NCBI RefSeq assembly: GCF_000337495.1
Contig: NZ_AOIS01000010.1
Coordinates: 13,270 to 77,269 of the forward strand
DNA length: 64,000 bases
Reading direction: 5' to 3'
Source of the DNA: Haloterrigena salina JCM 13891
GTDB taxonomy: Archaea > Halobacteriota > Halobacteria > Halobacteriales > Natrialbaceae
In this document: one piece after another, positions 1 to 64,000 of the stretch
Layout: the number at the start of each line of letters is the position of its first letter
Position numbering within the stretch: position 1 is the first letter of the stretch
Made by a program: the position numbers and the translations under genes
Notes under the pieces: model-generated
Database searches by the model: none
Seen by the model: the letters and a program-made list of their open reading frames with translations, nothing else
Told to the model about the DNA's origin: nothing

Positions 1-460
1 TCTCCTCTTTGGCTTCTTCGTCCTCGGCTCCCTCCTCCTCTTTGGCTTCTTCGTCCTCGGCTCCCTCCTCCTCTTTGGCTTCTTCGTCCTCGGCTTCCTC
101 TTCTTCGCCTTCTTCGTCCTCAGCTTCTTCCTCTTCAGCTTCTTCGTCCTTGGCTTCCTCCTCTTCAGCTTCTTCGTCCTTGGCTTCCTCCTCTTCAGCT
201 TCTTCGTCCTTGGCTTCCTCCTCTTCAGCTTCTTCGTCCTCGGCTCCCTCCTCCTCGGCTTCTTCCGATGCCTCTTCGGTATCAGCTGTCGATTCCTCGT
301 CGTTACCCTCCTCGGCAATCTCTGCTTGACCGCCGTCGGTCAGAACCCTTCGGCCCGCTCGCTCCGCGTGCTCACCGTCGTGACGATGGCTCGAGCGATC
401 CCCAACTGTCACGGGATCCGAACACTCCTCGGAACCATCATCTCCTAGACCCGTTGTCAT
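1..460 (-). CDS. Acidic repeat protein, C-terminus beyond window edge
   Basis: Partial minus-strand gene running off the left edge. From the ATG at 460 the first ~65 residues are unique and hydrophilic (starting MTTGLGDDGSEE). The rest is a Glu/Asp/Ala/Lys tandem repeat built on the decapeptide AEEEEAKDEE. No signal peptide, membrane segment or Cys cluster is visible. The opposite strand reads as a Ser/Ala-rich frame through the same repeat, which is much less haloarchaeal in character, so the acidic minus frame is preferred. I do not recognise the family. The region could be an extended charged linker or a single alpha-helix in a larger protein. The start codon is a best guess. Confidence 0.6.
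   Translation of the reverse strand, partial: MTTGLGDDGSEECSDPVTVGDRSSHRHDGEHAERAGRRVLTDGGQAEIAEEGNDEESTADTEEASEEAEEEGAEDEEAEEEEAKDEEAEEEEAKDEEAEEEEAKDEEAEEEEAEDEEGEEEEAEDEEAKEEEGAEDEEAKEEEGAEDEEAKEE
9..270. repeat. 30-bp in-frame tandem repeat (minisatellite)
   Basis: About eight imperfect copies of a 30-bp unit, each encoding ten residues of the minus-strand acidic protein. Variation between copies is mostly silent or Lys/Glu and Asp/Glu exchange, so the reading frame and the charge pattern are kept. There is no spacer variation of the kind seen in CRISPR arrays. Confidence 0.85.
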
Positions 461-602
461 TATATGCAAAACCCATGCGAGTGGGCGTTGTGGTAATTTC
501 CCTTGCGTATGCGACTGATGGCTGGATCGACCGCTCGAGGCAGATTGTAGTCGAGAAAACGGGTGAACGAGCGACGATTTCGAGCCGGATCTAACAGTTC
601 GA

Positions 603-1925
603 TTACTCGACCGAAGCCACGTGCAGGGCGTACTCGCCGCGGGTCTCGCCCTCGTCGTGGTAGGCCACGGGTTCCTCGATCGCCGCCAGCGTCCCGTCGT
701 CGACGGCAGCGGCGGTCGCGATCCCCGCGAGTCGGTCGACCCGTCGCGGTCCGGACTCGAGGTCGAACCGGCGAACGGCGTGGATTTCGGGATCGCGAAC
801 GCGGAAGTTCTGCGCGCAGGGCGCGACGATCGTCTCGCCGTCAGCGGTGAGGCCGTGAACGAAGCCCCGAACCTGGTCGTCCCACGCCAACTCGCCGTCG
901 GCGTCGAAGGTCGCGATCCGGTGCTCGTTCGGGTGGCGACTCTCCGTCTCGCGGCTCTCCACTGCGTAGGTGTTGCCGGTCACGAACGTCACGCGCCCGT
1001 CGGCCGCGTACGCGTGGTTCGGATAGGCGTACAGCGTCTCGCCGTCGATCTCGGTTTCGACCGCCAGATCGACGCGCCAGCGCTCGGCGCCGCCGGGGCC
1101 GAGCAGGTAGCCCCGTTTGTCGCCGTGGCTCGAGACCGCGATCGAATCGCCGTCGAAGGCAACGTCGCCGACGCGCCGGTCGCCCTCGGTGCCGGGGTCC
1201 CACGTCCACGCGAGGTCGCCCGATTCAGTTTCGAGGACGACGAGGCCGTTGTCGTGATCGCCCATACAGCGGTTGTAGCCGACCGCCAGTCGCTCGCCGT
1301 CGGCGTCGAGATCGATCGTGATCGGCGAGGCGTCGGTCTCGTACGTCCAGCGCACCGTGCCGTCGGGATCGAACGCGTAAACGGTGCTGTGCCACTGCCG
1401 ACGGTCGCCGTCGCGCTCGTACCGCCGCGCGGCGGCGTAGAGGCGCTCGTTGCCGTCGGCGTCGGTGCTGCTCTCGAGGGCGACCACGTACGGGAGGTAG
1501 AAGACGGTGTCCTTGACGGCCTCGCCGAGGTCGTCGACGGTCTCGTACCGCCAGCGCCGCTCGCCGGTCGCGGCATCGTAGGCTGCAATCGTGCCGGTCT
1601 CGCCGCGGCCGGCGACGATCACCGTCTCCGCGGTCTCGCCGTCGCTCTCGGTCCCGTCGCTCGAAAGCGTCGCGATTCCGACCGCGTGGTCCGGATGGTC
1701 GGCCGTCCAGTGGGTCTCGAGCGAGGCCGAGTCGACCTCGCGGGCGGTGACGGTGCCGTCCCACTCGCCGGTGACGACCAGATCGCCGCCTTCGGCGACG
1801 TGAACCGCGGATCGGGTCCACATGTGGCGGCTCCGAGCCGTCTCGATCTCGCCGAGCGAGACCGACCGGAACTCGCGGTCGCCGTCCCGATCGGCTTCGC
1901 GGTCGGCGTCAGCGGTTTCGGCCAT
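603..1925 (-). CDS. Cytoplasmic PQQ/WD40-like beta-propeller protein, end of cob operon
   Basis: A 440-residue beta-propeller protein. Repeated blades carry patterns such as YDAATGERRWRYET, FDPDGTVRWTYET and LETESGDLAWTWD, typical of PQQ-like (BamB-type) propellers. No signal peptide or lipobox is present, so it is probably cytoplasmic. The ATG at 1925 is chosen because it begins an acidic N-terminus 2 bp after the DUF3209 stop; the longer frame upstream overlaps DUF3209 out of frame. It is the last gene of the minus-strand cobalamin operon. A role in cobalamin synthesis is only suggested by position; a scaffold or sensor role is possible. Confidence 0.8.
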   Translation of the reverse strand: MAETADADREADRDGDREFRSVSLGEIETARSRHMWTRSAVHVAEGGDLVVTGEWDGTVTAREVDSASLETHWTADHPDHAVGIATLSSDGTESDGETAETVIVAGRGETGTIAAYDAATGERRWRYETVDDLGEAVKDTVFYLPYVVALESSTDADGNERLYAAARRYERDGDRRQWHSTVYAFDPDGTVRWTYETDASPITIDLDADGERLAVGYNRCMGDHDNGLVVLETESGDLAWTWDPGTEGDRRVGDVAFDGDSIAVSSHGDKRGYLLGPGGAERWRVDLAVETEIDGETLYAYPNHAYAADGRVTFVTGNTYAVESRETESRHPNEHRIATFDADGELAWDDQVRGFVHGLTADGETIVAPCAQNFRVRDPEIHAVRRFDLESGPRRVDRLAGIATAAAVDDGTLAAIEEPVAYHDEGETRGEYALHVASVE

Positions 1926-1927
1926 CG

Positions 1928-2299
1928 TCAGTCCTCTACCGGGAAGGTCTCGTGGAGGGTATCGTGAGCGTCCCCGAGGCCGTCGACGATACTCCCGCCC
2001 TGCGTGCGCAGCCGCTGGACCGCGCGTTCGGCGTCGCGAACCGCCAGCAGTCGTCCTCGCGTGTAGTCGTACTCGGGGTCGTCGTCGTCCATCGCGGCGA
2101 CCTCTTCCTCCAGATCCACGAGGGCCGCGTCGAGGTGGCGTTCGACCTCGGCGAGGCTCTCGGCGTTCGCGAGCCCTTCTATCGGCCCCTCGAGGTGGCC
2201 CTCGAGTTCGTTCTCCGCGTGGTCGCGGGCGCTGTCGTCCCCGACGCCGAGGACGTTCATCAGTCCGAGTCGTAGCGCTTCGATTTCGTAGCAGCTCAT
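1928..2299 (-). CDS. DUF3209 family protein
   Basis: A 123-residue acidic, mostly alpha-helical protein starting MSCYEIEALRLGLMNVLGV. This matches the DUF3209 family, which in haloarchaea is found beside cbiX. A conserved Cys-Tyr-Glu start and helical region rich in Glu/Asp/His could bind metal, but this is inference. It sits between cbiX (84 bp upstream) and the propeller gene (2 bp downstream). The ATG follows a GT dinucleotide run on the opposite strand. Function unknown; a role in cobalt handling is suggested by context. Confidence 0.8.
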   Translation of the reverse strand: MSCYEIEALRLGLMNVLGVGDDSARDHAENELEGHLEGPIEGLANAESLAEVERHLDAALVDLEEEVAAMDDDDPEYDYTRGRLLAVRDAERAVQRLRTQGGSIVDGLGDAHDTLHETFPVED

Positions 2300-2301
2300 G
2301 A

Positions 2302-2315
2302 GTGTGTGTGTGTGT
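2302..2315. repeat. (GT)7 dinucleotide run just upstream of DUF3209
   Basis: Seven GT units (AC on the coding strand) lie 2 bp before the DUF3209 ATG, in the only gap of notable size inside the 3' half of the cob operon. It replaces the usual purine-rich ribosome binding site position. Confidence 0.8.
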
Positions 2316-2382
2316 GTACTGACTGTTCGGAGTCGTGTTTTTCGTCTCGAGTGCGTCGGTGCACGTCGGTCGGTTCGGTCCG

Positions 2383-3615
2383 CTACAGCGTCTGATCGAC
2401 GAGGTCGCTGACGATGCGATCCCGATCGAGGTGGTCGCCGACGATCCGTTCGGCGTCCTCGCTCGCGACGTCGCCGTACCAGATCCCGTCCGGGTAGACG
2501 GCGACCATCGGCCCGTCCCCGCAGCGTCCCAGACACGAGGAACGCGTGATCCGCGCGTCGCAGTGGTCGGAATCCCGCACCTCCTGTCGGAGCCGCTCGA
2601 GGACCGACGGCGACCCCATCTCGGCACAGGTCTGGTTCATGCAGACCGCGACGTGCTTTTCGGGCGCGTCGTGGCTGTGGGGTTCGTCGTCGACGTCCTC
2701 GCGGTCGGCGTGGGCCTCCTGATGGGCCAGCGCGCGCAGCATGGCCCGCGCGCCGCCGACGTCCTCCTCGTAGCCCTCGAGGTCGACCTTGTACTTGCAC
2801 GTGTCACAGGACATGGAGACGCTGTCCGTGCGCGCCTCCTGCCAGCGGTCGGCGAAGACGTCGAGCAACCGCGAGTCGGTGCCGAGCGGGTCGCCGGCCA
2901 GCGCCTCCACGTACGGGTAGTCCTCGTCGAACTCCGCCGTCCAGTCGCGGACTCGCTGGGTGAGCACGCCGTCGCCGAGCATGTACGGCAGGACGACGAC
3001 CGCGTCGGGGCGGTGCTTCGAGAGCCCGTGGAGGGTGTCCTCGAGCGTCGGCTCGGTGACGCCGATGAACGTCGCCTCGACGCGGTCGAATTCGCGGCCC
3101 TCGTAGAGCAGGCGGGCCAGCTTGTGCACGTCGCCGTTGGCGTCCGGATCGCTCGAGCCGCGGCCACAGAGGACGACGGCGACGTCGTCTTCCGCACGGT
3201 CGACGCTCAGTTCGGCCTCGACTTCGGCGGCGCGGTCGTCGAGCAGATCCAAGATCGCGGGGTGGATCCCCAGGTGGGCGCCGTTGTTGATCTCGAGGTC
3301 GTGTTCGGCCCGGGCCTGCTCGATCGCCAGCGGCACGTCGTTCTTGACGTGGCTCGCCGCAAAGAGCGAGCAGTGGACCACCGTTACCTGCGAGGTGACG
3401 GGCGCGAGTTGCGCGAGCGCCTCGTCGATCGCCGGCTCCGCGAGTTCGAGGAACGCGGCGTCGACGGGGATGCCGAGTCGGGACTCGAGGCCGGCGGCGA
3501 GGTCCCGAACCTGTTCGTTGGACTTCTCCCGGCGGGAGCCGTGACCCACCAGCAGGAGCGCCTCGTCGTCGAACGCGGCCGTCGTCGCGGGCGTGGTCTC
3601 GTTGGATTTGCTCAT
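2383..3615 (-). CDS. cbiX: Sirohydrochlorin cobaltochelatase CbiX, long form with 2Fe-2S domain
   Basis: 410 residues. Two CbiX-type domains are visible: the first has LLLVGHGSRREKSNEQV near residue 22 with the metal-binding His, the second has CGRGSSDPDAN where His is replaced by Arg. A Cys/His-rich linker (CDTCKYK, then HSHDAPEKH) follows. The C-terminus is a thioredoxin-like [2Fe-2S] ferredoxin domain with Cys pairs CMNQTC and CLGRCGDG. The enzyme inserts Co2+ into sirohydrochlorin, the early step of the cobalt-first pathway. This long architecture with a 2Fe-2S tail is known for haloarchaeal CbiX; the cluster's role is unclear. ATG at 3615. Confidence 0.93.
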   Translation of the reverse strand: MSKSNETTPATTAAFDDEALLLVGHGSRREKSNEQVRDLAAGLESRLGIPVDAAFLELAEPAIDEALAQLAPVTSQVTVVHCSLFAASHVKNDVPLAIEQARAEHDLEINNGAHLGIHPAILDLLDDRAAEVEAELSVDRAEDDVAVVLCGRGSSDPDANGDVHKLARLLYEGREFDRVEATFIGVTEPTLEDTLHGLSKHRPDAVVVLPYMLGDGVLTQRVRDWTAEFDEDYPYVEALAGDPLGTDSRLLDVFADRWQEARTDSVSMSCDTCKYKVDLEGYEEDVGGARAMLRALAHQEAHADREDVDDEPHSHDAPEKHVAVCMNQTCAEMGSPSVLERLRQEVRDSDHCDARITRSSCLGRCGDGPMVAVYPDGIWYGDVASEDAERIVGDHLDRDRIVSDLVDQTL

Positions 3616-3649
3616 CGATTGGATGGTCGGATCGTCGTTGGTCGGTCGG

Positions 3650-4375
3650 TTACTCGTCGTACGCCGTCGCCTGCTCGAGGCTCCGCTCGAGTTTGCGGCG
3701 GCGACTCGGCGCGAAGAGGCCGGTCGCCTCGCAGTCCTCGTAGAGCCACGTGCCGAAGTCGGGCGCGGCGTCGTCGTCGACGCCGAACCAGTAGCCGCCC
3801 GACGAGGTCTCGGAGAGGTCGTCGTAGGGCGCGTCGACGGGACTCTCGTCGATCAGGTCCTGTGCGAGCTCGAGCAGGTCCGCGTCGTCGTGGACGAACG
3901 AGATGCCGACGGTGCCGCTCGAGGACTTGAAGCAGACGGTACCACAGCCCTCGAGCAGCCCTCGGAGGAGCTCTCGATCGTGGCTCGAGAACGCGCCGAA
4001 GCGGTAGTTGCCGCGACCGTCGACGGGGAGCCCGAGCGCGCCGCTGCGGCCCAGAAGGCCCGAGTCGTCGGTCCCGTCGTCGGCTCCGACCGACAGCGTG
4101 TACTCGTCTTCCGTCCGCGTGATCGAGGTGTCGTGGGCGTAGTCACGCGTCGTCGTCTCGTGCTCGAGGTCGCCGCCCGCGACGGCCGCGAGCACCCGTG
4201 CGGACTCCTCGTCGTTGGTGACGACTTCGATGCCGCTATCCGAGACGTCGCCGCTGCCGGCGACGTGCCCCCAGAAGTACGCCGTCGCGGGGTGGCCCGC
4301 GAGCGGGTCCGACGGAACCGCGATCTCGAGCGGCGTTTCGTCTCCGTCGTCGGCTTTCGATTCGGTCTCGCTCAT
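3650..4375 (-). CDS. Cob-operon protein with LAGLIDADG-like fold, apparently non-catalytic
   Basis: 241 residues, conserved in position within haloarchaeal cob clusters but without known function. By eye it has two LAGLIDADG-type half-motifs: AYFWGHVAGSGDV (about residue 32) and RELLRGLLEGCGTVCF (about 137). The C-terminal stretch GYWFGVDDD... FGTWLYEDCEATGL followed by RRRKLERSL looks like the end of a homing endonuclease domain (FLxWLY...L..RK). The catalytic acidic residue of each motif is Ser or Cys here, so nuclease activity is unlikely. It overlaps the ferredoxin gene by 4 bp (ATGA), so it is translationally coupled to it. The fold assignment is my inference. Confidence 0.75.
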   Translation of the reverse strand: MSETESKADDGDETPLEIAVPSDPLAGHPATAYFWGHVAGSGDVSDSGIEVVTNDEESARVLAAVAGGDLEHETTTRDYAHDTSITRTEDEYTLSVGADDGTDDSGLLGRSGALGLPVDGRGNYRFGAFSSHDRELLRGLLEGCGTVCFKSSSGTVGISFVHDDADLLELAQDLIDESPVDAPYDDLSETSSGGYWFGVDDDAAPDFGTWLYEDCEATGLFAPSRRRKLERSLEQATAYDE

Positions 4376-4638
4376 TCGCCTACCTCCTCGACGACGATCG
4401 CGTCCGTCGGGCAGGCCGCGGCGGCCTGCTGGGCCTCGTCGATTCGATCGTCGTCAAACGTCGCGACGACCCGGTCGTCGGTGTCCGCGACCTCGCCCTC
4501 GCAGTCGTAGACCGGATCCGCGTCGGGATCGATCGTCGCGAGGCCGTCCCCGCCCTCGACGAACCGCGGGTCGCGGGTCAGGCAAGCAAAGATGCCGTCG
4601 CAGGCGTCCTTCTCGATGGTGACTTCGTATCGTGGCAT
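4372..4638 (-). CDS. Small ferredoxin of cob operon
   Basis: 88 residues starting MPRYEVTIEKDACDGIF. Cys13-x5-Cys19 and a late Cys-Pro (ACPTDAI, near 76) fit a single-cluster ferredoxin of the 3Fe-4S/4Fe-4S type, with a further Cys in the middle (VYDCEGE). It is located directly after cbiH2 and overlaps the next gene, so it probably serves as electron donor in corrin ring synthesis, for example for ring contraction chemistry or cobalt reduction. The exact partner is not known from sequence. The ATG at 4638 is preferred to an upstream extension that would run into cbiH2. Confidence 0.85.
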   Translation of the reverse strand: MPRYEVTIEKDACDGIFACLTRDPRFVEGGDGLATIDPDADPVYDCEGEVADTDDRVVATFDDDRIDEAQQAAAACPTDAIVVEEVGE

Positions 4639-4646
4639 GCTGATCC

Positions 4647-5699
4647 TCAGTAGTCGTACTTCGTCTCGTAGCCCCGGGGCGTGACCATCCGGTCGTCCCA
4701 GACGTAGGTGTCCTCGGTGCCGACGACGATCGTCGTCGTCATGTCGATGATTTCGCTTTCGCCGAGTTCCTCGAGTTCGGCGAGTTCCGTGATCATCACC
4801 TGCTCGTCCTCGCGGCCGGCGCCGTGGACGATGCCGACGGGCGTATCGGGGTCCCGATGAGTGAGGAGAATCTCGCAAGCCTTCTGGAAGTTCTCGCGGC
4901 GCTTGCGGCTCCACGGGTTGTAGATCGTGATCGTGAAGTTCTCGCTGGCGACCGAGTGCAGGCGCGACTCGATCTCGGGCATCGGAACGAGGTGGTCCGA
5001 CAGCGAGACCGAGACGGTGTCGTTCACGAGGGGGGCACCGAGCCGAGCGGCACAGGACTGGGCCGCCGGGACGCCCGGCACCACTTCGAAGTCGACCATC
5101 GAGGCCGTCGCGCCCTTGGACTCTAAGATCTCGAGGGCCAGCCCCGCCAGCGCGTAGACGTTGGGGTCGCCGCTGCCGACGATGGCGACGTCGTTGCCCG
5201 CCAGCGCGCGGTCGATCGACTCCTCGGTTCGCGACACCTCACCGCACATCGGCGTGTCGTAGATGTCCTCGGCCTCGTCCGTGATCTCGTCCGGGATGAG
5301 CTCGATGTAGGTCGTGTAGCCGACGATGTGGTCGGCCTCGAGTAACGCAGTCTTCGCGCGCTCGGTCATTCCTTCGGGGTGGCCGGGGCCGAGGCCGACG
5401 GCGATCAGCTGGCCGGGCTCGGCGTCGAAGTCCTCGATCGTCGCGCCGACCTCCTTCTCGTTGCTGCCCGAGTCGTCGGAGCTCGAGGCCCCGCACGAAC
5501 TCGAGGACGAGGAATCGGAACTCGAACTGGAACTGGAGGCGCCGCATTTGGAACCGCTCGAGTCGTCCGTCTCGTTCGAGGAGGCGCCGCACTTCGATTC
5601 CGATTCCGAAGACGAGGTCTCGGCCTCTGTATCGGTACTCGAGGCCCCGCACTTGGACGTCGATTCATCGTCAGCGTCTGCGTTGGTGTCCGTACTCAT
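4647..5699 (-). CDS. cbiH: Cobalt-factor III methyltransferase CbiH (copy 2) with Cys-Gly-Ala-Ser repeats
   Basis: 350 residues. The C-terminal ~250 residues are a precorrin/tetrapyrrole methylase: IAVGLGPGHPEGMTERAK at the start, GSGDPNVYALAG as the SAM loop, PGVPAAQSCAA, and a conserved end VTPRGYETKYDY. This fits precorrin-3B/cobalt-factor III C17-methyltransferase (ring contraction). The first ~85 residues are a Ser/Asp/Glu-rich extension with four copies of CGASS, each separated by 13-20 residues. These cysteines are well spaced for metal binding or disulfide formation. It is directly followed by the ferredoxin gene and preceded by a second cbiH. ATG at 5699. Confidence 0.92.
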   Translation of the reverse strand: MSTDTNADADDESTSKCGASSTDTEAETSSSESESKCGASSNETDDSSGSKCGASSSSSSSDSSSSSSCGASSSDDSGSNEKEVGATIEDFDAEPGQLIAVGLGPGHPEGMTERAKTALLEADHIVGYTTYIELIPDEITDEAEDIYDTPMCGEVSRTEESIDRALAGNDVAIVGSGDPNVYALAGLALEILESKGATASMVDFEVVPGVPAAQSCAARLGAPLVNDTVSVSLSDHLVPMPEIESRLHSVASENFTITIYNPWSRKRRENFQKACEILLTHRDPDTPVGIVHGAGREDEQVMITELAELEELGESEIIDMTTTIVVGTEDTYVWDDRMVTPRGYETKYDY

Positions 5700-5716
5700 G
5701 GTTGGATTGCGTATTA

Positions 5717-6613
5717 TCAGAAGTCGTCGACGTCACGCCCGCCCCGCGGGGTGACGAGGTACGTTCGGTCGTCGTTGCGCCAGGTCTCGGTCTCGTGGTT
5801 GCCGATGATCAGCGAGGTGCCCATCCCGGAGACCTTGTCGTCGTGGTCGGCGGCCTCGCCGAGGGTCGTGATGAACTGGCTCTCGCCGTTCCGGCCGGCG
5901 TCGGCGCGGCCCGCGTCGTTGACGATGGCCACGCGGGCGTCGTCGGTGCGCTCCTCGCGGACGATCTCGACCGCCTTCTCGTAGTTTCGCCAGCAGTTGT
6001 AGAGGACGATCACGAAGTCGCTGATCGCCGCGGCGCGCAGTTTCTCCTCGATCTCGTCCCAGCCGCGCCACTTGTCCGACAGCGAGATCGTACAGAAGTC
6101 GTTGCAAAGCGGCGCGCCGACGTTGGCCGCGCCGCCCAGCGCCGCCGTCATGCCGGGCACGATCTCGATCGGGACGTCCGTGGCGTCCTCCTCGTCGGCC
6201 ATCTTGAAGATCAGGTCGGACTTGCCGTAGACCGACGGGTCGCCGCCGGAGACGTGGGCCACGTCCTTCCCTTCGCGGACGTAGTCGAACGCCGCGCGGG
6301 CGAGTTCGATCTGGCGCCCCATCGTCGAGCGGACGATCTCCTGCTCGAAGCCGTCCTCGCGGGTCGCGATGCCATCCTCGTCCGTTCGCTCCTCCGAGGG
6401 GATCGTGCCGTCGTCGCGCAGGAACTCCTGATAGAGGCTCGAGGCGATAACGACCTCCGAGGACTCGATGACCTCCTTGGCCCGCTTGGTCATGTGATCG
6501 GGCAGGCCGGGGCCGATGCCGACGACGTAGAGGGTGCCGTGGTCGTCGGGGGTGCCGCCGGTGGTCGCGTCCGCTGCCGTATCGGCGGCGGCGGAGTCAG
6601 CGTCCGAACTCAT
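5717..6613 (-). CDS. cbiH: Cobalt-factor III methyltransferase CbiH (copy 1)
   Basis: 298 residues, tetrapyrrole methylase family: VVGIGPGLPDHMTKRAK, SGGDPSVYGKSDL, PGMTAALGGAANVGAPL and LVTPRG near the end. It carries an insertion after the first motif (residues ~60-90, acidic) not seen in copy 2. Haloarchaea commonly encode two CbiH-like proteins next to each other, which may divide methylation and ring contraction between them; this division is inference. It overlaps cbiG by 4 bp (ATGA at 6610-6613). Confidence 0.92.
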   Translation of the reverse strand: MSSDADSAAADTAADATTGGTPDDHGTLYVVGIGPGLPDHMTKRAKEVIESSEVVIASSLYQEFLRDDGTIPSEERTDEDGIATREDGFEQEIVRSTMGRQIELARAAFDYVREGKDVAHVSGGDPSVYGKSDLIFKMADEEDATDVPIEIVPGMTAALGGAANVGAPLCNDFCTISLSDKWRGWDEIEEKLRAAAISDFVIVLYNCWRNYEKAVEIVREERTDDARVAIVNDAGRADAGRNGESQFITTLGEAADHDDKVSGMGTSLIIGNHETETWRNDDRTYLVTPRGGRDVDDF

Positions 6614-7605
6614 CGGCCGATCGCCACCGTAACCTCGTTCTCGTAGCTGATCTTCTCGAGCACCAGTTCCTGCTCGGCCCCGCCCGCAATCGCGGAGGCC
6701 TCGGAGACGCCCGGCCAGCCGATCAGCTCCTTCGATTTGGAGGGCGTCGGCCCCTCGTGGTCGAGCAGCGTCTCCTTATCGAAGGCAACGACGCCGAGGT
6801 CGAGCTCCTGTGCGGCCTCGAGCAGTCCCTCCTCGTCTTCCTTCCGGGTCGCAGTGCCGACGAACTCGACGTCCGCGAGGTCGTAGTCCGTTCGCTCGAG
6901 TGCCTCTTCCCAGGCCTCGAGGAAGGCCTCCTTGTCGGCCCCGGAGACGCTGCCGGTGCCGAGGACGACCCCCTCGTCCTTGTTGCGCTTGAGAACCGTC
7001 ACGTCGTCGCCGACGAGGACGGCCTTCGGGCCCTCGAGTCGCTCGACGGGGCCGAGGTTGTCGTCCAGTACGGCGAGGTTGGTCTTCACCGTCGAGTCGC
7101 CGTTGACGACGTGGGTGTCCATCGCCTTCGCGCGCGACTCGACGCCCTGCTTGCCGGCCGCCTCGGAAGCGGTAGTCATCGCCGGAACGGCACCCATTGT
7201 CGCCAAGTCCTGTGCGACCTGATTCGCGCCGTGGTGGCCGCCGGTGATCGGGATGGCCCACGTGAGTTCCTCGTCGACCACGCAGATCGCGGGATCGTCC
7301 CACTTGTCGTCGAGCAGGTGGGCCGTCTTCCGCATCGCGATCCCCGAGGCCATGAGGCCGATGAAGCAGTCGTACTCGCCCCAGTGCTCCTCGAAGACGT
7401 CGCCGTGGTACTCGATGATGTCGATCGCCTCGTAGCGATCGCCGATCTCGGCTTTGATCTCCTCGGCGGTGTCCATCTTTCGCCCGAAGGAGATGATCGC
7501 GATCTCCTCGGCGACTTCGCCGTCCGAATCCGGCGTCGAACAGTGGCCGCCGTCGGAATCCGATCCGCCGTCGTCGTTCGCGTTGTCAGCGTTGTCCGTA
7601 CTCAT
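6610..7605 (-). CDS. cbiG: Cobalt-precorrin-5A hydrolase CbiG
   Basis: 331 residues. CbiG opens the delta-lactone ring and releases acetaldehyde. Motifs of the family are clear: GLMASGIAMRKTA, the ITGGHHGANQVAQDLA block, GTGSVSGADKEA and SKELIGWPGVSEASA near the C-terminus. The N-terminal ~35 residues are acidic with a single HCS. ATG at 7605 is chosen because it lies 2 bp after the cbiF stop; the open frame continues upstream only as overlap with cbiF. CbiG together with CbiX, CbiL, CbiF and CbiH defines the cobalt-early pathway. Confidence 0.93.
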   Translation of the reverse strand: MSTDNADNANDDGGSDSDGGHCSTPDSDGEVAEEIAIISFGRKMDTAEEIKAEIGDRYEAIDIIEYHGDVFEEHWGEYDCFIGLMASGIAMRKTAHLLDDKWDDPAICVVDEELTWAIPITGGHHGANQVAQDLATMGAVPAMTTASEAAGKQGVESRAKAMDTHVVNGDSTVKTNLAVLDDNLGPVERLEGPKAVLVGDDVTVLKRNKDEGVVLGTGSVSGADKEAFLEAWEEALERTDYDLADVEFVGTATRKEDEEGLLEAAQELDLGVVAFDKETLLDHEGPTPSKSKELIGWPGVSEASAIAGGAEQELVLEKISYENEVTVAIGR

Positions 7606-7607
7606 GA

Positions 7608-8507
7608 TTAATCGTCTCCCGCTTGCGTTTCCGTTTCGTTCGCGTCGCTCGATCCTCGGTTCGCCCAGTCGCCGTAGAGGAAGGATCGCTCGTAGCCCGC
7701 GCCGGTCACGGCGTCGCCGATGACAACCAGCGCCGAGGCGCGGTAGCCGGCCTCCTCGACCTTGTCCGCGATCGATCCGATATCGCCGACGATCACGTCC
7801 TCGTCCGGCCACGAGGCGTGGTAGATTACCGCGACCGGTGTCTCGGGATCGTGATCGTCCTCGAGCAGTCGGTCCATCGTGTCCCGAACCGCGTGGGTCC
7901 CGAGGTATATGCAGGTCGTCACGTCGCCCATCTCCACGAAGTCGGAGATGTGGTCCTCCTCCGCCGTGAGCGTCTTGCCCTGCGGCCGGGTGAACGCGAC
8001 GTGATTCGAGACCTCGTTGAGCGTCAACTGGGTCCGCAGCGTCGCGCTGGCCGCGAAGGCCGACGTGACGCCCGGCACGAAGTAGGTCGGGACGCCCTCG
8101 TGTTCCAGCGCGTCCATCTGCTCCAGGGCGGCGCCGTAGATCGCCGGATCGCCGCTGTGGAGCCGCACGACGTTGTCGCCATCCTCGTAGGCGTCCCGCA
8201 TCAGCGGAATCAGCTCCTCGAGGTCCTTGCCGACCGAATTCACCAGCTCCGCGTGGCCGCAGTACTCGTCGAGGAGCTCGCTGTTGACCAGCGAGCCCGC
8301 GTGGACCACGAGGTCGGCGTCCTCGAGCAGTTCCTTGCCCGCGACGGTCAGTAGGCGCGGGTTGCCGGGGCCGGCACCGACGAAGGGGATCCCCTCCTGC
8401 TCGTCGCCGGCGCTGTGCTCGAAGATCCGGTCGTCGAGTTCTTCGCGGCGGCGTTTGCTTTGGGAGTCGATCGCGTCCTGCGGGTCGTTCGGTGTGTCTT
8501 CAGTCAT
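7608..8507 (-). CDS. cbiF: Cobalt-precorrin-4 C11-methyltransferase CbiF
   Basis: 299 residues. SAM-dependent tetrapyrrole methylase with FVGAGPGNPRLLTVAG after a 40-residue charged N-terminus, LHSGDPAIYGALEQMD-like SAM loop (LHSGDPAIYGAA), PGVTSAFAASA and RPQGKTLTAEE, the set expected for CbiF/CobM. The C-terminus (after residue ~275) is a short acidic tail. It overlaps cbiL by 4 bp, so it is translationally coupled. Confidence 0.93.
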   Translation of the reverse strand: MTEDTPNDPQDAIDSQSKRRREELDDRIFEHSAGDEQEGIPFVGAGPGNPRLLTVAGKELLEDADLVVHAGSLVNSELLDEYCGHAELVNSVGKDLEELIPLMRDAYEDGDNVVRLHSGDPAIYGAALEQMDALEHEGVPTYFVPGVTSAFAASATLRTQLTLNEVSNHVAFTRPQGKTLTAEEDHISDFVEMGDVTTCIYLGTHAVRDTMDRLLEDDHDPETPVAVIYHASWPDEDVIVGDIGSIADKVEEAGYRASALVVIGDAVTGAGYERSFLYGDWANRGSSDANETETQAGDD

Positions 8508-9319
8508 CGATGGCCTCCACAGTCGCCGCCCTCACAGCCCTCGGCGTGCTCGAGGGCGGCGACTTCCCCGCCGTCCGCGACGGGTTCGCCGCTCGAGTCG
8601 GGGTCGTTCGCGGTCGCGTCGTCCGCGTCGTCCTCCTCGAGGAACGCCGCCGTCGCCTGCTCGACCTCGAGGTCTTCCCTCTCGGCGTAGGCGAGCGTAT
8701 AGTAGTCGCGCTCGTCGAGCTCCTCGGGGTCGTCGGTGACGATCGTCTCGCCCTGTTCCATGAACAGCCGACGGCCGTAGGTCACGTCGTAACCGGCCTC
8801 GACGAGTCCCTCGTGGGTCGCCGGCGCGTCGGTGACCTTGAACAGGATCATCCGATCCGGGCCCGTCGGGCTCGCGCCGGACGCGGCCTCGCGCAGCGAG
8901 AGCCCGGCACCGGCCTCGATCTCGACGCCCATCGCGGTCGCGAACGCGGTCACGGCGCTGACGCCGGGGACGATCTCGAGGTCGACGTCGGGGTGGAAGG
9001 CGTCGATCGTCCGGCGCAGGTGTCCGAACGTCGAGTAGACGTTCGGATCGCCCAGCGTGACGAAGGCGACGTCGCCGTCGCGTGCGTTCGGCGCGATCTC
9101 CGCAGCGGCGTCCTTCCAGGCCGCACGGAGCTTCTCCTCGTCTTTCGTCATCGGGAAGTCGAGATCCCCGATCTTCGACTCGTCGACGTGCTCGAGGGCG
9201 ACGGTCCGAGACAAGCGGCCCGGCGAGTAGACCACGTCAGCGTTCTCGAGAATTTCCTTCCCGCGGACCGTGACGAGGTCGGCCTCGCCGGGGCCGAGCC
9301 CGACGCCGTACAGCGTCAT
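8504..9319 (-). CDS. cbiL: Cobalt-factor II C20-methyltransferase CbiL
   Basis: 271 residues, starting directly with the methylase motif YGVGLGPGEADLVTVRG. VTLGDPNVYSTFGHL is the SAM-binding loop and VPGVSAVTAFATAMG follows, as expected of CbiL/CobI. The C-terminal ~35 residues are acidic and end in a Cys/His cluster (HAEGCEGGDCGGHR) that could bind metal. Overlaps cbiT by 4 bp. Confidence 0.93.
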   Translation of the reverse strand: MTLYGVGLGPGEADLVTVRGKEILENADVVYSPGRLSRTVALEHVDESKIGDLDFPMTKDEEKLRAAWKDAAAEIAPNARDGDVAFVTLGDPNVYSTFGHLRRTIDAFHPDVDLEIVPGVSAVTAFATAMGVEIEAGAGLSLREAASGASPTGPDRMILFKVTDAPATHEGLVEAGYDVTYGRRLFMEQGETIVTDDPEELDERDYYTLAYAEREDLEVEQATAAFLEEDDADDATANDPDSSGEPVADGGEVAALEHAEGCEGGDCGGHR

Positions 9320-10023
9320 TGTCGGCTCCCCCCGCTTTTCGAATCGCCCGCGGTGATTCGACCTACGTCGGAGCGACGCTCCGACGAGGATCGCCTCGTT
9401 TCACTCGGCTCACCACCGTCTGCAGCGACTTTCTTCCCGCCATCGTCGTCTGCGTCTTCGTCGGCCGTCGCGCTCCCGACCAGCATGTAGACCGGATTAT
9501 CCGAGTTGAAACTCGTCGCGCCGGCGAGTTCGTAGCCGTTGCTCACCTGGAACTGGACGACCTCCTCGAGGATATCGCGCTCGCGGAACGCCTCGGTCGC
9601 TTTCCCGGCGACCTCGAGTCGCGAAACGTTCATCACGATGCGGTCGACACCGGTCTCGACGGCGTGGTCGAGGACGGCCTCGAAGTTGCGGCTCCCGCCC
9701 AGGAAGAGCGCGTCGGCGTCGTCGGGCAGCCCCTCGGGGGCTTCCGCGTTGCGCAGTTCGACGTCGGCGCGGACCGACTCCTCGTTCGCGGCGAGGTTCT
9801 TCTCGGTCGTCTCGAGCCGTTCGGCCTTCCGCTCGAGGGCGGTCACTCGCCCGGCCCGCTGTGCGGCTTCGATGGTGACGGCCCCCGTACAGGAGCCGAC
9901 CTCCGCGAAGTGGTCGTCCGCCTCGAGCACGAGCTTCGAGGCGACGACGGCGCGGACCTCGGACTTCGTCGGTCCGGCCTTCGCGTCGTGTGGAAGCGCG
10001 ATGGGTGGCATCACCCGTGGCAA
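9316..10023 (-). CDS. cbiT: Cobalt-precorrin-6B C15-methyltransferase/decarboxylase CbiT, first gene of operon
   Basis: 235 residues from a TTG start. Class I methyltransferase fold: PHDAKAGPTKSEVRAVV, AEVGSCTGAVTIEAA (SAM-binding glycine motif), ALFLGGSRNFEAVLD and VMNVSRLE are the CbiT signature. CbiE, fused to CbiT in CobL of aerobic bacteria, is separate here (17.8 kb). A strong GGGGAGG (10030-10036) lies 6 nt before the TTG at 10023, but 18 nt before the first ATG at 10011, so TTG is favoured. After residue ~190 there is a low-complexity acidic/Ser-Arg tail. Confidence 0.9.
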   Translation of the reverse strand: MPRVMPPIALPHDAKAGPTKSEVRAVVASKLVLEADDHFAEVGSCTGAVTIEAAQRAGRVTALERKAERLETTEKNLAANEESVRADVELRNAEAPEGLPDDADALFLGGSRNFEAVLDHAVETGVDRIVMNVSRLEVAGKATEAFRERDILEEVVQFQVSNGYELAGATSFNSDNPVYMLVGSATADEDADDDGGKKVAADGGEPSETRRSSSERRSDVGRITAGDSKSGGSRQ

Positions 10024-10029
10024 CAGCAG

Positions 10030-10036
10030 CCTCCCC
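10030..10036 (-). promoter_or_regulatory. Ribosome binding site that selects the cbiT TTG start
   Basis: GGGGAGG on the minus strand, complementary to the 16S anti-Shine-Dalgarno, 6 nt upstream of TTG 10023. The alternative GTG (10014) and ATG (10011) are 15-18 nt away. Confidence 0.55.
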
Positions 10037-10049
10037 TAAAACAATTTTG

Positions 10050-10085
10050 TTTGGTATAGGGCAAGTTCGCTTGCTTAGTTGCAGT
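10050..10085. promoter_or_regulatory. Possible weak operator copies upstream of the cbiT operon
   Basis: Two degenerate inverted repeats with the N6 spacing of the cbiA/cobN palindrome: TTTGG-TATAGG-GCAAG (10050-10065) and CTTGC-TTAGTT-GCAGT (10070-10085). The inner arms also form GCAAG-TTCG-CTTGC (10061-10074), a 5-bp stem with a TTCG loop. A TATA-like TATACC on the minus strand lies in the same stretch. The match to the better palindromes is only partial. Confidence 0.3.
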
Positions 10086-10204
10086 TGGAGTAGTTCAAGA
10101 GGGGTTGTGCTACGGAGCGAGACGATCGACTCGAGCGCGTCGAACCGTGCCAAAAAGTGTCGCCTCGAGGTCGGGTCGAGGAGCGATACGCGATGAGCGC
10201 CGCG

Positions 10205-10987
10205 TCACCACTCCATGCCGCCGTTGATACCGAGGACCTGTCCGGTCATGTACTCCGCCTGATCGCTGGCGAGGAATCGAATCATGCCGACGATGTCCTC
10301 GGTCGTGGCGAAGCGATTCAGCGGGATGTCCTCGCGGATCTTCTCTTGGACGCGCTCGGGGACCTTCTCGAGCATGTCCGTCCGAGTGAAGCCGGGCGCG
10401 ACGCAGTTGGCCGTCGAGCCGTGGCCGGCCAACTCGAGGGCGAGCGTCCGGGTGAAGGCGAAGAGGCCGCCCTTCGAGGTCGCGTAGTTGGCCTGGCCGT
10501 AGTTGCCCTGCTGGCCGACGACGCTCGAGATATTGATGAGCCGTCCGTGTTCGGACGCCTTGATGTCCTCGTAGAACGCCTTCGTACAGTTGAACGTCCC
10601 GTTCAGGTTGACGTCGATGACGGTCTGCCAGTCCTCGTGGGTCATGTCCTCGAACTTCCGATCGATCGTGATCCCCGCGTTGTTGACGAGGACGTCGATC
10701 TCGCCGAGTTCCTCGCGTACCTCCGCGGCCATTCGCTCGACCTGCGTCGGGTCGGAGATGTCGGCTTGCACCGGGACGGCTGTCTCGCCGTTGGCTTCGA
10801 TCGTCTCCGCGACCTCGAGGGCGCGGTCCTCGGCCGAGCGATAGTTGACGGCCACGTCGGCGCCGGCGCGGGCGAGTTCGAACGCGATATCGCGGCCGAT
10901 CCCGCGGGACGATCCGGTGACGAGACAGGTGCGATCGGTCAGCGGCCTTCGCTCCAGCGGCTCGAGTCGGGAGACGGTTTCTGACAT
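10205..10987 (-). CDS. SDR-family 3-oxoacyl/acetoacetyl-CoA reductase (PhaB/FabG type)
   Basis: 260 residues of short-chain dehydrogenase: cofactor motif VTGSSRGIG (residues ~24-32), NNAG at ~99, catalytic ISS...Y-x3-K visible in [22 protein letters not shown], and a C-terminal [12 protein letters not shown]. The best fit is NADPH-dependent acetoacetyl-CoA reductase of PHA synthesis or FabG-like beta-ketoacyl reductase; haloarchaea lack classical fatty acid synthase, so a PHA or acyl-CoA role is more likely. It is alone on this strand segment; no phaE/phaC nearby. ATG at 10987 with TATA-like AAATAGTTAAC about 26-35 bp upstream. Confidence 0.88.
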
Positions 10988-11131
10988 ACGAACGACACTA
11001 CGCTCGCATTCGTGTTAACTATTTGACTGTATATCAGTAGCTGTGACTACCAGTCCGTGATTCCATTCCAATCCGAACGGACGGACTCGATGCGTTTCGA
11101 GACACTCGTTCACAGCAGTACAGCGCGGAAG

Positions 11132-11151
11132 CCCACCCCTTTAGGGGTGGG
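11132..11151. repeat. Left-end hairpin of the TnpB element
   Basis: Perfect inverted repeat CCCACCCC-TTTA-GGGGTGGG, as expected for the subterminal hairpins recognised by TnpA of the IS200/IS605 family. Confidence 0.75.
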
Positions 11152-11216
11152 AGGAAGCGCGTAAACTCTATGCCACAGCCCACCGATATCAGCAGGGCCG
11201 ACTCCCGAAATAATCG

Positions 11217-11232
11217 TCGTATATATAAATAA
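11217..11232 (+). promoter_or_regulatory. TATA box of tnpB
   Basis: GTCGTATATATAAATA-like AT-rich box centred about 28 bp upstream of the tnpB ATG (11255), which fits a leaderless transcript. Confidence 0.6.
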
Positions 11233-11254
11233 CCAGTCTCAATGTGGTTCTGTC

Positions 11255-12481
<1,227 letters not shown>

Positions 12482-12484
12482 GCC

Positions 12485-12500
12485 CACGGCTTTAGCCGTG
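12485..12500. ncRNA. Right-end hairpin, likely 3' end of TnpB guide RNA (reRNA)
   Basis: CACGGCT-TT-AGCCGTG inverted repeat 4 bp after the tnpB stop. In IS200/IS605 elements the right-end structured region forms the scaffold of the reRNA, and the bases just outside the element are the guide. Here the guide would be read into the glycosyltransferase gene from about 12501 on. RNA expression is inferred. Confidence 0.45.
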
Positions 12501-13427
12501 AGTAGATGACTCCGTCTCGACCGAGACGTCGAACTTGCCGCGCCACCGGTAGCGTCGCCCGCCCCAGACGAACGTTCGTCGGACGAGGCCGTACGCGAGC
12601 AGCGGAATCGCCGCCAGCGCGACCGGATACGCCGCGAGGAACGTCCATCGACGAACGCCGAACGCGGCGTAGACGACGGCCATCGCGGCCGTCAGTAGCA
12701 CCAGCGCGGGGAGCGGAAACAGCACGCACCCGGCGGTGAGCGCCGATCCCAGGACGAACTGGCCGGCGGTCGCGACCGGATCGTGGTACCGGACGATTTT
12801 CGCGAACCGAACCTGATTCTCGAGCGTCTCGCGGACCGAGCCACCGATCTCGACGCGGCGCGTCCGCCCGACGCTCGTGATATCGGCGTACTCCATGAGG
12901 AGGCCGTCGTCGCTCACCGTCCGCCGGAGTTCCGAGAGGAACGCCTCTTCGTCGATGTCGTCGCGTTCGAAGACGAGCGACCCGCCCCAGGGAACGCCCC
13001 CTCGAGAGACGGCGAGCGTTCCGCTGAGAACGTGGGTCGGCTCGAGGAGTCGGGCGAGCGGATCCCGGCCGACGAAGACCGGGACTTCCGTGGTCGGTCC
13101 GTACCGTTCGTAGTCGCGGCGCAGTCCGTCCAGCCAGTCGGGCGGATGGTGATAGTCGTCGTCGGACCAGACGAGGCGATCACACTCGGCCGCGTCCATT
13201 CCGGCCGCGATCGCGTTCGCCTTCCCGGAACAGCCCTCGGGTTCGCCCGCGACCACCAGCCTAACGTCGTCCGGGCGGTCGTCGATTCGCTCGGCGACCG
13301 ACTCGACCGCCCTGTCACAGACCACGAGGAGTTCGTCCCCCGGACGCAGTTGCGCGGCGATCTCTTCGCAGGCGTCGTTCCACCCCGTCGTGGGTAGAAT
13401 GACGCTGATCGGCGTTGGCTCTACCAT
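12492..13427 (-). CDS. Family 2 glycosyltransferase, C-terminus cut by IS element
   Basis: 311 residues. GT2 catalytic domain at the N-terminus: ISVILPTTGWND, nucleotide-binding and DxD-type VWSDDDYHHPPDW, then EADITS-like/VGRTRR region. Two to three membrane helices follow (about residues 225-290). The ATG at 13427 is favoured because a TATA box (ATTTAATTATAAGG, 13446-13459) puts the transcript start at the ATG. The last residues STHG and the TAA stop (12492-12494) come from the right-end hairpin of the TnpB element, so the native C-terminus is missing. Whether function survives is unknown since the loss may be only a cytoplasmic tail. Confidence 0.85.
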   Translation of the reverse strand: MVEPTPISVILPTTGWNDACEEIAAQLRPGDELLVVCDRAVESVAERIDDRPDDVRLVVAGEPEGCSGKANAIAAGMDAAECDRLVWSDDDYHHPPDWLDGLRRDYERYGPTTEVPVFVGRDPLARLLEPTHVLSGTLAVSRGGVPWGGSLVFERDDIDEEAFLSELRRTVSDDGLLMEYADITSVGRTRRVEIGGSVRETLENQVRFAKIVRYHDPVATAGQFVLGSALTAGCVLFPLPALVLLTAAMAVVYAAFGVRRWTFLAAYPVALAAIPLLAYGLVRRTFVWGGRRYRWRGKFDVSVETESSTHG

Positions 13428-13445
13428 GCACTCCCTATCGACCAC

Positions 13446-13459
13446 CTTATAATTAAATG
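13446..13459 (-). promoter_or_regulatory. Promoter of the glycosyltransferase gene
   Basis: AT-rich TATA box ATTTAATTATAAGG on the minus strand, centred ~26 bp upstream of ATG 13427; fits a leaderless transcript. Confidence 0.55.
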
Positions 13460-13548
13460 ACAGGTGATCGGAGCGGAGTCAGCTATCAACTCACGATTAG
13501 CGGCACGTCGGTCGAGACTATCGAATCGGTCGAACGCGATCGCCGCGA

Positions 13549-14859
13549 TCAGCGACTGCTCTCCTCGAGGAACCGATCGAACGCACCGCTCTCGGCGTGG
13601 ACGTGGACGTACGTCCCCAGCGAGTCGTACTCCGTGAGACCGTCGTGGTCGCCGTCGATGCCGTCGCCCCGCACGGTCTCGAAGGCGAAGCGGGCGTCGT
13701 TGTCGACGTCGGCGCTCGAGTAGTGAAACTCGTGGCCACGGATCGTCTGGCCGGCGCCGGCAGTGAGCGTCCCCTCGAGGGCCTCGAGTTCGACGTGATC
13801 GAGCGCCTGATAGCGGTCGTGCATGGTGACGTCCGCTGGGAGAATGCCGGCCATCTCGTGGGTATCGCCCGCCGCCGTGGTCAGTGTTTGGCTCATGGCC
13901 ATCAGACCACCGCACTCGCCGAGAACGGGGAGTCCCTCGCTCGCGAGTCGAGCGAGTTCGTCGAGCGTATCGCTCGACTCGAGTTCCGCGCCGTGGAGTT
14001 CGGGGTAACCGCCGGGGAGGTAGACGCCGTCGCAGTCGGGGACGGGATCGCCCGCGACGGGCGAGAACGTGACCAGTTCGGCGCGCTCGCGGAACCGCTC
14101 GATCGTCGCCGGATACCGGAAACAGAAGGCGGCGTCGCTGGCGACGGCGACCGTGGCGTCGACGGGTTCGGCGGACTCGACGGGTTCGGCGGGCGCGGGC
14201 GGCGCCGTCGCGACCGCGGCCAGCCGTTCGGCCTCGAGCGATTCCGCGGCCTCCCGCAGCGCGTCTCTGGGGAGGGCGGCCTCCGCGCCCATCTCGAGGC
14301 CCAGGTGCCGGTCGGGAATCTCGAGGTCGTCGTTCGGCGGGATCCGCCCGAAGTACTCGAGGTCGTCGGGGAGGGCGTCACGGATGCCCTGCTCGTGACG
14401 GCCGCCGTGGGCCCGCTGGGCGACGACGCCGGCGACCTCGATATCGCGGCCGATCGCGTCGGCGTACTCCTTGAAGCCCAGCGCGGTCGCCGCGACGCTC
14501 TCCATGCCGGCCTTGGCGTCAGCGACGAGGACGACGGGGATGTCGAGCGCCTCGGCGACCATCGCCGTGCTCGAGCCGTCGCCGTCGTACAGTCCCATGA
14601 CGCCCTCGACGACGCAGACGTCGCCCTCGCCGCGCCGGTAGTTGCGCCGGAGGCCGTCCTCGCCGCAGAGCCACAGATCGAGCGTGCGGGAGGGCCGGCC
14701 CGCAATCGCCTCGTGGTGGCTCGGGTCGATGAAGTCCGGGCCCGCCTTGGCCGGCTGGACCGCGTAGCCGGCGTCCTCGAGGGCCTGCACGATCGACAGC
14801 GTCGCGACCGTCTTCCCGACGCCGGAGCTGACGCCGCCGAGGACGAATCCGTTCATCAT
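13549..14859 (-). CDS. cbiA: Cobyrinate a,c-diamide synthase CbiA
   Basis: 436 residues (CobB in the aerobic naming). ATP-binding domain: GGVSSGVGKTVATLSIV (P-loop), KAGPDFIDPSHHEA, EGVMGLYDG. Glutamine amidotransferase domain in the C-terminal half: YLPGGYPELH, GECGGLMAMSQ with the catalytic Cys, and a His-containing end YVHVH. It amidates the a and c acetate groups of cobyrinate. Two successive ATGs (14859, 14856) are possible starts. The gene is separated from other cob genes by the glycosyltransferase/IS segment and has its own promoter region with a palindrome at 14863-14880. Confidence 0.94.
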   Translation of the reverse strand: MMNGFVLGGVSSGVGKTVATLSIVQALEDAGYAVQPAKAGPDFIDPSHHEAIAGRPSRTLDLWLCGEDGLRRNYRRGEGDVCVVEGVMGLYDGDGSSTAMVAEALDIPVVLVADAKAGMESVAATALGFKEYADAIGRDIEVAGVVAQRAHGGRHEQGIRDALPDDLEYFGRIPPNDDLEIPDRHLGLEMGAEAALPRDALREAAESLEAERLAAVATAPPAPAEPVESAEPVDATVAVASDAAFCFRYPATIERFRERAELVTFSPVAGDPVPDCDGVYLPGGYPELHGAELESSDTLDELARLASEGLPVLGECGGLMAMSQTLTTAAGDTHEMAGILPADVTMHDRYQALDHVELEALEGTLTAGAGQTIRGHEFHYSSADVDNDARFAFETVRGDGIDGDHDGLTEYDSLGTYVHVHAESGAFDRFLEESSR

Positions 14860-14862
14860 TGT

Positions 14863-14880
14863 AGTTGCGTTCGCACAACT
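14863..14880. promoter_or_regulatory. Candidate cobalamin-gene operator upstream of cbiA
   Basis: AGTTGCGTTCGCACAACT, an inverted repeat with arms GTTGC/ACAAC and 6-bp centre GTTCGC, 3 bp upstream of the cbiA ATG. The same layout and centre pattern (RTTMGC) occur in the cobN/chlID promoter at 23318-23333. Confidence 0.5.
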
Positions 14881-15272
14881 GAACTTGAATCCGTCGGTGG
14901 CGGTGGTGTACAGTTTCTCGAGGGGACAGAGCGAGAAACGTAAGAAGGGATTCGGACGGGAGGAGGCGGCCTGCTATCGTGGCAACAGGGAGTTACCACG
15001 CCCTCCCCAACCGACTGCGGTCCTCGCTCCACAAGTCGCTGCGGTCCTCATCCCTCGCGCGCTTCAGTGACTGACCTCGCGTAGCTCACGGTTCCCTTCG
15101 GTCTCCGTTCGCTTTCCGAGGTTCTCACTTCGTTCGAACCTCGCCTCGCTCGGCCAGTCCCCAGCGCGCGCCACCGCGTAGAGCCTAATAGTGCGACACT
15201 CAATACTCTCGTCGCGATCCGAGGCGACCGAAACCGAATTGGGCGTCGTCCGCGTTCGAGAACTCGAGACCA
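14881..15272. other. Intergenic region, no gene seen
   Basis: About 390 bp between the cbiA promoter and the DUF1802 gene. It holds two related GCTGCGGTCCTC-like strings (near 15015 and 15042) but no convincing coding frame on either strand, and no tRNA-like structure that I can recognise. Confidence 0.5.
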
Positions 15273-15830
15273 ATGAGCGACGCGACGACGGCCGAGACGG
15301 TGCCGGCGCTGAAGGAGCGCGCCGGCGTCGTCAACGCCCTGCTCGACGGCGCCCAGACCGTCCTCGTCCGCCACCCGACGCTCGATCCGGGGACGATCGA
15401 CGACGAATTCGTGCTCTATCCGGCCTATAGCCATCAGGACCCCGCGCGGTACCAGTCGCGGTACGAGCACTACTACCATCGCTCGAGCGCGAAACCCGAG
15501 GCCGGCGTGCCGATCCGCGCCGTCGCCGACGTCCGCGAGGAATACCGCGTCTCGAGTGACGCCCTCGAGGCGCTGGCTCGCCACTACGTCTACACGCCGG
15601 ACGGCCTGCGCGACAAGTACGACCTGGAGGACGACCTGCGCGTGCTGTTGCTTCGCGTGTCGGCGCTCGTGTCACCGCGACTCGTCGAGGAACGAAGCAG
15701 CTACCGCGGCTGTCGCGCGTGGATCGACCTCGAGAACGACGTCGATGTCGATACCGAGGCCTCGCTCCCGGTGCTCGACGACGCGACCTTCGCCGAGCGG
15801 CGGGCCGCGGTTCGGGACGCCCTCGAGTGA
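15273..15830 (+). CDS. DUF1802 family protein
   Basis: 185 residues beginning MSDATTAETVPALKERAGVV. The signature ALKE...V..ALLDG.QTVLVRHPT and EFVLYPAYSHQDPARY matches DUF1802 (pattern E-F-x-LYPT-Y-x-HQ). These proteins are soluble and of unknown function. Isolated on the plus strand, with the next small gene 70 bp downstream. ATG at 15273. Confidence 0.8.
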   Translation: MSDATTAETVPALKERAGVVNALLDGAQTVLVRHPTLDPGTIDDEFVLYPAYSHQDPARYQSRYEHYYHRSSAKPEAGVPIRAVADVREEYRVSSDALEALARHYVYTPDGLRDKYDLEDDLRVLLLRVSALVSPRLVEERSSYRGCRAWIDLENDVDVDTEASLPVLDDATFAERRAAVRDALE

Positions 15831-15900
15831 CGGCCGGTGTTCGGTTCGACCCACCGACGAACTTAACCGCTCGAGTCGGCTACGACCGTCGGATCGAACT

Positions 15901-16074
15901 ATGAGTGGTGAACCTGGGAGCGACACCGAGATCGAGCACCACCTCCGGGAAGCGCTGCAGCACCTGAGCGCGGCCCGCGACGCCGACGAGCTCCGGAAGA
16001 CCAACGCCGTCGCGCTCGAGGAGGTCGAGAACACCGTCTCGACGGTGCTGCGGGAGTACGAACAGGACGAGTGA
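15901..16074 (+). CDS. Small acidic helical haloarchaeal protein
   Basis: 57 residues, starting MSGEPGSDTEIEHHLREAL. Predicted to be two amphipathic helices rich in Glu, Arg and Leu (heptad-like LREALQHLSAARD), so possibly a small dimer. Codon use is typical of neighbours. I do not recognise a named family. ATG is immediately preceded by GTCGGATCGAACT, without a clear Shine-Dalgarno. Confidence 0.6.
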   Translation: MSGEPGSDTEIEHHLREALQHLSAARDADELRKTNAVALEEVENTVSTVLREYEQDE

Positions 16075-16178
16075 GGCCGCCGATCGAGACGGGGACGTCC
16101 GTGGCCTCGCGCGGAGTCTCACAGACGGTGCCGGTTCTCGAAATAGTTATTTTGTCCGATGGGTGATTGCAAGCAACA

Positions 16179-16247
16179 ATGTCGTTCGAAAATCGTCGGA
16201 TCGGTTCGAACCGATCCGCAGGCCGGACCAGGGGTGGCCAGTCGTGA
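16179..16247 (+). CDS. Possible leader peptide ORF before the methyltransferase
   Basis: A 22-codon frame starting MSFENRRIGSN and ending in a TGA that overlaps the methyltransferase GTG start (GTGA, 16244-16247). A perfect 22-bp palindrome lies within it. A TATA-like AAATAGTTATTTT (16141-16153) precedes it by about 30 bp, which fits transcription starting just before this ATG. It may be translated and coupled, or be a chance frame. Confidence 0.3.
   Translation: MSFENRRIGSNRSAGRTRGGQS
16197..16218. promoter_or_regulatory. Perfect 22-bp palindrome in methyltransferase leader
   Basis: CGGATCGGTTC followed directly by its exact reverse complement. It lies between the probable transcription start and the GTG at 16244. 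It could be a protein operator or, as RNA, a long hairpin in the leader. Confidence 0.6.
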
Positions 16248-16924
16248 CGACTCGAGACGACGAGGCCGTCAAAGAGCGCGTCCAGCAGTATTGGGACGAC
16301 CGTTCGGAGTCGTACGACGGAGACAGTCACCACGCCATCCACGGCGACGAGCAGCGCGACGCCTGGCTGTCGATCCTCCGGGACTGGACCGGTGACGGGG
16401 AACCACCCCGGCGGGTTCTCGACGTCGGCTGTGGAACGGGCGTCATCTCGCTGTTGCTGGCCGAACTCGGTCACGACGTCACCGGCGTCGACCTCTCGAC
16501 GGACATGCTCGAGCGCGCTCGAGCGAAAGCCCGCGACCGCGGCCGGTCGGTCGAGTTCCGAAACGGGGACGCGGAATCGATCTCGGCTCCCGAAGACGCG
16601 TACGATCTGGTGACGGCCCGACATCTCGTCTGGACGCTGCCGAACCCGTCGGCGGCGCTTCGGGAGTGGCAACGGGTCGTCCGGCCAGGCGGCCGAATCG
16701 TCCTGATCGAGGGCCACTGGGACTTCGACGAGGCGTTCGACGGCTATCAGGAGATTCACGACGAGTTGCCGCTGTACGACGGCCGGCCGCCGAGAGAGTT
16801 GGTCGACGTGCTCGAGAAACACGGGCTCGAGCGGGTCGAGCACGAGCCCCTGATGGAGTCGGTGCTCTGGGGCGAAGAGCCGAACTACGAGCAGTACGTC
16901 GTCGCCGGCGACGTTCCGGAGTGA
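16244..16924 (+). CDS. Class I SAM-dependent methyltransferase
   Basis: 226 residues from GTG 16244 (VTTRDDEAVKERVQQYW). Motif I RRVLDVGCGTGVISLLLAELG, motif post-I GVDLSTDMLERAR, and a motif near TARHLVWTLPNPSAALREW identify a Rossmann methyltransferase of the UbiE/Methyltransf_11 type; the WDDRSESYD start is common in this group. Longer open frame upstream to 16163 is possible but lacks domain content. The substrate is unknown. It is located between cob gene blocks, so a corrin- or metal-related substrate is possible but not shown. It has a special leader with a palindrome. Confidence 0.8.
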   Translation: MTTRDDEAVKERVQQYWDDRSESYDGDSHHAIHGDEQRDAWLSILRDWTGDGEPPRRVLDVGCGTGVISLLLAELGHDVTGVDLSTDMLERARAKARDRGRSVEFRNGDAESISAPEDAYDLVTARHLVWTLPNPSAALREWQRVVRPGGRIVLIEGHWDFDEAFDGYQEIHDELPLYDGRPPRELVDVLEKHGLERVEHEPLMESVLWGEEPNYEQYVVAGDVPE

Positions 16925-17045
16925 GACGGGACGGGAGAGATCGAACGGAGACGGTGACGGACCGCCCGCGATACCATCGACCCGATCTGCTAGAGTTTCA
17001 TGATTTGACACGTACTCGGCGAGAACACACGATGAGGACCGTCGA

Positions 17046-17723
17046 ATGACGACCGACACGGCCGACACGGAATCGAAGTCGAGGGAGACTGCGAGATCGA
17101 TTCGCGATCCGCGAGTCGTCGGACGAGGGCTCCTCCTCGTCGGAGCGCCGTTTCTCCTCGCTGTCGTCCTGTGGTTCCATCCGAGCGCGGGTGACGAGCC
17201 GTTCGCGGCCCTCTCGCCGGTCGTGGACACGTGGTTTCTCGTCCACGCGCTCCTGTTACCGCTCTTCGGTCTCCTCGGGATCGGCCTCTACGTCCTGCTG
17301 AGCGAGTATCGCGGGACCGTCGCGACCGTCGGACGGGTCGGCGTCGCGGTGTATCTCGTCTGCTATCTCGCGTTCGAAGCGATCGCCGGCATCGCGACGG
17401 CCGTCCTGATTCGAGAATCCGGTGACCTCGCCGCCGACCAGCGAGAGGGCGTCGCGGCGGTCGTCGACGTCGTGCTGACGGAGCCGATCGACGGCGTCGC
17501 GGGCCTGCTGGCGGTCGTCGGGACCGTCGGTAACCTCGTCGCCGTGCTCGCGATCGCCGTTTTGCTTCGGCGCTCGGGCGCGCCGCTCGTCCCGGTCGTC
17601 CTGCTCGCCGGTTCGCCGATCGGTCTCGTCGCCCACGGTGCCACTCCGGGAGCCACGATCGGTATACTGGCGTTCTGTTTCGGCGTCGCGTGGCTCGAGT
17701 TTGGCTGGCGCTTGACAGACTGA
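17046..17723 (+). CDS. Integral membrane protein, about six TM helices
   Basis: 225 residues. After a ~30-residue charged N-terminus there are hydrophobic segments near residues 30-50, 65-90, 95-120, 145-170, 175-190 and 200-220. No transporter or enzyme motif is visible. The ATG at 17046 overlaps the TGA of a 5-codon frame (17031-17048), which could be chance. Codon use is normal for this genome. Function unknown. Confidence 0.7.
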   Translation: MTTDTADTESKSRETARSIRDPRVVGRGLLLVGAPFLLAVVLWFHPSAGDEPFAALSPVVDTWFLVHALLLPLFGLLGIGLYVLLSEYRGTVATVGRVGVAVYLVCYLAFEAIAGIATAVLIRESGDLAADQREGVAAVVDVVLTEPIDGVAGLLAVVGTVGNLVAVLAIAVLLRRSGAPLVPVVLLAGSPIGLVAHGATPGATIGILAFCFGVAWLEFGWRLTD

Positions 17724-17795
17724 CGAAAGAGACGGTATCGAGTCGTCGTTGGATCATGACGCACGCCGACGAACCGCCGACGGGAATCGTCGGTT

Positions 17796-18617
17796 TCAGC
17801 GTCGCGCCGACGGTGTGGCCTTCGATTCGACCGGCTGTCGAACGGCGAGCACGACCAGATCCGAGAACGGCGTGTCCTCCCGACCCGTCCCGCCGGCGTG
17901 TTCGGACAGCTCCGCCAGCGTGAACCGGTGTATCTGCTCGTCCTCGTGGGTCAGCTTCTCGAGCACCAGCGCCTCGAGGTCGGGATCGGCACCCCGCTCG
18001 AGCAGGAAGGCGGCGATATCGCCGGGCATCCGATCGTAGGGCCGCGGGAGCACGAGCAGGTGCCGATGGTCGGCCGTCACTGCGCTCGCGAGCCGCTCCA
18101 TGTCGGCCTCGAGGTCGCCGCTCTTGTGGAGCGTGACGAACTCGGTGTCCTCCATCGGGGTGCGGGCGCGGCTGGCGGCCATCTGGAGCGAGGAGATGCC
18201 GGGGACGATACGGACCGGGATATCGGGATCCTCACGCTCGACCGCCCGCTGCACCTTCCCGACGAACTGGTAGCCCGAGTGGTTCGGGTCGCCCATCGCC
18301 ACGGCGGTCCCCGACTCGCCGGCTGCAACGCGTTCGCCGAACGCCTCGAGCGCCTCAGCCTCGTCCTTGTACCCGCAGGTCAGCAGGTCGGCGTCGGTCA
18401 GATCTTCGACGAACTCGACGACGGTCGTGAAGCCGACGACGACATCGGCCTCCTCGATCGCTCGCTGACCGCGAGGAGTCAGATACTCCTGATTCCCGGG
18501 GCCGACGCCAACGGCGTAGACGGGGTTGTCCGCCTCCGCATCGATATTTGGCTCCGGCGCTGCCGCCGCGAACGTCGACGGATCCGGACCTGCCTCGAGG
18601 TCGTAGTCGTCGCTCAT
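17796..18617 (-). CDS. cbiE: Cobalt-precorrin-7 C5-methyltransferase CbiE
   Basis: 273 residues. Tetrapyrrole methylase with YAVGVGPGNQEYLTPRG, VAMGDPNHSGYQFVGK (SAM loop) and IVPGISSLQMAASRA, as in CbiE. The N-terminal ~35 residues are an acidic extension. The downstream part of the pathway partner CbiT is encoded separately at 9.3-10.0 kb. Overlaps the cbiC stop by 4 bp, and is last of the cobN-cbiC-cbiE operon. Confidence 0.92.
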   Translation of the reverse strand: MSDDYDLEAGPDPSTFAAAAPEPNIDAEADNPVYAVGVGPGNQEYLTPRGQRAIEEADVVVGFTTVVEFVEDLTDADLLTCGYKDEAEALEAFGERVAAGESGTAVAMGDPNHSGYQFVGKVQRAVEREDPDIPVRIVPGISSLQMAASRARTPMEDTEFVTLHKSGDLEADMERLASAVTADHRHLLVLPRPYDRMPGDIAAFLLERGADPDLEALVLEKLTHEDEQIHRFTLAELSEHAGGTGREDTPFSDLVVLAVRQPVESKATPSARR

Positions 18618-19399
18618 TCGTCCTCGCTTTCGGATTCGGCCCTCGCCGCTCGAGCGTCAGCCGTCACCTCAAGTTCGAGGTCGTCGGTCCGCACGTCCTT
18701 TGCGACGTGGATCAGTTCGTTCGTCAGCGCCGCGGCCAGTCCGCTGCCGCCGCGTCGGCCGACGTTCGTGATCGCTGGGACGTCGTACTCTTCGCTGACC
18801 TCGCGGATGCGTTGGCGGCTCTCCTCGGCCTTGACGAAGCCCACGGGCGTCGCGACGATGGCGGCGGGTCGGGTGCCGTTCTCGATGCAGTCGGCCAGCG
18901 CGAACGCCGCTGTGGGGGCGTTGCCGATCGTCGCGATCGCGCCGTCGTAGACGCCCTGTTTGTCGAGTTCGAGCACCGAGGCCGCAGTGCGGGTCATCCC
19001 GGTCTCCTTCGCCAGTTCGGCGCCGTTGCCGATCGCCTTGCGCTTCTCGCAGTTGTGGCCCCGAGAGGTGATTCCCGCCTTGGACATCGTGATGTCCGTG
19101 ACGATGGTCGCCTCCTCGAGGACGGCTCGAGCGCCGGCGCGGACGGGCGCGTCCTCGTCGTCGCCGAGGTCGTCGCTGCCGGTGAACTCGATCAGGTGCT
19201 GGAACTCGATGTCGCCCATCGAGTGGACGGACTTCTGTCGGATTCGGTCTGCCAGCGTCTCGTCGGGGACGAACTGCCTGACGATGTCCATGCTCGTCTC
19301 CGCGATGTCCATCGCGTTCTGTGTCGTCGCGCCCAGATCGGCGTACTCCTGTTCGAACTCCTGGCCGCCGTCGGTCTCGGGTCGCTCGCCCTCAGTCAT
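18614..19399 (-). CDS. cbiC: Cobalt-precorrin-8 methylmutase CbiC
   Basis: 261 residues from ATG 19399. It moves the C11 methyl to C12, giving cobyrinate. The catalytic His lies in RQKSVHSMGDIEF (about residue 59). TDITMSKAGITSRG, GNAPTAAFAL, ATPVGFVKAEESRQ and TNVGRRGGSGLAAAL are characteristic of CbiC/CobH. The C-terminal acidic tail is normal for haloarchaea. It overlaps the cobN 3' end by 8 bp. Confidence 0.94.
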   Translation of the reverse strand: MTEGERPETDGGQEFEQEYADLGATTQNAMDIAETSMDIVRQFVPDETLADRIRQKSVHSMGDIEFQHLIEFTGSDDLGDDEDAPVRAGARAVLEEATIVTDITMSKAGITSRGHNCEKRKAIGNGAELAKETGMTRTAASVLELDKQGVYDGAIATIGNAPTAAFALADCIENGTRPAAIVATPVGFVKAEESRQRIREVSEEYDVPAITNVGRRGGSGLAAALTNELIHVAKDVRTDDLELEVTADARAARAESESEDE

Positions 19400-22300
19400 C
19401 GTTCGCCACCTCCGCATCGGCATCCGCACCGACGCCGTCGTTGGTCGTTCTGGCCTCGAGATCGCCCTCGACCTCGAGGTTCAGATCGCGCAGTCGGTCG
19501 ACGGTCTCCTCGTCTGCGTCCCAGAGGTCGCGTTCGATCGCCTCGAGCAGCGTGTCCGTGATGGACTCGAGCGCCCACGGGTTCACGTCGCGCATCCATT
19601 CTCGCCGAGCGTCGTCGAAGGCGAACTTCTCGGCGACCTCCGCCCAGAGCGTGTCCGAGACGACGCCGGTCGTCGCGTCCCACCCCAGCGTCACGTCGAC
19701 GGTCGTCGAGAGGTCGCCCGCGCCCTTGTAGCCGTGTTCCTCCATGGACTCGAGCCAGTCCGGATTGAGGACGCGCGAGCGCATCGCCTTGCGGACCTTC
19801 TCCTCGTTCGTGTAGACGTCGACGTTGTCGGGGTCCGAAGAGTCGCCGACGTAGGAAGCCGGTTCTTCGCCCGAGATTTCGGACACTGCGGAGATGAAGC
19901 CGCCGTGGAAGGCGTACCAGTCAGAGGAGTCGAACTCGTCTTGCTCCATCGTGTCCTCGAGCTTGACCGTCGCATCGACGGAAGAGAGACGACGTTCGAA
20001 AGCGTCGTGGGCGTCGGAGACGCGCCCTCTCGAACCCATCGCGTAGCCGCCCCACTGGACGTAGACGCTCGCGAGGTCCGAGCGGTCGTCCCAGTTGCCC
20101 TCGTCGACGGCCTTGTTCGTCCCGGCGCCGTAGCCGCCGGGTTTGGTGGTGAAGACGCGGTGTTTCGCGGCCTTGCGGGCGTCGGACTCGTCGAGGCCCT
20201 CTTCCTCCTGCAGTTCTTCGGTCTCCTCCTCGACGTGTTTCTTCACGTAGTTCATTTCGAGGGGTTCGTCGAGGTCGACGACGGCGTCGACGGCGTCGTG
20301 GATGACCCCTGCCGCGGCGGGGAAGGCGTCCCGGAACAGCCCCGAGACGCGCGTCGTGACGTCGATTCGGGGTCGGTCGAGTTCCTCGAGCGGAATCGGC
20401 TCGACGTCGTCGATCCGGCCGGCGTCGGTCCACTGCGGTTCGACGCCCATCATCGCGAGCACCTGGGCGATCGTCTCGCCGCGGGTGCGGACTGTGGGAG
20501 TGCCCCAGGCGACCACGCCGATCTCCTCGGGATACTCGCCGTTCTCCGAATGGTGGCGCTCGAGGACGCCCTCAGCGACTTCGCTCCCGACCTGCCACGC
20601 GGCCTTCGCGGGTACCTTCCGCGGGTCGAGCGTGTAGAAGTTCCGCGCGGTCGGCAGCAGGTCGACGCCGCCGCGGGTCGGCGCGCCCGACCCGCCGGGG
20701 GGCACGTACTCGCCCGAAAGGGCGTCCGCGGTTCGCGGGATCTCGTCCTCGGCGCCCTGCACGCGGGGCTGGGCCTCTTCGCAGATGTACGCGAGAACTT
20801 CGCGGAGGTCGTCGTGGGCGCGCGATTTGGCCCGCGCGTCGCCGATCGTCTCGAGGTCGACGACGAGGAGATTCATGTTCACCTCGTCCTCGGGACCGGC
20901 CTCGCGCTCCGATTCGGGCACGTCGAAGTCGTGTTCCGCGAGCGTCTCGATCAGGTCGACGCTGGTCTCGTGGACGACGTCGGCGGCCTCGGCGTAGGTC
21001 ATGCCGAGGGCTTCGTCGTACTCGCCGGGCGACTCGAGCATCGTTTCGTAGTCCACGCCGAGCGCGCCGGCCACGCTCTCGCGCAGGCTCGGCGCGCCGG
21101 GGTTCTCGAGGCGAGTGAGCGCGACGAGATACTCCACGAGGCGCTCGTCGGCCGGCGGCTCGGACATCGTGTGCAGCCCCAGCCGGATCTGGGTCGTCTT
21201 GACGTCGGTGAGGTACTCGTGGACGCGTTCGACGAGTTCGTCGATGTCGACTTCGTCCCCTGCGACCTCGCCCTCCGCGAGGCTCGAGCCGGCCTCGTCG
21301 GGTCCGCGGACGTCGGCCCTCTCGTCGATGGTTCCCGAAATGCCGAGTTCGACGGCGAGGTCCAGTTCCTCGACTTTCTCGCGGATGAGCGTCTCGAGGT
21401 GGTCGCCGTCGTCGGCCCGGGCGTCTTCCATCCCCGCTTCGCGGTACTGATTGGCGAGTTCCTCGAGTTCGGAGAGTTCGTCGTACGTTCCGGCCGACCG
21501 CATGACCGGGGTCAGATAGTCGACGATGGCGGCGTAGGAACGCCGTTTGGCCTGGGTCCCTTCGCCGGGGTTGTTCACGATGTACGGGTAGACGTTCGGG
21601 ATGTCGTCGATCAACTGATCGGGCGCGCTCGCGCCGTTCAGGCCGACCGTCTTGCCGGGGAGCCACTCGAGGCTGCCGTGGGTTCCCAGATGAACGACCC
21701 CGTCGGCCCCGAACGCGTTGCGCAGCCAGCCGTAGAAGGCGTAGTAGTCGTGTGGCGGCTGCAGGTCCGAGTCGTGGTAGACCTTCGAGGGATCCATGCC
21801 GAACCCGCGCGGGGGCTGGACGGTGACGAGGACGTTGCCGAACTCGACGCCCGGAATCGCGAACGGACGGTCCGGTACGTCACCCCATTCCTCGATGATG
21901 TTCTCTTGGAAGCGCTCGTCGGCCTCCGAGAACCACTCCTCGTAGGTGTCCGGCGAGACGACGTCGACAGAGAGGTCGCGGACGTCCTCCGGGGCGACCC
22001 AGCGGTCCTCGAGCGTGAGCTGTGCGGTCAGCTTTTCGACGAGGGACTGCCCGCTGTCGGGCATCTCGTCGCCTAAATCGTAGCCGCGGGCCTCGAGTTC
22101 CTCGAGCAGGTTCACGGTCGACTCGGGACTGTCGAGGCCGAACGCGGTGCCGATCCCGTCGTCGCTCGGCGGGTAGTTGTGGAGGATGACGGCAACCTGC
22201 TTGTCCTCGTTGGGCGTGTGGCGGAGTTCGGCCCAGTTGACCGCCAGCCGGGTGGCGTGGTCGATCCGGTCCTCGATCGGGAAGTGGTGTTTCGGCGCCG

Positions 22301-23300
22301 AACCGATGCCGGCCTCGTCGTCGGTGCGCTCCTTCCCCGAGATCGGGTGCGTGATGACGTTGCCGTCGAACTCCGGCAGCGCGACCGAGAGGGCGAGCTC
22401 GAAGCCCATCACGCCCGTGTCGCTGGATTCGTACCGGGAGCGGGAGCGCATCGTGGTGACCGTCTGCAAGACGGGGACGCCGAGGCGGTCGAGGAAGACG
22501 TCCTCCGCGGAGTCACCCTCGTCGCTGGCGCTGCGGCCGCGCTCGTCCATCGAGAGCGAGAACATGAACGAGGAGAGCACGGCGTCGACGACGGGCTGGC
22601 CCGCGTTGTCGATCAGCCAGTTGTCTGTGACCCATTCGGCGTCCTCCTGCTCGTCGGTGTCCGTCGCGGGGTTACAGAAGATCGGCAGGGCGTTCGCCCC
22701 CTGCTCCTCGAGCGCCTGGACCTGCGCGTCGACGTAGCGGGTGTTCTCGTGGGTCCAGTGGGACTCGTAGAACCAGATCGCGACCGTCGGCCGGTCGGGG
22801 TCGTGGGTCTCGAGCAAGTCCTCGTACTCGATCCCCGGATGATCGGGGTGGTAGACGCCCTCCGTGGGGAGTTCGGCGGGGTCGTCGTATGCGAGGTCCC
22901 GTCCCTCGTATTCGGAGACCAGAAATCGGCACAGGTTGGCGACGTTGATCGTCCCGCCCTTCTCCAGGTACTCGTAGACGAGGTCGCGATGGCCCTCCGA
23001 GACGGTCGTGTCCTCGAATGCGAAGGCGTCGCCGGTCGCCTTGACGATCAGCGGCACGCCCGCCTCCTCGAGCGCGCCGGTCGCGTAGTCGTAGCCCGGC
23101 ATGCTGTCTTCGGCCCCGTGCAGCCAGAAGATGGCCGCCGCGGCGTCGTGCAATTCCTCGACGAACTCCTCGATGGCGGCCTCGTCCTCGAGGTCGCTCT
23201 CCGAGCGAACCACGAGGTCGATATCCTCGAGTCGCTCGGCGGCCCGGCCGATCGAGCCGAGTTCGTTCTCCGTGGCGGTGTAGATCCCGATCGTAGTCAT
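19392..23300 (-). CDS. cobN: Cobaltochelatase large subunit CobN
   Basis: 1302 residues, full length for CobN/BchH-type chelatase subunits. MTTIGIYTATENELGSI begins the N-terminal domain at ATG 23300. Recognisable blocks include EEAGVPLIVKATGD, VAIWFYESHWTHENTRYVDA, LGTHGSLEWLPGKTVGL and the C-terminal part with WDATTGVVSDTLWAEVAE. It inserts Co2+ with help of an ATPase complex; the likely ATPase partner is the divergent ChlI/ChlD-type gene 34 bp away. Probably leaderless with a TATA (TAATAC, 23322-23327) about 25 bp upstream. Confidence 0.93.
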   Translation of the reverse strand: MTTIGIYTATENELGSIGRAAERLEDIDLVVRSESDLEDEAAIEEFVEELHDAAAAIFWLHGAEDSMPGYDYATGALEEAGVPLIVKATGDAFAFEDTTVSEGHRDLVYEYLEKGGTINVANLCRFLVSEYEGRDLAYDDPAELPTEGVYHPDHPGIEYEDLLETHDPDRPTVAIWFYESHWTHENTRYVDAQVQALEEQGANALPIFCNPATDTDEQEDAEWVTDNWLIDNAGQPVVDAVLSSFMFSLSMDERGRSASDEGDSAEDVFLDRLGVPVLQTVTTMRSRSRYESSDTGVMGFELALSVALPEFDGNVITHPISGKERTDDEAGIGSAPKHHFPIEDRIDHATRLAVNWAELRHTPNEDKQVAVILHNYPPSDDGIGTAFGLDSPESTVNLLEELEARGYDLGDEMPDSGQSLVEKLTAQLTLEDRWVAPEDVRDLSVDVVSPDTYEEWFSEADERFQENIIEEWGDVPDRPFAIPGVEFGNVLVTVQPPRGFGMDPSKVYHDSDLQPPHDYYAFYGWLRNAFGADGVVHLGTHGSLEWLPGKTVGLNGASAPDQLIDDIPNVYPYIVNNPGEGTQAKRRSYAAIVDYLTPVMRSAGTYDELSELEELANQYREAGMEDARADDGDHLETLIREKVEELDLAVELGISGTIDERADVRGPDEAGSSLAEGEVAGDEVDIDELVERVHEYLTDVKTTQIRLGLHTMSEPPADERLVEYLVALTRLENPGAPSLRESVAGALGVDYETMLESPGEYDEALGMTYAEAADVVHETSVDLIETLAEHDFDVPESEREAGPEDEVNMNLLVVDLETIGDARAKSRAHDDLREVLAYICEEAQPRVQGAEDEIPRTADALSGEYVPPGGSGAPTRGGVDLLPTARNFYTLDPRKVPAKAAWQVGSEVAEGVLERHHSENGEYPEEIGVVAWGTPTVRTRGETIAQVLAMMGVEPQWTDAGRIDDVEPIPLEELDRPRIDVTTRVSGLFRDAFPAAAGVIHDAVDAVVDLDEPLEMNYVKKHVEEETEELQEEEGLDESDARKAAKHRVFTTKPGGYGAGTNKAVDEGNWDDRSDLASVYVQWGGYAMGSRGRVSDAHDAFERRLSSVDATVKLEDTMEQDEFDSSDWYAFHGGFISAVSEISGEEPASYVGDSSDPDNVDVYTNEEKVRKAMRSRVLNPDWLESMEEHGYKGAGDLSTTVDVTLGWDATTGVVSDTLWAEVAEKFAFDDARREWMRDVNPWALESITDTLLEAIERDLWDADEETVDRLRDLNLEVEGDLEARTTNDGVGADADAEVANDD

Positions 23301-23334
23301 CGCGTTTTTAAACCTCTGTTGTATTAGCGCAACT
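23301..23334. promoter_or_regulatory. 34-bp divergent promoter of cobN and chlID with palindromic operator
   Basis: The start codons of cobN (23300, minus) and chlID (23335, plus) are 34 bp apart. TTTTTAAA (23305-23312) is at the TATA position for chlID, and GCTAATAC on the minus strand (23322-23329) for cobN, which implies that both transcripts are leaderless. The palindrome GTTGTATTAGCGCAAC (23318-23333) covers the cobN TATA and the chlID start, so a bound repressor would block both. Confidence 0.55.
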
Positions 23335-25572
23335 ATGGTTGCAGAGTCCGGAGACAAAAAGCTGTCGTCACTCCCCTTTCCGGCCATCGTCGGCCAGAAC
23401 GAGTTGAAGCGGGCGCTGCTCGCCGTCGCCGCAAACGACGGCCTCGACGGCGCCCTGATCGTCGGCGAGAAGGGGACCGCGAAGTCGACCGCCGTGCGCG
23501 GACTGGTCGATCTCCTCCCCGAACAGCGCGCTGTGGCGGACTGCCCGTACGGCTGTGCGCCCGACGCGCCGAATCTGCAGTGCGACGACTGCCGCGAGCG
23601 CGATCCGGAAGCGATGCCCGTCGAAACGCGTCCCGTCCCGCTCGTGACGCTTCCCCTGGGTGCGACTCGAGACCGCGTCGTCGGGACCCTTTCAGTCGAG
23701 GACGCCCTCGCAGGAGCCGCAGATTTCGATCCCGGCCTCCTCGCCCGCGCCCACCGCGGAATTCTCTACGTCGACGAGGTCAACCTGCTGGACGACCACC
23801 TCGTGGACGTCATCCTCGACGCGGCCGCCAGCGGCGTCAATACGGTCGAGCGTGACGGAGTTAGCGTCTCCCATCCTGCCGAGTTCACCCTCGTCGGGAC
23901 GATGAACCCCGAGGAGGGCGACCTCCGGCCCCAACTGCGCGACCGCTTCGCCCTGCAAGCCACCGTCGAGGGCTGCCGGGAGATCGACCAGCGCGTCGAG
24001 GTCATCGATCGGGCGCTCGAGACCGACGCCGGCAACGGCGCTGACAGCGCGGATCCGTGGACCGAGTACGCCGACGAGACCGAGGCCCTGCGCGCGGACC
24101 TCGCGGCGGCTCGCGACCGCCTCGCCGAGGTCTCCCTGCCGGCCGACTTCAAGGAAGAGATCGCCGACCTCTGCCTCGAGGCCGGCGTCGACGGCCACCG
24201 CGGGGACGTGGCGACTGCCCGGACCGCGATGACCATCGCGGCGCTCGAGGGCCGAACAACCGTTATCGAGTCCGACGTTTACGAGGCCGCCAGCTACACG
24301 CTTCCCCACCGGCTTCGGAGCACGCCGTTCGAAGACGAACCCGACCTCGAGGACCTCCTCGAGGATCGGTTCGACGAGGAGTCGCCGGACGAAGGCGAAC
24401 ACGAGGACGAGGCGGACGGCGACGAGTCCGCAGACAGAGACGAAGGGGACGAGTCTGAGCCCGAGAGCGACGACGGTGAGACGGGAACCGAATCCGGCGG
24501 CGAGCGTAGCGACGGTGACGGTACTGACAGCGAATCCGACGAGAGCGACGATTCGGGACCAGAGCGTCGACCCGACGAGGGCGACGAACCGACCGGCGAC
24601 GAACCGACTGGCGGTGAGCCGTCGCCCGCTGAAGCCGGCGGCGGGAACGACGGGAACGAGGACGACGACTCGAGCGAATCCGATTCGAACGACGGCGACG
24701 GGTGCGATAGAGACAACGGAAGCAGCGACGGGGAAGACGAGGACGCCCAGCCGCTCGTTCCCGGCCAGCAGCGCGCCGAGATCGCCGAAGTCGGCGAGGC
24801 GACGGCGCCTGACCTCGAGACGCCCGACGCCGAGAGCGCGGACGCGGCGACGGCGGGCGGCTCGCGGGCGAGCACGGCCCCAAGCACGGACAACCGGGGT
24901 GCCCGAATCCGGACCGAACCCGCGTCGGGCGACGGTCCGATCGACGCGGCGGCGTCGGTTCGCTCCGCCGCGGCCCGCGGCGACTCTCGGGTACAGAAGC
25001 AGGACTTGCGTCAGTCGGTCCGCACAGGCGACACGTCGGCGACGATCGTCTTCGCGGTCGACGCCAGCGCCTCGATGCGTCCCGCGATGCGCACCGCGAA
25101 GGGCGTCGTGCTGGACCTGTTGCGCGACAGCTACGAGCACCGAGATCAGGTCGCGTTCGTCGCCTTCGCCGGCGAGGACGCCGACGTCCTCCTGCCGCCG
25201 ACCGACAGCGTCTCGCTGGCCGCGCGTCACCTCAAGGAGCTCCCATCGGGCGATCGGACGCCCCTGCCAGCGGGCCTCGAGACCTCGCGGCGAGTCATAG
25301 AGCGCGCGGAGACGGAGGCCTCGGTCGTCGTACTCGTCACTGACGGCCGGGCGAACGTCGCCGACGGCAGTCCGACCGATGCGACCCGGCGGGCCGCGCG
25401 GAGCCTCGCGGCCGAGGACGCGACGGTGATCGTCGTCGACGCCGGCGACGACTCTCGGGCCGGCCTCTCGGAGCTGGTCGCCGGCGAGACGGGCGGCGAC
25501 GTGGTCGCCCTCGAGGCGCTGTCGCCCGAAACGGTCCGCGCCGCGGCCGATCGGGCCGCGGACGAGCGATAG
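23335..25572 (+). CDS. ChlI/ChlD fusion: AAA+ and VWA chelatase subunit
   Basis: 745 residues. N-terminal AAA+ (residues ~10-330): Walker A GEKGTAKST, Walker B ILYVDEVNLLDD, plus a CPYGCAPDAPN...CDDC insertion with four Cys, likely zinc-binding. Then a very acidic Asp/Glu/Ser linker (~345-480). C-terminal VWA domain with MIDAS DASASM at ~580. This is the ATPase partner of CobN (equivalent to CobS/CobT or BchI/BchD). Related magnesium chelatase subunits exist but no chlorophyll genes are near, so cobalt chelation is inferred from its neighbour cobN. Confidence 0.9.
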   Translation: MVAESGDKKLSSLPFPAIVGQNELKRALLAVAANDGLDGALIVGEKGTAKSTAVRGLVDLLPEQRAVADCPYGCAPDAPNLQCDDCRERDPEAMPVETRPVPLVTLPLGATRDRVVGTLSVEDALAGAADFDPGLLARAHRGILYVDEVNLLDDHLVDVILDAAASGVNTVERDGVSVSHPAEFTLVGTMNPEEGDLRPQLRDRFALQATVEGCREIDQRVEVIDRALETDAGNGADSADPWTEYADETEALRADLAAARDRLAEVSLPADFKEEIADLCLEAGVDGHRGDVATARTAMTIAALEGRTTVIESDVYEAASYTLPHRLRSTPFEDEPDLEDLLEDRFDEESPDEGEHEDEADGDESADRDEGDESEPESDDGETGTESGGERSDGDGTDSESDESDDSGPERRPDEGDEPTGDEPTGGEPSPAEAGGGNDGNEDDDSSESDSNDGDGCDRDNGSSDGEDEDAQPLVPGQQRAEIAEVGEATAPDLETPDAESADAATAGGSRASTAPSTDNRGARIRTEPASGDGPIDAAASVRSAAARGDSRVQKQDLRQSVRTGDTSATIVFAVDASASMRPAMRTAKGVVLDLLRDSYEHRDQVAFVAFAGEDADVLLPPTDSVSLAARHLKELPSGDRTPLPAGLETSRRVIERAETEASVVVLVTDGRANVADGSPTDATRRAARSLAAEDATVIVVDAGDDSRAGLSELVAGETGGDVVALEALSPETVRAAADRAADER

Positions 25573-25699
25573 CGTCGACATCGATCGGATCGTTCGAATC
25601 CAATCTAGTTAGCTAAAGACACTTTTTCACCGACTGAAACGTACGCGACGGTGGATCAATATCCATTTCAGCGCCCTCGCTCGTTATCCGACGAGAACT

Positions 25700-27307
25700 A
25701 TGAGTAACGCGGGGGACGAATTCAGTAATCGGGATGCTGACAGGGGCACAGACGCGGATTCCGGGGTCGCCGTCAGCGAGGATATCGAGTACGGCATCGA
25801 CGACAAACCGCCGCTGGGTGAATCGTTCGTTTTGGGCGTCCAGCACTATCTGACGATGGTCGGGGCGAACATCGCGGTGCCGCTGATTCTGGCGGGTGCG
25901 ATGGGGATGCCGCCGGACGTGACGGCGCGGTTCATCGGGACCTTCTTCGTCGTCTCGGGGATCGCGACGCTGGCCCAGACGACCTTCGGGAACCGCTACC
26001 CCATCGTCCAGGGGGCGCCGTTCTCGATGCTCGCGCCGGCGCTGGCGATCATCGCCGTCGTCACGTCCGGCGGCGTCGGCGGGGGCGGGTGGGAGGCCGC
26101 CCTGCTCCAGTTACAGGGCGCGATCATCGTCGCCGCGACGGTGCAAGTCGCGATGGGCTATCTCGGACTCGTCGGGAAGCTCCGGCGGTTCCTCTCGCCG
26201 GTCGTCGTCGCCCCGACGATCATGCTTATTGGCCTCGCACTGTTCAACGCCCCGCAGATCACCGCCTCGAACCAGAGTTGGCCCCTGCTCGGGCTGACCC
26301 TCGGCCTCATCCTGCTGTTCTCGCAGTATCTCGACGTCAAAGCTCGAGCGTTCCGGCTCTATCCCGTTATCTTGGCGCTCGTGATCGCGTGGGTCGTCGC
26401 CGCGACGCTGTCCGCGGGCGGTCTCATCGCCGACGCCCATCCCGGCTACGTCCCGCTCGAGCAGGTCACGAACACGGATCCGATCCTGCCGATCTACCCG
26501 TTCCAGTGGGGGACGCCCCAGATCACGACCGCGTTCGTTATCGGGATGTTCGCGGGCGTGCTGGCGTCGATCGTCGAGAGCATCGGTGACTACTACGCCG
26601 TCGCTAATCTGACCGGCTCCGCCGCACCGAGCGAGAAGCGAATCAACCACGGAATCGGGATGGAGGGGCTGATGAACGTCTTCTCCGGAATTATGGGCAC
26701 CGCTGGCTCGACGTCCTACTCCGAGAACATCGGCGCGATCGGACTGACCGGCGTCGCCTCGCGGTACGTCGTCCAGTTCGGCGCCGTCGTCATGCTGCTC
26801 TTCGGCTTCGTCGGCTACTTCGGCCAGTTGGTCGCGACCATTCCGGATCCGATCGTCGGCGGACTCTTCATCGCCATGTTCGCTCAGATCGTCGCCGTCG
26901 GCGTCTCGAACCTGCGCCACGTCGATCTGGACTCCTCGAGGAACACCTTCGTCATCGGCTTCGCGCTGTTCGTCGGGCTGGCGATTCCGGCCTACATGGG
27001 GAACTTCGACAGCACGATCGCGTTCCGCGAGGCGATCGGCCTCGAGAGCGCGCTCGCGGGCCAGCCGGGGTGGCTCGAGGCCGCGGCACAAGCCGTCGTC
27101 GACACGATATATATCATCGGCTCGACCGGGATGGCCGTCGGCGGCCTCGCGGCGCTGGTGCTCGACAACACGATCCCCGGCAGCCGCGAGGAGCGCGGCC
27201 TGGCCCACTGGGATCGGATCACCGAGGACGAGTCCGAGTTCGAGACATTCTGGGACCGCTGGCTCGGGGCCGATAACGCCGCGGTCGACGCCGAACGAGG
27301 GGACTGA
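25700..27307 (+). CDS. NCS2-family purine/uracil permease
   Basis: 535 residues with about 12-14 membrane segments. GVQHYLTMVGANIAVPLILAG and the conserved QTTFGNRYPIVQGAPFSMLAP, ESIGDYYAVANLTG and GTAGSTSYSENIGAIGLTGVASR are family signatures of NCS2 (UraA/PbuX) nucleobase transporters. A hydrophilic ~40-residue N-terminus precedes the first helix. A TATA-like TCAATATCC (25656-25664) suggests a start near 25686. The exact substrate (uracil, xanthine or another purine) cannot be told from the sequence. Confidence 0.9.
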   Translation: MSNAGDEFSNRDADRGTDADSGVAVSEDIEYGIDDKPPLGESFVLGVQHYLTMVGANIAVPLILAGAMGMPPDVTARFIGTFFVVSGIATLAQTTFGNRYPIVQGAPFSMLAPALAIIAVVTSGGVGGGGWEAALLQLQGAIIVAATVQVAMGYLGLVGKLRRFLSPVVVAPTIMLIGLALFNAPQITASNQSWPLLGLTLGLILLFSQYLDVKARAFRLYPVILALVIAWVVAATLSAGGLIADAHPGYVPLEQVTNTDPILPIYPFQWGTPQITTAFVIGMFAGVLASIVESIGDYYAVANLTGSAAPSEKRINHGIGMEGLMNVFSGIMGTAGSTSYSENIGAIGLTGVASRYVVQFGAVVMLLFGFVGYFGQLVATIPDPIVGGLFIAMFAQIVAVGVSNLRHVDLDSSRNTFVIGFALFVGLAIPAYMGNFDSTIAFREAIGLESALAGQPGWLEAAAQAVVDTIYIIGSTGMAVGGLAALVLDNTIPGSREERGLAHWDRITEDESEFETFWDRWLGADNAAVDAERGD

Positions 27308-27392
27308 CCCGCCGGATCGGGATCGTCTCGGTCCTCGATCGCGGGCTCTTTCTCCCACACCTACAAGACGGAACCGTTACTGCAACCCGGCG

Positions 27393-27401
27393 ACCTATAT
27401 G
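27393..27401 (+). promoter_or_regulatory. TATA box of the alpha/beta hydrolase gene
   Basis: CCTATATGT about 27 bp upstream of the ATG at 27425; this spacing supports the second ATG and a leaderless transcript, since the first ATG (27407) would be upstream of the start point. Confidence 0.55.
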
Positions 27402-27424
27402 TACCGATGCCTACAATACTCCCG

Positions 27425-28252
27425 ATGGCAGAACTCCCTCTCGAGGACGGCACGCTCTGGTACGAGACGCGCGGCGACGGACGGCCGCTGGTGTTCATTC
27501 ACGGCGGCTGGATGAACGGGCAGTCCTGGCAGCCTCAGGTCGACCGCTTCGACGACGACTACGAGGTCGTCACCTTCGACGTCCGCGGCCACGGCCGGAC
27601 GGGGGCGACCGAGGCGGACCAGTACTCGGTCGAACTCTTCGCCGACGACCTCGAGGCCTTACTCTCGCATCTCGACCTCGAGGCGCCGATCCTCTGTGGC
27701 CTCTCGCTCGGGTCGATGGTCGTCCAGGAGTTCATGGACCGCCACCCCGACCGCGCGGCGGGAGCGATCCTCGGCGGCGCGGTGCGATCGATGCCGCCCC
27801 TGGAGATGCCCCCGGAGCTGAAGCCCTTCATGTCCCCGCTGCCCGCGCTCACCACGTCGCTGTCGCTGACGGGGTCGAAGACGACGTTCCGGTCGATGCT
27901 GGGATCCATTCGAGCGACCACTGGTGAGCGCTGGCTCTCCGTGAACCCGGAGATTCAGTCGCAAGCGATCGACGCCGTCGACGAGATCGGTCGCGACGAG
28001 TTCCGCAAGGTGTTCGACGCGCTCTACCGCTACGAGCCGTCGAACCTTGCCCACGTCGAGACGCCGACGCTGGTCGTCCACGGCGAGCAAGAGGCGCCGC
28101 TGGTCAAACGACAGGGCCGACAACTCGTTTCGGAGGTCGGCGGCGCCAAACACCTGGAACTGTCCGACTCAGGCCACCTCGTCAACCTCGATCGCCCGAA
28201 CGCGTTCAACACCGCGAGCGAGACGTTCCTCGAGGCGGCCAGCGCCGCGTAA
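27425..28252 (+). CDS. Alpha/beta hydrolase
   Basis: 275 residues from ATG 27425. Alpha/beta hydrolase fold: oxyanion HGGW at residues ~26-29, FDVRGHGRTG, nucleophile elbow CGLSLGSM (Ser), and a late Asp/His pair (VHGEQEAP, DSGHLVNLD). It resembles 3-oxoadipate enol-lactonase/haloperoxidase-type hydrolases. The substrate is unknown. Monocistronic; the SRP RNA gene follows on the opposite strand. Confidence 0.85.
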   Translation: MAELPLEDGTLWYETRGDGRPLVFIHGGWMNGQSWQPQVDRFDDDYEVVTFDVRGHGRTGATEADQYSVELFADDLEALLSHLDLEAPILCGLSLGSMVVQEFMDRHPDRAAGAILGGAVRSMPPLEMPPELKPFMSPLPALTTSLSLTGSKTTFRSMLGSIRATTGERWLSVNPEIQSQAIDAVDEIGRDEFRKVFDALYRYEPSNLAHVETPTLVVHGEQEAPLVKRQGRQLVSEVGGAKHLELSDSGHLVNLDRPNAFNTASETFLEAASAA

Positions 28253-28360
28253 TCGGCGCAATAGTACGGAACCGATCGCACTCGAGCGATGTGCGATGCG
28301 CCGTTCGTTCTCTCGGACTCCGATCCATGTCACGGATTCGACCCTGCGTTTGAATATCCG

Positions 28361-28391
28361 AAAAACGCCGCTTGAGTCGTGATAAGCGGCG
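28361..28391 (-). terminator. Terminator of the SRP RNA gene
   Basis: Perfect 8-bp stem CGCCGCTT/AAGCGGCG with a 10-nt loop, followed on the minus strand by TTTTT. It lies about 35 bp after the estimated SRP RNA 3' end. Confidence 0.6.
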
Positions 28392-28427
28392 CTATCGCTG
28401 TTCGAAAGTAATGTGCGGTATGGAATA

Positions 28428-28733
28428 TGAGTGTGGAAGCCGCGATTGCCCGGCGTTCCGGCCGGGGGAATCCCGGTTGCCTCCTCCACCCCGCGACCCG
28501 TCGAGCGACAGGTGTCCGGCGGTCCACTGCTCGCTTCCGCGCCTGATGGGCTGTCGCCGACTAACCGCGATGGGGCGTCCCTGCGGACGGCCATCGCGGA
28601 CCGCTGTCCCCGACGGACGAGGCTTCTGCGTTGGCTCCCGGGGCCCCGGCCGGTCTGACCGGACGCCCGCGGTGTTTGGTCCCCGCTAAAGGCCATATCG
28701 CGGGTAACGAGCAGGGCCTAACTGCCCGACCTA
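28428..28733 (-). ncRNA. ffs: Signal recognition particle (7S) RNA
   Basis: About 305 nt, the usual length for archaeal SRP RNA. The 5' end TAGGTCGGGCAGTTAGG and the following CTGCTCGTTACCCGC match the haloarchaeal 7S RNA start. The conserved domain IV is present on the minus strand at 28521-28548: CATCAGGCGCGGAAGCGAG followed by CAGTGGACC, with the GGAA tetraloop and the AGCAG asymmetric loop bound by SRP54. Strong GC pairing continues along the arm. Promoter and terminator frame it. Exact ends are estimated. Confidence 0.88.
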
Positions 28734-28756
28734 TCCATCTCTTCGTAGGGGAAGGT

Positions 28757-28764
28757 GACTTAAG
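28757..28764 (-). promoter_or_regulatory. TATA box of the SRP RNA gene
   Basis: CTTAAGTC on the minus strand, centred ~27 bp upstream of the predicted 5' end (28733). Confidence 0.5.
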
Positions 28765-28843
28765 GACCTTTCGTCTCTCCGACCGCCCGACGGCGCGGTG
28801 ATCGGTCGTGGCGATCAGTTAGATGCGCGACTCGACCGTCCGA

Positions 28844-30151
28844 TTAGTCCGACGTCGCGTCCGCCTCGCGTAACGCGTGCAGTCCCGCGCTGGGGAAGAA
28901 CGCGGTTTCGCCGACGACGGGCGCAACCTTGTTGCCGCTGCTGCTCGAGGCGTCGGTCTCGTACCGCCACAGGCGATCGCCCGTGGCGCCGTCGTGCGCT
29001 CCCATCGCGTTCAGCCCGCTGACGTAGACGATGCCGTCGGCGACGACCGGCGGTCGGTCACCGGCCGTTTCGGTCGTCCAGTGCTGCGCGCCGTCATCGG
29101 CGCCGAGCGCGGTCAGTCGCCACGAGTTCGTGACGTACAGCGTTCCATCGTCGACTGCCGGCGACGAGACGGAGTTTAGCCCCGAGCCGTGGCCGCCGCG
29201 TTCGACCGGCTGGCGCCAGCGGAGCGTGCCGTCGCGCCCGAGCGCCGCGATGGTACCGTCGCCGAGCGGAACGTAGCAGGCGTCGTCGGTGACGGTCGGC
29301 GATCCGGTGACCGCGTTTCCGAAGTCCTTCGACCACAACCGCTCGCCGTCCGCGGCCGATAATGCAGTGAATTCCATGCCGCCCTGATAGACCGTCCCGT
29401 CGGCCACCGCCGGCGGCGTCGGCCAGTACATTCCGTCGTCGGAGAGGGGTTCCGTCCAGCGTTCGCGCCCGGTCTCGAGATCGATCGCCACGAGCGTCGG
29501 CGGATCGGCGTACGTGGTGTTGATCGCGTAGACCGTCCCGTCGGCGACCGTGACCGCGTCGGAGAAGTCTCGCTCGAGTCGCCAGCGTTCGGTTCCCGCG
29601 TCGGCCTCGAGCGCGACGACCGATCCGCCGAGGATGAGGACGACCGCACCCTCGGCGACGACGGTCGATCCGAACGTGGTGCCGCGGGGATAGGACCACT
29701 CCCACTCGATATCGCCGGTCGCGCCGTCTAGCGCGTAGACGACCGTCTCCGCGCTGTCGTCACCGACGGAGTGATTCTCGGGAACGTAGACCGTCCCGTC
29801 GACTATCGCCGGTGTTCCGATTTCGTAGTGTGAGTCGTCGGCGCCCTCGCGGAACGTCCAGACGGCGTCGACGTCGGCGGTCGGTCCGGCGTCGCCGGTG
29901 TTCCCGACGTGGGCCGGTCCGTACTGGAGCATTCGGTACGGGTCGGCGGCGGCCAGCGTTTCCCGCAGTTCGGCCGTCTCGTCTGACGAGTCAGTCGATT
30001 CCTCGTCGGATTCGGTATCGCCGTCCCCACCGTTCACGTTCTCGGTTTCGTTCTCGTCCCCCTCGAGCGCGCCGAGACAGCCCGTTAACCCGGTCGTCAG
30101 CGCCACTCCCGCGGCCGAGAGCAGGGCGCGGCGGTCGCGACCGCCCGACAT
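28844..30151 (-). CDS. Secreted PQQ-like beta-propeller lipoprotein
   Basis: 435 residues. The N-terminus has a Tat-type signal, GRDRRALLSAAGVALTTG, with lipobox LTGC, so it should be exported folded and lipid-anchored. An acidic Asp/Glu/Thr/Ser linker (~30-60) follows. The body is a PQQ-binding-like propeller with repeated VADGTVY and DxxTGxxxWxxE blades (e.g. DLETGRERWTEPL). ATG at 30151 is chosen; another ATG 7 codons upstream (30172) is also possible given TATA-like TATATATTTTC near 30200. Likely an extracellular binding or assembly protein; no ligand is known. Confidence 0.85.
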   Translation of the reverse strand: MSGGRDRRALLSAAGVALTTGLTGCLGALEGDENETENVNGGDGDTESDEESTDSSDETAELRETLAAADPYRMLQYGPAHVGNTGDAGPTADVDAVWTFREGADDSHYEIGTPAIVDGTVYVPENHSVGDDSAETVVYALDGATGDIEWEWSYPRGTTFGSTVVAEGAVVLILGGSVVALEADAGTERWRLERDFSDAVTVADGTVYAINTTYADPPTLVAIDLETGRERWTEPLSDDGMYWPTPPAVADGTVYQGGMEFTALSAADGERLWSKDFGNAVTGSPTVTDDACYVPLGDGTIAALGRDGTLRWRQPVERGGHGSGLNSVSSPAVDDGTLYVTNSWRLTALGADDGAQHWTTETAGDRPPVVADGIVYVSGLNAMGAHDGATGDRLWRYETDASSSSGNKVAPVVGETAFFPSAGLHALREADATSD

Positions 30152-30388
30152 ATGCTTTTCTTTGAATTTCATATATTCTGATGTATATCGGGAAAATATA
30201 TAGATGGGGGTTCCGTCGGCAACCGAGGCCGACGTCGGACCGGCCTCGAAAGCTCCGTCGACCTCCTCGAGAGTCCCGAAATCCGCCGGCGGGCCGACGA
30301 TGATCGGCACCGTCGCTCGTCGGAGTGGGGCTCGAATCGCGCGGTTCCGGAAATCGAACGGCGAAATCGGCGCTCGAGAGCGGTCCCG

Positions 30389-32677
30389 TTACTCGGCCTC
30401 CGTTTCGCTCTCGCCGCTCTCGAGGACGCCCTCGAACTCGCTCGCGCTGGGACCGCCCTCGAACTCCGCGGCCGATTCGGGCGAAATCTCCTCGAGGGCT
30501 CGCTCGAAGTGCTCGGCCGTCAGCGCGATCTCCTCGACGTCGCGGTCCTCGCCCTCGGCTTCGGCCCGGACGTGTTCGCGGACGGCGATGGTCGCGGCCT
30601 CGCGACAGACCGCCTCGACGTCGGCGCCGGTGTACCCCTCGGTCTCGGCCGCGAGGTCGTCGAGATCCACGCCGTCCGCGAGGGGCCGGTCTTCGGTGTG
30701 GATCGCGACGATCTCCCGGCGAGCCCGTTCGTCGGGCTCGTCGACCGCGACGTGGCGGTCGAGGCGGCCGGGCCGGAGCAGGGCCTCGTCGATCAGTTCG
30801 GGCCGGTTCGAGGCCGCGATCACGACGACGTCCTCGAGTTCCTCGAGGCCGTCGAGTTCGGTCAGCAGCTGGGAGACGACGCGCTCGCCGACGTTCGAGT
30901 CGCCGACGCCGCTGCCCCGCTCGCTCGCGATGGCGTCGATTTCGTCGAAGAAGACGATCGTCGGGGCGTTCTCGCGGGCCTTGCTGAAGATCTCCCGGAC
31001 GCCCTTCTCCGACTCGCCGACGTACTTGTCGAACAGCTCCGGGCCCTTGACCGAGATGAAGTTCGACTGGGACTCGTTGGCGACGGCTTTGGCGAGCAGC
31101 GTCTTGCCGGTCCCTGGCGGACCGTGCAGCAGGACGCCCTTGGCGGGCTCGAGGCCGACCTGCTCGTAGGCGTCGGCGTGGTCCATCGGCCACTGGACGC
31201 TCTCGCGGAGCCGCTCTTTCGCCTCCTCGAGACCGCCGACGTCGTCCCACGTGACGTCGGGGACCTCGACCAAGACCTCGCGCATCGCGGAGGGCTCGAT
31301 CCCCCGCAGCGCCGACTTGAAGTCCTCGGCGGTGACCTCGATCTCCTCGAGGACGTTCGCGGGGATCTCCGCTTCCTCGAGATCGAGTTCGGGTCGGACC
31401 CGGCGCATGGCCGTCATCGCGGCCTCCTTGGCCACGTTCTCGAGGTCGGCGCCGACGAAGCCGTGGGTGTTCTCGGCGTAGCGCTCGAGGTCGATCTCCT
31501 CGGCCACGGGCATCCCGCGGGTGTGGATCTGCAGGATCTCCTCGCGGCCCGCAGCGTCGGGAACGCCGATTTCGATCTCGCGGTCGAACCGGCCGGGACG
31601 GCGCAGCGCGGGATCGATGTCGTCGACGCGGTTCGTGGTGCCGATGACGGTGATCTCGCCCCGTTGCTCAAGCCCGTCCATCAGCGAGAGGAGTTGGGCG
31701 ACGACGCGCCGTTCGGTGTCGCCCTGAACCTCCTCGCGCTTGGGCGCGATGGAGTCGAGTTCGTCGATGAAGACGATCGCCGGCTCGTTCTCGGCGGCCT
31801 CTTCGAACACCTCGCGGAGTTGCTCTTCGCTCTCACCGTAGTACTTCGACATGATCTCCGGGCCGGAGATCGTCAGGAAGTGGGCGTCGACCTCGTTGGC
31901 AACCGCGCGGGCGATCAACGTCTTCCCGGTACCCGGCGGGCCGTGCAGCAGGACGCCCTTCGGCGGCTCGATGCCGAGCGCGCGGAAGAGTTCGGGGTGG
32001 CACATCGGCAGTTCGATCATCTCGCGGACCCGCTCGAGTTCGTCGTCGAGACCGCCGACATCTTCGTAGGTGACGTTCGGGGATTCGGCGTTGACGGCGC
32101 TGGCACCGGCGCCGGCAGTCTCACCCTCCTCGAGGGGCCCCTCGGCTTCGACGGAGAGCCGATCGGGCTCGCGCTCGGCGACCTCGATTTCGGTGCTCGC
32201 GTCGACGACGACCGGCCCGTCGGGCTCGGTGTCGACGACGGTCACCGGGAGCCGCCGCCCGGAGCGACTCGAGAGCAGGCCGAAGCCAAGCGACAGCGAG
32301 TACTGGTCGCCGGGGCTGACGGCCCGCTCCGAGAGTTTGTCGCCCAGATAGGAGCCGACGTCGCCCCGGATGCGCACGTTCTCGGGGAGCGCGATCGTGA
32401 CGCGTTCGGCGGGCTCGACATCGGCGGGTTCGACGGTCACGCGGTCGTCGATTCGGACGCCGGCGGCCTGTCGGAGTTGGCCGTCGATGCGGACGATACC
32501 CCGACCTCGGTCTTCGGAGCGGCCGGGCCAGACGCGGGCGATCACCCGACCGTCGCGACCTTCGATCGCGACGAACTCGCCGCTCGAGACGCCCAGTTCC
32601 TCGAGCGCGTCGCGATCGATCGCGGCGAGACCGCTGCCTGCGTCCTTCCGTTTGAGCGGTCGTACGCGGAGTTGCAT
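30389..32677 (-). CDS. cdc48: CDC48/VCP-type AAA ATPase
   Basis: 762 residues. N-terminal double-psi barrel substrate/cofactor domain (1-~185), then two AAA modules: D1 with [18 protein letters not shown] and [15 protein letters not shown]2 with [19 protein letters not shown] and [13 protein letters not shown]. Arg fingers and sensor motifs ([40 protein letters not shown]) are intact. Archaeal CDC48 unfolds proteins, including SAMPylated ones, for the proteasome. An acidic C-terminal tail replaces the eukaryotic tail. The Hsp20 gene 265 bp upstream on the same strand hints at joint protein quality control. Confidence 0.95.
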
Positions 32678-32942
32678 GGTCCTGCGTTCGAACTCGAACG
32701 TCGGAGCGGCGCCGACGCGTGCGGAAAACGACAGATGTGGTCGGCGAACGACTCGGCCGACGCGATCCGGGGGACACGCGTCGGCGGCGATCGGTTCGCC
32801 GGTCGATGCCAGGTGTCGGTTCAGCGGCCGATTTCACGAGGCGGTTCACCGACGGGAGCGGCGATCGGCGGCGACCGCGGGGAGGACGGGCCGACGATCG
32901 TGTCTCGAGACGGGTCCCGACCGGCCGTCGGTCGGGTCCGGG

Positions 32943-33311
32943 TCACCCCTCGAGGGGGATTTCCTTCCCGCGGGTGACGGCGTCGGCGACCGGCAGTTCG
33001 ACCTCCAGGACGCCGTTGGTGTACTCGGCGGAGATGGCGTCCTCGTCGATGGTCTTGGGGAAGCGGAACCGCCGGTGGCAGGTCTTCTTCCGCCCGCGCT
33101 CGTCGTCGACGTGCTCGGCGGCGACGTTGAGGACGCCGTCGTCCCACGAGAGTCCGATCTCGTCGGTCTCGAAGCCTGGCATGTCGATCGTCAGGACGAA
33201 CTCGTCGTCCTCCTCGTACAGTTCGTAGTCGCTGCCGCCTCGGTCGCCGAACAGTTGGGACGGTACGTCGAGGCCTTGCGTCCAGGTGCTTGGCGTCGGT
33301 CGGAGCACCAT
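32943..33311 (-). CDS. Hsp20/alpha-crystallin family small heat shock protein
   Basis: 122 residues. Alpha-crystallin core ~25-115: YEEDDEFVLTIDMPGFETDE and the C-terminal NGVLEVELPV consensus. It binds unfolding proteins as an oligomer, without ATP. The N-terminal arm is short. ATG 33311 is preceded by GAGGTGA as ribosome binding site, and CTTTTTACG (33352-33360, minus) is a fair TATA ~26 bp before the probable start point. Located upstream of cdc48 on the same strand. Confidence 0.92.
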   Translation of the reverse strand: MVLRPTPSTWTQGLDVPSQLFGDRGGSDYELYEEDDEFVLTIDMPGFETDEIGLSWDDGVLNVAAEHVDDERGRKKTCHRRFRFPKTIDEDAISAEYTNGVLEVELPVADAVTRGKEIPLEG

Positions 33312-33469
33312 GGCTGTTCACCTCGAATGCAACAGGAGATTGTTCGCGGTTCGTAAAAAGTTTGTCGTTTCATGTGGTGTGTTACCGTAGATAGAGAGTG
33401 CTGACAGAATAGTTCGAACGCGTCCGACGGAGGAAAAGGCCCATTAGTTTCCCGACACCTCGACTAGGT

Positions 33470-33805
33470 ATGGGACTTGGCAGCACCGCAAAGAAGATTC
33501 AGAGCCTCTCGGAGCGAGCCGAGGCGATGTACAAGCAGGTTCAGCAACTCCAGAAGCGGATCATCTCGCTGGAAGAGGAGATGGACGAGACACACGACAC
33601 GGTCAACCGAATGGACCACCAGCTGACCGAACAGCGCGCGCTCCTGCTGGCCATCGCCGACGAACACGACCTCGACGGCGAACAGATCCTCGCCGACGCG
33701 GCCATCGACGAGGCCGAACTCGAAGCCGAGGAGAGCGACACCGCTGCGGACGAGACGACCGACGAATCGGCGGACGCCGACGCGAGCGACGCGACGGCCA
33801 AATAG
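33470..33805 (+). CDS. DUF5798 family coiled-coil protein
   Basis: 111 residues beginning MGLGSTAKKIQSLSERAEAMY. Residues ~10-65 form a coiled coil (heptads over KQVQQLQKRIISLEEEMDE), followed by a highly acidic disordered tail. This is typical of the haloarchaeal DUF5798 family. TATA-like CATTAG about 26 bp upstream of the ATG suggests a leaderless transcript. Function unknown. Confidence 0.8.
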   Translation: MGLGSTAKKIQSLSERAEAMYKQVQQLQKRIISLEEEMDETHDTVNRMDHQLTEQRALLLAIADEHDLDGEQILADAAIDEAELEAEESDTAADETTDESADADASDATAK

Positions 33806-33916
33806 GACACTCGGGAACGGTTCCCGGATTCGGGCGAGTCCAGCCCTGAACGGTCGACCGACTGGTGTGGGCGTATAGGGAAAGCCCTACGGCCACGGCT
33901 CCCGTTTTTCGAGTCG

Positions 33917-34897
33917 ATGACGAGCCACGAGCAGCCGGTCGACTCGGTGCTGGAGACGATCGGTCGGACGCCGCTGGTCGCCCTGCGGGACGGACCCACG
34001 GATGTCGACCTGTACGCGAAACTCGAGACGTTCAACCCCGGGGCCAGCGTCAAGGATCGCATCGGCCGGTACATGCTCGAGGCGATGCTCGAGCGCGGGG
34101 ACGTCTCCGAGGGCGGAACGATCATCGAACCGACCGCGGGGAACACGGGGATCGGGTTCGCGATCGCCGCCGAACAGCTGGGTCTCGAGGCGATCTTCGT
34201 CGTCCCGGAGCGGTTCAGCGTCGAGAAACAGCAGCTGATGGCCGCGCTGGGCGCCGAGATCATCAACACGCCCACGGACGCGGGGATGGGCGGGGCGATC
34301 GAGCGCGCCCACGAACTGGCCGCGGAACTCGACGACGCCGTCGTCCCCCAGCAGTTCTCGAACCCGCTCAACGTCGAAGCCCACTACGAGACCACCGGGC
34401 CCGAGATCTACGAGGCGCTCGACGGCGAGGTGGGCGCCGTCGTCGTCGGCTGTGGCACCGCGGGGACGCTGATGGGCATCGCGAAGTACGCCCTCGAGCA
34501 GGACGAGTCGACCTACGTCGCCGCGGTCGAACCCGAAGGATCGATCTACGGCGAGGCGCTCGGCGACGACCGCGAGGAGGATGAGTACAAGACCGAGGGG
34601 ATCGGCACCCACGATCTAGCGACTAACGAACTGTTCGACCCCGACCTCGTCGACGCCGTCTACGCGATTTCCGATCGGGACGCCCACGACGAACTCCGGC
34701 GGCTGGCCCGCGAGGAGGGCCACCTCGTCGCCTCGAGTGCGGGCGCCGCGAGCGTCGCCGCGAAGCGGGTGGCACGGGCGATTTCGACGGGCGAGGTCGA
34801 CGCGCCCCACGAGACCGTCGTGACGGTGTTTCCGGACTCGAGCGAGCGCTACCTCTCGAAGGGGATCTACCGGTCGTTCGAGGAGTGGGAGGGCTAA
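33917..34897 (+). CDS. PLP-dependent cysteine synthase family protein
   Basis: 326 residues. Fold-type II PLP enzyme: the Schiff-base lysine in NPGASVKDRIGRYM (about residue 42), the TAGNTGIGFA substrate loop, and the glycine loop CGTAGTLMG for the PLP phosphate. It is similar to O-acetylserine sulfhydrylase and cystathionine beta-synthase-like enzymes; which donor is used (O-acetyl- or O-phosphoserine) cannot be told. No CBS domains. Next gene starts 78 bp downstream. Confidence 0.9.
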   Translation: MTSHEQPVDSVLETIGRTPLVALRDGPTDVDLYAKLETFNPGASVKDRIGRYMLEAMLERGDVSEGGTIIEPTAGNTGIGFAIAAEQLGLEAIFVVPERFSVEKQQLMAALGAEIINTPTDAGMGGAIERAHELAAELDDAVVPQQFSNPLNVEAHYETTGPEIYEALDGEVGAVVVGCGTAGTLMGIAKYALEQDESTYVAAVEPEGSIYGEALGDDREEDEYKTEGIGTHDLATNELFDPDLVDAVYAISDRDAHDELRRLAREEGHLVASSAGAASVAAKRVARAISTGEVDAPHETVVTVFPDSSERYLSKGIYRSFEEWEG

Positions 34898-34975
34898 CGC
34901 CGAACGGCGCCGGAAGACGGGACGAAAACGACAGTCATCAGTACACTGATTATGTCTCCCTCTTAGAAGCGGCAT

Positions 34976-36130
34976 ATGTCCCTCCCACCAGCTGCGCTCC
35001 CCGACGCGGGCTGTCCGCCCCCGTTCCGGGCGCGCGTCGAGCGGTACACGAATCAGGGAGGGCTCATCGGCGCGTTCACCTACGCGCTGACCGTCCTCGA
35101 GACCGACGACGAGACCCTCGCCGCGACGACCGCGTCGATCCCGACGAATCTCTTCGTCACGAGCAGCCTCCACGACGACGCGATCGACGAGTCGGGCGAT
35201 TGGAACGCGGCCGACCGCAAACGCCGGCTGAACGAACGCATCACTCTGGGCGACCTCGTCTTTACGAACGTCGTCGAGGCTGTGCGGTCGCTCCCCGCGG
35301 ACGCCGATCTGACCCCCGTCCTCGAAACCGTCCGCCAGATCGGTCGGGGACAACTCGCGGAAGACCACCTCGAGCCGTCGACGGCAACCCTCGAGGACGC
35401 GGTCGCCCGCGTCGACGCACGCGGGGCCGTCTGGGGCGATCTCGCGGTCGCGCTGGTCGACGCCGTCGCGGACTACTCCGAGACCCAGTGCGAGATGCTC
35501 CGTCGACTGACGAGAAACGGCATGTTCGTCCTCACCGTCGTGGACGACGTCGAGGACCTGCCCGCGGACGTCGCCAACGGCGTCGCGAACGTGCCGCGCG
35601 CGCTCTACGACGGCGACCTCTCGACCCGCGAGTCACCGGCCGCCGTCGTCGATGCCTTCCTCGGCTCCGACGCCCCCGATCGTCTCGAAGCGATTCTCGC
35701 CGAACGCCGGACCGCACTCGGCGCCGACGCCCGCGCGTTTGCAGCGACGCTCGACCGTCCCGAGACCGACGTGCTGGCGGCCGTCCGTCGGGCGCTGTCG
35801 TGGTACTGCGATACGGTCTGTTCGGTGCCGGTCGAGGCGACCGTGCCGCCGGAGCGCCAGCGACGCGTTCGGGCGCAACTGGCCGGCGACGAGGCGTCGA
35901 CGCGGCGAACGCTTGCGGCGGCCGTCGCCGAACTCCCCCTCGAGACCGGATCGCTGCCGGTCGACCTCGACGCGGTCATCGACACCGTCGTCGAACTCCC
36001 CGCAGCTCCGCTCGCGGACGTCCTCAGTATGGTCACGCACGTCGCGACGATCGCCGACGACGTGATGAGCACGTCGCTAGCCGACGCCCTCGACGTTCTC
36101 GAGCGACGAGCATCGACACCGCAGTCGTAA
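34976..36130 (+). CDS. Class 1 isoprenoid synthase-like protein
   Basis: 384 residues. Two Asp-rich elements reminiscent of trans-prenyltransferases: LHDDAIDESGD (about residue 64) and VVDDVEDLP (~185). The overall helical layout and the KRRLNERITLGD block (close to the GDxL motif) fit a polyprenyl synthetase-like all-alpha fold. It is divergent: the classical GGKR/R-R and second DDxxD are altered, so catalysis is uncertain. ATG at 34976. Not in an operon with other lipid genes; the DGGGP synthase is 1.5 kb away on the other strand. Confidence 0.7.
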   Translation: MSLPPAALPDAGCPPPFRARVERYTNQGGLIGAFTYALTVLETDDETLAATTASIPTNLFVTSSLHDDAIDESGDWNAADRKRRLNERITLGDLVFTNVVEAVRSLPADADLTPVLETVRQIGRGQLAEDHLEPSTATLEDAVARVDARGAVWGDLAVALVDAVADYSETQCEMLRRLTRNGMFVLTVVDDVEDLPADVANGVANVPRALYDGDLSTRESPAAVVDAFLGSDAPDRLEAILAERRTALGADARAFAATLDRPETDVLAAVRRALSWYCDTVCSVPVEATVPPERQRRVRAQLAGDEASTRRTLAAAVAELPLETGSLPVDLDAVIDTVVELPAAPLADVLSMVTHVATIADDVMSTSLADALDVLERRASTPQS

Positions 36131-36158
36131 TCCGTCGCTCGACCGTCGTCGCTAGCCT

Positions 36159-36569
36159 TCAGGCGGCGAGCCGCCGGTGTTCGACCTTCATACACCGATC
36201 CTGGACGACCCGTCGACCGTCGTCTTCGGCTCGGGCCGCGGCCTCGTCGTCGCGGATCCCCTGCTGGGTCCAGACGACCTTCACGTCGTCGCGCTCGAGG
36301 GCCGCGGCGACGATCCCGCTGACCTCCTCGCTCGGCCGGAAGATGCAGACGACGTCGATCTCCGCCTCGACCTCGTCGAGCGTGTCGTAGACCTCCCGCT
36401 CGAAGATCTCGTCGGCGTACGGGTTGACCGGAATCACGTCGTAGCCGCGCTCGAGCAGGTACTCGGGCACGTCGTGGGCCGCTTTCCCCGGCGTGCTCGA
36501 ACAGCCCACGACGGCGATCGTCTCGTACTCGAGGATCTCCTTGATCTCCTCTGCGGTATCGACTGGCAT
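36159..36569 (-). CDS. CoA-binding protein (CoA_binding_2 family)
   Basis: 136 residues from ATG 36569. Single Rossmann-like domain: ETIAVVGCSSTPGKAAHDVPEYLLERGYD-type nucleotide-binding start (VVGCSSTPGKAAHDV), PVNPYADEIFE and VVWTQQGIRDDEAA. It is the stand-alone version of the CoA-binding domain of succinyl-CoA synthetase alpha. The role is not established. The longer upstream frame has non-coding character. Confidence 0.85.
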   Translation of the reverse strand: MPVDTAEEIKEILEYETIAVVGCSSTPGKAAHDVPEYLLERGYDVIPVNPYADEIFEREVYDTLDEVEAEIDVVCIFRPSEEVSGIVAAALERDDVKVVWTQQGIRDDEAAARAEDDGRRVVQDRCMKVEHRRLAA

Positions 36570-36840
36570 GGTAGTCTCGAGTACGCGCTCGGCGCTGAAA
36601 CGTTTCGGGGTCTCGTACCCCCGTACCTGACTCGAGATGGGATGCTCGCTACACTGCGTCGAACGCCACGAAAGCCCACCCGCGGTGGCACGACCGGCCA
36701 GCCGACTCGGGTGAGACTGAAAGAGCCAGAGCTTTCGTGGTGTTCGCGGTCGATGCGGGTGTCCCAACGAGTCCCGAACGCGCGATATCAGCGCTCGGAA
36801 AACGAACCGTGAAGCCAGCGGTCGCGAACGAGACTGCTAC

Positions 36841-37473
36841 TTAACTCGAGAGGCCGGCGGTTCGAATCTCGGGTTCCTCGCCGTCGGCCGGCTCCTCGAG
36901 TTCGATGACGGCGTCGAACAGCTGTTTGAGCGTGTTCATGGTCTGGTCGTCGTGGGCCGTCGAGTCGATGACGTACAGTCCCATGGCGTCGGCGCTCTGG
37001 ATCCGGCCCGTGAAGACGTGGAGGAACCGGAACACGGTCTGGAGGTCGGAGTACATCAGCAGCGTCGACACCGAGTGCAACAGCACGCGGTTCTCGGTCA
37101 GGCCGTGGCCCTCGTAAAATTCCTGGAGGAACTCCGAGAGTTTAATCCCGATACCGGTCATGTCGACCGGCGAGGAGGCGTACTTGATCCGCGGATCGTC
37201 GTCGACGGTACCGATCCCGCGCTGTTTCGTGACGCAGTCGACGACCCCGACGTCCGGATCGACGCCCGCCTCGAGCGAACCGGTGAACGTCTCGAGAACC
37301 TTGTCGGCGCTGTCTTTGGTCGTAACGACGATCGAACCGTTACCACGGTTGGCGCCGCTGGCGAGGATGTCGAAGGCGATCTCGCGCTTTCCCGTCAGTG
37401 GCGGGCCCGCAATGAGCAGGTTCGTCCCGGGCTCGATATCGGCGTCCGGGAGGACATCTGCGAGGTCATACAT
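36841..37473 (-). CDS. RAD55/KaiC-like ATPase
   Basis: 210 residues. RecA-fold domain with Walker A AGPPLTGKREIAFDIL (residues ~22-37) and a Walker B-like region ENRVLLHSVSTLLMYSD. A second hydrophobic strand LYVIDSTAHDDQTMNTL follows. It belongs to the large haloarchaeal group of single-domain KaiC/RadA-like proteins (HTR-like/RAD55), often tied to signal transduction or transcription control. No DNA-binding domain is visible. ATG at 37473. Confidence 0.82.
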   Translation of the reverse strand: MYDLADVLPDADIEPGTNLLIAGPPLTGKREIAFDILASGANRGNGSIVVTTKDSADKVLETFTGSLEAGVDPDVGVVDCVTKQRGIGTVDDDPRIKYASSPVDMTGIGIKLSEFLQEFYEGHGLTENRVLLHSVSTLLMYSDLQTVFRFLHVFTGRIQSADAMGLYVIDSTAHDDQTMNTLKQLFDAVIELEEPADGEEPEIRTAGLSS

Positions 37474-37642
37474 GCCAAATACTCACATCCATACAGCCGT
37501 AGTGGAATCCGCTGGCTACTCCGGCGTGTGATATGAGAATGCGGTATCCAGCTTATATTACTTTTGATTGTACGGGCACAACTATTGCTTATTCCCCACG
37601 GTTGTGGGTCGACAACCGCCGGCGCTGCCACCGCGAACGGTC

Positions 37643-38497
37643 TCAGAACACGGTGGGCATCGCCGCCGCCCGCCCCACGATAAACGCCAGCGCGGCGAGA
37701 AACATCCCATATTTGAGATGTCCCTGTCCCGCCGTCGGATCCGAGAAACTCTCGTAGGCCGCATAACACATCACGGCGACGGCCGGACCAACCACGACCA
37801 GGTACGCGACCCCGAAGTCCTCGAGGAGGACGTACGGGAGCGGGCTCGCCGCGGCGCCGATCGCGAGCAGCCCCGTCGCGACGTACAGCGCGCGGCGCTC
37901 CCCGATGGCGATCGGGAGCGTGTTGAGTCCCTCTTCGCGGTCACCCTCGACATCCTCGACGTCCTTGATGATCTCCCGCGTCAGCGTCGTGATCGCCGAG
38001 AGCAGGAAGAGGACGGCCGCGGGCGCCATGTCGCCCACCGCGGCGGCCCCGAAGAGGAACGAACTCCCGACAAGGTAGGCGACCAGTGCGTTCCCGACTC
38101 CTGGCAGCCCCTTGAAGACCTCCGTGTACGCCACCAGCGCGACGAGGTTGATCCCCGCGATGGCCAGCGCCGCCGGCGGGAGCGTCACCGCGAGCACGAC
38201 GGCCGCGCCGAAGCAGACGAGACTGAACGCGAGCGCGCCGCGCGGACTCACCGCTCCCCGGGGAATCGGCCTGTCGGGCTGGTTGATCCGGTCGATCTCC
38301 CGATCGAAGTAGTCGTTGATCGCGTTACCGGCGCCGACCGCGAGCGCCGTGGCGGCGACCGCCGTCGCGACCCGAACCGGCTGGTCGACGACCCCGCCCG
38401 CGACGAACGCGCCGATGAAGGGCAAGACGCTCGCCGCGATCACGTTCACCGGCCGCGTCAACTCGAGGAGACCGCGGCCCGTCTCGCCTGCTGTCAT
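37643..38497 (-). CDS. Digeranylgeranylglyceryl phosphate synthase (UbiA family)
   Basis: 284 residues and about eight to nine membrane helices. The UbiA motifs are clear: NAINDYFDREIDRINQPDRPIP (first Asp-rich motif NDxxDxxxD) and REIIKDVEDVEGDREEG (second). This is the archaeal (S)-3-O-geranylgeranylglyceryl phosphate geranylgeranyltransferase, adding the second C20 chain to the membrane lipid precursor. A ubiquinone/haem O-type UbiA is less likely given length and the archaeal RP..PRG pattern. ATG at 38497. Confidence 0.9.
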   Translation of the reverse strand: MTAGETGRGLLELTRPVNVIAASVLPFIGAFVAGGVVDQPVRVATAVAATALAVGAGNAINDYFDREIDRINQPDRPIPRGAVSPRGALAFSLVCFGAAVVLAVTLPPAALAIAGINLVALVAYTEVFKGLPGVGNALVAYLVGSSFLFGAAAVGDMAPAAVLFLLSAITTLTREIIKDVEDVEGDREEGLNTLPIAIGERRALYVATGLLAIGAAASPLPYVLLEDFGVAYLVVVGPAVAVMCYAAYESFSDPTAGQGHLKYGMFLAALAFIVGRAAAMPTVF

Positions 38498-38680
38498 AGG
38501 ATGGACTGTTCAATACTGGTGGATAAACGGTGCGATCCGCCGCGGCGAGACGGCAGGGAGCAAACGGCGGCCTCGAGTCCCCCGCTGTGGCTGGCGACTA
38601 CGGTACTCGCTGGCGAGAGCGCGGGTTGGTGGCGGTACGAGACGCGGTGCAAAGTCGCCTCGAGGGGCTGGTGCGGAGCG

Positions 38681-38863
38681 TTACTGCCACTCCTCGAGAT
38701 CGCACAGCGTGTCGACGTCGACCGAGAGCCACTTGGTCACGCGCTCGTCACCGGTGGCGTCGGCCGGGACGGCCGTCCAGACGTCCTCGTCGTCGGTGAG
38801 CAACTCGAGCGGCATCGCTGCGGCCTGCTCGTCGTCGGGGATGGGGGTCTCGTTTACCGTCAT
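38681..38863 (-). CDS. Small haloarchaeal acidic protein
   Basis: 60 residues, starting MTVNETPIPDDEQAAAMPLELL and ending VDVDTLCDLEEWQ. The VTKWLSVD...DLEEW end resembles a widespread small haloarchaeal family (possibly DUF7511), of unknown function. Normal codon use. A motif TTTTCACCGACTGA lies about 50 bp upstream (38913-38926), also found near the NCS2 permease. Confidence 0.65.
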   Translation of the reverse strand: MTVNETPIPDDEQAAAMPLELLTDDEDVWTAVPADATGDERVTKWLSVDVDTLCDLEEWQ

Positions 38864-38996
38864 AGCACATTCGATCGTTGACTACCCATAACAAAGACCC
38901 CCTGAGCCAATTTTCACCGACTGAGAAGTGGGGGTAAAGGTCGTGGCCTCAAGGTGCGTGTGGTGGTGGCTATCGAAAGCGTCCCAAATCGAGTGA

Positions 38997-39003
38997 CTTA
39001 TAC
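38997..39003 (+). promoter_or_regulatory. TATA box of tRNA-Arg
   Basis: CTTATAC about 29 bp upstream of the tRNA 5' end, consistent with a start a few bases before the mature tRNA. Confidence 0.45.
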
Positions 39004-39028
39004 GGCACCGCCGGAAATTCAGTGGTGA

Positions 39029-39103
39029 GGGCGCTTAGCTCAGTCTGGACAGAGTACTTGGCTTCGGACCAAGCTGTCGCGGGTTCAAATCCTGCAGCGC
39101 CCA
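39029..39103 (+). tRNA. tRNA-Arg (anticodon TCG)
   Basis: Full cloverleaf: acceptor GGGCGCT/AGCGCCC, D arm with AGCTCAG, anticodon stem CTTGG/CCAAG with loop CTTCGGA (anticodon TCG), T arm GCGGG-TTCAAAT-CCTGC, discriminator A. No intron, CCA not encoded. Its 3' end is the attachment site of the following island; the 15-bp core CCTGCAGCGCCCATA continues 2 bp past the gene, so the tRNA remains intact. Confidence 0.95.
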
Positions 39104-39105
39104 TA
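39091..39105. repeat. attL core in tRNA-Arg 3' end
   Basis: CCTGCAGCGCCCATA, repeated exactly at 49133-49147 and 50356-50370. It spans the 3' T arm and acceptor stem, the classic integration target of archaeal tyrosine recombinases. Confidence 0.8.
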
Positions 39106-39772
39106 TCACTTTCTTGAACTGTCGAAATCCAACCGACGGCGACGACCTTCTGCCCGTGATTTATCAGGTAGCGGCGGCCACCCGCTGAGCGTTCGTTCCG
39201 TTTCGGCACGATCCACATCCGACAGACGGCATCGACTTTTTATATATGTCGTGCCGCGCGGTCGCGTGATTTCATTTCGTTGCGTCATGGCACGGCTATG
39301 AGTGGGTTCCGCCACGGCTCGGGGACCGGCCCTGTCCGGCGATTCCGTACATCCAAACCCACCACCTACAAGCATAATGGTACGGACTAGCACACTCACC
39401 GACAATAGAATAATATACTGTGATCAACACGCCGTGTTAACGGCGATTCAAACGGTGAGGCACCGGTCCAAAACTCCCTGTATCTGATACTGGTTTTTGC
39501 GGCCGCTTTAAGTACTGATGCATGGATGCCGCGCGCACCACTCTCCGACCTGCCAGACACACAACCAGTTATTCCAGTTCCTGATGCCGCGCGCCACAGT
39601 TTGCTTGTAGTTGGCTCGCCGACCCACCGCACGATGTCACTACTACTCCATCCCCGAATGAGTGATGGATCACATCGTTCTGCTGTGAGGCGAGATGAGG
39701 GTGAAGATAGAACTGTGAGCGCGGCAGAGGGGTTGGTTCGCTACCCCTCGTAATCGATGTTATCCTACGGAC
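39106..39772. other. Island left end, no confident gene
   Basis: About 670 bp without a convincing coding frame. Features seen: TTTTTATATATG (39237-39248), a good TATA-like box; AACGCCGTGTTAAC-like inverted sequence near 39430-39440; and CGCTTTAAGTACTG (39503-39516), another TATA-like site. Short frames on both strands have Arg/Ser-rich content not typical of haloarchaeal proteins. It may hold the decayed integrase end or an untranslated RNA. Confidence 0.4.
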
Positions 39773-40204
39773 TCAGCGAAGGTGGGACTCCCCGACCCGA
39801 TCCAACCGCATACTCGGGTACGGCCGATACGGGACATCATCATCTTCCAACTGCTCGAGAGGAATTTCCTCTTCACGCTGATCCCAATCAGGCATATACT
39901 CGTTGAGTTCCTCACGGAGGACAACGATGATGACATCGTCTCTTGCCGGGCAGGCTGGATTCTGATCGGATAGCGTCCCTCCATCGACCTCCCATTGGTT
40001 CGCAACCTTCTGCGGGAGATTGACCACAACCCTGTCTTCCGGATCGGCCGGTTCTTCGTCGTGAACGATATCCCCGTACATGAGTTCGTCCTCGTCGTAC
40101 ACCGCGCCTCTTGGTGTCGCCCGGTCTCGTTCGGGATTCGTCCATACATCCTCTTCCTCTGCTTCTTCTGGCGGGGTCTGGCCACCGCCTCCTTTTCGTG
40201 GCAT
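39773..40204 (-). CDS. Hypothetical acidic protein, second gene of island unit
   Basis: 143 residues, MPRKGGGGQTPPEEAEEED at the start, strongly charged and Pro-rich, with no transmembrane region. One segment, RVVVNLPQKVANQWEVDGG, looks like a beta-strand region and may be structured (AbrB-like 'VNLPQKVANQW' is suggestive only). It begins 2 bp after the stop of the gene at 40207-40986, so the two form an operon. I do not recognise the family. Confidence 0.6.
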   Translation of the reverse strand: MPRKGGGGQTPPEEAEEEDVWTNPERDRATPRGAVYDEDELMYGDIVHDEEPADPEDRVVVNLPQKVANQWEVDGGTLSDQNPACPARDDVIIVVLREELNEYMPDWDQREEEIPLEQLEDDDVPYRPYPSMRLDRVGESHLR

Positions 40205-40206
40205 TG

Positions 40207-40986
40207 TTAGTCACCTGCAATCTGATCGAAGAACTGTCTGAGTTCGGTCTGCGAATCGTTTACCGCCTGTAGCCGCTTCTCGACACTGCTGTCCAGCAGG
40301 TCTCGGCTGAACTCGTCTCCGACCTTCGTCTCTTTGAGGAGGGCGCTCTTCCCGGAGAAGGCGCATACCTCGGAGGGCATATACTCGAGGTGTGTCGGTC
40401 CGATCCGGCCGTTGATGTAGACCTCGGCACCGAGAACGTCAATGACACGGTTCACGTCCTTGGCGAGTTCGTACTTTGACCGGTAGCCAGTAGCATCAAA
40501 CCCAACTGGTCCACCCATAAGTTTGACGAGCGGCCGATTGCGTTCCAGGTGCCATGACTTCCAGCCGAGTATCGTAGGTCGAAGCTCAAAGTCAGCGTTG
40601 ACCTCCTCGAACCGGTGGAAGAGGTACTTCTGAGCTTCAACAGAACGCATGATCTGCTTCCGGTTCTGCCGGGGCGTCATCACCTCGTAGGTCCATCGAT
40701 CCCCGAGGAAGGCGATATCAACGTGCTCCTCAAGCTCCATGAGCCGGTCGAACACGTCGTCCGGATCTCTTCCGAGGAGCTTGTCGCCGTCTTCCCATTC
40801 CGTCAGAATGAGGGTCTGGTCTGGACCGACAAGGTCGTCGACGGGATTGTTGAGCAACCAGTTCGAGTCGCTGTACTTGACCTGGAGGGCTGGAACGCGT
40901 TTGTGCGCTCGAAACAGGTCGCGCTCGTTCTGGTTATAGGGATCGATCTTTACCACAATCTCGGTATCGGAGAATTTATCCTGCAT
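40207..40986 (-). CDS. Hypothetical protein, possible DpdA/TGT-like TIM barrel
   Basis: 259 residues from ATG 40986 (a GTG 13 codons upstream, 41025, is also possible). Alternating strands and helices through the protein and blocks such as VDIAFLGDRWTYEVMTPRQN, TILGWKSWHLERNRPLVKLMGG, VGFDATGYRSK and VYINGRIGPTHLEY look like a TIM barrel in which GW...L, G-F-D and G-R-I-G end consecutive strands. The order is reminiscent of tRNA-guanine transglycosylase relatives, including the DpdA group that inserts deazaguanine into DNA, but catalytic Asp residues cannot be placed with confidence. In an operon with the 143-residue protein. Confidence 0.6.
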   Translation of the reverse strand: MQDKFSDTEIVVKIDPYNQNERDLFRAHKRVPALQVKYSDSNWLLNNPVDDLVGPDQTLILTEWEDGDKLLGRDPDDVFDRLMELEEHVDIAFLGDRWTYEVMTPRQNRKQIMRSVEAQKYLFHRFEEVNADFELRPTILGWKSWHLERNRPLVKLMGGPVGFDATGYRSKYELAKDVNRVIDVLGAEVYINGRIGPTHLEYMPSEVCAFSGKSALLKETKVGDEFSRDLLDSSVEKRLQAVNDSQTELRQFFDQIAGD

Positions 40987-41192
40987 TTCGTCTTGCTTGA
41001 GTGCAGTTTCTTGTTCTGGTGGCACTCATATACACGTATAATCTCTGTTGACATAATCATGTTGGATTGTTTTTCTACAAGCTGCCCGAAATTTATTCTT
41101 GCACCAATATAGTCGGTGTCAGATGATGAATTAATCACATGAAACCAGACTAGAGCGAAGGAGTTTACAAGAACCTCTCGTGAGTGAGAAGT

Positions 41193-42095
41193 ATGAGTGA
41201 CCAAGTTCATTTCATCCCTGTCGGATTTGATTTTGAACGGCTGATATATCCGATATCGAAGGGGGGGTTGGACGCAGATCGTGTTGTTCTGATTATTAAC
41301 GAGGAAGACGCGGACAGCGGTTCTATGGATACAGCAGCGCAGCTTGCGGCTAATATGTCGGAGCGGCTGGAGAACTCGTTTGATCTAATCGATATTGAGG
41401 TTCAGAAGCAACCCATCGGGGTTGAGGAGCTGTACGACTATGAAACGCTCTATGCGATGGCTCACAGGTTGTTCGTGGACGAACTCAAGGCGGGCAATGA
41501 GGTGTTCGTCAATATTTCATCGATGCCTCGTACGACGGCTTTTGCCTTTGCAACGGCGGCAGATTCGCTGATTGCTGAGGATCGGGAGGAGTTGGACGAT
41601 ATCCGTGACCGACTTCATACGTATTATGTGGCGCCCGAGGATTACCTTGTTCTCGAGATGATTGAGACGCTTGAGGACGAGGCAGAGTTCCTTGACGATT
41701 TGAAGGAGTATGAGGATCTTCGAGTCCACAGTCGGTACGAGGAGGTCAATAATCTCATAGAGCGGGTCTATGACAGCGGTGTTACGGAGGGTGCCCGAGA
41801 TCTTGACGGGCAAATGTACGTGGAGTTCCCGTCTTCTCCTGGGAGCGATGTCAAGGACTTTGAAGCGACCATTCTGAATTTCCTGATTGATCGGGGTACG
41901 ATTCAGTCCACCTCTGAGCTTGCGGAGCAATTGGCGGAGGAAACAGGGGAGGAATACGATGAGTCGTTCCGGAGCCGGGTACAGTATAATGTTGGGAAGC
42001 TCGAGGGGAAAGGGTACGTCAATCGTGAGAAGATGGGGAACCGGCTGGAGACCTCACTGTCGACGATGGGCCGCATGTGGGCGAAAACTCATTGA
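41193..42095 (+). CDS. CARF-wHTH regulator (DUF6293/HFX_2341-like)
   Basis: 300 residues from ATG 41193. The N-terminal ~150 residues look like a CARF-type Rossmann domain: VHFIPVGFDFERLIYPIS, DRVVLIINEED, and VFVNISSMPRTTAFAFATAA, the place of the ligand-binding loop (V-N-I-S-x-x-x-x). A connecting helical region follows, then a winged helix (about 225-300) with ATILNFLIDRGTIQSTSEL and YNVGKLEGKGYVNRE. Proteins of this family (HFX_2341, DUF6293) are annotated as transcriptional regulators. The only gene of the island on the plus strand. It may sense a cyclic oligonucleotide or another nucleotide ligand. Confidence 0.8.
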   Translation: MSDQVHFIPVGFDFERLIYPISKGGLDADRVVLIINEEDADSGSMDTAAQLAANMSERLENSFDLIDIEVQKQPIGVEELYDYETLYAMAHRLFVDELKAGNEVFVNISSMPRTTAFAFATAADSLIAEDREELDDIRDRLHTYYVAPEDYLVLEMIETLEDEAEFLDDLKEYEDLRVHSRYEEVNNLIERVYDSGVTEGARDLDGQMYVEFPSSPGSDVKDFEATILNFLIDRGTIQSTSELAEQLAEETGEEYDESFRSRVQYNVGKLEGKGYVNREKMGNRLETSLSTMGRMWAKTH

Positions 42096-42149
42096 ATATG
42101 AGAAAGTTGGATGTCAAGACTGCCGTAACATAGACTGATGAAGTGTTGC

Positions 42150-43370
42150 TTAGGATTCCCCTTCAACGAATTGATCGAGTGTACTCTCGTCCATAGCATC
42201 TGCGCTGGATTCTTCTGATTCAGCTGTTGACGGGTCTGGAAGCGCGTTATGATCCTTCAGATCACCCCAGTTTTCCGGGTCTGACCAGTACTCGAGACGT
42301 TGCGAGATGATTTCGTTGACAAATCGCTCCCGCTTCTCAATCAACACGTAGTCAAAGCTCTCAACCTCGCAGGCGCAGCCAGTTGTCCCACTGCCCGCGA
42401 ACGGGTCCAATACAGTACCTTCTGGTGGCGTCACCAACCGGACGAGATATCGCATCAGGTTGATCGGCTTCAATGTCGCAATATCGTTCTCGTCGTCAAG
42501 TCCGGCATTGCGTTCACTCGTTGCAGCCTTCGCGGAATAGAAGAACCGGGAAGCGCCACCCGAGTCGCCATATGTATCCGATGTAATTGACCGCTTGTAT
42601 TCGCCGTAGCAATTCTTCGCAGGATTGCTCGTCGCTTCATGTTCTGGTTTCAGAATACCACTGGACAGTTCCCCAGTCTGCCTGTCCAGCTGCGTAGCAG
42701 CTATCGGGTCAAGGATTACGTTCGCAGGCCATCGACCGTTCGATGAGCCACCTCGAGGACCAGGTTTAGCTGCTATGTTTGTAGAGCCATTTTCCGTATA
42801 ACGTTTCTCTGCAGTACGTTCTCCGTTTCGACTTTCTCCCTTGCCACCTCCGATACGGCACGCACCGATATTCAGACCGCCGACACCGTGTCTCTTAACA
42901 TTTTCTTGATAGGTACCTTCACGCGGTTTCTGTGCGACGACCACCGGTTCATGCGCCGGTTTCAACGTTGTACTCCATCCCCCCCATTCGTCATTGAACC
43001 GTGAGAAATTGTATCCTTTCGGAAAGCCGTTACCATACATCCATGCGATCATATCTCGAATTTCGAAGCCGGTGTTCTGTAGGCCGCAAACCATCCGATG
43101 ATACGTGCGCGTCCCGCTGAACGCTAACAGGAACCCGCCGGGTTTCAATACGCGGAGAACAGCTTCGCCCCATTCCTCACAGAATTCCTGGTACTCCTTG
43201 GGTTCAAAATCGTCCCATTCCTTCCCCATGAAGGCCAGACCATACGGCGGATCAGTCACAACTGTCTCGACCGAGTTCCGATCAAGGTTCTGCAGTTCCT
43301 CAATACAATCCCCGTGTATTACTGTACCATTTCCGATTGATTTCCCCTCCGTGTCTTGGTTCTCATCCAT
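42150..43370 (-). CDS. Beta-class DNA adenine/cytosine-N4 methyltransferase
   Basis: 406 residues. Catalytic motif IV TDPPYGLAFMGKEWDD (about residues 38-53) precedes the SAM motif I DPFAGSGTTGCACEVE (~330), the order of the beta class. The region between (~130-300) is the variable target recognition part. DPPY fits N6-adenine or N4-cytosine methylation. The opposite flank carries the small-gene operon. TATA-like TTGAATACA on the minus strand about 26 bp upstream of the ATG fits a leaderless transcript. It probably protects the host DNA; whether it pairs with McrBC (which cuts modified DNA) is doubtful. Confidence 0.88.
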   Translation of the reverse strand: MDENQDTEGKSIGNGTVIHGDCIEELQNLDRNSVETVVTDPPYGLAFMGKEWDDFEPKEYQEFCEEWGEAVLRVLKPGGFLLAFSGTRTYHRMVCGLQNTGFEIRDMIAWMYGNGFPKGYNFSRFNDEWGGWSTTLKPAHEPVVVAQKPREGTYQENVKRHGVGGLNIGACRIGGGKGESRNGERTAEKRYTENGSTNIAAKPGPRGGSSNGRWPANVILDPIAATQLDRQTGELSSGILKPEHEATSNPAKNCYGEYKRSITSDTYGDSGGASRFFYSAKAATSERNAGLDDENDIATLKPINLMRYLVRLVTPPEGTVLDPFAGSGTTGCACEVESFDYVLIEKRERFVNEIISQRLEYWSDPENWGDLKDHNALPDPSTAESEESSADAMDESTLDQFVEGES

Positions 43371-43491
43371 TTCCGGCCGAACATAGCGGCCATGTATTCA
43401 AATCACATCAGAGTTCCGTCACTAATTCGGTGAAAATAGGCGGCTATGGCGATTAATTACGATTGTGTAGTTTCGCCGTATTCGTGGTGTC

Positions 43492-43707
43492 CTAGTCGGT
43501 TGATTGCATCTGTTGCATGTGACGGACGATCTTTGCTACTTGATGCTCGGTCAAGATGACCTCATTGTACTGATCCTCACCGTCATCGATCTGTTTGATA
43601 TTTGCGTAGTCCTCATCCAGTTCAACGACCGTACGCCGTTCGACCGTAGTGCCGAACATAGTCTCCACATCTTGGACCCATTCAAACTCCATGCTGTTTT
43701 CACTCAT
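43492..43707 (-). CDS. Small hypothetical protein, last of tiny-gene operon
   Basis: 71 residues, MSENSMEFEWVQDVETMFG at the start, acidic, with an AEHQVAKIVRHMQQM-like C-terminal helix (TEHQVAKIVRHMQQM). ATG 43707 overlaps the stop of the 31-residue gene by 4 bp (ATGA), which strongly supports this start. No family recognised. Confidence 0.6.
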   Translation of the reverse strand: MSENSMEFEWVQDVETMFGTTVERRTVVELDEDYANIKQIDDGEDQYNEVILTEHQVAKIVRHMQQMQSTD

Positions 43708-43799
43708 CGTACCTCCTTCCTCCGCCGCTGGACGATCCAGCTGCAACTGTCGCACCACGGCCTGATGTCCTCCTCTGTGAATTCCGTCCATGTAGTCAT
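43704..43799 (-). CDS. 31-residue CxxC microprotein
   Basis: Starts MTTWTEFTEEDIRPW and contains WCDSCSWIVQRRRKE, one CxxC pair, so half a zinc knuckle; it might dimerise around zinc or complete a site in a partner. Start and end fit closely between neighbours (4 bp gap upstream, 4-bp overlap downstream), which supports reality in spite of size. Confidence 0.5.
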   Translation of the reverse strand: MTTWTEFTEEDIRPWCDSCSWIVQRRRKEVR

Positions 43800-43803
43800 C
43801 ACC

Positions 43804-44013
43804 TTATGTGCGGTCTTCCCGTCGCCGCAGTTCTGTCCCGATGGTATCTTGGGCGTGGTCCAGTTCGATTCGAGCATCGTTGAACTCCTGAAGTGCCAAG
43901 TCCAGCTCGCCACGCCCCGCGTGGAATATCACGTCTTCCATCTCTTTGATGATCCGATGCGCTCTGTGTTTCACCTTCCACTGCAACTGATCAATGTCTT
44001 CTATGTCGCTCAC
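43804..44013 (-). CDS. Small helical protein of tiny-gene operon
   Basis: 69 residues from GTG 44013, which overlaps the stop of the upstream gene (GTGA). Nearly all-helical, with amphipathic patterns (VKHRAHRIIKEMEDVIFHAG and LALQEFNDARIELDHAQ). Likely a helical hairpin. No family recognised. Confidence 0.6.
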   Translation of the reverse strand: MSDIEDIDQLQWKVKHRAHRIIKEMEDVIFHAGRGELDLALQEFNDARIELDHAQDTIGTELRRREDRT

Positions 44014-44255
44014 AGCATCCCACCTCTGATGTGTTTTACCGGCTCAGTATCGAATGTCTGCACTGCGTTACACTTCTCAATCTGCTGTTTCACGTTCAGG
44101 TGCTTCTCGGGGCGTACCGCTAGTTCCACGACTGGGTGTCCGTCTTCTGTACGGAACTCATGGTCTTCGATTCCGTCTATCTTGATTAGTAGATCTGTTA
44201 ATTCGTCCTGCTGTCGATCGTCGTAGTTAATAAGGATTCGACTAGATTCAGCCAT
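44010..44255 (-). CDS. Small hypothetical protein, second in tiny-gene operon
   Basis: 81 residues from ATG 44255, MAESSRILINYDDRQQDEL. Alternating strands and helices (ILINYDD...LTDLLIKIDGIEDHEF...PVVELAVRPEK) suggest a small alpha/beta ferredoxin-like fold. One Cys only. Starts 1 bp after the stop of the DUF2080 gene. Confidence 0.6.
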   Translation of the reverse strand: MAESSRILINYDDRQQDELTDLLIKIDGIEDHEFRTEDGHPVVELAVRPEKHLNVKQQIEKCNAVQTFDTEPVKHIRGGML

Positions 44256-44256
44256 T

Positions 44257-44505
44257 CTACCCACCGTTCTCCTGAGATTCTTGAAGAAGTTCTACGCGGA
44301 ACGTTTCTCCGCGGAATCGTTTTGGAACCAAGATGTGGGCGCTGTTGCCGCATTCCTTGGCTTCCCGTGTTTCATGCCACACCTCATTTCCGTCTACCAG
44401 TTCTGTCTGGAACTGTTTGCCGCGGAAGCGTTTCGGCACCCGGATGTGAGCGCTGTTCCCGCATCGGTCTGCGTCCCGGGTCTCCACCCACTGCTCCGTC
44501 GCCAT
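44257..44505 (-). CDS. Tandem DUF2080-like protein (AbrB-type repeats), operon head
   Basis: 82 residues made of two near-copies of one ~40-residue unit: WVETRDADRCGNSAHIRVPK and WHETREAKECGNSAHILVPK, each followed by RFRG and a short strand. GNSAHI-x-VPK is the hallmark of DUF2080 (transposon-encoded, AbrB/SpoVT-like DNA-binding fold: GNSAHIYLPKxW). Single-unit proteins dimerise, so this may be a fused dimer binding DNA as autoregulator or toxin antidote. ATG 44505 with TATA at 44527-44538 indicates a leaderless transcript. Confidence 0.72.
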   Translation of the reverse strand: MATEQWVETRDADRCGNSAHIRVPKRFRGKQFQTELVDGNEVWHETREAKECGNSAHILVPKRFRGETFRVELLQESQENGG

Positions 44506-44526
44506 GAGTACATACTATGTAATAAC

Positions 44527-44538
44527 ATTTAAATAAAT
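44527..44538 (-). promoter_or_regulatory. Promoter of the tiny-gene operon
   Basis: ATTTATTTAAAT on the minus strand, centred about 27 bp upstream of ATG 44505. Confidence 0.6.
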
Positions 44539-44612
44539 GGTCCAGCCACTAATACCTTCGAACTTTCGAAGAAACGTCTCCAAATTTCGGGACTGACTTC
44601 CGACCTCCTATT

Positions 44613-46421
44613 TCAGTAGGGCGGATCATCGCGATCCCCCTCCCAGTCAAGAGGGAAACAGTCAATGGTTTCAAAATCTGCCACATCTCCTGAATCACCT
44701 ACGCTTACGAAATGAAGACGCAGTGATTCTCCTTCCCACTGATTTTCCTCTTCACCATCTTCGTCCGCAGCTTCATCTGGTGTATCCATGAATACCGGGA
44801 TGCACTGGTCATACTCTTCATGATCCGCAAGTGCTCTTTTCAGCGCACGAGAGAGATTAAATCGGATCTGCTTAGAGAGATTCCGCCTAACACGGACCTC
44901 ATCTGATTCCGAAATTGCACCCTCAAAAATACTCCGTGAAAGAGACACTAGATCTTCCAATTCAAATTCCTCTCGAGTAAGCACTTCTTCCACAGAAATT
45001 TCCTCTATATCTGGATAACACACAGTTTGATCACGGAAGTCCGCAATAAGCTGTGACTCATCAACCTCGTCCTCAAGCACTGACAGTAGATATGAGCGAA
45101 TGGCGTCTCGATAACTTTCAGTCGTGAAGTTTCGATTGCTCCCGATAATCGCCACTTCACCCTCTCGGTACCGAAGATCACGGTGACCATTCCCTTCTGG
45201 GCAAAGAAACCCAAGCCAATCTACGTCAAGCAGATATGCATAACTAAATATCTGCTCCCGGTCCGGCCGAATCATACTCGGATCACGGGTTTCCGGGTAG
45301 TACTTGCTATCTAACACAGCAACCGGCTCATCCCCCTTGTAGAGCACATGATCCGGCTGATGCCACGCCTGATTTGTATCTACATACGGCCGCAGCTGTG
45401 GCTCCCCCTCAACCCGTGCATCGTCAAACCCATCATACAGCGGATTCGATTCGAGTTTGCTTAGTTCCTCATCAAGGACAATCTGCGAGAACTCCTCAAA
45501 CAGATTCGCCATATTAAACAGATAGTCCATTGTCAATTCTTCATCCCCTGATTCAAGCGACTGACCAGTCGTCGAGGAGAGAATCATCTTCGACACCTCA
45601 ATCGCCCGCTTATAGTATCCACGATGGCGCGGTAGCTGTCCACTTGTCACCTGCTGATAGGTTGACAGATTGTACCCATCTCCATTGATTCCCATCGATT
45701 CAAGCTCATGGACAGCATCGTTGAGGTCAGAGAAGATTCGGAAGTATTCCTCGTGGTTATGCCGGCGGGCACTCTTCTGAAATAGCTGGAGGAGACTCTT
45801 TCCGGCGCAGTGGATCAAGGCGTTGATCGGCGTATTATAATCGACTACCTTCTGAACGTAGTGTTGTTTTGGAATACCTGTCTCAAGGTTCAATAGGCTA
45901 CGTTCAACATCAATTCGGCCTCGAGCATCAACGGCATCAGTTCGCTGTGTCTCAAACTGGCGGATGAACCCATGTCGGTGAAGTGGATCTAAGCTATTCA
46001 GAAAGTTGACTGCAATTACGATAAAAACATCCTCTATCTGAACATCTTCTGAGAGAAAATCCCGGATCGGAATCCCCTGATAGTCAAGCGAACGATTGTA
46101 GCGACTGACCGTCAAAAACATATCCAAGATCTCACTCCACCCGATTCTTGGCCTGATTTGAAGTCGGGAAGTCGGAGTAAGATCGACAATACCTACAATA
46201 TCCTCAGCCGAGATCGTGAGTTCGTCGCCATCAAGCCGTGCCTCTACAACTTTGTATTCGCTCTCTCCGTCCCATGACCGCCGTCGTTTGACGAAGACGT
46301 TGGTCTCTACTTGCTCGAAGGCTGCCTGCTTAAGCTGCTCTTCGATGCCCTGCGGACACTGTATGACACGCTCTTCGCGCTCCGTGATGGAAACCTCGGT
46401 CGGGAGCTGGGCTGTACTCAT
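44613..46421 (-). CDS. mcrC: McrC-like nuclease subunit with C-terminal extension
   Basis: 602 residues. N-terminal DUF2357/McrC body with a PRIGW beta region, then a PD-(D/E)xK nuclease: PD at ~356-357, VLDSKYY with Asp371/Lys373, and Gln in REQIFSYAYLL. This is the endonuclease subunit that works with the McrB motor. Residues after ~430 form an extra acidic domain of about 170 residues that ordinary McrC proteins (~350 residues) lack. The start ATG is 6 bp after the mcrB stop, so the two genes are an operon. Confidence 0.87.
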   Translation of the reverse strand: MSTAQLPTEVSITEREERVIQCPQGIEEQLKQAAFEQVETNVFVKRRRSWDGESEYKVVEARLDGDELTISAEDIVGIVDLTPTSRLQIRPRIGWSEILDMFLTVSRYNRSLDYQGIPIRDFLSEDVQIEDVFIVIAVNFLNSLDPLHRHGFIRQFETQRTDAVDARGRIDVERSLLNLETGIPKQHYVQKVVDYNTPINALIHCAGKSLLQLFQKSARRHNHEEYFRIFSDLNDAVHELESMGINGDGYNLSTYQQVTSGQLPRHRGYYKRAIEVSKMILSSTTGQSLESGDEELTMDYLFNMANLFEEFSQIVLDEELSKLESNPLYDGFDDARVEGEPQLRPYVDTNQAWHQPDHVLYKGDEPVAVLDSKYYPETRDPSMIRPDREQIFSYAYLLDVDWLGFLCPEGNGHRDLRYREGEVAIIGSNRNFTTESYRDAIRSYLLSVLEDEVDESQLIADFRDQTVCYPDIEEISVEEVLTREEFELEDLVSLSRSIFEGAISESDEVRVRRNLSKQIRFNLSRALKRALADHEEYDQCIPVFMDTPDEAADEDGEEENQWEGESLRLHFVSVGDSGDVADFETIDCFPLDWEGDRDDPPY

Positions 46422-46427
46422 CGCGGA

Positions 46428-47654
46428 TTAGTTCTGCATTCCCATACGCTGTTGTTGCGCACGCTTCTCGCTCTTTGCTAGTTCAATTGCTGGCGATAAG
46501 TCGAACTCGTCGTACATTTCGTCAAGTTCTGTATAGTGATTGACGAGCTCATCCATCTGCGAATACGTGGCTGAATTCAACAGGCGAGGGAGAATGTAGG
46601 TGCGGAACGCCTCTCCAACGGCTCGATCACCCTCATCGTGATACACTCCGTCTGGTGACGTGGTCGACTCAAGGAAGACAGCAACGTCCCGGTAGTGCAT
46701 CGGTCCGAACTCCATGATACCACTATCATCTGCATCTTTCCCTGAGTTGAGTCGGCGATAGTCTTCTTGGAAGAGATCTTTCAGCGCCCCGCCGTTGATA
46801 ACTGTATTAGCGAGTTGGTCGCTGGTCCAACGAGAGAATAAGTTGTCAAGGCTACCATCGTCATAATCGCTGACCTTGATCATCGCGAACCGACGTGTGA
46901 TAGCGTTGTCAAGCTGATTTACTGTACGGTCAGACATATTCATCGTACAGATGATATTTACGTCGGGAATGAGTTCAATAGTCTCGTCATCGTCAGTCCG
47001 GAAAATGGTCTGATGAGGGTTTTCGATTGCCGTATAGAGCTGGCCAAAGATTTGCGAAATATCTGCTCGAGTAAGTTCGTCGATGATCACTGCGTACTTT
47101 TCGCCGTACTCTCGGGCTCGCACAACAGCTTTTGAGACACAACCGAGTTCCTTCTGATAGCTGACAGAGTCTTTCGAATAGTCCGGGGCAACACGTCCAA
47201 CAATATCTTGACTAGTCCACGAGGGAGAGGCAGTATCTAGTGTATACCCTACACAGGTCTCTAGGGCTAATTGTTTCGCGAACGTCGTTTTCCCGGTACC
47301 AGTTGGGCCGTAAAGTACCACTGGTTTTCCGGCGTCAAGAGCACCTAGCGCTGACTTTTTAACCGACTCTGGAACGAGTACATCAAGATCAGTAGTGTAG
47401 TCGCCGCGCGTTGCAACCCGTTTCTTCAAATCGAAAGATGCGTGGTCAGAACCAAGGATGGCTTGACGGACTTCCCCTAACCCCTGTTTCCCTTCATGAT
47501 GGACATCAATAGAAAGATCGTCTACGAGGTAGTTCAGAACTTCCGGCCCTGCGGCTTTCTCGATGACCCGCTGGGCAAATTCGGCGTCGTCCTTAATCGT
47601 ATCAGTTAGTCCTTCAACACGGTCAAGAGAATACTCCTGCTCCGAGGAACTCAT
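46428..47654 (-). CDS. mcrB: McrB-like AAA+ ATPase/GTPase subunit
   Basis: 408 residues from ATG 47654. AAA+ module: Walker A YGPTGTGKTTFAKQLALE (P-loop at ~116-123), Walker B YAVIIDELTRADISQIFG, and the McrB hallmark TMNMSDRTVNQLDNAITRRF (MNxxDR). The N-terminal ~95 residues could be a small DNA-recognition domain, unlike DUF3578/EVE/SRA readers I can recognise. McrBC cuts DNA that carries modified bases. Codon use is AT-rich compared with flanking chromosome. Confidence 0.9.
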   Translation of the reverse strand: MSSSEQEYSLDRVEGLTDTIKDDAEFAQRVIEKAAGPEVLNYLVDDLSIDVHHEGKQGLGEVRQAILGSDHASFDLKKRVATRGDYTTDLDVLVPESVKKSALGALDAGKPVVLYGPTGTGKTTFAKQLALETCVGYTLDTASPSWTSQDIVGRVAPDYSKDSVSYQKELGCVSKAVVRAREYGEKYAVIIDELTRADISQIFGQLYTAIENPHQTIFRTDDDETIELIPDVNIICTMNMSDRTVNQLDNAITRRFAMIKVSDYDDGSLDNLFSRWTSDQLANTVINGGALKDLFQEDYRRLNSGKDADDSGIMEFGPMHYRDVAVFLESTTSPDGVYHDEGDRAVGEAFRTYILPRLLNSATYSQMDELVNHYTELDEMYDEFDLSPAIELAKSEKRAQQQRMGMQN

Positions 47655-47747
47655 TACTCCGAAAGAATCACTGTAGAACAATAAGGTTTGTTCTAGCTAT
47701 GCTTTCTAACACGGGGAAGACGGCGACTTTTCACTAAGCCATCTTAG

Positions 47748-47761
47748 GAACGGTACCGTTC
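47748..47761. promoter_or_regulatory. Perfect 14-bp palindrome upstream of mcrB
   Basis: GAACGGTACCGTTC, about 95 bp before the mcrB ATG and 120 bp after the AlbA_2 gene stop. It could be an operator (C-box-like) for the mcrBC unit. Confidence 0.4.
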
Positions 47762-47881
47762 AGGCCAGCCCTACGGGGGATTACCACACTGTCGGACAGA
47801 ACCCAAGGGAGACAGCATGCCCCTCTGCCTTACAGCTATGGTGCTGGGAGCAGATCTGATCCAATAAGAGGGTGAAGAGAT

Positions 47882-48958
47882 TTAGGACCAGTTCTGTTCA
47901 ATGTATTGGACAGCCTCTGGCGTATCAAGCGGGACAGACGAACTCCCATTTCTCACGTATAGAGTCTCGTCACAGTAGACCGGCTCAGGAGCGCGGTCAA
48001 CGCGGACAACACAAACTTCCTCCTCATCAATTTCTTTAAACTGAATACGGGTGAATAAGGAGGCGAACGGGCTGCCGATCTGACTGGAGATCTCCTGATT
48101 GATTTGCCGTTCTAACTCGTCTTTTCCCTCTGGCATCAATTTTAAGTCTCGCTCTAACCCCGTGATTTCCTTGCTATCATCTTCAACACCAATTACTAAA
48201 AATCCGCCTTCCGTATTCGCAAAAGCACATACCTCTTGGACAGCCTCTTCTTTTAATTCAGCATTCGGTTGGTCCTGATAAACATCATATAAGAATGTCT
48301 CTTTGTACTCCAGTTTGATGTCTTCTTCTTGGCCGATCAACTCCTCAATATCGATTTGTTCCCCTGTTTTAGAATCACTCTCATCCCCCGACGCTGACTC
48401 CGCAGTTGCCTGTTGTGGCTCCGACTGCGTTTTGTATCGATCTAACTCCTGACGCCCCAACGGTTCTATTTGTAATGCGGTATATGGCGGTGACCCCATC
48501 ACCAACGATGCATCCACCCATTCCTTCTTTATCATATACCACATATTCAGGTCGACGACATCATCATTGAGATCAAGCTTATCCCGGAAGTCTTCACCAT
48601 CAAACCGCGCTCCGGGATTGTCTCGTTCCAGATCCTCCAATTCAGCTAAGATATAATATCGATCATCATCCTCCAAGAAGGTGCCACCAGTCGCCCGTTG
48701 CAACTCGTCGACACCCCGTGGAGTGAGACTAATCGAACCCCGTGAATTCAACGCAGGACTGTAATTAACCAGATACTCCTCATCCAATCGATTAAGCGCA
48801 TAATCCAGATCCGACTCCTCTACATCAAAAGCAACCGTATCAACCACTTCTTCCACAACCGAATCAGTCACATTCGACGTAAAGGGGCTCTCAGCCTGTA
48901 TATCGTACAAAGTGGCTAATATTTCCCTCTTGATATCTTCCGTATTAGTCTCGGGCAT
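47882..48958 (-). CDS. AlbA_2 (Schlafen-like) protein with N-terminal wHTH
   Basis: 358 residues. The N-terminal ~175 residues look like two winged-helix units (LDYALNRLDEEYLVNYSP, LTPRGVDELQRATGG). After a Ser/Glu linker, the AlbA_2/Schlafen core begins: IGQEEDIKLEYKETFLYD, VQEVCAFANTEGGFLVIGVED and DETLYVRNGSSSVPL near the end. Such proteins are called ATP-binding or RNA-cleaving and occur in defence islands as regulators or effectors. It is upstream of mcrBC on the same strand with a 227-bp gap. ATG at 48958. Confidence 0.82.
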   Translation of the reverse strand: MPETNTEDIKREILATLYDIQAESPFTSNVTDSVVEEVVDTVAFDVEESDLDYALNRLDEEYLVNYSPALNSRGSISLTPRGVDELQRATGGTFLEDDDRYYILAELEDLERDNPGARFDGEDFRDKLDLNDDVVDLNMWYMIKKEWVDASLVMGSPPYTALQIEPLGRQELDRYKTQSEPQQATAESASGDESDSKTGEQIDIEELIGQEEDIKLEYKETFLYDVYQDQPNAELKEEAVQEVCAFANTEGGFLVIGVEDDSKEITGLERDLKLMPEGKDELERQINQEISSQIGSPFASLFTRIQFKEIDEEEVCVVRVDRAPEPVYCDETLYVRNGSSSVPLDTPEAVQYIEQNWS

Positions 48959-49379
48959 TACCCTCTATTAGCTACCATCCGACAAAAAACACTCAGTCCT
49001 TCCCAAAACTAGCCCGTGAAATATCAGTTACGTAACTATGCTTGATCAGGCGTGAACAATCTGTCTGAAATGCGCCGAAAACTGGCCTATGACCTGCTGC
49101 ACAAGTGAAATCGTGCCGTTTGGGCCTGCAAGCCTGCAGCGCCCATACATTTGATACGCGATAATCGCCCGATAGCGCAACGCTAATCGGTCGAACGGGC
49201 ACAATTTTGCTTTCGTTCGATGGCTGACCAATCGAGTGACTATCACCGGGATTCGCGTACATCAAAACCAGTCCGTAGAGAGAAAATCAATCGCCGATTG
49301 CCTCCCAGTCATCGCTTCTGCCAGCGAAACTGCTTTGATCCAGTTTCGCAGTCAGCGCTCACTCACCTGGAATGGACGC
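48959..49379. other. Right end of the island with attR and an empty stretch
   Basis: The island ends at 49147 with CCTGCAGCGCCCATA (49133-49147). Sequence near it shares CTGTCTGAAAT (49058-49068) with the equivalent place before the third att copy (50272-50282). The 230 bp after the att core hold no credible gene; ATCGGTCGAACGGGC-type fragments there resemble the intergenic repeat found further right. Confidence 0.5.
49133..49147. repeat. attR core (second copy)
   Basis: Exact copy of the 15-bp tRNA-Arg 3' end core. Confidence 0.75.
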
Positions 49380-49574
49380 TCAAGTGTCAGCGTCTGCTGT
49401 TGCATCGTCACCGCCTAATTCTGCGACAAGGACGCCCACCTGATCGTGCACACGCTCAACCGCCGTCAGCACGAATCCGGCGTCGGTGAGTGCGTCCACG
49501 AGCATGCCGACGGTTGCTGCGTCAACCCCGTGGCCGAACAATGGTTCCTCGGGGTCAGACGAGTTGAAGAACAT
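49380..49574 (-). CDS. Small hypothetical protein or gene remnant
   Basis: 64 residues, MFFNSSDPEEPLFGHGVDAATVG, then a helical region (MLVDALTDAGFVLTAVERVHD) and a short acidic end. It could be the start of a longer protein that has lost its C-terminus or a stand-alone small protein after the VOC gene (85 bp gap). Not recognised. Confidence 0.4.
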   Translation of the reverse strand: MFFNSSDPEEPLFGHGVDAATVGMLVDALTDAGFVLTAVERVHDQVGVLVAELGGDDATADADT

Positions 49575-49659
49575 CGCGTCGCCAAGTCGAAATCTTTCTT
49601 GGACAGTTCCATATTCACGGTCGTGCCGACTGCGTATCCATCGGCGAAGGCCGGTTCGG

Positions 49660-50103
49660 TTAGGAGGAGTCGAGCTGTTCGGTGAGTTCGACGATCAGAC
49701 CCTCTGGACCGCGGACATAGCAGAGTCGGTAGATGTCCTCGTAATCACGAACCTCGCCGACTGGGTCAAAGCCTTTGCCTCGTAGTCTATCAACGATCGT
49801 ATCGAGGCCATTGACCTCAATGGCGATGTGCCGGAAGCCCATTCGGTTCGCAGGAAAGTGGTGTGCGCCCTCATCGTCGATTGGCGCGTGGTACTTGACG
49901 AGTTCGAGCTTGCCACTGCCGTCCGGCGCTCGTACCATCACCACCTCCGCCCGGACGCCGTCGAGTCCGTTGATCTTATCGACCGTCTCGCCCTCGACCG
50001 ACGCCCCGCCCTCGCGCTCGAATCCGAGGTCGAGGAAGAACGCGGCCACGGCGTCGAGGTCATCGACGACAACACCCACATGATCGAAACGTAGCGTCTC
50101 CAT
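49660..50103 (-). CDS. VOC-family (glyoxalase/dioxygenase-fold) protein
   Basis: 147 residues from ATG 50103. Two beta-alpha-beta-beta-beta modules: FDHVGVVVDDLDAVAAFF at the start and GFRHIAIEVNGLDTIVDRL in the second half, with metal-ligand positions His (FDH), Glu (KLELV), His (FRH) and Glu (GLIVELTE) all present, so it probably binds a divalent metal. The reaction is unknown: glyoxalase I, epimerase and resistance proteins share this fold. It is the only clear gene of the 1.2-kb segment between the second and third att copies. Confidence 0.85.
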   Translation of the reverse strand: METLRFDHVGVVVDDLDAVAAFFLDLGFEREGGASVEGETVDKINGLDGVRAEVVMVRAPDGSGKLELVKYHAPIDDEGAHHFPANRMGFRHIAIEVNGLDTIVDRLRGKGFDPVGEVRDYEDIYRLCYVRGPEGLIVELTEQLDSS

Positions 50104-50288
50104 CTCATGCACTCTAGACGTTCGACTCTATTGAACCAACCTGCTACTGAAACGCTGAAGTTGCGAGGACGACCGGGTCGGGAGTAATCCGTTTCCGGCG
50201 GTTGATTGGAGGAAACCCCAACGATATCTATACGTCCTATATCTTGCACAGGTGGGTGAAAGTATCAATCCTCTGTCTGAAATAACGG

Positions 50289-50350
50289 TTTTGAGACGGT
50301 CAAATTCGGATGTCTTACGCCTGAAAGGTCGATTCGTTCGACAGTCGAAC
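50289..50350. repeat. Structured intergenic repeat, copy 1
   Basis: TTTTGAGACGGTCAAATTCG opening, middle with TTACGCCTGAAAGGTCGATT, and end hairpin GTTCGAC-A-GTCGAAC. Related copies at 59587-59646 and 61851-61902. Confidence 0.65.
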
Positions 50351-50355
50351 CGGAA

Positions 50356-50370
50356 CCTGCAGCGCCCATA
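50356..50370. repeat. Third copy of the tRNA-Arg att core
   Basis: CCTGCAGCGCCCATA again, 1.2 kb after the island end, which suggests a second tandem integration or an earlier, larger element. Confidence 0.7.
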
Positions 50371-50676
50371 GATTCTAAATCGCAATACAGCGTTGCGATT
50401 CGTTGTTCTCTCAAACCACTAATCGTTCGATAGTCGAACGACCACTTCGTCGTCTCCGAATTCAGATTCAGGAGCAGTTCAGAGGCCCGCGTCCTGAAGA
50501 CGGAAAAACGCGCGACGCAGCCCCCAATTTCTTTCGTGAATCACTGAGCGAACTAGCTGATAGGAAGATTTGCATATCTACCGAGCGCTGACTCCAAACG
50601 GTGGGAGTACGAGGGCGGATCACCCACGTACAGATGAAGACCACATTTAACCGTGCCACCCAACTACCGGTTGCTA

Positions 50677-53600
50677 ATGAGTCAGCAGGGCGAACGCAGT
50701 GACCAACCGGGGACGCCGGATCTTGAAAGCGGCCTCGAGGCATTGCGTCAGAGTCCTGAGTTTCGCGGCCCCGGCGAATCCCTCGATGGCCACGACCACG
50801 CCACCGACCATTTCGCACTCATATATACGAACCGAGACGAGCAGTTCGCGGCCGCCATCCCGTTCATCCGCCAAGGGCTCGAGCAGGGCGAGCGATGCCT
50901 GTACGTCGCGGATGACAACTCGAAAGCAGAAGTACTGGAAGCGATGCGGGCCCGCGGCGTCGACGTGGACGGTGCCCTCGACTCGGGTGCGCTCTCCATC
51001 CACACGGAGGCTGACACGTATCGCAGGACCAGCACGTTCGATCAGGATGCGATACTGGAGTTCTGGGAGGACTCCCTAACGGAGGCAACAGACGAGGACG
51101 GCTACACGGGAATCAGGGCAGCCACCGAGATGACGTGGGCGCTGGATGAGGATACGAGCCCCGATCAACTGGTCGAGTACGAAGCGGCCCTCAACTCTCT
51201 GTTCCAGAACGAGGACTACACCGTCATGTGTCAGTACAATCGCGAGCGGTTCCCACCCGAGGTGCTCGAAGACGTCATCGAGACCCACCCGCACCTCATC
51301 CACGACAACGTAGTCTCTCACAACGTCTACTACACCCCACCCGAGGAGTTCTTCGGCCCCGAGCAGCCAGCCGACAGGGTTGATCGGATGATGGGGACGT
51401 TGCGCGAGCAGACCGAGGCGAAGACGGAACTCCAGCAATCGAAAGAACACTTCGAGCAAGTCTTTGAGAGCAGCCACGACGCTGTCCTCATCGTTGACCC
51501 CGACGCGGACGAAATCCTCGACGCAAATCCGGCCGCATCTAAGACGCTTGGATACGGACGAGACGAGTTGCTGTCGCGCGGCCCCTCCGACTTGTATCAC
51601 GGCGAACTCGACAGATTCAGTACGTTCGTCGACGAGGTGTTCGAAGATGGTTTCGGTTGGACAGACGAACTTACCTGCCGCAGCAGGGATCGGGGCCGGA
51701 TTCCGACTGAGATCTCGGCGTCCCAAATCGAGGTCGATGACCGCCCGGTCATGCTCGCGACGATCCGCGACATCACCGAGCGCAAGGAACACGAGCAAGC
51801 CCAACAGAGATTGTACGAGATCGTGGCCGATTCCGACAGGCCATTCGACGACAAACTCCAAGCGGTACTCGAACTCGGCTGCGAGCGGTTCGACCTCGAA
51901 TACGGCGGGATCGCCCGCGTCGATCCGACGGCCGATCTGTTCGAGGTGGAGACCATACGTGGGGACCACGACCACCTCGTCCCGGGCGAGCAGTATCCGC
52001 TCTCCGAAACCTACTGCCGATCGGTGGCGGACGACGGAGAAACCACGGCCATCACTGACCCTGTAAGCGAGGGGTTCGAGGGGAAATTGTGCTACGAGCG
52101 CTTCGGCGTTCAGGCATACCTCGGAACCCAACTCGAAGTCGATGGTGACGTCGATCGGACGTTCTTCTTCGTCTCGAACGAACCACGGAAGGAGGAGTTC
52201 TCGGGGGCCGAACACACGTTCCTCCACCTGATGGGGCAGTGGGTGGAGTATGAACTCGAACGCAGGCAGGCCGCGGAGGCGCTGCGCGAACAAACCCACA
52301 CCCTCGAAACGATCAACCAGGTGGGCAACTCATTGGCCGCCGAACTCGACCTCGAGAATCTGGTGCAGGAGGTTACAGACGCCGGGACGGAAATAACCGG
52401 CGCGGAGTTTGGTGCTTTCTTCTATAACGTCATCGATGACCAGGGCGAATCCTACACGCTCTATACCCTCTCAGGGGTTCCCGATGAGGAATTCGAAGAC
52501 TTCCCGATGCCGCGCAATACGGAGGTCTTCGGCCCGACCTTTCACGGCGAGGGGGTCGTCCGTTCGGACGACATCACCAAAGATCCGCGCTACGGTAACA
52601 ACGCGCCCTACGATGGGATGCCCGAAGGCCATCTGCCCGTATGCAGTTACCTGGCGGTTCCTGTAATCTCGAACTCCGGTGAAGTACACGGCGGCCTTTT
52701 CTTCGGCCATTCGGAGCGGGGCATCTTCACCGAGAAGGATGAGAACATCATCACCGGGATTGCTGCCCAAGCGGCCGTAGCCATTGATAACGCTCGTCTG
52801 TATGAAACGGCGCGCGAAAGCGAGGAGCGATTCCGAGCGTTGGTCACCGCGAGTTCGGAAGCCGTGTTTCGCATGAGCTCCGATTGGAACGAAATGCGAC
52901 ACCTCGAAGCCCAGGGCTTCCTCTCCGACACAAACGAACCGACCAGCGACTGGCTCGACAAATACATTCACCCGGACGACCAGGGGCGCGTCATGGAGGC
53001 CGTCAACGAAGCCGTCCGGGCCAAGAGCACGTTCGAACTCGAACACCGGGTGGAGCAGGTCGATGGCAGCCTGGGCTGGTCATTCACGCGGGCGGTACCA
53101 ATGCTGAATGAGGACGGTGACATCGACGAATGGATTGGTATGGCGAGCGACATCACCGAGCGCAAGCATCGCCAGCAGGAACTCGAACAAACTAACGCAC
53201 AACTGGAACGCTCGAACGCCGAATTGAAGCGGTTCGCCTACGCCGCCTCCCACGACCTCCAGGAGCCGTTACGGATGGTGTCGAGTTATGTCCAACTGCT
53301 CGAACAACGATACGCCGACGATCTCGATGCCGACGCACGGGAGTACATCGAGTTCGCCGTCGATGGTGCCGACCGGATGCGCGAGATGATCGATGCGTTG
53401 CTGCAGTATTCACGGCTCAACACGAGTGACAACAAGTTCGAACCCGTGGACTGTAATGACGTGCTCGCCCAGGCGACGGATAATCTTCAAATCGCCATCG
53501 AAGAGAGCAGCGCCGAGATTACCTCGGATTCACTGCCCACGGTCATGGGCGACGAGCAGCAACTGGTGCAGCTGTTCCAAAATCTGCTCGATAACGCTAT

Positions 53601-53901
53601 TACGTACGCTGGTGACGAGCCACCGCGTATTCACGTCACCGCTGAGAAGCGAAACGATGAATGGGTGCTGTCGGTCCAGGATAACGGAATCGGGATCGAT
53701 TCGGAAAAGGCTGAGGAGATCTTTGAGGTATTCAACCGCCTCCACACCACTGACGAGTACGCCGGCACTGGTATCGGCCTCGCACTCTGCCAACGGATCG
53801 TTGATATTCACAATGGCCGCATTTGGGTTGAGTCAGAACTCGGTGAGGGGTCGACGTTCTCATTCACAGTTCCCGAGAAGAAAGCGAGCAAATCCGCATA
53901 G
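50677..53901 (+). CDS. Multi-sensor histidine kinase (MEDS-PAS-GAF-GAF-PAS-HisKA-HATPase)
   Basis: 1074 residues from ATG 50677. Domains by eye: MEDS/DcmR sensory (~45-215, HFALIYTNRDEQFAAAIPFI, GERCLYVADDN), PAS (~255-375, ending MLATIRDITERKEHE), GAF (~395-540), second GAF (~555-715), PAS/PAC (~725-850, ending GMASDITERKHRQ), HisKA with phospho-acceptor His in RFAYAASHDLQEPLRMV, and HATPase with NLLDNAITYA, DNGIGI and GTGIGLALCQR. No transmembrane segment, so a soluble sensor. No response regulator gene next to it. TATA at 50643-50651. Confidence 0.93.
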   Translation: MSQQGERSDQPGTPDLESGLEALRQSPEFRGPGESLDGHDHATDHFALIYTNRDEQFAAAIPFIRQGLEQGERCLYVADDNSKAEVLEAMRARGVDVDGALDSGALSIHTEADTYRRTSTFDQDAILEFWEDSLTEATDEDGYTGIRAATEMTWALDEDTSPDQLVEYEAALNSLFQNEDYTVMCQYNRERFPPEVLEDVIETHPHLIHDNVVSHNVYYTPPEEFFGPEQPADRVDRMMGTLREQTEAKTELQQSKEHFEQVFESSHDAVLIVDPDADEILDANPAASKTLGYGRDELLSRGPSDLYHGELDRFSTFVDEVFEDGFGWTDELTCRSRDRGRIPTEISASQIEVDDRPVMLATIRDITERKEHEQAQQRLYEIVADSDRPFDDKLQAVLELGCERFDLEYGGIARVDPTADLFEVETIRGDHDHLVPGEQYPLSETYCRSVADDGETTAITDPVSEGFEGKLCYERFGVQAYLGTQLEVDGDVDRTFFFVSNEPRKEEFSGAEHTFLHLMGQWVEYELERRQAAEALREQTHTLETINQVGNSLAAELDLENLVQEVTDAGTEITGAEFGAFFYNVIDDQGESYTLYTLSGVPDEEFEDFPMPRNTEVFGPTFHGEGVVRSDDITKDPRYGNNAPYDGMPEGHLPVCSYLAVPVISNSGEVHGGLFFGHSERGIFTEKDENIITGIAAQAAVAIDNARLYETARESEERFRALVTASSEAVFRMSSDWNEMRHLEAQGFLSDTNEPTSDWLDKYIHPDDQGRVMEAVNEAVRAKSTFELEHRVEQVDGSLGWSFTRAVPMLNEDGDIDEWIGMASDITERKHRQQELEQTNAQLERSNAELKRFAYAASHDLQEPLRMVSSYVQLLEQRYADDLDADAREYIEFAVDGADRMREMIDALLQYSRLNTSDNKFEPVDCNDVLAQATDNLQIAIEESSAEITSDSLPTVMGDEQQLVQLFQNLLDNAITYAGDEPPRIHVTAEKRNDEWVLSVQDNGIGIDSEKAEEIFEVFNRLHTTDEYAGTGIGLALCQRIVDIHNGRIWVESELGEGSTFSFTVPEKKASKSA

Positions 53902-53955
53902 GGAGTGGTTCGTAGATGAGTGACCAGAAATAATAGTGGAATCAATCGCCAGTCG

Positions 53956-54789
53956 TTAGGTCTCTTCACGGATGAATGCAAGTATCTCTTCGATGAAGCG
54001 GTCCGGTCCGGTGAGCATCGCTTCGTGTGCGTGGCCATCGAAGGTAACGATCCGGCTGTTCGGGAGCGCGTCGTTGACTGGGGCCGTCGCATCTTTCAAG
54101 AATTGAGGGCTCTCGCTGCCGGACAACAGTAACGTCGGTGTCGTCATATCGGCGAACCGGGCTGAATCGAACTCGTACTCGCCGACCGCAGATAAGCTGC
54201 GGGGCCAGACGTGTGCCGCATCCACGAGGTCTCGCCAGTCCGGGGCTGAGCGTTGCGCGTCGATTTCTTCCGGCGTGGATTGGGCGATTTCTCGGAGGAA
54301 CAGGACAAGCACCTGCTCGTTTTCACCGTCGTCGAGCAGCCGTTTCATTTCCGCGAGCACCTCGTCGGAGTAGAGGTCTTGATCGTCGAACGCAATGGGT
54401 GGCTCGTACAGGATGAGTTTGTGTAGGGTATCGGTTCGTAGGGCCGCCTCGAGCGATAAGAGTGCTCCCGATGAGTGCCCGAGGAGGGTTACAGGCTCGT
54501 CGATCGTCTCGACGACCGCAGCCACGTCCTCGAACTCCCGTTCCAAGTTGTACTCGTCGGCATCGCCACTCTCACCGACACCACGGCAATCGATCGCGTA
54601 GACCGTGAAATGGTCCGCGAAGGTGGTGCGAACATCGGATAACTCCCAGAACCTGTGGTCACAGACGCCTCCGTGGACGAGCACGAGCGGTGGCCCGCTT
54701 CCCGTCCGTTCGAAGGCGATCTCGGTCCCGTCTGCAGACGGGACTGTTTCCATGTCTCCACTCGTGTCTGGTGGTGTTGCTTCTGCCAT
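53956..54789 (-). CDS. Alpha/beta hydrolase
   Basis: 277 residues. HGGVCDHRFW oxyanion region, IDCRGVGESGDADEYN, nucleophile elbow LLGHSSGALLSLEAAL (Ser), a late DGHAHEAMLTG with the His; the acidic residue is probably in LLSGSESPQF. The N-terminal 18 residues are unstructured. Similar to haloperoxidase/lactonase-type hydrolases; substrate unknown. Convergent with the histidine kinase gene, 54 bp between stops. Confidence 0.85.
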   Translation of the reverse strand: MAEATPPDTSGDMETVPSADGTEIAFERTGSGPPLVLVHGGVCDHRFWELSDVRTTFADHFTVYAIDCRGVGESGDADEYNLEREFEDVAAVVETIDEPVTLLGHSSGALLSLEAALRTDTLHKLILYEPPIAFDDQDLYSDEVLAEMKRLLDDGENEQVLVLFLREIAQSTPEEIDAQRSAPDWRDLVDAAHVWPRSLSAVGEYEFDSARFADMTTPTLLLSGSESPQFLKDATAPVNDALPNSRIVTFDGHAHEAMLTGPDRFIEEILAFIREET

Positions 54790-55062
54790 GGGTGGTTCAC
54801 CCCCGTCCTCTATGCGACGAAATCACATAGAGTCATCTCGTGAAAAATATCCACGGCCTGAACGGGAAGCACGACCCGCCTCGAGTCGAGCAGCTGGAGA
54901 ACCCTATGCGCCCTAAATACAGGAATTAGCCATAGAACGGTAGTCACGTTATCTACCTCGCATATATGCATCAAATCACGTCTCTGGGTGTAGGAATTTC
55001 AGAGCGGTCGCGGTGATGTGACGGAGATGTTCGTCAAGTGTTTTCGTCACATCGAATGCGTA

Positions 55063-55974
55063 TCACCGACGTAGATCAGGCTTCGCGTTGAGTGGGGTGG
55101 AGTCGGCTCTCACTGACGCGTAGACGCGCTCGGCCCACTCACACGCGATCGGGGCGTCCGTATCGACGAACACCTGCATCAGGCCCGTCTGATCGTCGTA
55201 GCCGCCGATTCCGACGCGGTCGTCGAAGAGCGCGAGACCGTAGGGGAGTTCGTCGCGTGTCCGGAGGGTTAAGTGCCCGCGATCGATCGCTTCCCGGGCA
55301 CGTTCGGGGTACGTCTCGAAGAATTTCTCGACGATGTGTGGCAGGTAGATGATCTCGGTATCGGTTTCCTCGAACACCTGCTGGTGGAACTCGCCGAGGA
55401 CCAGCGGCGCCATGTGAGTCGTGTTAAATCCCCGGAACGAGTCGGATTCACTGACGAGTTCGATGAACCGCTCGACCGGTTTGTAGGGATCGTCCGGTTG
55501 GGCGACGGTGATCGTCGCGTCCACGAACGGTTCGAGGATGAAGTCTCGATGATCCTCACAGACCGCATCCAGCAGCGGCGTCATTCTGTGTGCGGTCCGC
55601 ACGTTCGCCTCGAACCGGAGGACCTCCTCGGCGATGACCGCGCCGCGCCAGGTCAACTGGAATCGACCATCGACCTTCTCGACGAAGTCCTGTTCGTCGA
55701 GCCACTGCGTGTAGCGGTGGCTCGTCGCCCGCGAAACCTCGAGGCGCGCTTCGATCTCTCGGCGATCGAGCGGTTCTTCCAGCAGGACTTCGAGGACCGG
55801 GCCGTGTCTGACGATGTCGCCGAGCAGGTCCGTATCGACGCGGTCGCCAGCGTCGTCCAGACGCTGGCCCAGATAGCGACGGTTCCGTTCGTTTTCCAGG
55901 ATCGCCTCGAGGATCGGCGACCCCGGTGGCGGACGGCCATCCTCCTCCGGTCGTTCGTCTCGATCAGGACCCAT
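55063..55974 (-). CDS. FilR1/DUF1724-type winged-helix regulator (paralogue A)
   Basis: 303 residues from ATG 55974 (an in-frame GTG lies 3 codons upstream). N-terminal ArsR-like winged helix: VLEVLLEEPLDRREIEARLE, SRATSHRYTQWLDEQDFVEK. The C-terminal ~180 residues match the FilR1/DUF1724 ligand domain of haloarchaeal and methanogen regulators (FRGFNTTHMAPLVLGEF, RDELPYGLALFDDRVGIGGYDD). It is over half identical by eye to the regulator at 60890-61786. It faces the FAD oxidase gene on the other strand, so control of that operon is plausible. Confidence 0.83.
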   Translation of the reverse strand: MGPDRDERPEEDGRPPPGSPILEAILENERNRRYLGQRLDDAGDRVDTDLLGDIVRHGPVLEVLLEEPLDRREIEARLEVSRATSHRYTQWLDEQDFVEKVDGRFQLTWRGAVIAEEVLRFEANVRTAHRMTPLLDAVCEDHRDFILEPFVDATITVAQPDDPYKPVERFIELVSESDSFRGFNTTHMAPLVLGEFHQQVFEETDTEIIYLPHIVEKFFETYPERAREAIDRGHLTLRTRDELPYGLALFDDRVGIGGYDDQTGLMQVFVDTDAPIACEWAERVYASVRADSTPLNAKPDLRR

Positions 55975-56123
55975 GTTATCCACTCACTAGACAAAGGCTA
56001 TCACTGGTAGTAACTCTATCCCGTGCACGCTCCGGAACTCGTCTCACCGTCTGAAACGGTGCGCTCGAGGCCGAATCCTGTTCGATAGGTGAGGCCAACA
56101 CCCGCGCTGTCGTCCACTTCTGT

Positions 56124-57557
56124 ATGGCACAACAAACTATTCCCACTGAACAGATCGAACGGTTCGAGGCGGAATTCCACGGCGATCTGATTCGCGTCGA
56201 TGATGCTGACTACGACGACGCGCGCTCGGTGTGGAACGGGATGATCGACAAGCGTCCGTCCCTGATCGCTCGCTGTCGAGGCGTCGGTGACGTCATCAGC
56301 GCGGTGACCTTCGCCCGCGACCACGACCTGTTGGTGGCGGTCCGTGGCGGCGGGCACAACGTCGCCGGGACCGCCGTTTGCGACGACGGGCTCGTTATCG
56401 ATCTCTCCGAGATGAGGGGCGTGTGGGTAGACCCCGATACGCGGACGGCACGGGTCCAGGCCGGTGCCACGTGGGCGGACGTGGACCACGAAACCCAGGC
56501 CTTCGGGCTGGCGACGCCCGGTGGGGCCGTCTCGGAGACGGGCGTCGCGGGGCTGACGCTCGGTGGCGGCATCGGTCATCTCCGCTGCAAGCACGGCTTG
56601 ACCTGTGACAACCTCGTATCCGCGAATCTGGTCACGGCGGACGGCGAGTACCTGACCGCCAGCGAGGACGAGAACCCGGACCTCTTCTGGGGACTCCGCG
56701 GCGGCGGCGGCAACTTCGGGGTGGTCACCGGCTTCGAGTTCGACCTCCACCCTGTCGGCCCAGACGTGGCGATCTGTCTCGTGTTCTATTCGGGTGACCG
56801 GACGGTCGAGGTACTGAAAGCCTACCGCGACTACGTCGCGGATGCGCCCCCGGAAGTCAGCTTGCTCACCTTGTCTGGTGTGATGCCCGACGAGGACCTC
56901 TTCCCGGCGGACGCGGTGTACGAATCCAAAATAGCAATCGCGGGCTGTTACGCGGGCTCTGTCGCGGACGGCGAACGCGCGCTGGCACCCTTGCGAGAGA
57001 TCGACGAGCCGATCGCCGACTTCAGCGGGCCGATGCCGTACGTCGAGCTTCAGCAACTCTTCGATGAGGACTACCCCGACGGGATGCGCTACTACTGGAA
57101 GTCGCTGTACCTCGACGGGCTGCCGGAGTCCGCCGTCGATCGAATCGCCTACTGGTCCGACGTGGCACCGTCACCGCTCTCGACGGTCGACGTCTGGCAG
57201 TTAGGAGGCGCGATCACCCAAGTTGGCGTCGAGGACAGCGCGTTCGCGGGGCGACACGCTCCCTTCCTGCTGGGCGTCGAAGCGAACTGGGAGCGTCCGG
57301 CGGACGACGACGCGAACGTCGAGTGGGTGCGCGACTGTCTCGAGGACATGCGCCAGTTCTCGGACGGGTCGGTGTACCTGAACTTCCCGGGGTTCCTCGA
57401 AGAGGGCGACGAGATGATGCGGACCACGTTCGGGCCGACGTACGAGCGGCTGGTCGCGCTAAAGGACGAGTACGATCCGACGAACCTGTTCAGCCTCAAC
57501 CAGAACGTCGCGCCGTCCGAAAGCGCTCGAGCCGACGGTGGAGGGTGCCATGAGTGA
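56124..57557 (+). CDS. Bicovalent FAD-linked oxidoreductase (BBE family)
   Basis: 477 residues. PCMH-type FAD domain: RGGGHNVAG with His78, and GLTCDNLVSAN with Cys161, the two positions that link FAD covalently (8-alpha-histidyl, 6-S-cysteinyl). C-terminal BBE motif YDPTNLFSLNQNV. It oxidises alcohols, sugars or alkaloid-like compounds using O2; the substrate is unknown. No signal peptide, so it appears cytoplasmic. It overlaps the small membrane protein gene by 8 bp, and the TauE gene follows: one operon. Confidence 0.9.
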   Translation: MAQQTIPTEQIERFEAEFHGDLIRVDDADYDDARSVWNGMIDKRPSLIARCRGVGDVISAVTFARDHDLLVAVRGGGHNVAGTAVCDDGLVIDLSEMRGVWVDPDTRTARVQAGATWADVDHETQAFGLATPGGAVSETGVAGLTLGGGIGHLRCKHGLTCDNLVSANLVTADGEYLTASEDENPDLFWGLRGGGGNFGVVTGFEFDLHPVGPDVAICLVFYSGDRTVEVLKAYRDYVADAPPEVSLLTLSGVMPDEDLFPADAVYESKIAIAGCYAGSVADGERALAPLREIDEPIADFSGPMPYVELQQLFDEDYPDGMRYYWKSLYLDGLPESAVDRIAYWSDVAPSPLSTVDVWQLGGAITQVGVEDSAFAGRHAPFLLGVEANWERPADDDANVEWVRDCLEDMRQFSDGSVYLNFPGFLEEGDEMMRTTFGPTYERLVALKDEYDPTNLFSLNQNVAPSESARADGGGCHE

Positions 57558-57795
57558 CCGGGACGCCGAATTCCCGGCCTTCGCGCGGCGGTCAGTGACA
57601 GACCGGATCGTACTGGTGAGCATACTGGTGGGAGTGCTGAGCGTTCTGCTCGTCGCTCCAGCAGTCGGTGAGTCCGGCGAGGCCGCTGCCACGGTCGGGT
57701 ACATTCTGGCAGAAGCGCTCGTGCTCTACGTCGGATACGGGGTACTGATGCGCGTTGCTAGTCCGACCGCCCGCGAAATACTCGAGAGTGCCTGA
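57550..57795 (+). CDS. Small two-helix membrane protein
   Basis: 81 residues from ATG 57550 with two hydrophobic segments (IVLVSILVGVLSVLLVAPAV and VGYILAEALVLYVGYGVLM). It overlaps the FAD oxidase by 8 bp and ends 2 bp before the TauE start, so it is probably co-translated. It could help the exporter or the oxidase at the membrane. Unknown family (a similar small membrane protein sits by TauE genes in some haloarchaea). Confidence 0.7.
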   Translation: MSDRDAEFPAFARRSVTDRIVLVSILVGVLSVLLVAPAVGESGEAAATVGYILAEALVLYVGYGVLMRVASPTAREILESA

Positions 57796-57797
57796 CC

Positions 57798-58787
57798 GTG
57801 GTGCTCCTCGGCCTCGATCTCGTGCTGATCGGTTTCTTCGTCGGGTTCGGCCTGCTCATCGGCGTTCTCTTCGGGTTCTTCGGGATGGGCGGGTCGTTCC
57901 TCGTGACGCCGGCGCTGTTGGTGGTCGGGTATCCGGCACCGGTGGCCGTCGGGAGCGGGCTCGCGTTCGTCTTCGGCACCAGCGTCATCGGTGCGCTCAG
58001 ACACCGCGATCACGGCCAGGTCAGCTACACGCTGGCGACGGTGATGAGTCTCGGACTGCTGTTCGGTATCGAGATCGGCACTCGGATCGTGTTCCTACTC
58101 GCGGGTCTCGGCAGCGCTGACGTCGTCATCAGCGCGGTGTACGTCGGACTTCTCGGTGCGGTCGGGCTCTTCGTCCTTCGAGACGCTCGCACTGCCGATT
58201 CGGATGTGGAAACGGGCCGCGTCGCTACCGGTGTTCTGGCCATCGACCTCCCACCGATGATGTCGCTGTCGGGCGGTGGGACCGTTTCGGTGTGGGTTAT
58301 CTTCGTCGTCGGGTCGGGCATCGGCGTTCTCTCCGGCTGTCTCGGCGTCGGTGGGGGGTTCCTCCTGCTCCCCGTCATGGTCTACGGATTCGGCGTTCCC
58401 ACTGCGGTCGCTGCTGGGACCAGCATCCTTCAGATTCTGGTTTCGGGCGCGTTCGGGACGTTCGTCTACGCCCAGTCGAACGCGGTCGAGGTCCCCGTCG
58501 TCGCCGCGTTGCTCGTCGGGAGCGCGTTCGGTGCCCGCATCGGTGTAAGTGCCACGCGTCTCGTAAACGAAGCGGATATGAAAGGATACTTCGCCGGGAT
58601 GCTGCTCGCCGGGGGCGTCGCCACCGCGTGTAAGCTGGTGAGCGACGTATACGGGGTCGAGCCGCTCGAGACGGGGAGTGTCGTCCTCATCTTCGGCACT
58701 GCAGTGCTGGTCAGTGGTGCGATCGTCCGGACGTCGATCGCTGCGCTCAGGACGAATCAGCAGTCCGGGTCGCCACGGACCCACTAG
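57798..58787 (+). CDS. TauE/SafE family sulfite/organosulfonate exporter
   Basis: 329 residues from GTG 57798. About eight to nine membrane segments in two halves, each with the family's glycine-rich motif: LFGFFGMGGSFLVTPALL and SGCLGVGGGFLLLPVMV. PVAVGSGLAFVFGTSVIGAL and TAVAAGTSILQILVSGAFG are the paired following blocks. An insertion of about 35 residues (~125-160, acidic) divides the halves. TauE/SafE proteins move small sulfur or carboxylate anions. Third gene of the oxidase operon; start GTG is 2 bp after the previous stop. Confidence 0.88.
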   Translation: MVLLGLDLVLIGFFVGFGLLIGVLFGFFGMGGSFLVTPALLVVGYPAPVAVGSGLAFVFGTSVIGALRHRDHGQVSYTLATVMSLGLLFGIEIGTRIVFLLAGLGSADVVISAVYVGLLGAVGLFVLRDARTADSDVETGRVATGVLAIDLPPMMSLSGGGTVSVWVIFVVGSGIGVLSGCLGVGGGFLLLPVMVYGFGVPTAVAAGTSILQILVSGAFGTFVYAQSNAVEVPVVAALLVGSAFGARIGVSATRLVNEADMKGYFAGMLLAGGVATACKLVSDVYGVEPLETGSVVLIFGTAVLVSGAIVRTSIAALRTNQQSGSPRTH

Positions 58788-59091
58788 CTACTCGCGTGGC
58801 TTCGACTGGGACGATCAGGGAGTCCGAGCGGTGGGCCGGCCGCTGGCCCGCTGTGATTTCTGGGGGCATCGCTGGGTGCGTTCAGCCGAACTGTCACAAC
58901 TACGCCCTTCACGGTAACAGATAACACGGCTCGCGTCGTACTCGGCGAATAGCGTCTGCTCCGACGACCCTGGACCGAAGAGGAATCCGTCGTGCTGGGC
59001 GCAACGACCAGAGGGGGTACGATGGCAACACCAGTAGCGATCGAGACGGGAGCGGTACAGCGCGATTACAGCGTCGAATACGGGGGACGAG
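58788..59091. other. Intergenic, no confident gene
   Basis: Between the TauE gene and the ABM gene. A 25-codon frame (59021-59098) overlapping the ABM start is visible but has no support besides position. No repeat or strong TATA seen. Confidence 0.45.
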
Positions 59092-59481
59092 ATGGCTGAC
59101 TTCATCGTGTACATCGACCGATCTACCGTCCGCGACGGGAAGTTGGACGTACTCGAACGGGCGATGACGGAGCTAGTGGACTTCGTCGAGGCCAACGAGC
59201 CGCAGATACTGGCCTACGACGTCTACTTCGATACCGACGAGGATCGAATGACTGTGATGCACATGCACGCTGATCAGGCGTCGTTGGAATTCCACATGGA
59301 GGTCGCGGGCCCGAAGTTCCCGCCGATCGGCGAGTTCATCGACCTCGAGTCCATCGACGTGTACGGCCACCTGAGCGAGGATCTCGTCCGGCGGCTGAGG
59401 GACAAAGCGACGGAGTTGGGAAGCGGACGTGTCTCAGTTCACGATCATCACCGAGGCATCGGCCGCGTTCCGGACAGTTGA
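59092..59481 (+). CDS. ABM-fold monooxygenase-like protein
   Basis: 129 residues, MADFIVYIDRSTVRDGKLD at the start. Dimeric alpha+beta barrel pattern as in antibiotic biosynthesis monooxygenases: FIVYID, LVDFVEANEPQILAYDVYFD, MTVMHMHADQASLEFHMEV. Such proteins oxidise quinols or degrade reactive aldehydes without a cofactor. C-terminal ~20 residues His/Arg-rich. It may act with the FAD oxidase and the methyltransferase nearby in one small-molecule pathway, as inference from neighbours. Confidence 0.75.
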   Translation: MADFIVYIDRSTVRDGKLDVLERAMTELVDFVEANEPQILAYDVYFDTDEDRMTVMHMHADQASLEFHMEVAGPKFPPIGEFIDLESIDVYGHLSEDLVRRLRDKATELGSGRVSVHDHHRGIGRVPDS

Positions 59482-59586
59482 GTCGAAGGGGAGTAGACGG
59501 TCGGTGAGAGACGGCCGAACGGGCGGGGGAGTGATCGGTGCGACCCTCACAGGCCGTTCAGCGCGAACCCCCTATTGTCACCGCTA

Positions 59587-59646
59587 TTTTGAGACAGTCG
59601 AATTCGGACACATCACGCCCCAACGGTCGATTCGTCCGACGGGACG
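59587..59646. repeat. Structured intergenic repeat, copy 2
   Basis: TTTTGAGACAGTCGAATTCG opening, CACGCCCCAACGGTCGATT middle, and end stem CGTCC-GACG-GGACG. Lies between two converging genes. Confidence 0.65.
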
Positions 59647-59655
59647 GAGTCGTCA

Positions 59656-60738
59656 TCACGGCCTGGCCTCGAGCACGAGGTTGAACGGCGTCTCAGCCGC
59701 TCGACGGACCCGCGTGAACCCACCCTCGGTGATTACCTCGCGGAGACGCGCTTCGCCGGCCTGGGCTCCCAGTACGGGGTCGCCGCCCTGGGCGAGCGAG
59801 TTCGGGACGCAGGCCAGCGTCGAGGCGCAGTAGAACGCCCTACCAATCGGGTTCAGGTTGTCCTCGACTCGATCGTTGGCGAACGGCTCGACCAACATCC
59901 ACGCTCCGTCGTCGGCGAGCGTCTCCCGAACGTGTGACGCCACGCCGACCGGATCGCCCATGTCGTGATACGCGTCGAACATCATCACGAGGTCGTAGTC
60001 GGTCCCATCGAACTCCGTCGCGGTCGCCACCTCGAAGTCGATACGGTCCGCGACGCCGGCGTCTTCGGCTCGCTCGCGGGCCACTTCGATCGAGCGGTCG
60101 TGGTAATCGACGGCGACGAACGCCGAATCGGGGTAGGCCTCGGCCATGATAATCGTCGACGCACCGTGACCGCAGCCCACGTCGGCGACGCGCGCTCCGT
60201 CCCTGAGCCTCGCGCTCATTCCATCGAGCGCGGGAATCCACTCGTCGACGAGATTCGTCTCGTAGCCGGGGCGGTAGAAGCGTTCGGTGCCGTGACACAC
60301 GTCCGCGTCGTGCTCGTGCCAGCCAACGCCCGCGCCGGTTCGGAAGTCGGCTTCGAGCTCCGAGAGGCTCCGCTGGTACCCCATCAGCCCCTGGAACCCG
60401 CCGGCGAGGAACGCGGGGCTGTCCTCGTCGGCCAGCAGCGCCGCCTGTTCGGGTGTGAGGCCGTAGCGCCCCGTCTCGGAATCGTAGGTGACGTAGCCGC
60501 CGGCCGCTCCCGCGGCGAGCCACTCGGCGACGTACGGCTCCACGGTGTCGGTCCGTTCGGCCAGTTCGGCGGGCGTGAACGGTCCGCCGTCGGCCAACGC
60601 CTCGTAGAGGCCGAGCCTGTCGCCGATGACGATCAGCGGCGCGTAGTAGGCAGCCCCTAGTTCGTTGACGGCCATTCCGAGGAGTTCGTTCAACTGTGCT
60701 TCGTCGACCGGTTCGTCGGCGGTAGTCGGTAGTGCCAT
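59656..60738 (-). CDS. Class I SAM-dependent methyltransferase with N-terminal wHTH-like domain
   Basis: 360 residues from ATG 60738. An N-terminal winged-helix-like dimerisation part (LIVIGDRLGLYEALADGG, FTPAELAERTDTVEPYVAEW) as in small-molecule O-methyltransferases. Then SAM motif VADVGCGHGASTIIMAEAYP, VAVDYHDRSIEVARERAED and MMFDAYHDMGDPVGVA. It resembles bacterial plant-type/quinone-like methyltransferases that act on small molecules. Divergent from the second FilR1-type regulator (152 bp between starts), which probably controls it. Confidence 0.87.
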   Translation of the reverse strand: MALPTTADEPVDEAQLNELLGMAVNELGAAYYAPLIVIGDRLGLYEALADGGPFTPAELAERTDTVEPYVAEWLAAGAAGGYVTYDSETGRYGLTPEQAALLADEDSPAFLAGGFQGLMGYQRSLSELEADFRTGAGVGWHEHDADVCHGTERFYRPGYETNLVDEWIPALDGMSARLRDGARVADVGCGHGASTIIMAEAYPDSAFVAVDYHDRSIEVARERAEDAGVADRIDFEVATATEFDGTDYDLVMMFDAYHDMGDPVGVASHVRETLADDGAWMLVEPFANDRVEDNLNPIGRAFYCASTLACVPNSLAQGGDPVLGAQAGEARLREVITEGGFTRVRRAAETPFNLVLEARP

Positions 60739-60889
60739 ACCCGGACGATGGACGGCGAACCTGTTGGCCTCATTCACGGAGGTTCCGTTCCACGGAGTGA
60801 ATCGCGTTTCAGCACGTGAGAGGGGTTCTCGCGTCGTGTGCGGGATAGAACTACTACTCGTGCCATCCTATCTCTAGCTAGTGACTAAC

Positions 60890-61786
60890 ATGGACGTTCC
60901 CGAAGACGACCGACTCACGTTCACTCCACCGGCATCGCCGATCGTGGAGGCGGTCATGCAGAACGCGCGGAACCAGCAATACCTCGGCAAGCGCCTCGAC
61001 GCGGCGGGCACCCGCGCCGACCCGGACCATCTCGGCGACATCGTCCGGCACGGGCCGGTTCTCGAAGCGCTCCGAGCGGAGCCCCTGGACCGCCGCGAGA
61101 TCGAGGATCGCCTCGAGGTTTCGCGGGCGACGAGCCACCGCCTGACGAGGTGGCTCGACGAACAGGGGTTCGTCGAGAAGACGGACGGTCGGTTCCGGTT
61201 GACCGGCCGCGGCGAGGCGGTCACCGACGAAGTCCTCCGGTTCGAGGCGAACGTGAGCACCGTCCACCGGATGGGACCGCTGTTGGACGTAATCTGTCCG
61301 CACCACGCGGAGTTCGCCATCGAACCGATGATCGATTCGACCGTGACGATCGCTGAACCGACTGTTCCGGACCGGCCCGCCGAGCGGTTTATCGAACTCG
61401 TCGGCGAGTCGGAGACGTTCCGCGGGTTCAACACGACGCATCTGGCACCGCTGATGATCGGCGAGTTCTACCAGCGAGTGTTCGACGGCACCGAAACCGA
61501 ACTCATTTACCCGCCGGACATCACCGAGCGGCTGCGTGAAACGTATCCGACCCGCGTAACCGAGGCAATCGATCGCGGACGGTTGACCCTCCGGACTCGC
61601 GAGAAACTTCCGTACGGACTCGCGCTCTTCGACGAGCGCGTCGGCCTCGGCGGCTACGACGACGACACGGGGCTGATGCAGGTGCTCGTCGACACGGACT
61701 CGCCCATGGCCCGCGAGTGGGCCGAACGGGTCTACGCGTCGATTGCGGCGGACGCTATGCGACTCGATAGTCAAACAGAACAGTGA
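60890..61786 (+). CDS. FilR1/DUF1724-type winged-helix regulator (paralogue B)
   Basis: 298 residues from ATG 60890 (in-frame GTG three codons upstream, the same spacing as in paralogue A). wHTH: ALRAEPLDRREIEDRLEVSR, TSHRLTRWLDEQGFVEKTDG. Ligand domain with FRGFNTTHLAPLMIGEFYQR and EKLPYGLALFDERVGLGGYD. It is divergent from the methyltransferase gene. High similarity to paralogue A suggests recent duplication and related ligands. Confidence 0.84.
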   Translation: MDVPEDDRLTFTPPASPIVEAVMQNARNQQYLGKRLDAAGTRADPDHLGDIVRHGPVLEALRAEPLDRREIEDRLEVSRATSHRLTRWLDEQGFVEKTDGRFRLTGRGEAVTDEVLRFEANVSTVHRMGPLLDVICPHHAEFAIEPMIDSTVTIAEPTVPDRPAERFIELVGESETFRGFNTTHLAPLMIGEFYQRVFDGTETELIYPPDITERLRETYPTRVTEAIDRGRLTLRTREKLPYGLALFDERVGLGGYDDDTGLMQVLVDTDSPMAREWAERVYASIAADAMRLDSQTEQ

Positions 61787-62098
61787 CATCCTGCCCGCAA
61801 GAGCGGACGGATCCCGGTACAATCTATCACGCATCTTCCACCCAACCCTCTAAATTCGGGCGTTTTACGCCCGAAATGTCGATTCGTTCGTCCGTCGAAC
61901 GAGAGCCTGTCGCGCCCCTTGTCAGAGCGAGCAAGACCGAACGCTCGAGCACGCTCGAGAGCGAGCGGCGACCGTCTTGCTCTCCGCCAATACCGGTGAA
62001 GAGAGTGACACGAACCCGCGGTTAACGACGGCTTGACGAGCCCCACCGTGCAGACGCACGCCCCGAGCATTTACCCGCTAATCCGGTACCCGGCGGTG
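61787..62098. other. Intergenic with structured repeat; MFS promoter region
   Basis: Holds the third structured repeat (61851-61902); its first hairpin TTCGGGCGT-TTT-ACGCCCGAA could also end the regulator transcript. GCTCGAGCACGCTCGAGAGCGAG (61946-61966 area) is a further short repetitive string. No gene seen; an in-frame extension of the MFS gene back to 62033 (TTG) is less likely than ATG 62099. Confidence 0.5.
61851..61902. repeat. Structured intergenic repeat, copy 3
   Basis: First hairpin TTCGGGCGT-TTT-ACGCCCGAA (9 bp), linker TGTCGAT, second hairpin TCGTTCG-TCCGT-CGAACGA (7 bp). The best-formed copy. Confidence 0.7.
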
Positions 62099-63385
62099 AT
62101 GGTCCGAACCGACGCTAACAGAAACCGCTGGTTGATCGCGCTCTCGGCGATCGCGATCCACCTCTCCATCGGATCGATTTACGCGTACAGCGTCTATCAG
62201 AATCCGCTTCGCGACGAGCTAGGGTGGGCAATATCAGACGTCTCGCTGGCCTTTACCGTCGCGATCGTCTTCCTCGCGCTCTCGGCGGCGTTCCTCGGGG
62301 GGTTCGTCGAAAACCGCGGCCCGCGGACCTCGGGATTGATCGCCGCCGGAACGTTCGGCCTCGGAATCATCGGCGCCGGCGTGAGCGTTCAAATAGAGAG
62401 CTACGCCGCGTTCGTCCTGACGTTCGGCGTGATCAGCGGGATCGGTATCGGACTCGGATACATCACGCCGATTTCGACGCTCGTCCAGTGGTTCCCCGAC
62501 CGCCGGGGGATGGCCACCGGGATGGCCGTGATGGGCTTCGGCGCCGGCGCGCTCGTGACCGGCCCGGTCGCGAACTACGTCATGGAGACTGCCAGTATCC
62601 CCGTCACCTTCTACGGCCTCGGCGTGGCCTACTTCCTCCTGATGGCCGCCGGCGCGAGCTATCTGAAGAAGCCGCCGGTCGACTGGGTTCCGGACGGAAT
62701 CGACGAAAGTGAACTCGACACTGCCAACAACGAGAAGGGCGTCTCCGTCAACACCGACCTCGCGGAACTCACCGGCAGCGAGGCCCTGCGGACGCCGCGG
62801 TTCTACCTCGTCTGGCTGGTCATGTTCATCAACATCTCGGCCGGGATCATGCTGCTGTCGGTCGCGTCGCCGATGACGCAGGTCATCGCGCAGGTCGACG
62901 CGGCGACCGCGGCCTCGGTCGTCGGCCTCATCGGCATCTTCAACGGCGGCGGCCGGATCTTCTGGGCGACCGCCTCCGACTACATCGGCCGGACGAGCAC
63001 GTACGGCGTGTTCTTCGGCCTCCAGATCGCCGCGTTCCTGTTGATGCCCCAGATCACCCACATCTGGCTGTTCGCGGGACTGCTGTTCCTCATCATCAGC
63101 GCGTACGGCGGCGGGTTCGCCTGTCTGCCGGCGTATCTGGGCGACCTGTTCGGGACGAAGGAACTCAGTGCTATCCACGGCTACACCCTGACGGCGTGGG
63201 GAGCCGCGGGCGTCGCGGGTCCGATGCTCATCTCCGAGATCGTCGAACGGACCGGTAGCTACGTCATGGCCTTCTACATCATCACCGGCGCGCTGGTCGT
63301 CGGGCTGACCGCCGTGGGCGTCCTGTACTACCGGATCGAGGACGTCCGGGAGTCATCCCCCAGAGCCGACCCGCAGGCGACCTGA
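62099..63385 (+). CDS. OxlT-like MFS transporter
   Basis: 428 residues from ATG 62099, twelve membrane segments. SIGSIYAYSVYQNPLRDELGW at the first helix is typical of the oxalate:formate antiporter (OxlT)/monocarboxylate group, as is ISTLVQWFPDRRGMATGMAV and the second-half IFNGGGRIFWATASDYIGR. A central acidic loop (~200-235) separates the halves. Probable substrates are small carboxylates. It is not possible to say which. Confidence 0.88.
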   Translation: MVRTDANRNRWLIALSAIAIHLSIGSIYAYSVYQNPLRDELGWAISDVSLAFTVAIVFLALSAAFLGGFVENRGPRTSGLIAAGTFGLGIIGAGVSVQIESYAAFVLTFGVISGIGIGLGYITPISTLVQWFPDRRGMATGMAVMGFGAGALVTGPVANYVMETASIPVTFYGLGVAYFLLMAAGASYLKKPPVDWVPDGIDESELDTANNEKGVSVNTDLAELTGSEALRTPRFYLVWLVMFINISAGIMLLSVASPMTQVIAQVDAATAASVVGLIGIFNGGGRIFWATASDYIGRTSTYGVFFGLQIAAFLLMPQITHIWLFAGLLFLIISAYGGGFACLPAYLGDLFGTKELSAIHGYTLTAWGAAGVAGPMLISEIVERTGSYVMAFYIITGALVVGLTAVGVLYYRIEDVRESSPRADPQAT

Positions 63386-63558
63386 TCGCCTCGAGTCGCG
63401 CCGGCGCGACTACTCGAGCGACTTCGCTCCGAGACCGGACGAACGCTCGCGTCGGTGCGCAACCGCACTACTGCGAAACCTGTCGGCTCCCACTGCGGGA
63501 CCTGTCGATTCCCGTGACAGTGAGAAACGCTATCCGTGCCGTCCGCAAACGGTGGGGT

Positions 63559-63720
63559 ATGTTCGGCGATCGAACGCCGTCGGAAGCGACCGAAACGGAA
63601 CGCGAAAGCGGGCGACGCGTCGGGGCAGTGGCGCTGTTGCTCGTCGCGATACTCGGAGCCCTCGCGGTAGCGCTCGGAGCGCGCCGCAGGGAGCGAGCGA
63701 CGCTGGAACCCCCGTTCTGA
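63559..63720 (+). CDS. Small single-helix membrane protein
   Basis: 53 residues from ATG 63559 (68 if GTG 63514 is used). One hydrophobic helix, VGAVALLLVAILGALAVALG, with an Arg-rich C-terminal end (GARRRERATLEPPF), so N-out or N-in is unclear. No family recognised. 174 bp after the MFS gene. Confidence 0.5.
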   Translation: MFGDRTPSEATETERESGRRVGAVALLLVAILGALAVALGARRRERATLEPPF

Positions 63721-63844
63721 TCCGACACCACGTACGGATCCCCGGACTGATCGCTGCAAGCCAGTAGCGCGATTGACACGCCGGAGATCTGCGCGTCCCG
63801 TTCAGGGTGTGCTTTTTCGTATCCCGGGACCGGAGACGGAGGCG

Positions 63845-64000
63845 ATGGATGAACGGACCGAGTCGACGGACGAAGCGGCCATCGTTCGCGTCGCCGGCGG
63901 GTCGGAGAGCGAACGACGAAAACAGCGCGCGCTGGACGAGCTCCGCTCGGCGGCCGAGGAAACCCGCGTCCTCGAGACCGGGCCGACCGGCGTTCGGGAG
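63845..64000 (+). CDS. Hypothetical protein, C-terminus beyond window
   Basis: First 52 codons of a plus-strand gene, MDERTESTDEAAIVRVAGGS, then a charged helical stretch (RRKQRALDELRSAAEE). Open to the window end. The N-terminus gives no family; codon use is typical of the genome, so it is likely real. Confidence 0.55.
   Translation, partial: MDERTESTDEAAIVRVAGGSESERRKQRALDELRSAAEETRVLETGPTGVRE

Follow-up and report, generated by a model that had tools for sequence, protein, structure and literature searches.

Genomic context of LAG

The window, a stretch of 64,000 nucleotides from Haloterrigena salina JCM 13891, carries on its minus strand a cobalamin operon with the gene order cbiT, cbiL, cbiF, cbiG, cbiH1, cbiH2, ferredoxin, LAG, CbiX, DUF3209 and PQQ-like propeller. 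LAG is the name used here for a LAGLIDADG-fold protein of 241 residues, encoded at positions 3650–4375 and recognised from its open reading frame and predicted structure. The block from cbiT to cbiH2 occupies positions 4647–10023 and is followed by the gene for a ferredoxin (4372–4638; Fer4_15 by domain match), the upstream neighbour of LAG. The stop codon of the ferredoxin gene overlaps the LAG start codon in an ATGA sequence, an arrangement in which LAG is translationally coupled to the ferredoxin gene. On the other side lie the genes for a CbiX cobaltochelatase (2383–3615) with an MXCXXC motif and a C-terminal 2Fe-2S thioredoxin-like domain, for a DUF3209 protein (1928–2299) and for a PQQ-like propeller protein (603–1925), the last two assigned with the help of the annotation of orthologues. 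The computed pI of LAG is 4.06, and its orthologues are named 'cobalamin biosynthesis protein' in some RefSeq records and 'hypothetical' in others. A scan of positions 1–20000 of the window for Rfam families, cobalamin riboswitches included, found none; promoter and terminator scans around LAG were empty, the models being of bacterial type and uninformative for archaea.

In Haloferax volcanii the slot between cbiX1 (HVO_B0054) and HVO_B0056/cbiH2 is taken by HVO_B0055, according to the published account of this cluster (PMC8305020), and gene order alone suggests that LAG is an HVO_B0055-type gene. The same account names four unassigned cobalamin-cluster genes as obvious candidates for the CbiD/CbiJ gap, of which LAG, as HVO_B0055 by position, would be one (PMC8305020).

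Predicted structure of LAG

The two LAGLIDADG half-motifs that the earlier note had read in this gene are present in the translation as quoted, YFWGHVAGSGDV at residues 33–44 (4244–4279) and LLRGLLEGCGTV at residues 136–147 (3935–3970), as is the C-terminal segment RRRKLERSL at residues 225–233 (3677–3703); all three were placed from translation and conservation. Searches of Pfam, NCBIfam and PDB sequences with the window protein alone returned nothing relevant. PDB searches run with two profiles as well as the protein likewise gave nothing relevant; a Tektin match at E 0.62 was put down to chance. Among the relatives of LAG, 23 of 36 matched the Pfam family LAGLIDADG_3 at E ≤ 1 (best 3.6e-5), the ones that were scored individually falling short of the curated cut-off of 22.5 bits, and given these matches the half-motifs are, on sequence grounds, more than chance. 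A LAG profile matched four inteins of one haloarchaeal genome weakly (E 0.0004–0.004).

The fold assignment was decided by structure. AlphaFold models of the window protein (pLDDT 86, pTM 0.84) and of a Haloarcula relative in which the first acid position is Asp (pLDDT 88, pTM 0.87) both show the helix-strand-strand-helix-strand-strand unit twice over, which is the complete two-repeat LAGLIDADG core. Every PDB match at E ≤ 0.001, 35 for the first model and 34 for the second, was a LAGLIDADG protein (WhiA, I-DmoI, I-Tsp061I, inteins; Z-scores up to 15.2), and the first unrelated match to the second model appeared only at E 0.07 with a probability of 0.2. Structural alignment of LAG gave a Z-score of 15.2 over 180 residues with an rmsd of 3.1 for WhiA, and 14.7 over 167 residues with an rmsd of 3.4 for I-DmoI; I-Tsp061I was matched by the second model with a Foldseek E-value of 1.1e-7. 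On these models LAG clearly adopts a predicted two-repeat LAGLIDADG fold. The homing-endonuclease fold put forward in the earlier note is borne out in this way, and the paired core on which that proposal depended was recovered by the structure prediction and fold search it had suggested.

The closest parallel is the N-terminal domain of WhiA (DUF199), which like LAG is a domesticated two-repeat LAGLIDADG fold that has lost its metal-binding residues (PMC3781837). WhiA binds DNA through a C-terminal helix-turn-helix (HTH) (PMC3781837), whereas the LAG chain ends with the last LAGLIDADG helix (residues 222–239) and aligns to residues 11–215 of the 303-residue WhiA chain. LAG further differs from WhiA in being archaeal, in its fixed place in a metabolic operon and in the conserved Cys and His at the old active site, and no sequence match between the two was found. 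The archaeal endonucleases I-DmoI and I-Tsp061I and the intein endonucleases share with LAG the single-chain two-repeat fold and the same size. LAG differs from them in that the acid pair has become Ser, Asp or Asn plus Cys, and in that it lies outside introns and inteins and is vertically kept in an operon.

Former active site and conservation

Alignment of relatives, and a weak comparison with haloarchaeal intein endonucleases, place Ser41 (4253–4255) and Cys144 (3944–3946) on the first and second metal-binding acid positions. Position 144 is Cys in 107 of 108 relatives and Ser in one; position 41, readable in 107, is Ser in 68, Asp in 36, Asn in two and Ala in one. The statement in the earlier note that the acid is lost from both motifs holds for the window protein but not for the family, given Asp41 in 36 of 107 members; by the alignment, the loss extends throughout the family only in the second motif. 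In Natrinema hispanicum DSM 18328 the LAG gene (locus L050, 6001–6753) encodes Ser at position 144 and retains Cys148.

In active homing endonucleases both motif helices end in an acidic residue that binds metal, and the gene sits in an intron or intein or is mobile and free-standing. LAG does not carry the acid at both helices, and its operon position is fixed. Because the catalytic acid positions carry Ser, Asp, Asn or Ala in the one case and Cys or, once, Ser in the other, DNA cleavage by LAG through the classical mechanism is very unlikely, judging from these residues.

Over 20 diverse members with identity down to 35%, 21 residues are invariant, among them His81 (4133–4135), Cys144, Cys148 (3932–3934), Arg138, Glu142, Ser159, Trp196, Arg225 and Lys228. 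Cys148, on the first strand of repeat II, adjoins the former active site. The dN/dS ratio of LAG against its relatives is 0.08–0.23, and the protein is therefore functional and under purifying selection. Residues, fold and dN/dS agree with the earlier view that the catalytic pair has been lost and the protein domesticated into the cobalamin operon.

Distribution of LAG and linkage to CbiX

The survey covered 391 haloarchaeal genomes from 86 genera of one class; LAG was present in 204 of them, from 50 genera, with BLAST and profile searches in agreement. cobJ scored above the cut-off in 210 genomes, and eight genomes have a strong cobJ match without LAG. A long-scoring CbiX was likewise found in 204 genomes and occurs together with LAG in 203 (Fisher p about 1e-112; both the counts and this value are inflated by shared descent), a co-occurrence that would also be expected of any other role bound to this kind of operon, regulation among them. 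One of these 203 genomes, G371, carries a His-tailed CbiX according to a reading of its open reading frame. At 136 of 146 loci, a set in which some genomes occur more than once, the order is ferredoxin-LAG-CbiX, and two genomes, G014 and G314, have LAG without an adjoining ferredoxin. G317 has LAG without a cbi operon beside it, and neither CbiX nor a strong cobJ match was found in that genome. The G317 LAG gene (locus L159, 9494–10267) is intact and keeps all key residues, and may be either a remnant or an indication that LAG also acts outside B12 synthesis.

The divergent LAG of G021, at 35% identity, retains Cys144, Cys148 and His81. In this single case it lies within a gene run of CDF cation transporter, LAG, rhodanese and a further CDF transporter, and the 2Fe-2S CbiX is found on another contig adjoining DUF3209. 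A search for further members of this divergent lineage that would repeat the transporter neighbourhood found none. Judging from its open reading frames, G021 also carries inteins, one in a dCTP deaminase-like gene and what seem to be three in a gene for ribonucleotide reductase (L160 13362–15443; L161 11354–17998).

CbiX in operons without LAG

Seven genomes of four families (G001, G007, G129, G269, G319, G318 and G359) are without LAG in genome-wide searches and hold the cbi core together with ChlID, cobN, cbiC and cbiE, the stretch fetched for G318 and G359 covering only part of the cbi core. Ferredoxin, DUF3209 and propeller genes are absent at all seven loci. The CbiX proteins of these genomes have no 2Fe-2S domain and end in a His-rich tail, with 12–17 His per 40 tail residues, versus 3–6 in the 2Fe-2S type. 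A description of them as simply 'short' was abandoned on reading the open reading frames, which revealed the tail. Haloarchaeal CbiX comes in two kinds (L143–L150; window 2383–3615): beyond the shared MXCXXC motif the chain continues either with a 2Fe-2S domain or with a His-rich tail. Among the listed haloarchaeal plasmid records no further operon without LAG was found.

In one genome, G052, a His-tailed CbiX occupies the LAG slot exactly, between the ferredoxin and the 2Fe-2S CbiX, and all other operon genes are retained, DUF3209 and propeller included. Derivation of this His-tailed CbiX from the operons without LAG finds no support in the CbiX tree, which places it as a long branch beside the 2Fe-2S type. 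The locus L084 (the genome G371) has the order ferredoxin-LAG-CbiX with a His tail and without the 2Fe-2S domain, and has lost DUF3209. A strict rule that LAG excludes the His tail was dropped for this reason. Neither the LAG/His-tail rule nor the LAG/CbiX rule is absolute, since L084 has both LAG and the tail and G317 has LAG without CbiX. DUF3209 appears to accompany the 2Fe-2S CbiX, being found with it in G021 and lost in L084.

Discussion

The comparisons between genomes direct attention to cobalt insertion, the CbiX step, and not to promoters, and we favour, with a probability of about 40%, the reading that LAG is a cobalt-handling accessory of this step. It is suggested by the invariant Cys residues in the former metal site and adjoining it, by the replacement of LAG with a His-tailed CbiX in G052 together with the His tails in all operons without LAG, and by the CDF transporter genes between which LAG lies in G021. 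LAG would act as a protein accessory in early cobalt insertion, its rebuilt former active site holding Co2+ or gating its delivery. Cys144 and Cys148, perhaps with His81 and His162, may stand in for the Mg2+-binding acids, and the metal would be passed to the neighbouring CbiX through a putative contact, LAG so playing the part ascribed elsewhere to the His-rich CbiX tail. The complete scheme, in which the fold of a selfish homing endonuclease has become a cobalt-handling protein whose cysteine-rebuilt Mg2+ site holds Co2+, feeds CbiX and is exchangeable with the His-rich tail, is put forward more tentatively. The CbiXL protein of Bacillus megaterium has the same combination of MXCXXC motif and His-rich tail as the CbiX of haloarchaeal operons without LAG, and its tail has been put forward as a means of storing and delivering metal (PMC7689651). 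Deletion of that tail left cobalt insertion unaffected (PMC7689651), so that the analogy draws on a proposed role. CbiXL is a chelatase, and LAG, a protein unrelated to it, may provide metal handling as a separate component. CobW (COG0523), which delivers Co2+ to a chelatase, would resemble LAG in its working only, being a GTPase of unrelated fold that serves CobNST (PMC7689651).

The earlier note had instead suggested a regulator of the WhiA kind or a structural part for B12 synthesis. The latter is possible, and the nearest variant of the cobalt-handling reading is one in which LAG would support or scaffold the complex of ferredoxin and 2Fe-2S CbiX. As a regulator, LAG would bind DNA (or RNA) of the cobalamin operon through a retained LAGLIDADG saddle, its cysteines perhaps sensing cobalt or redox state. 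The LAGLIDADG fold binds DNA in homing endonucleases, WhiA is among the top structural matches, and conserved Arg and Lys residues (R77, R87, K150 and R225–K228) lie on or near the presumed saddle; we regard this role as conceivable but doubtful. LAG is encoded mid-operon and coupled to ferredoxin, its exchange for a chelatase in G052 is hard to square with regulation, and its low pI also speaks against this role, though halophile proteins are generally acidic. The WhiA comparison itself is weakened because the DNA-binding HTH is absent, the modelled and structurally aligned LAG chain stopping where it would start, and the endonuclease-like domain of WhiA alone gives no DNA footprint (PMC3781837). 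We think it rather unlikely that LAG, binding no cobalt itself, serves to bring ferredoxin to the 2Fe-2S domain of CbiX, as a scaffold or as a partner in electron transfer. The gene order, the ATGA overlap and the co-occurrence of LAG with the 2Fe-2S CbiX would suit such a partner, but G014 and G314 have LAG without ferredoxin alongside, L084 has it alongside a CbiX without the 2Fe-2S domain, and G052 keeps ferredoxin although LAG is gone.

It is improbable that LAG catalyses or enables the missing CbiD (EC 2.1.1.195) or CbiJ (EC 1.3.1.106) step, for which it counts among the four published candidates. No match to CbiD (PF01888/TIGR00312) or CbiJ (PF02571/TIGR00715) was found in the genome of the window and 23 others, those without LAG included, with positive controls; LAG itself matches neither family. 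The seven genomes with a cbi core and no LAG also lack CbiD and CbiJ, along with the ferredoxin, DUF3209 and propeller of the locus. The gap thus exists with or without LAG, which counts against LAG as its general filler, and we know of no LAGLIDADG protein with methyltransferase or reductase activity. If LAG were a homing endonuclease that had died recently or was decaying, with no function for the host, the loss of the catalytic acids would be accounted for, but this reading is scarcely credible: it is already contradicted by the selection data (dN/dS 0.08–0.23), and an operon position fixed across many families, residues invariant down to 35% identity and the absence of an intron or intein context all speak against it.

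Nuclease-dead, domesticated LAGLIDADG proteins are already known from WhiA. Pfam, NCBIfam and the literature searched yielded no LAGLIDADG family that lacks an HTH, holds a fixed place in a biosynthetic operon and conserves a Cys at the old site, and LAG adds such a domesticated family, widespread in one archaeal class. One of the four genes in the haloarchaeal B12 cluster that have long gone unassigned is given a predicted fold and a lineage, and the comparison of genomes speaks against the published idea that this gene is needed to close the CbiD/CbiJ gap. Two haloarchaeal cobalt-insertion modules can also be told apart, a His-tailed CbiX alone and a 2Fe-2S CbiX accompanied by LAG, ferredoxin and DUF3209, a contrast that opens cobalt supply to CbiX for direct testing in Haloferax. 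No LAGLIDADG protein with a non-nucleic-acid function is known to us, and a cobalt-handling LAG would, if the reading is correct, be the first to our knowledge.

Other features of the window

A TnpB/OrfB-like gene with a zinc ribbon (CSKCGH...CNECGY) lies on the plus strand at 11255–12481, between the cbiT block and the cbiA-like, cbiE, cbiC and cobN genes (13549–23387). An open reading frame at 9–329 on the plus strand encodes nearly all Ser and Ala, and may be an artefact, antisense to a repetitive coding region.

Follow-up and report, generated by a model that had tools for sequence, protein, structure and literature searches.

In Dehalococcoides, tandem genomic islands lie behind ssrA and are bounded by 20-bp direct repeats of the ssrA 3′ end; as described, 15 such islands lack and 16 carry an integration module, and the authors suggest that the former may be cis-mobilizable (PMC3146451). 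Streptococcal CIMEs are described as elements without integration genes that keep both attL and attR and are stacked by site-specific integration (PMC5704250). Successive integration with loss of integrase genes has been proposed for streptococcal ICE and IME remnants (PMC5704250), and is discussed for the ssrA islands (PMC3146451). Integrons, including archaeal ones, are likewise rows of cargo units separated by inverted-repeat recombination sites (PMC9668308), and the attachment site of the SNJ2 integrase IntSNJ2 is given as 14 nt in a review of pleolipoviruses (PMC8371274).

The locus analysed here lies in a stretch of 64,000 nucleotides from Haloterrigena salina JCM 13891 (contig NZ_AOIS01000010.1), hereafter the window, to which all coordinates of sites c1 to c3 and Modules 1 to 4 refer. 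In description it resembles tycheposons, which are tRNA-targeted cargo elements with tyrosine recombinases. Like the ssrA islands, the locus is a tandem row with repeats of an RNA-gene 3′ end and many units without an integration module. The Dehalococcoides islands as described are bacterial, target ssrA and use a serine recombinase whose 3′ end overlaps attL (PMC3146451), whereas the present row is haloarchaeal, targets tRNA-Arg and goes with a tyrosine integrase whose start adjoins the left arm of the site. With streptococcal CIMEs and ICE/IME accretion it shares stacked integrase-less units with att sites kept; the streptococcal ICEs and IMEs are described as conjugative and bacterial (PMC5704250). 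The resemblance to SNJ2 consists of an integrase homologous over 99% of its length and a short att site (14 nt according to PMC8371274, 15 bp here); in the SNJ2 record two accessory genes lie upstream of the integrase start, whereas here the integrase start faces the att arm. Unlike in integrons, a tRNA gene, and not an integrase platform with attI, heads the array, the modules are of about 1–10 kb with several genes in both orientations, and the site contains a tRNA end. This haloarchaeal array was not found described in the openly licensed papers searched, and tandem accretion with integrase loss is best read as a haloarchaeal variant, itself new, of a known kind of array.

A row of gene modules behind tRNA-Arg(TCG)

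The initial annotation had described three intergenic copies of a repeat, here c1 (50289–50350), c2 (59587–59646) and c3 (61851–61902), with ATTCGG, ACGCC and GTCGATTCG in common. All of this was confirmed, and the copies lie in one orientation. The unit as delimited there is too short, however: the similarity of c1 and c3 extends to GCGCCC, the 3′ end of a tRNA. An intact tRNA-Arg(TCG) was identified with ARAGORN 10 kb upstream of a further site, A, and a 15-bp core, CCTGCAGCGCCCATA, is exact at this tRNA, at site A and at c1, degenerate at c3 and lost at c2. The exact core of site A, absent from the initial annotation, closes a 10-kb insertion with a McrBC-type system. The tRNA and the repeated cores give the order tRNA, module, core, module, c1, module, c2, module, c3, host, with the following features (bits are profile scores):

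39029–39103 (+), tRNA-Arg, anticodon TCG, the integration target
39091–39105, core at the tRNA, 15 bp, comprising the tRNA 3′ end and the next two bases
39106–49132 (+), Module 1, about 10 kb, without integrase: two small ORFs; HFX_2341/CARF regulator, 41184–42095 (+); DNA methylase, 42150–43370 (−); McrBC component, 44613–46421 (−); AAA_5 ATPase, 46428–47681 (−); SLFN_AlbA_2 (Schlafen/AlbA_2) protein, 47882–48958 (−)
49133–49303 (+), site A: exact core (49133–49147) and right arm, without canonical left arm; 161 bits
49304–50286 (+), Module 2: glyoxalase-family gene, 49660–50112 (−)
50287–50485 (+), site c1: left arm from 50287, exact core at 50356–50370, right arm to about 50485; 134 bits
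50486–59584 (+), Module 3: MEDS/PAS/GAF kinase, alpha/beta hydrolase, FilR1-type regulator, BBE oxidase, TauE, ABM-like gene
59585–59650 (+), site c2: decayed left arm, core lost; 35 bits
59651–61840 (+), Module 4: methyltransferase, 59656–60777 (−); FilR1-type regulator, 60881–61786 (+)
61841–61921 (+), site c3, outer end of the row: left arm and degenerate core (61906–61920), without right arm
61983–63385 (+), host flank: MFS gene, 62033–63385, found downstream of the tRNA in 6/6 genus genomes searched

Module 1 has no canonical left arm at its ends, and behind the tRNA a right arm is barely recognisable; the tRNA site scores 23 bits, mostly from the tRNA itself. Module 3 probably represents two or more fused modules, and one congener (genomes are numbered G and loci L) has an extra module between its kinase and regulator (G004). 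The FilR1/HVO_A0261-type regulators of the neighbouring Modules 3 and 4 (55063–55983 and 60881–61786) lie in opposite orientation and are about 68% identical, and other genomes, too, have FilR1-type genes in their modules.

All three copies are genuine and score far beyond chance. A profile made from 66 copies found elsewhere, some of them orthologues of the window copies in congeners, recovered c1 (E 2.5e-24, 81 bits), c3 (E 2.1e-18, 62 bits) and c2 (E 2.6e-13, 46 bits), against a top score of 14 bits in 100 dinucleotide-shuffled windows. They had also been called dispersed. The pattern ATTCGG N4-10 ACGCC N4-10 GTCGATTCG, however, has just three exact matches in the 4.84-Mb source genome, all at this locus, and no exact match in 60 relatives; the complete site as a DNA query gave two matches in the source genome, both within the locus. 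Since the scan proposed in the initial annotation revealed no further copies there, the dispersed-repeat reading fails in that genome. The copies present in other genomes speak instead for att sites of elements that target a tRNA gene.

Several relatives have copies that continue into the tRNA-Arg(TCG) 3′ end, CTGCAGCGCCCA, and the row of G001 begins with the intact tRNA. A second conserved stretch of about 150–180 bp follows the core and forms the right arm. Sites accordingly take three forms, namely tRNA end with right arm, left arm with core and right arm, and left arm with core, and this is how integrated elements lined up head to tail are built. As in tandem tRNA-targeted arrays, the units are bordered by direct repeats that copy the target RNA gene's 3′ end; the units run head to tail, the counted sites in 14 arrays with tRNA-Arg sharing its orientation; and, as in accretion or CIME-type arrays, integrase-less units retain an att site at either end. 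In Halorubrum salipaludis (L139), the one case compared in this way, the core beside the integrase is CCCGTCGCGCCC and tRNA-Arg(CCG) of the locus ends in CCCGTCGCGCCCG, so that the core follows the 3′ end of tRNA-Arg(CCG), not TCG. Other Halorubrum loci have the same core as L139, without a tRNA in the fetched stretch.

The inverted repeat of the left arm

The hairpins of the three copies had been thought to differ by compensatory changes. Instead, c1 and c3 have the identical stem GTTCG/CGAAC in the same alignment columns, only the length of pairing differing, and c2 has a 2-nt gap at these columns. Left arms were compared in a set of 69 copies, 44 of them from loci collected without an integrase as bait (up to L124, with the window) and the other 25 from integrase-baited loci; excluded were sites that scored below 22 bits or lacked most of the left arm, as well as intact tRNAs, sequence duplicates, and seven loci that repeated others. 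Standard pairs are formed in 88.7% of cells by the 6-bp inverted repeat GTTCGA-NNN-TCGAAC, and in 85.8% after shuffling. Changes on both sides of a pair occur in 11 cells against a shuffled mean of 3.5, with 0 of 500 shuffles as high, a control weakened because the arm sequences are related; nearly all lie within the two inner pairs, and the number of pairs showing such change, 3, is not unusual (95 of 500 shuffles as high). Two further left-arm stems, pairing columns 5–10 with 36–41 and columns 12–17 with 24–29, were dropped, their Watson-Crick counts being within 4 cells of expectation. Judged by the alignment, the hairpin can be described as a conserved inverted repeat with mild, weak covariation, for which RNA would not be required as an explanation; it is perhaps an integrase site. 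In the 2,354 bp of left arms the heptamer CGTTCGA/TCGAACG was counted 27 times; the right arms, 5,112 bp in all, gave 51, and the 866,376 bp of all arrays 668. Because the sites are related, these counts serve as a description and not as a test.

Folded as RNA and compared with shuffles, the copies gave z values of 0.17 (c1), 0.49 (c2) and −3.57 (c3), only c3 folding better. An extra hairpin reported at 50423 does exist (50419–50441), but belongs to the right arm of c1 (window 50288–50485) and on its own folds with z −0.97. At the Rfam gathering score no family matched the copies, the window matching only archaeal SRP RNA and tRNA.

Distribution of the site and its integrases

The complete site matched 32 of 125 genomes of the family. 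In an order-wide sample of 392 genomes, 106 had a match, and these belong to 43 of 95 genera; some of the order-wide matches cover only the end of the right arm. Eight plasmid records match; the plasmid NZ_CP082248 carries an array with five matching places, and in NZ_CP054588 the left arm adjoins a 96% identical integrase, the core breaking off after CCTGCAG. Neither the exact left-arm pattern in viral contigs (0 matches) nor the complete site against phage records (E 0.01) yielded a match.

Integrases were met beside the arms in relatives. Among 40 proteins selected from the output of a home-made ORF caller that favours acidic ORFs, none of the 39 inside modules, nor L066:2997-4079 just outside the last site, was an integrase. 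Ten more proteins, partly picked beside sites, included three integrases (PF00589; L064:16844-17854, L071:6928-8043 and L078:6020-7168). That of L064 is 45.0% identical to the SNJ2 integrase over 99% of its length and 46.5% identical to that of HHPV4. Both the full-length homology to IntSNJ2 and the short, 15-bp att site at a tRNA 3′ end in relatives are marks of the SNJ2-type family. Among the best 18 family-search matches listed (down to 64% identity), nine lie within 200 bp of a complete-site match and nine do not, one of the latter (L132) having a weak profile site of 27 bits. With the integrase as bait, 20 of 26 loci have a site of at least 18 bits no more than 110 nt from it. For matches beginning at the integrase start, 22 of 26 starts lie 36–40 nt from the arm by script (35 nt by coordinates at L064), on the opposite strand, and four lie farther away.

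Among the 44 left arms collected without bait, six adjoin an integrase alignable over its full length (one with five stops), five adjoin fragments, and 33, including c1–c3, show no trace of one within 1.4 kb. The window contains no integrase detectable by tblastn at E 1e-5, and the source genome has no cognate integrase of this clade as judged by identity, its best full-length match being 40% identical and shorter pieces reaching 51%.

Modules and cargo in related arrays

From the merged site map, 37 modules were counted in 14 genomes with tRNA-Arg and at least one further site. This count omits G002, with only a degenerate further core, and eleven genomes without tRNA-Arg in the fetched stretch (G007, G113, G130, G066, G063, G092, G064, G137, G105, G132 and G144). 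Three modules have an intact cognate integrase, adjoining the tRNA in each case (G119, G003 and G005), and each of these arrays has a second, more distant integrase. Six have broken integrases (G070, G100, and two each in G108 and G074), and 28 have none, among them the tRNA-proximal modules of G000, G001, G004, G129, G114, G148 and G073. Inner sites of integrase-less modules are often complete, for example with 228 bits in G004 and 223 in G001. By Pfam and PADLOC, the cargo includes Thoeris TIR proteins, McrBC, alkylmercury lyase, multicopper oxidase, subtilase, regulators and methyltransferases.

The tRNA-proximal, integrase-less module L069:7681-13134 (G129) encodes two ThsB/TIR-like proteins and a 560-residue protein without Pfam or PADLOC match. 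The densest row seen, on a scaffold of the uncultured archaeon A07HR60 (L137), packs six left-arm sites into the roughly 12.5 kb preceding tRNA-Arg(TCG), together with one integrase. On the 881-kb plasmid of Natrinema sp. SYSU A 869 (G113), a row (L060 2799-14923 with L059 12606) is found without an intact tRNA, its first site having only the last part of the tRNA. Arms also occur beside tRNA-Thr or tRNA-Gly, away from tRNA-Arg, in G003 and G007. In G007 (L022 7172-14853), homologues of Modules 3 and 4 have left arms beside tRNA-Thr(GGT), which a 62-residue integrase remnant adjoins; a homologue of Module 3 lies at L025 6560-12224 in G003.

The locus across the genus

All 6/6 genus genomes have the MFS gene and the tRNA, the latter together with the flank upstream of it, which is partial in G005. 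Where both are on the same contig, they are about 1.7 kb apart in G002, 12.4 kb in G001, 20.4 kb in G004, 23 kb in the window, 56.6 kb in G003 and 57.8 kb in G005. The tRNA locus of G002 is a nearly empty site: its 4.5 kb have no match to window 39105–61982 and hold a degenerate core and one gene, similar to PGA_cap-identified genes of G001 and G003. Homologues of Modules 3 and 4 (83–92%) are present on another contig of G002 (C2), with only a weak site of 19 bits. The distal modules of the window are 92–96% identical to those of G001, G003 or G004, and the tRNA-proximal module of G001 shows only 76% identity to the window. By arm score, the proximal site is better in 14 of 19 within-array pairs and worse in 5, the pairs not being independent, which amounts to a weak age gradient along the row.

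Origin of the array

The earlier proposals that the repeat is under selection and belongs to mobile DNA are supported by these data; the kinds of element first suggested are not. That c1, c2 and c3 are left arms of att sites of tRNA-targeted elements, and not a dispersed RNA element, is very likely. A structured RNA element or transcription terminator, as first suggested, would agree with the intergenic position of the copies, with an inverted repeat preserved in most of them, with mild covariation in two inner pairs and with the folding of c3, but it must be considered highly improbable: Rfam is silent, c1 and c2 fold like shuffles, the copies cluster at one tRNA locus, the unit runs on into the tRNA end, and the window copies sit between convergent, divergent and tandem genes alike. 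The operator of a regulator, such as the FilR1-type proteins encoded nearby, would account for the inverted repeat, and two FilR1-type genes do lie in the row; yet the site includes a tRNA end, c2 lies between two convergent genes, and this explanation was rejected, as very unlikely, because the site adjoins many other genes in other genera. Being short, repeated and intergenic, the copies also recall MITE-like or REP-like repeats, or the small mobile repeat first envisaged, to which their confinement to a single locus in the source genome, their single orientation and a border set by the tRNA core leave next to no probability.

Successive site-specific integration with integrase loss is best supported, and tandem accretion of integrative elements at the 3′ end of tRNA-Arg(TCG), with loss of their integrases, probably accounts for the whole locus. 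The order of integration events that we infer begins with a circular element (left arm – core – right arm) that would recombine with the tRNA end through an SNJ2-type tyrosine integrase, which presumably recombines this core and for which the inverted repeats would be binding sites. This would restore the tRNA at the near end and leave, at the far end, another core with the left arm in front of it. Later elements would insert at the tRNA or at a core already present, building up a head-to-tail pile, in which integrase genes may then be lost, cargo kept and outer att sites decay. Several observations fit this account less well: no recombination, circle or free attP was seen, viral contigs and phages having been searched; Module 1 lacks a canonical left arm, c2 its core, and c3 an intact one; arms occur at tRNA-Thr and tRNA-Gly (L022, L025), and the G113 row lacks an intact tRNA; the age gradient is weak, and the additional module of G004 lies inside the row, not at the tRNA. 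Module 1, the arms away from tRNA-Arg, the G113 row and the inner module of G004 are not accounted for by simple stacking at tRNA-Arg, and rearrangement or use of an inner core is possible. A more tentative alternative, doubtful on present sequence evidence, keeps the same att sites and supposes that, of the modules without integrase, many are genuine non-autonomous cassettes on which the integrases of resident or incoming elements act in trans, in an integron- or satellite-like manner but anchored on a tRNA gene. The proportion of left arms (33/44) and modules (28/37), tRNA-proximal ones included, without an integrase, the often complete inner sites of such modules and their varied cargo would all agree with it. 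Against it, six of the 37 modules have broken integrases, so simple loss does happen; no excised module was seen; and with no cognate integrase in the source genome, there is no helper there now.

Implications for haloarchaeal genomes

In haloarchaeal genomes, a profile of the 80-bp site delimits mobile gene packages, including packages without an integrase, which island finders based on integrases would probably miss. Helper-dependent gene cassettes in archaea thereby become directly testable, with a named integrase clade to test. There is some chance, though a limited one, that haloarchaea possess a tRNA-anchored cassette system in which integrase-less modules, equipped with a conserved two-armed att site, would be moved in trans by visiting SNJ2-type integrases. 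If so, such a system would be integron-like in function and independent in make, and the tRNA-Arg row would be a growing, partly time-ordered store of cargo for defence, detoxification and regulation.
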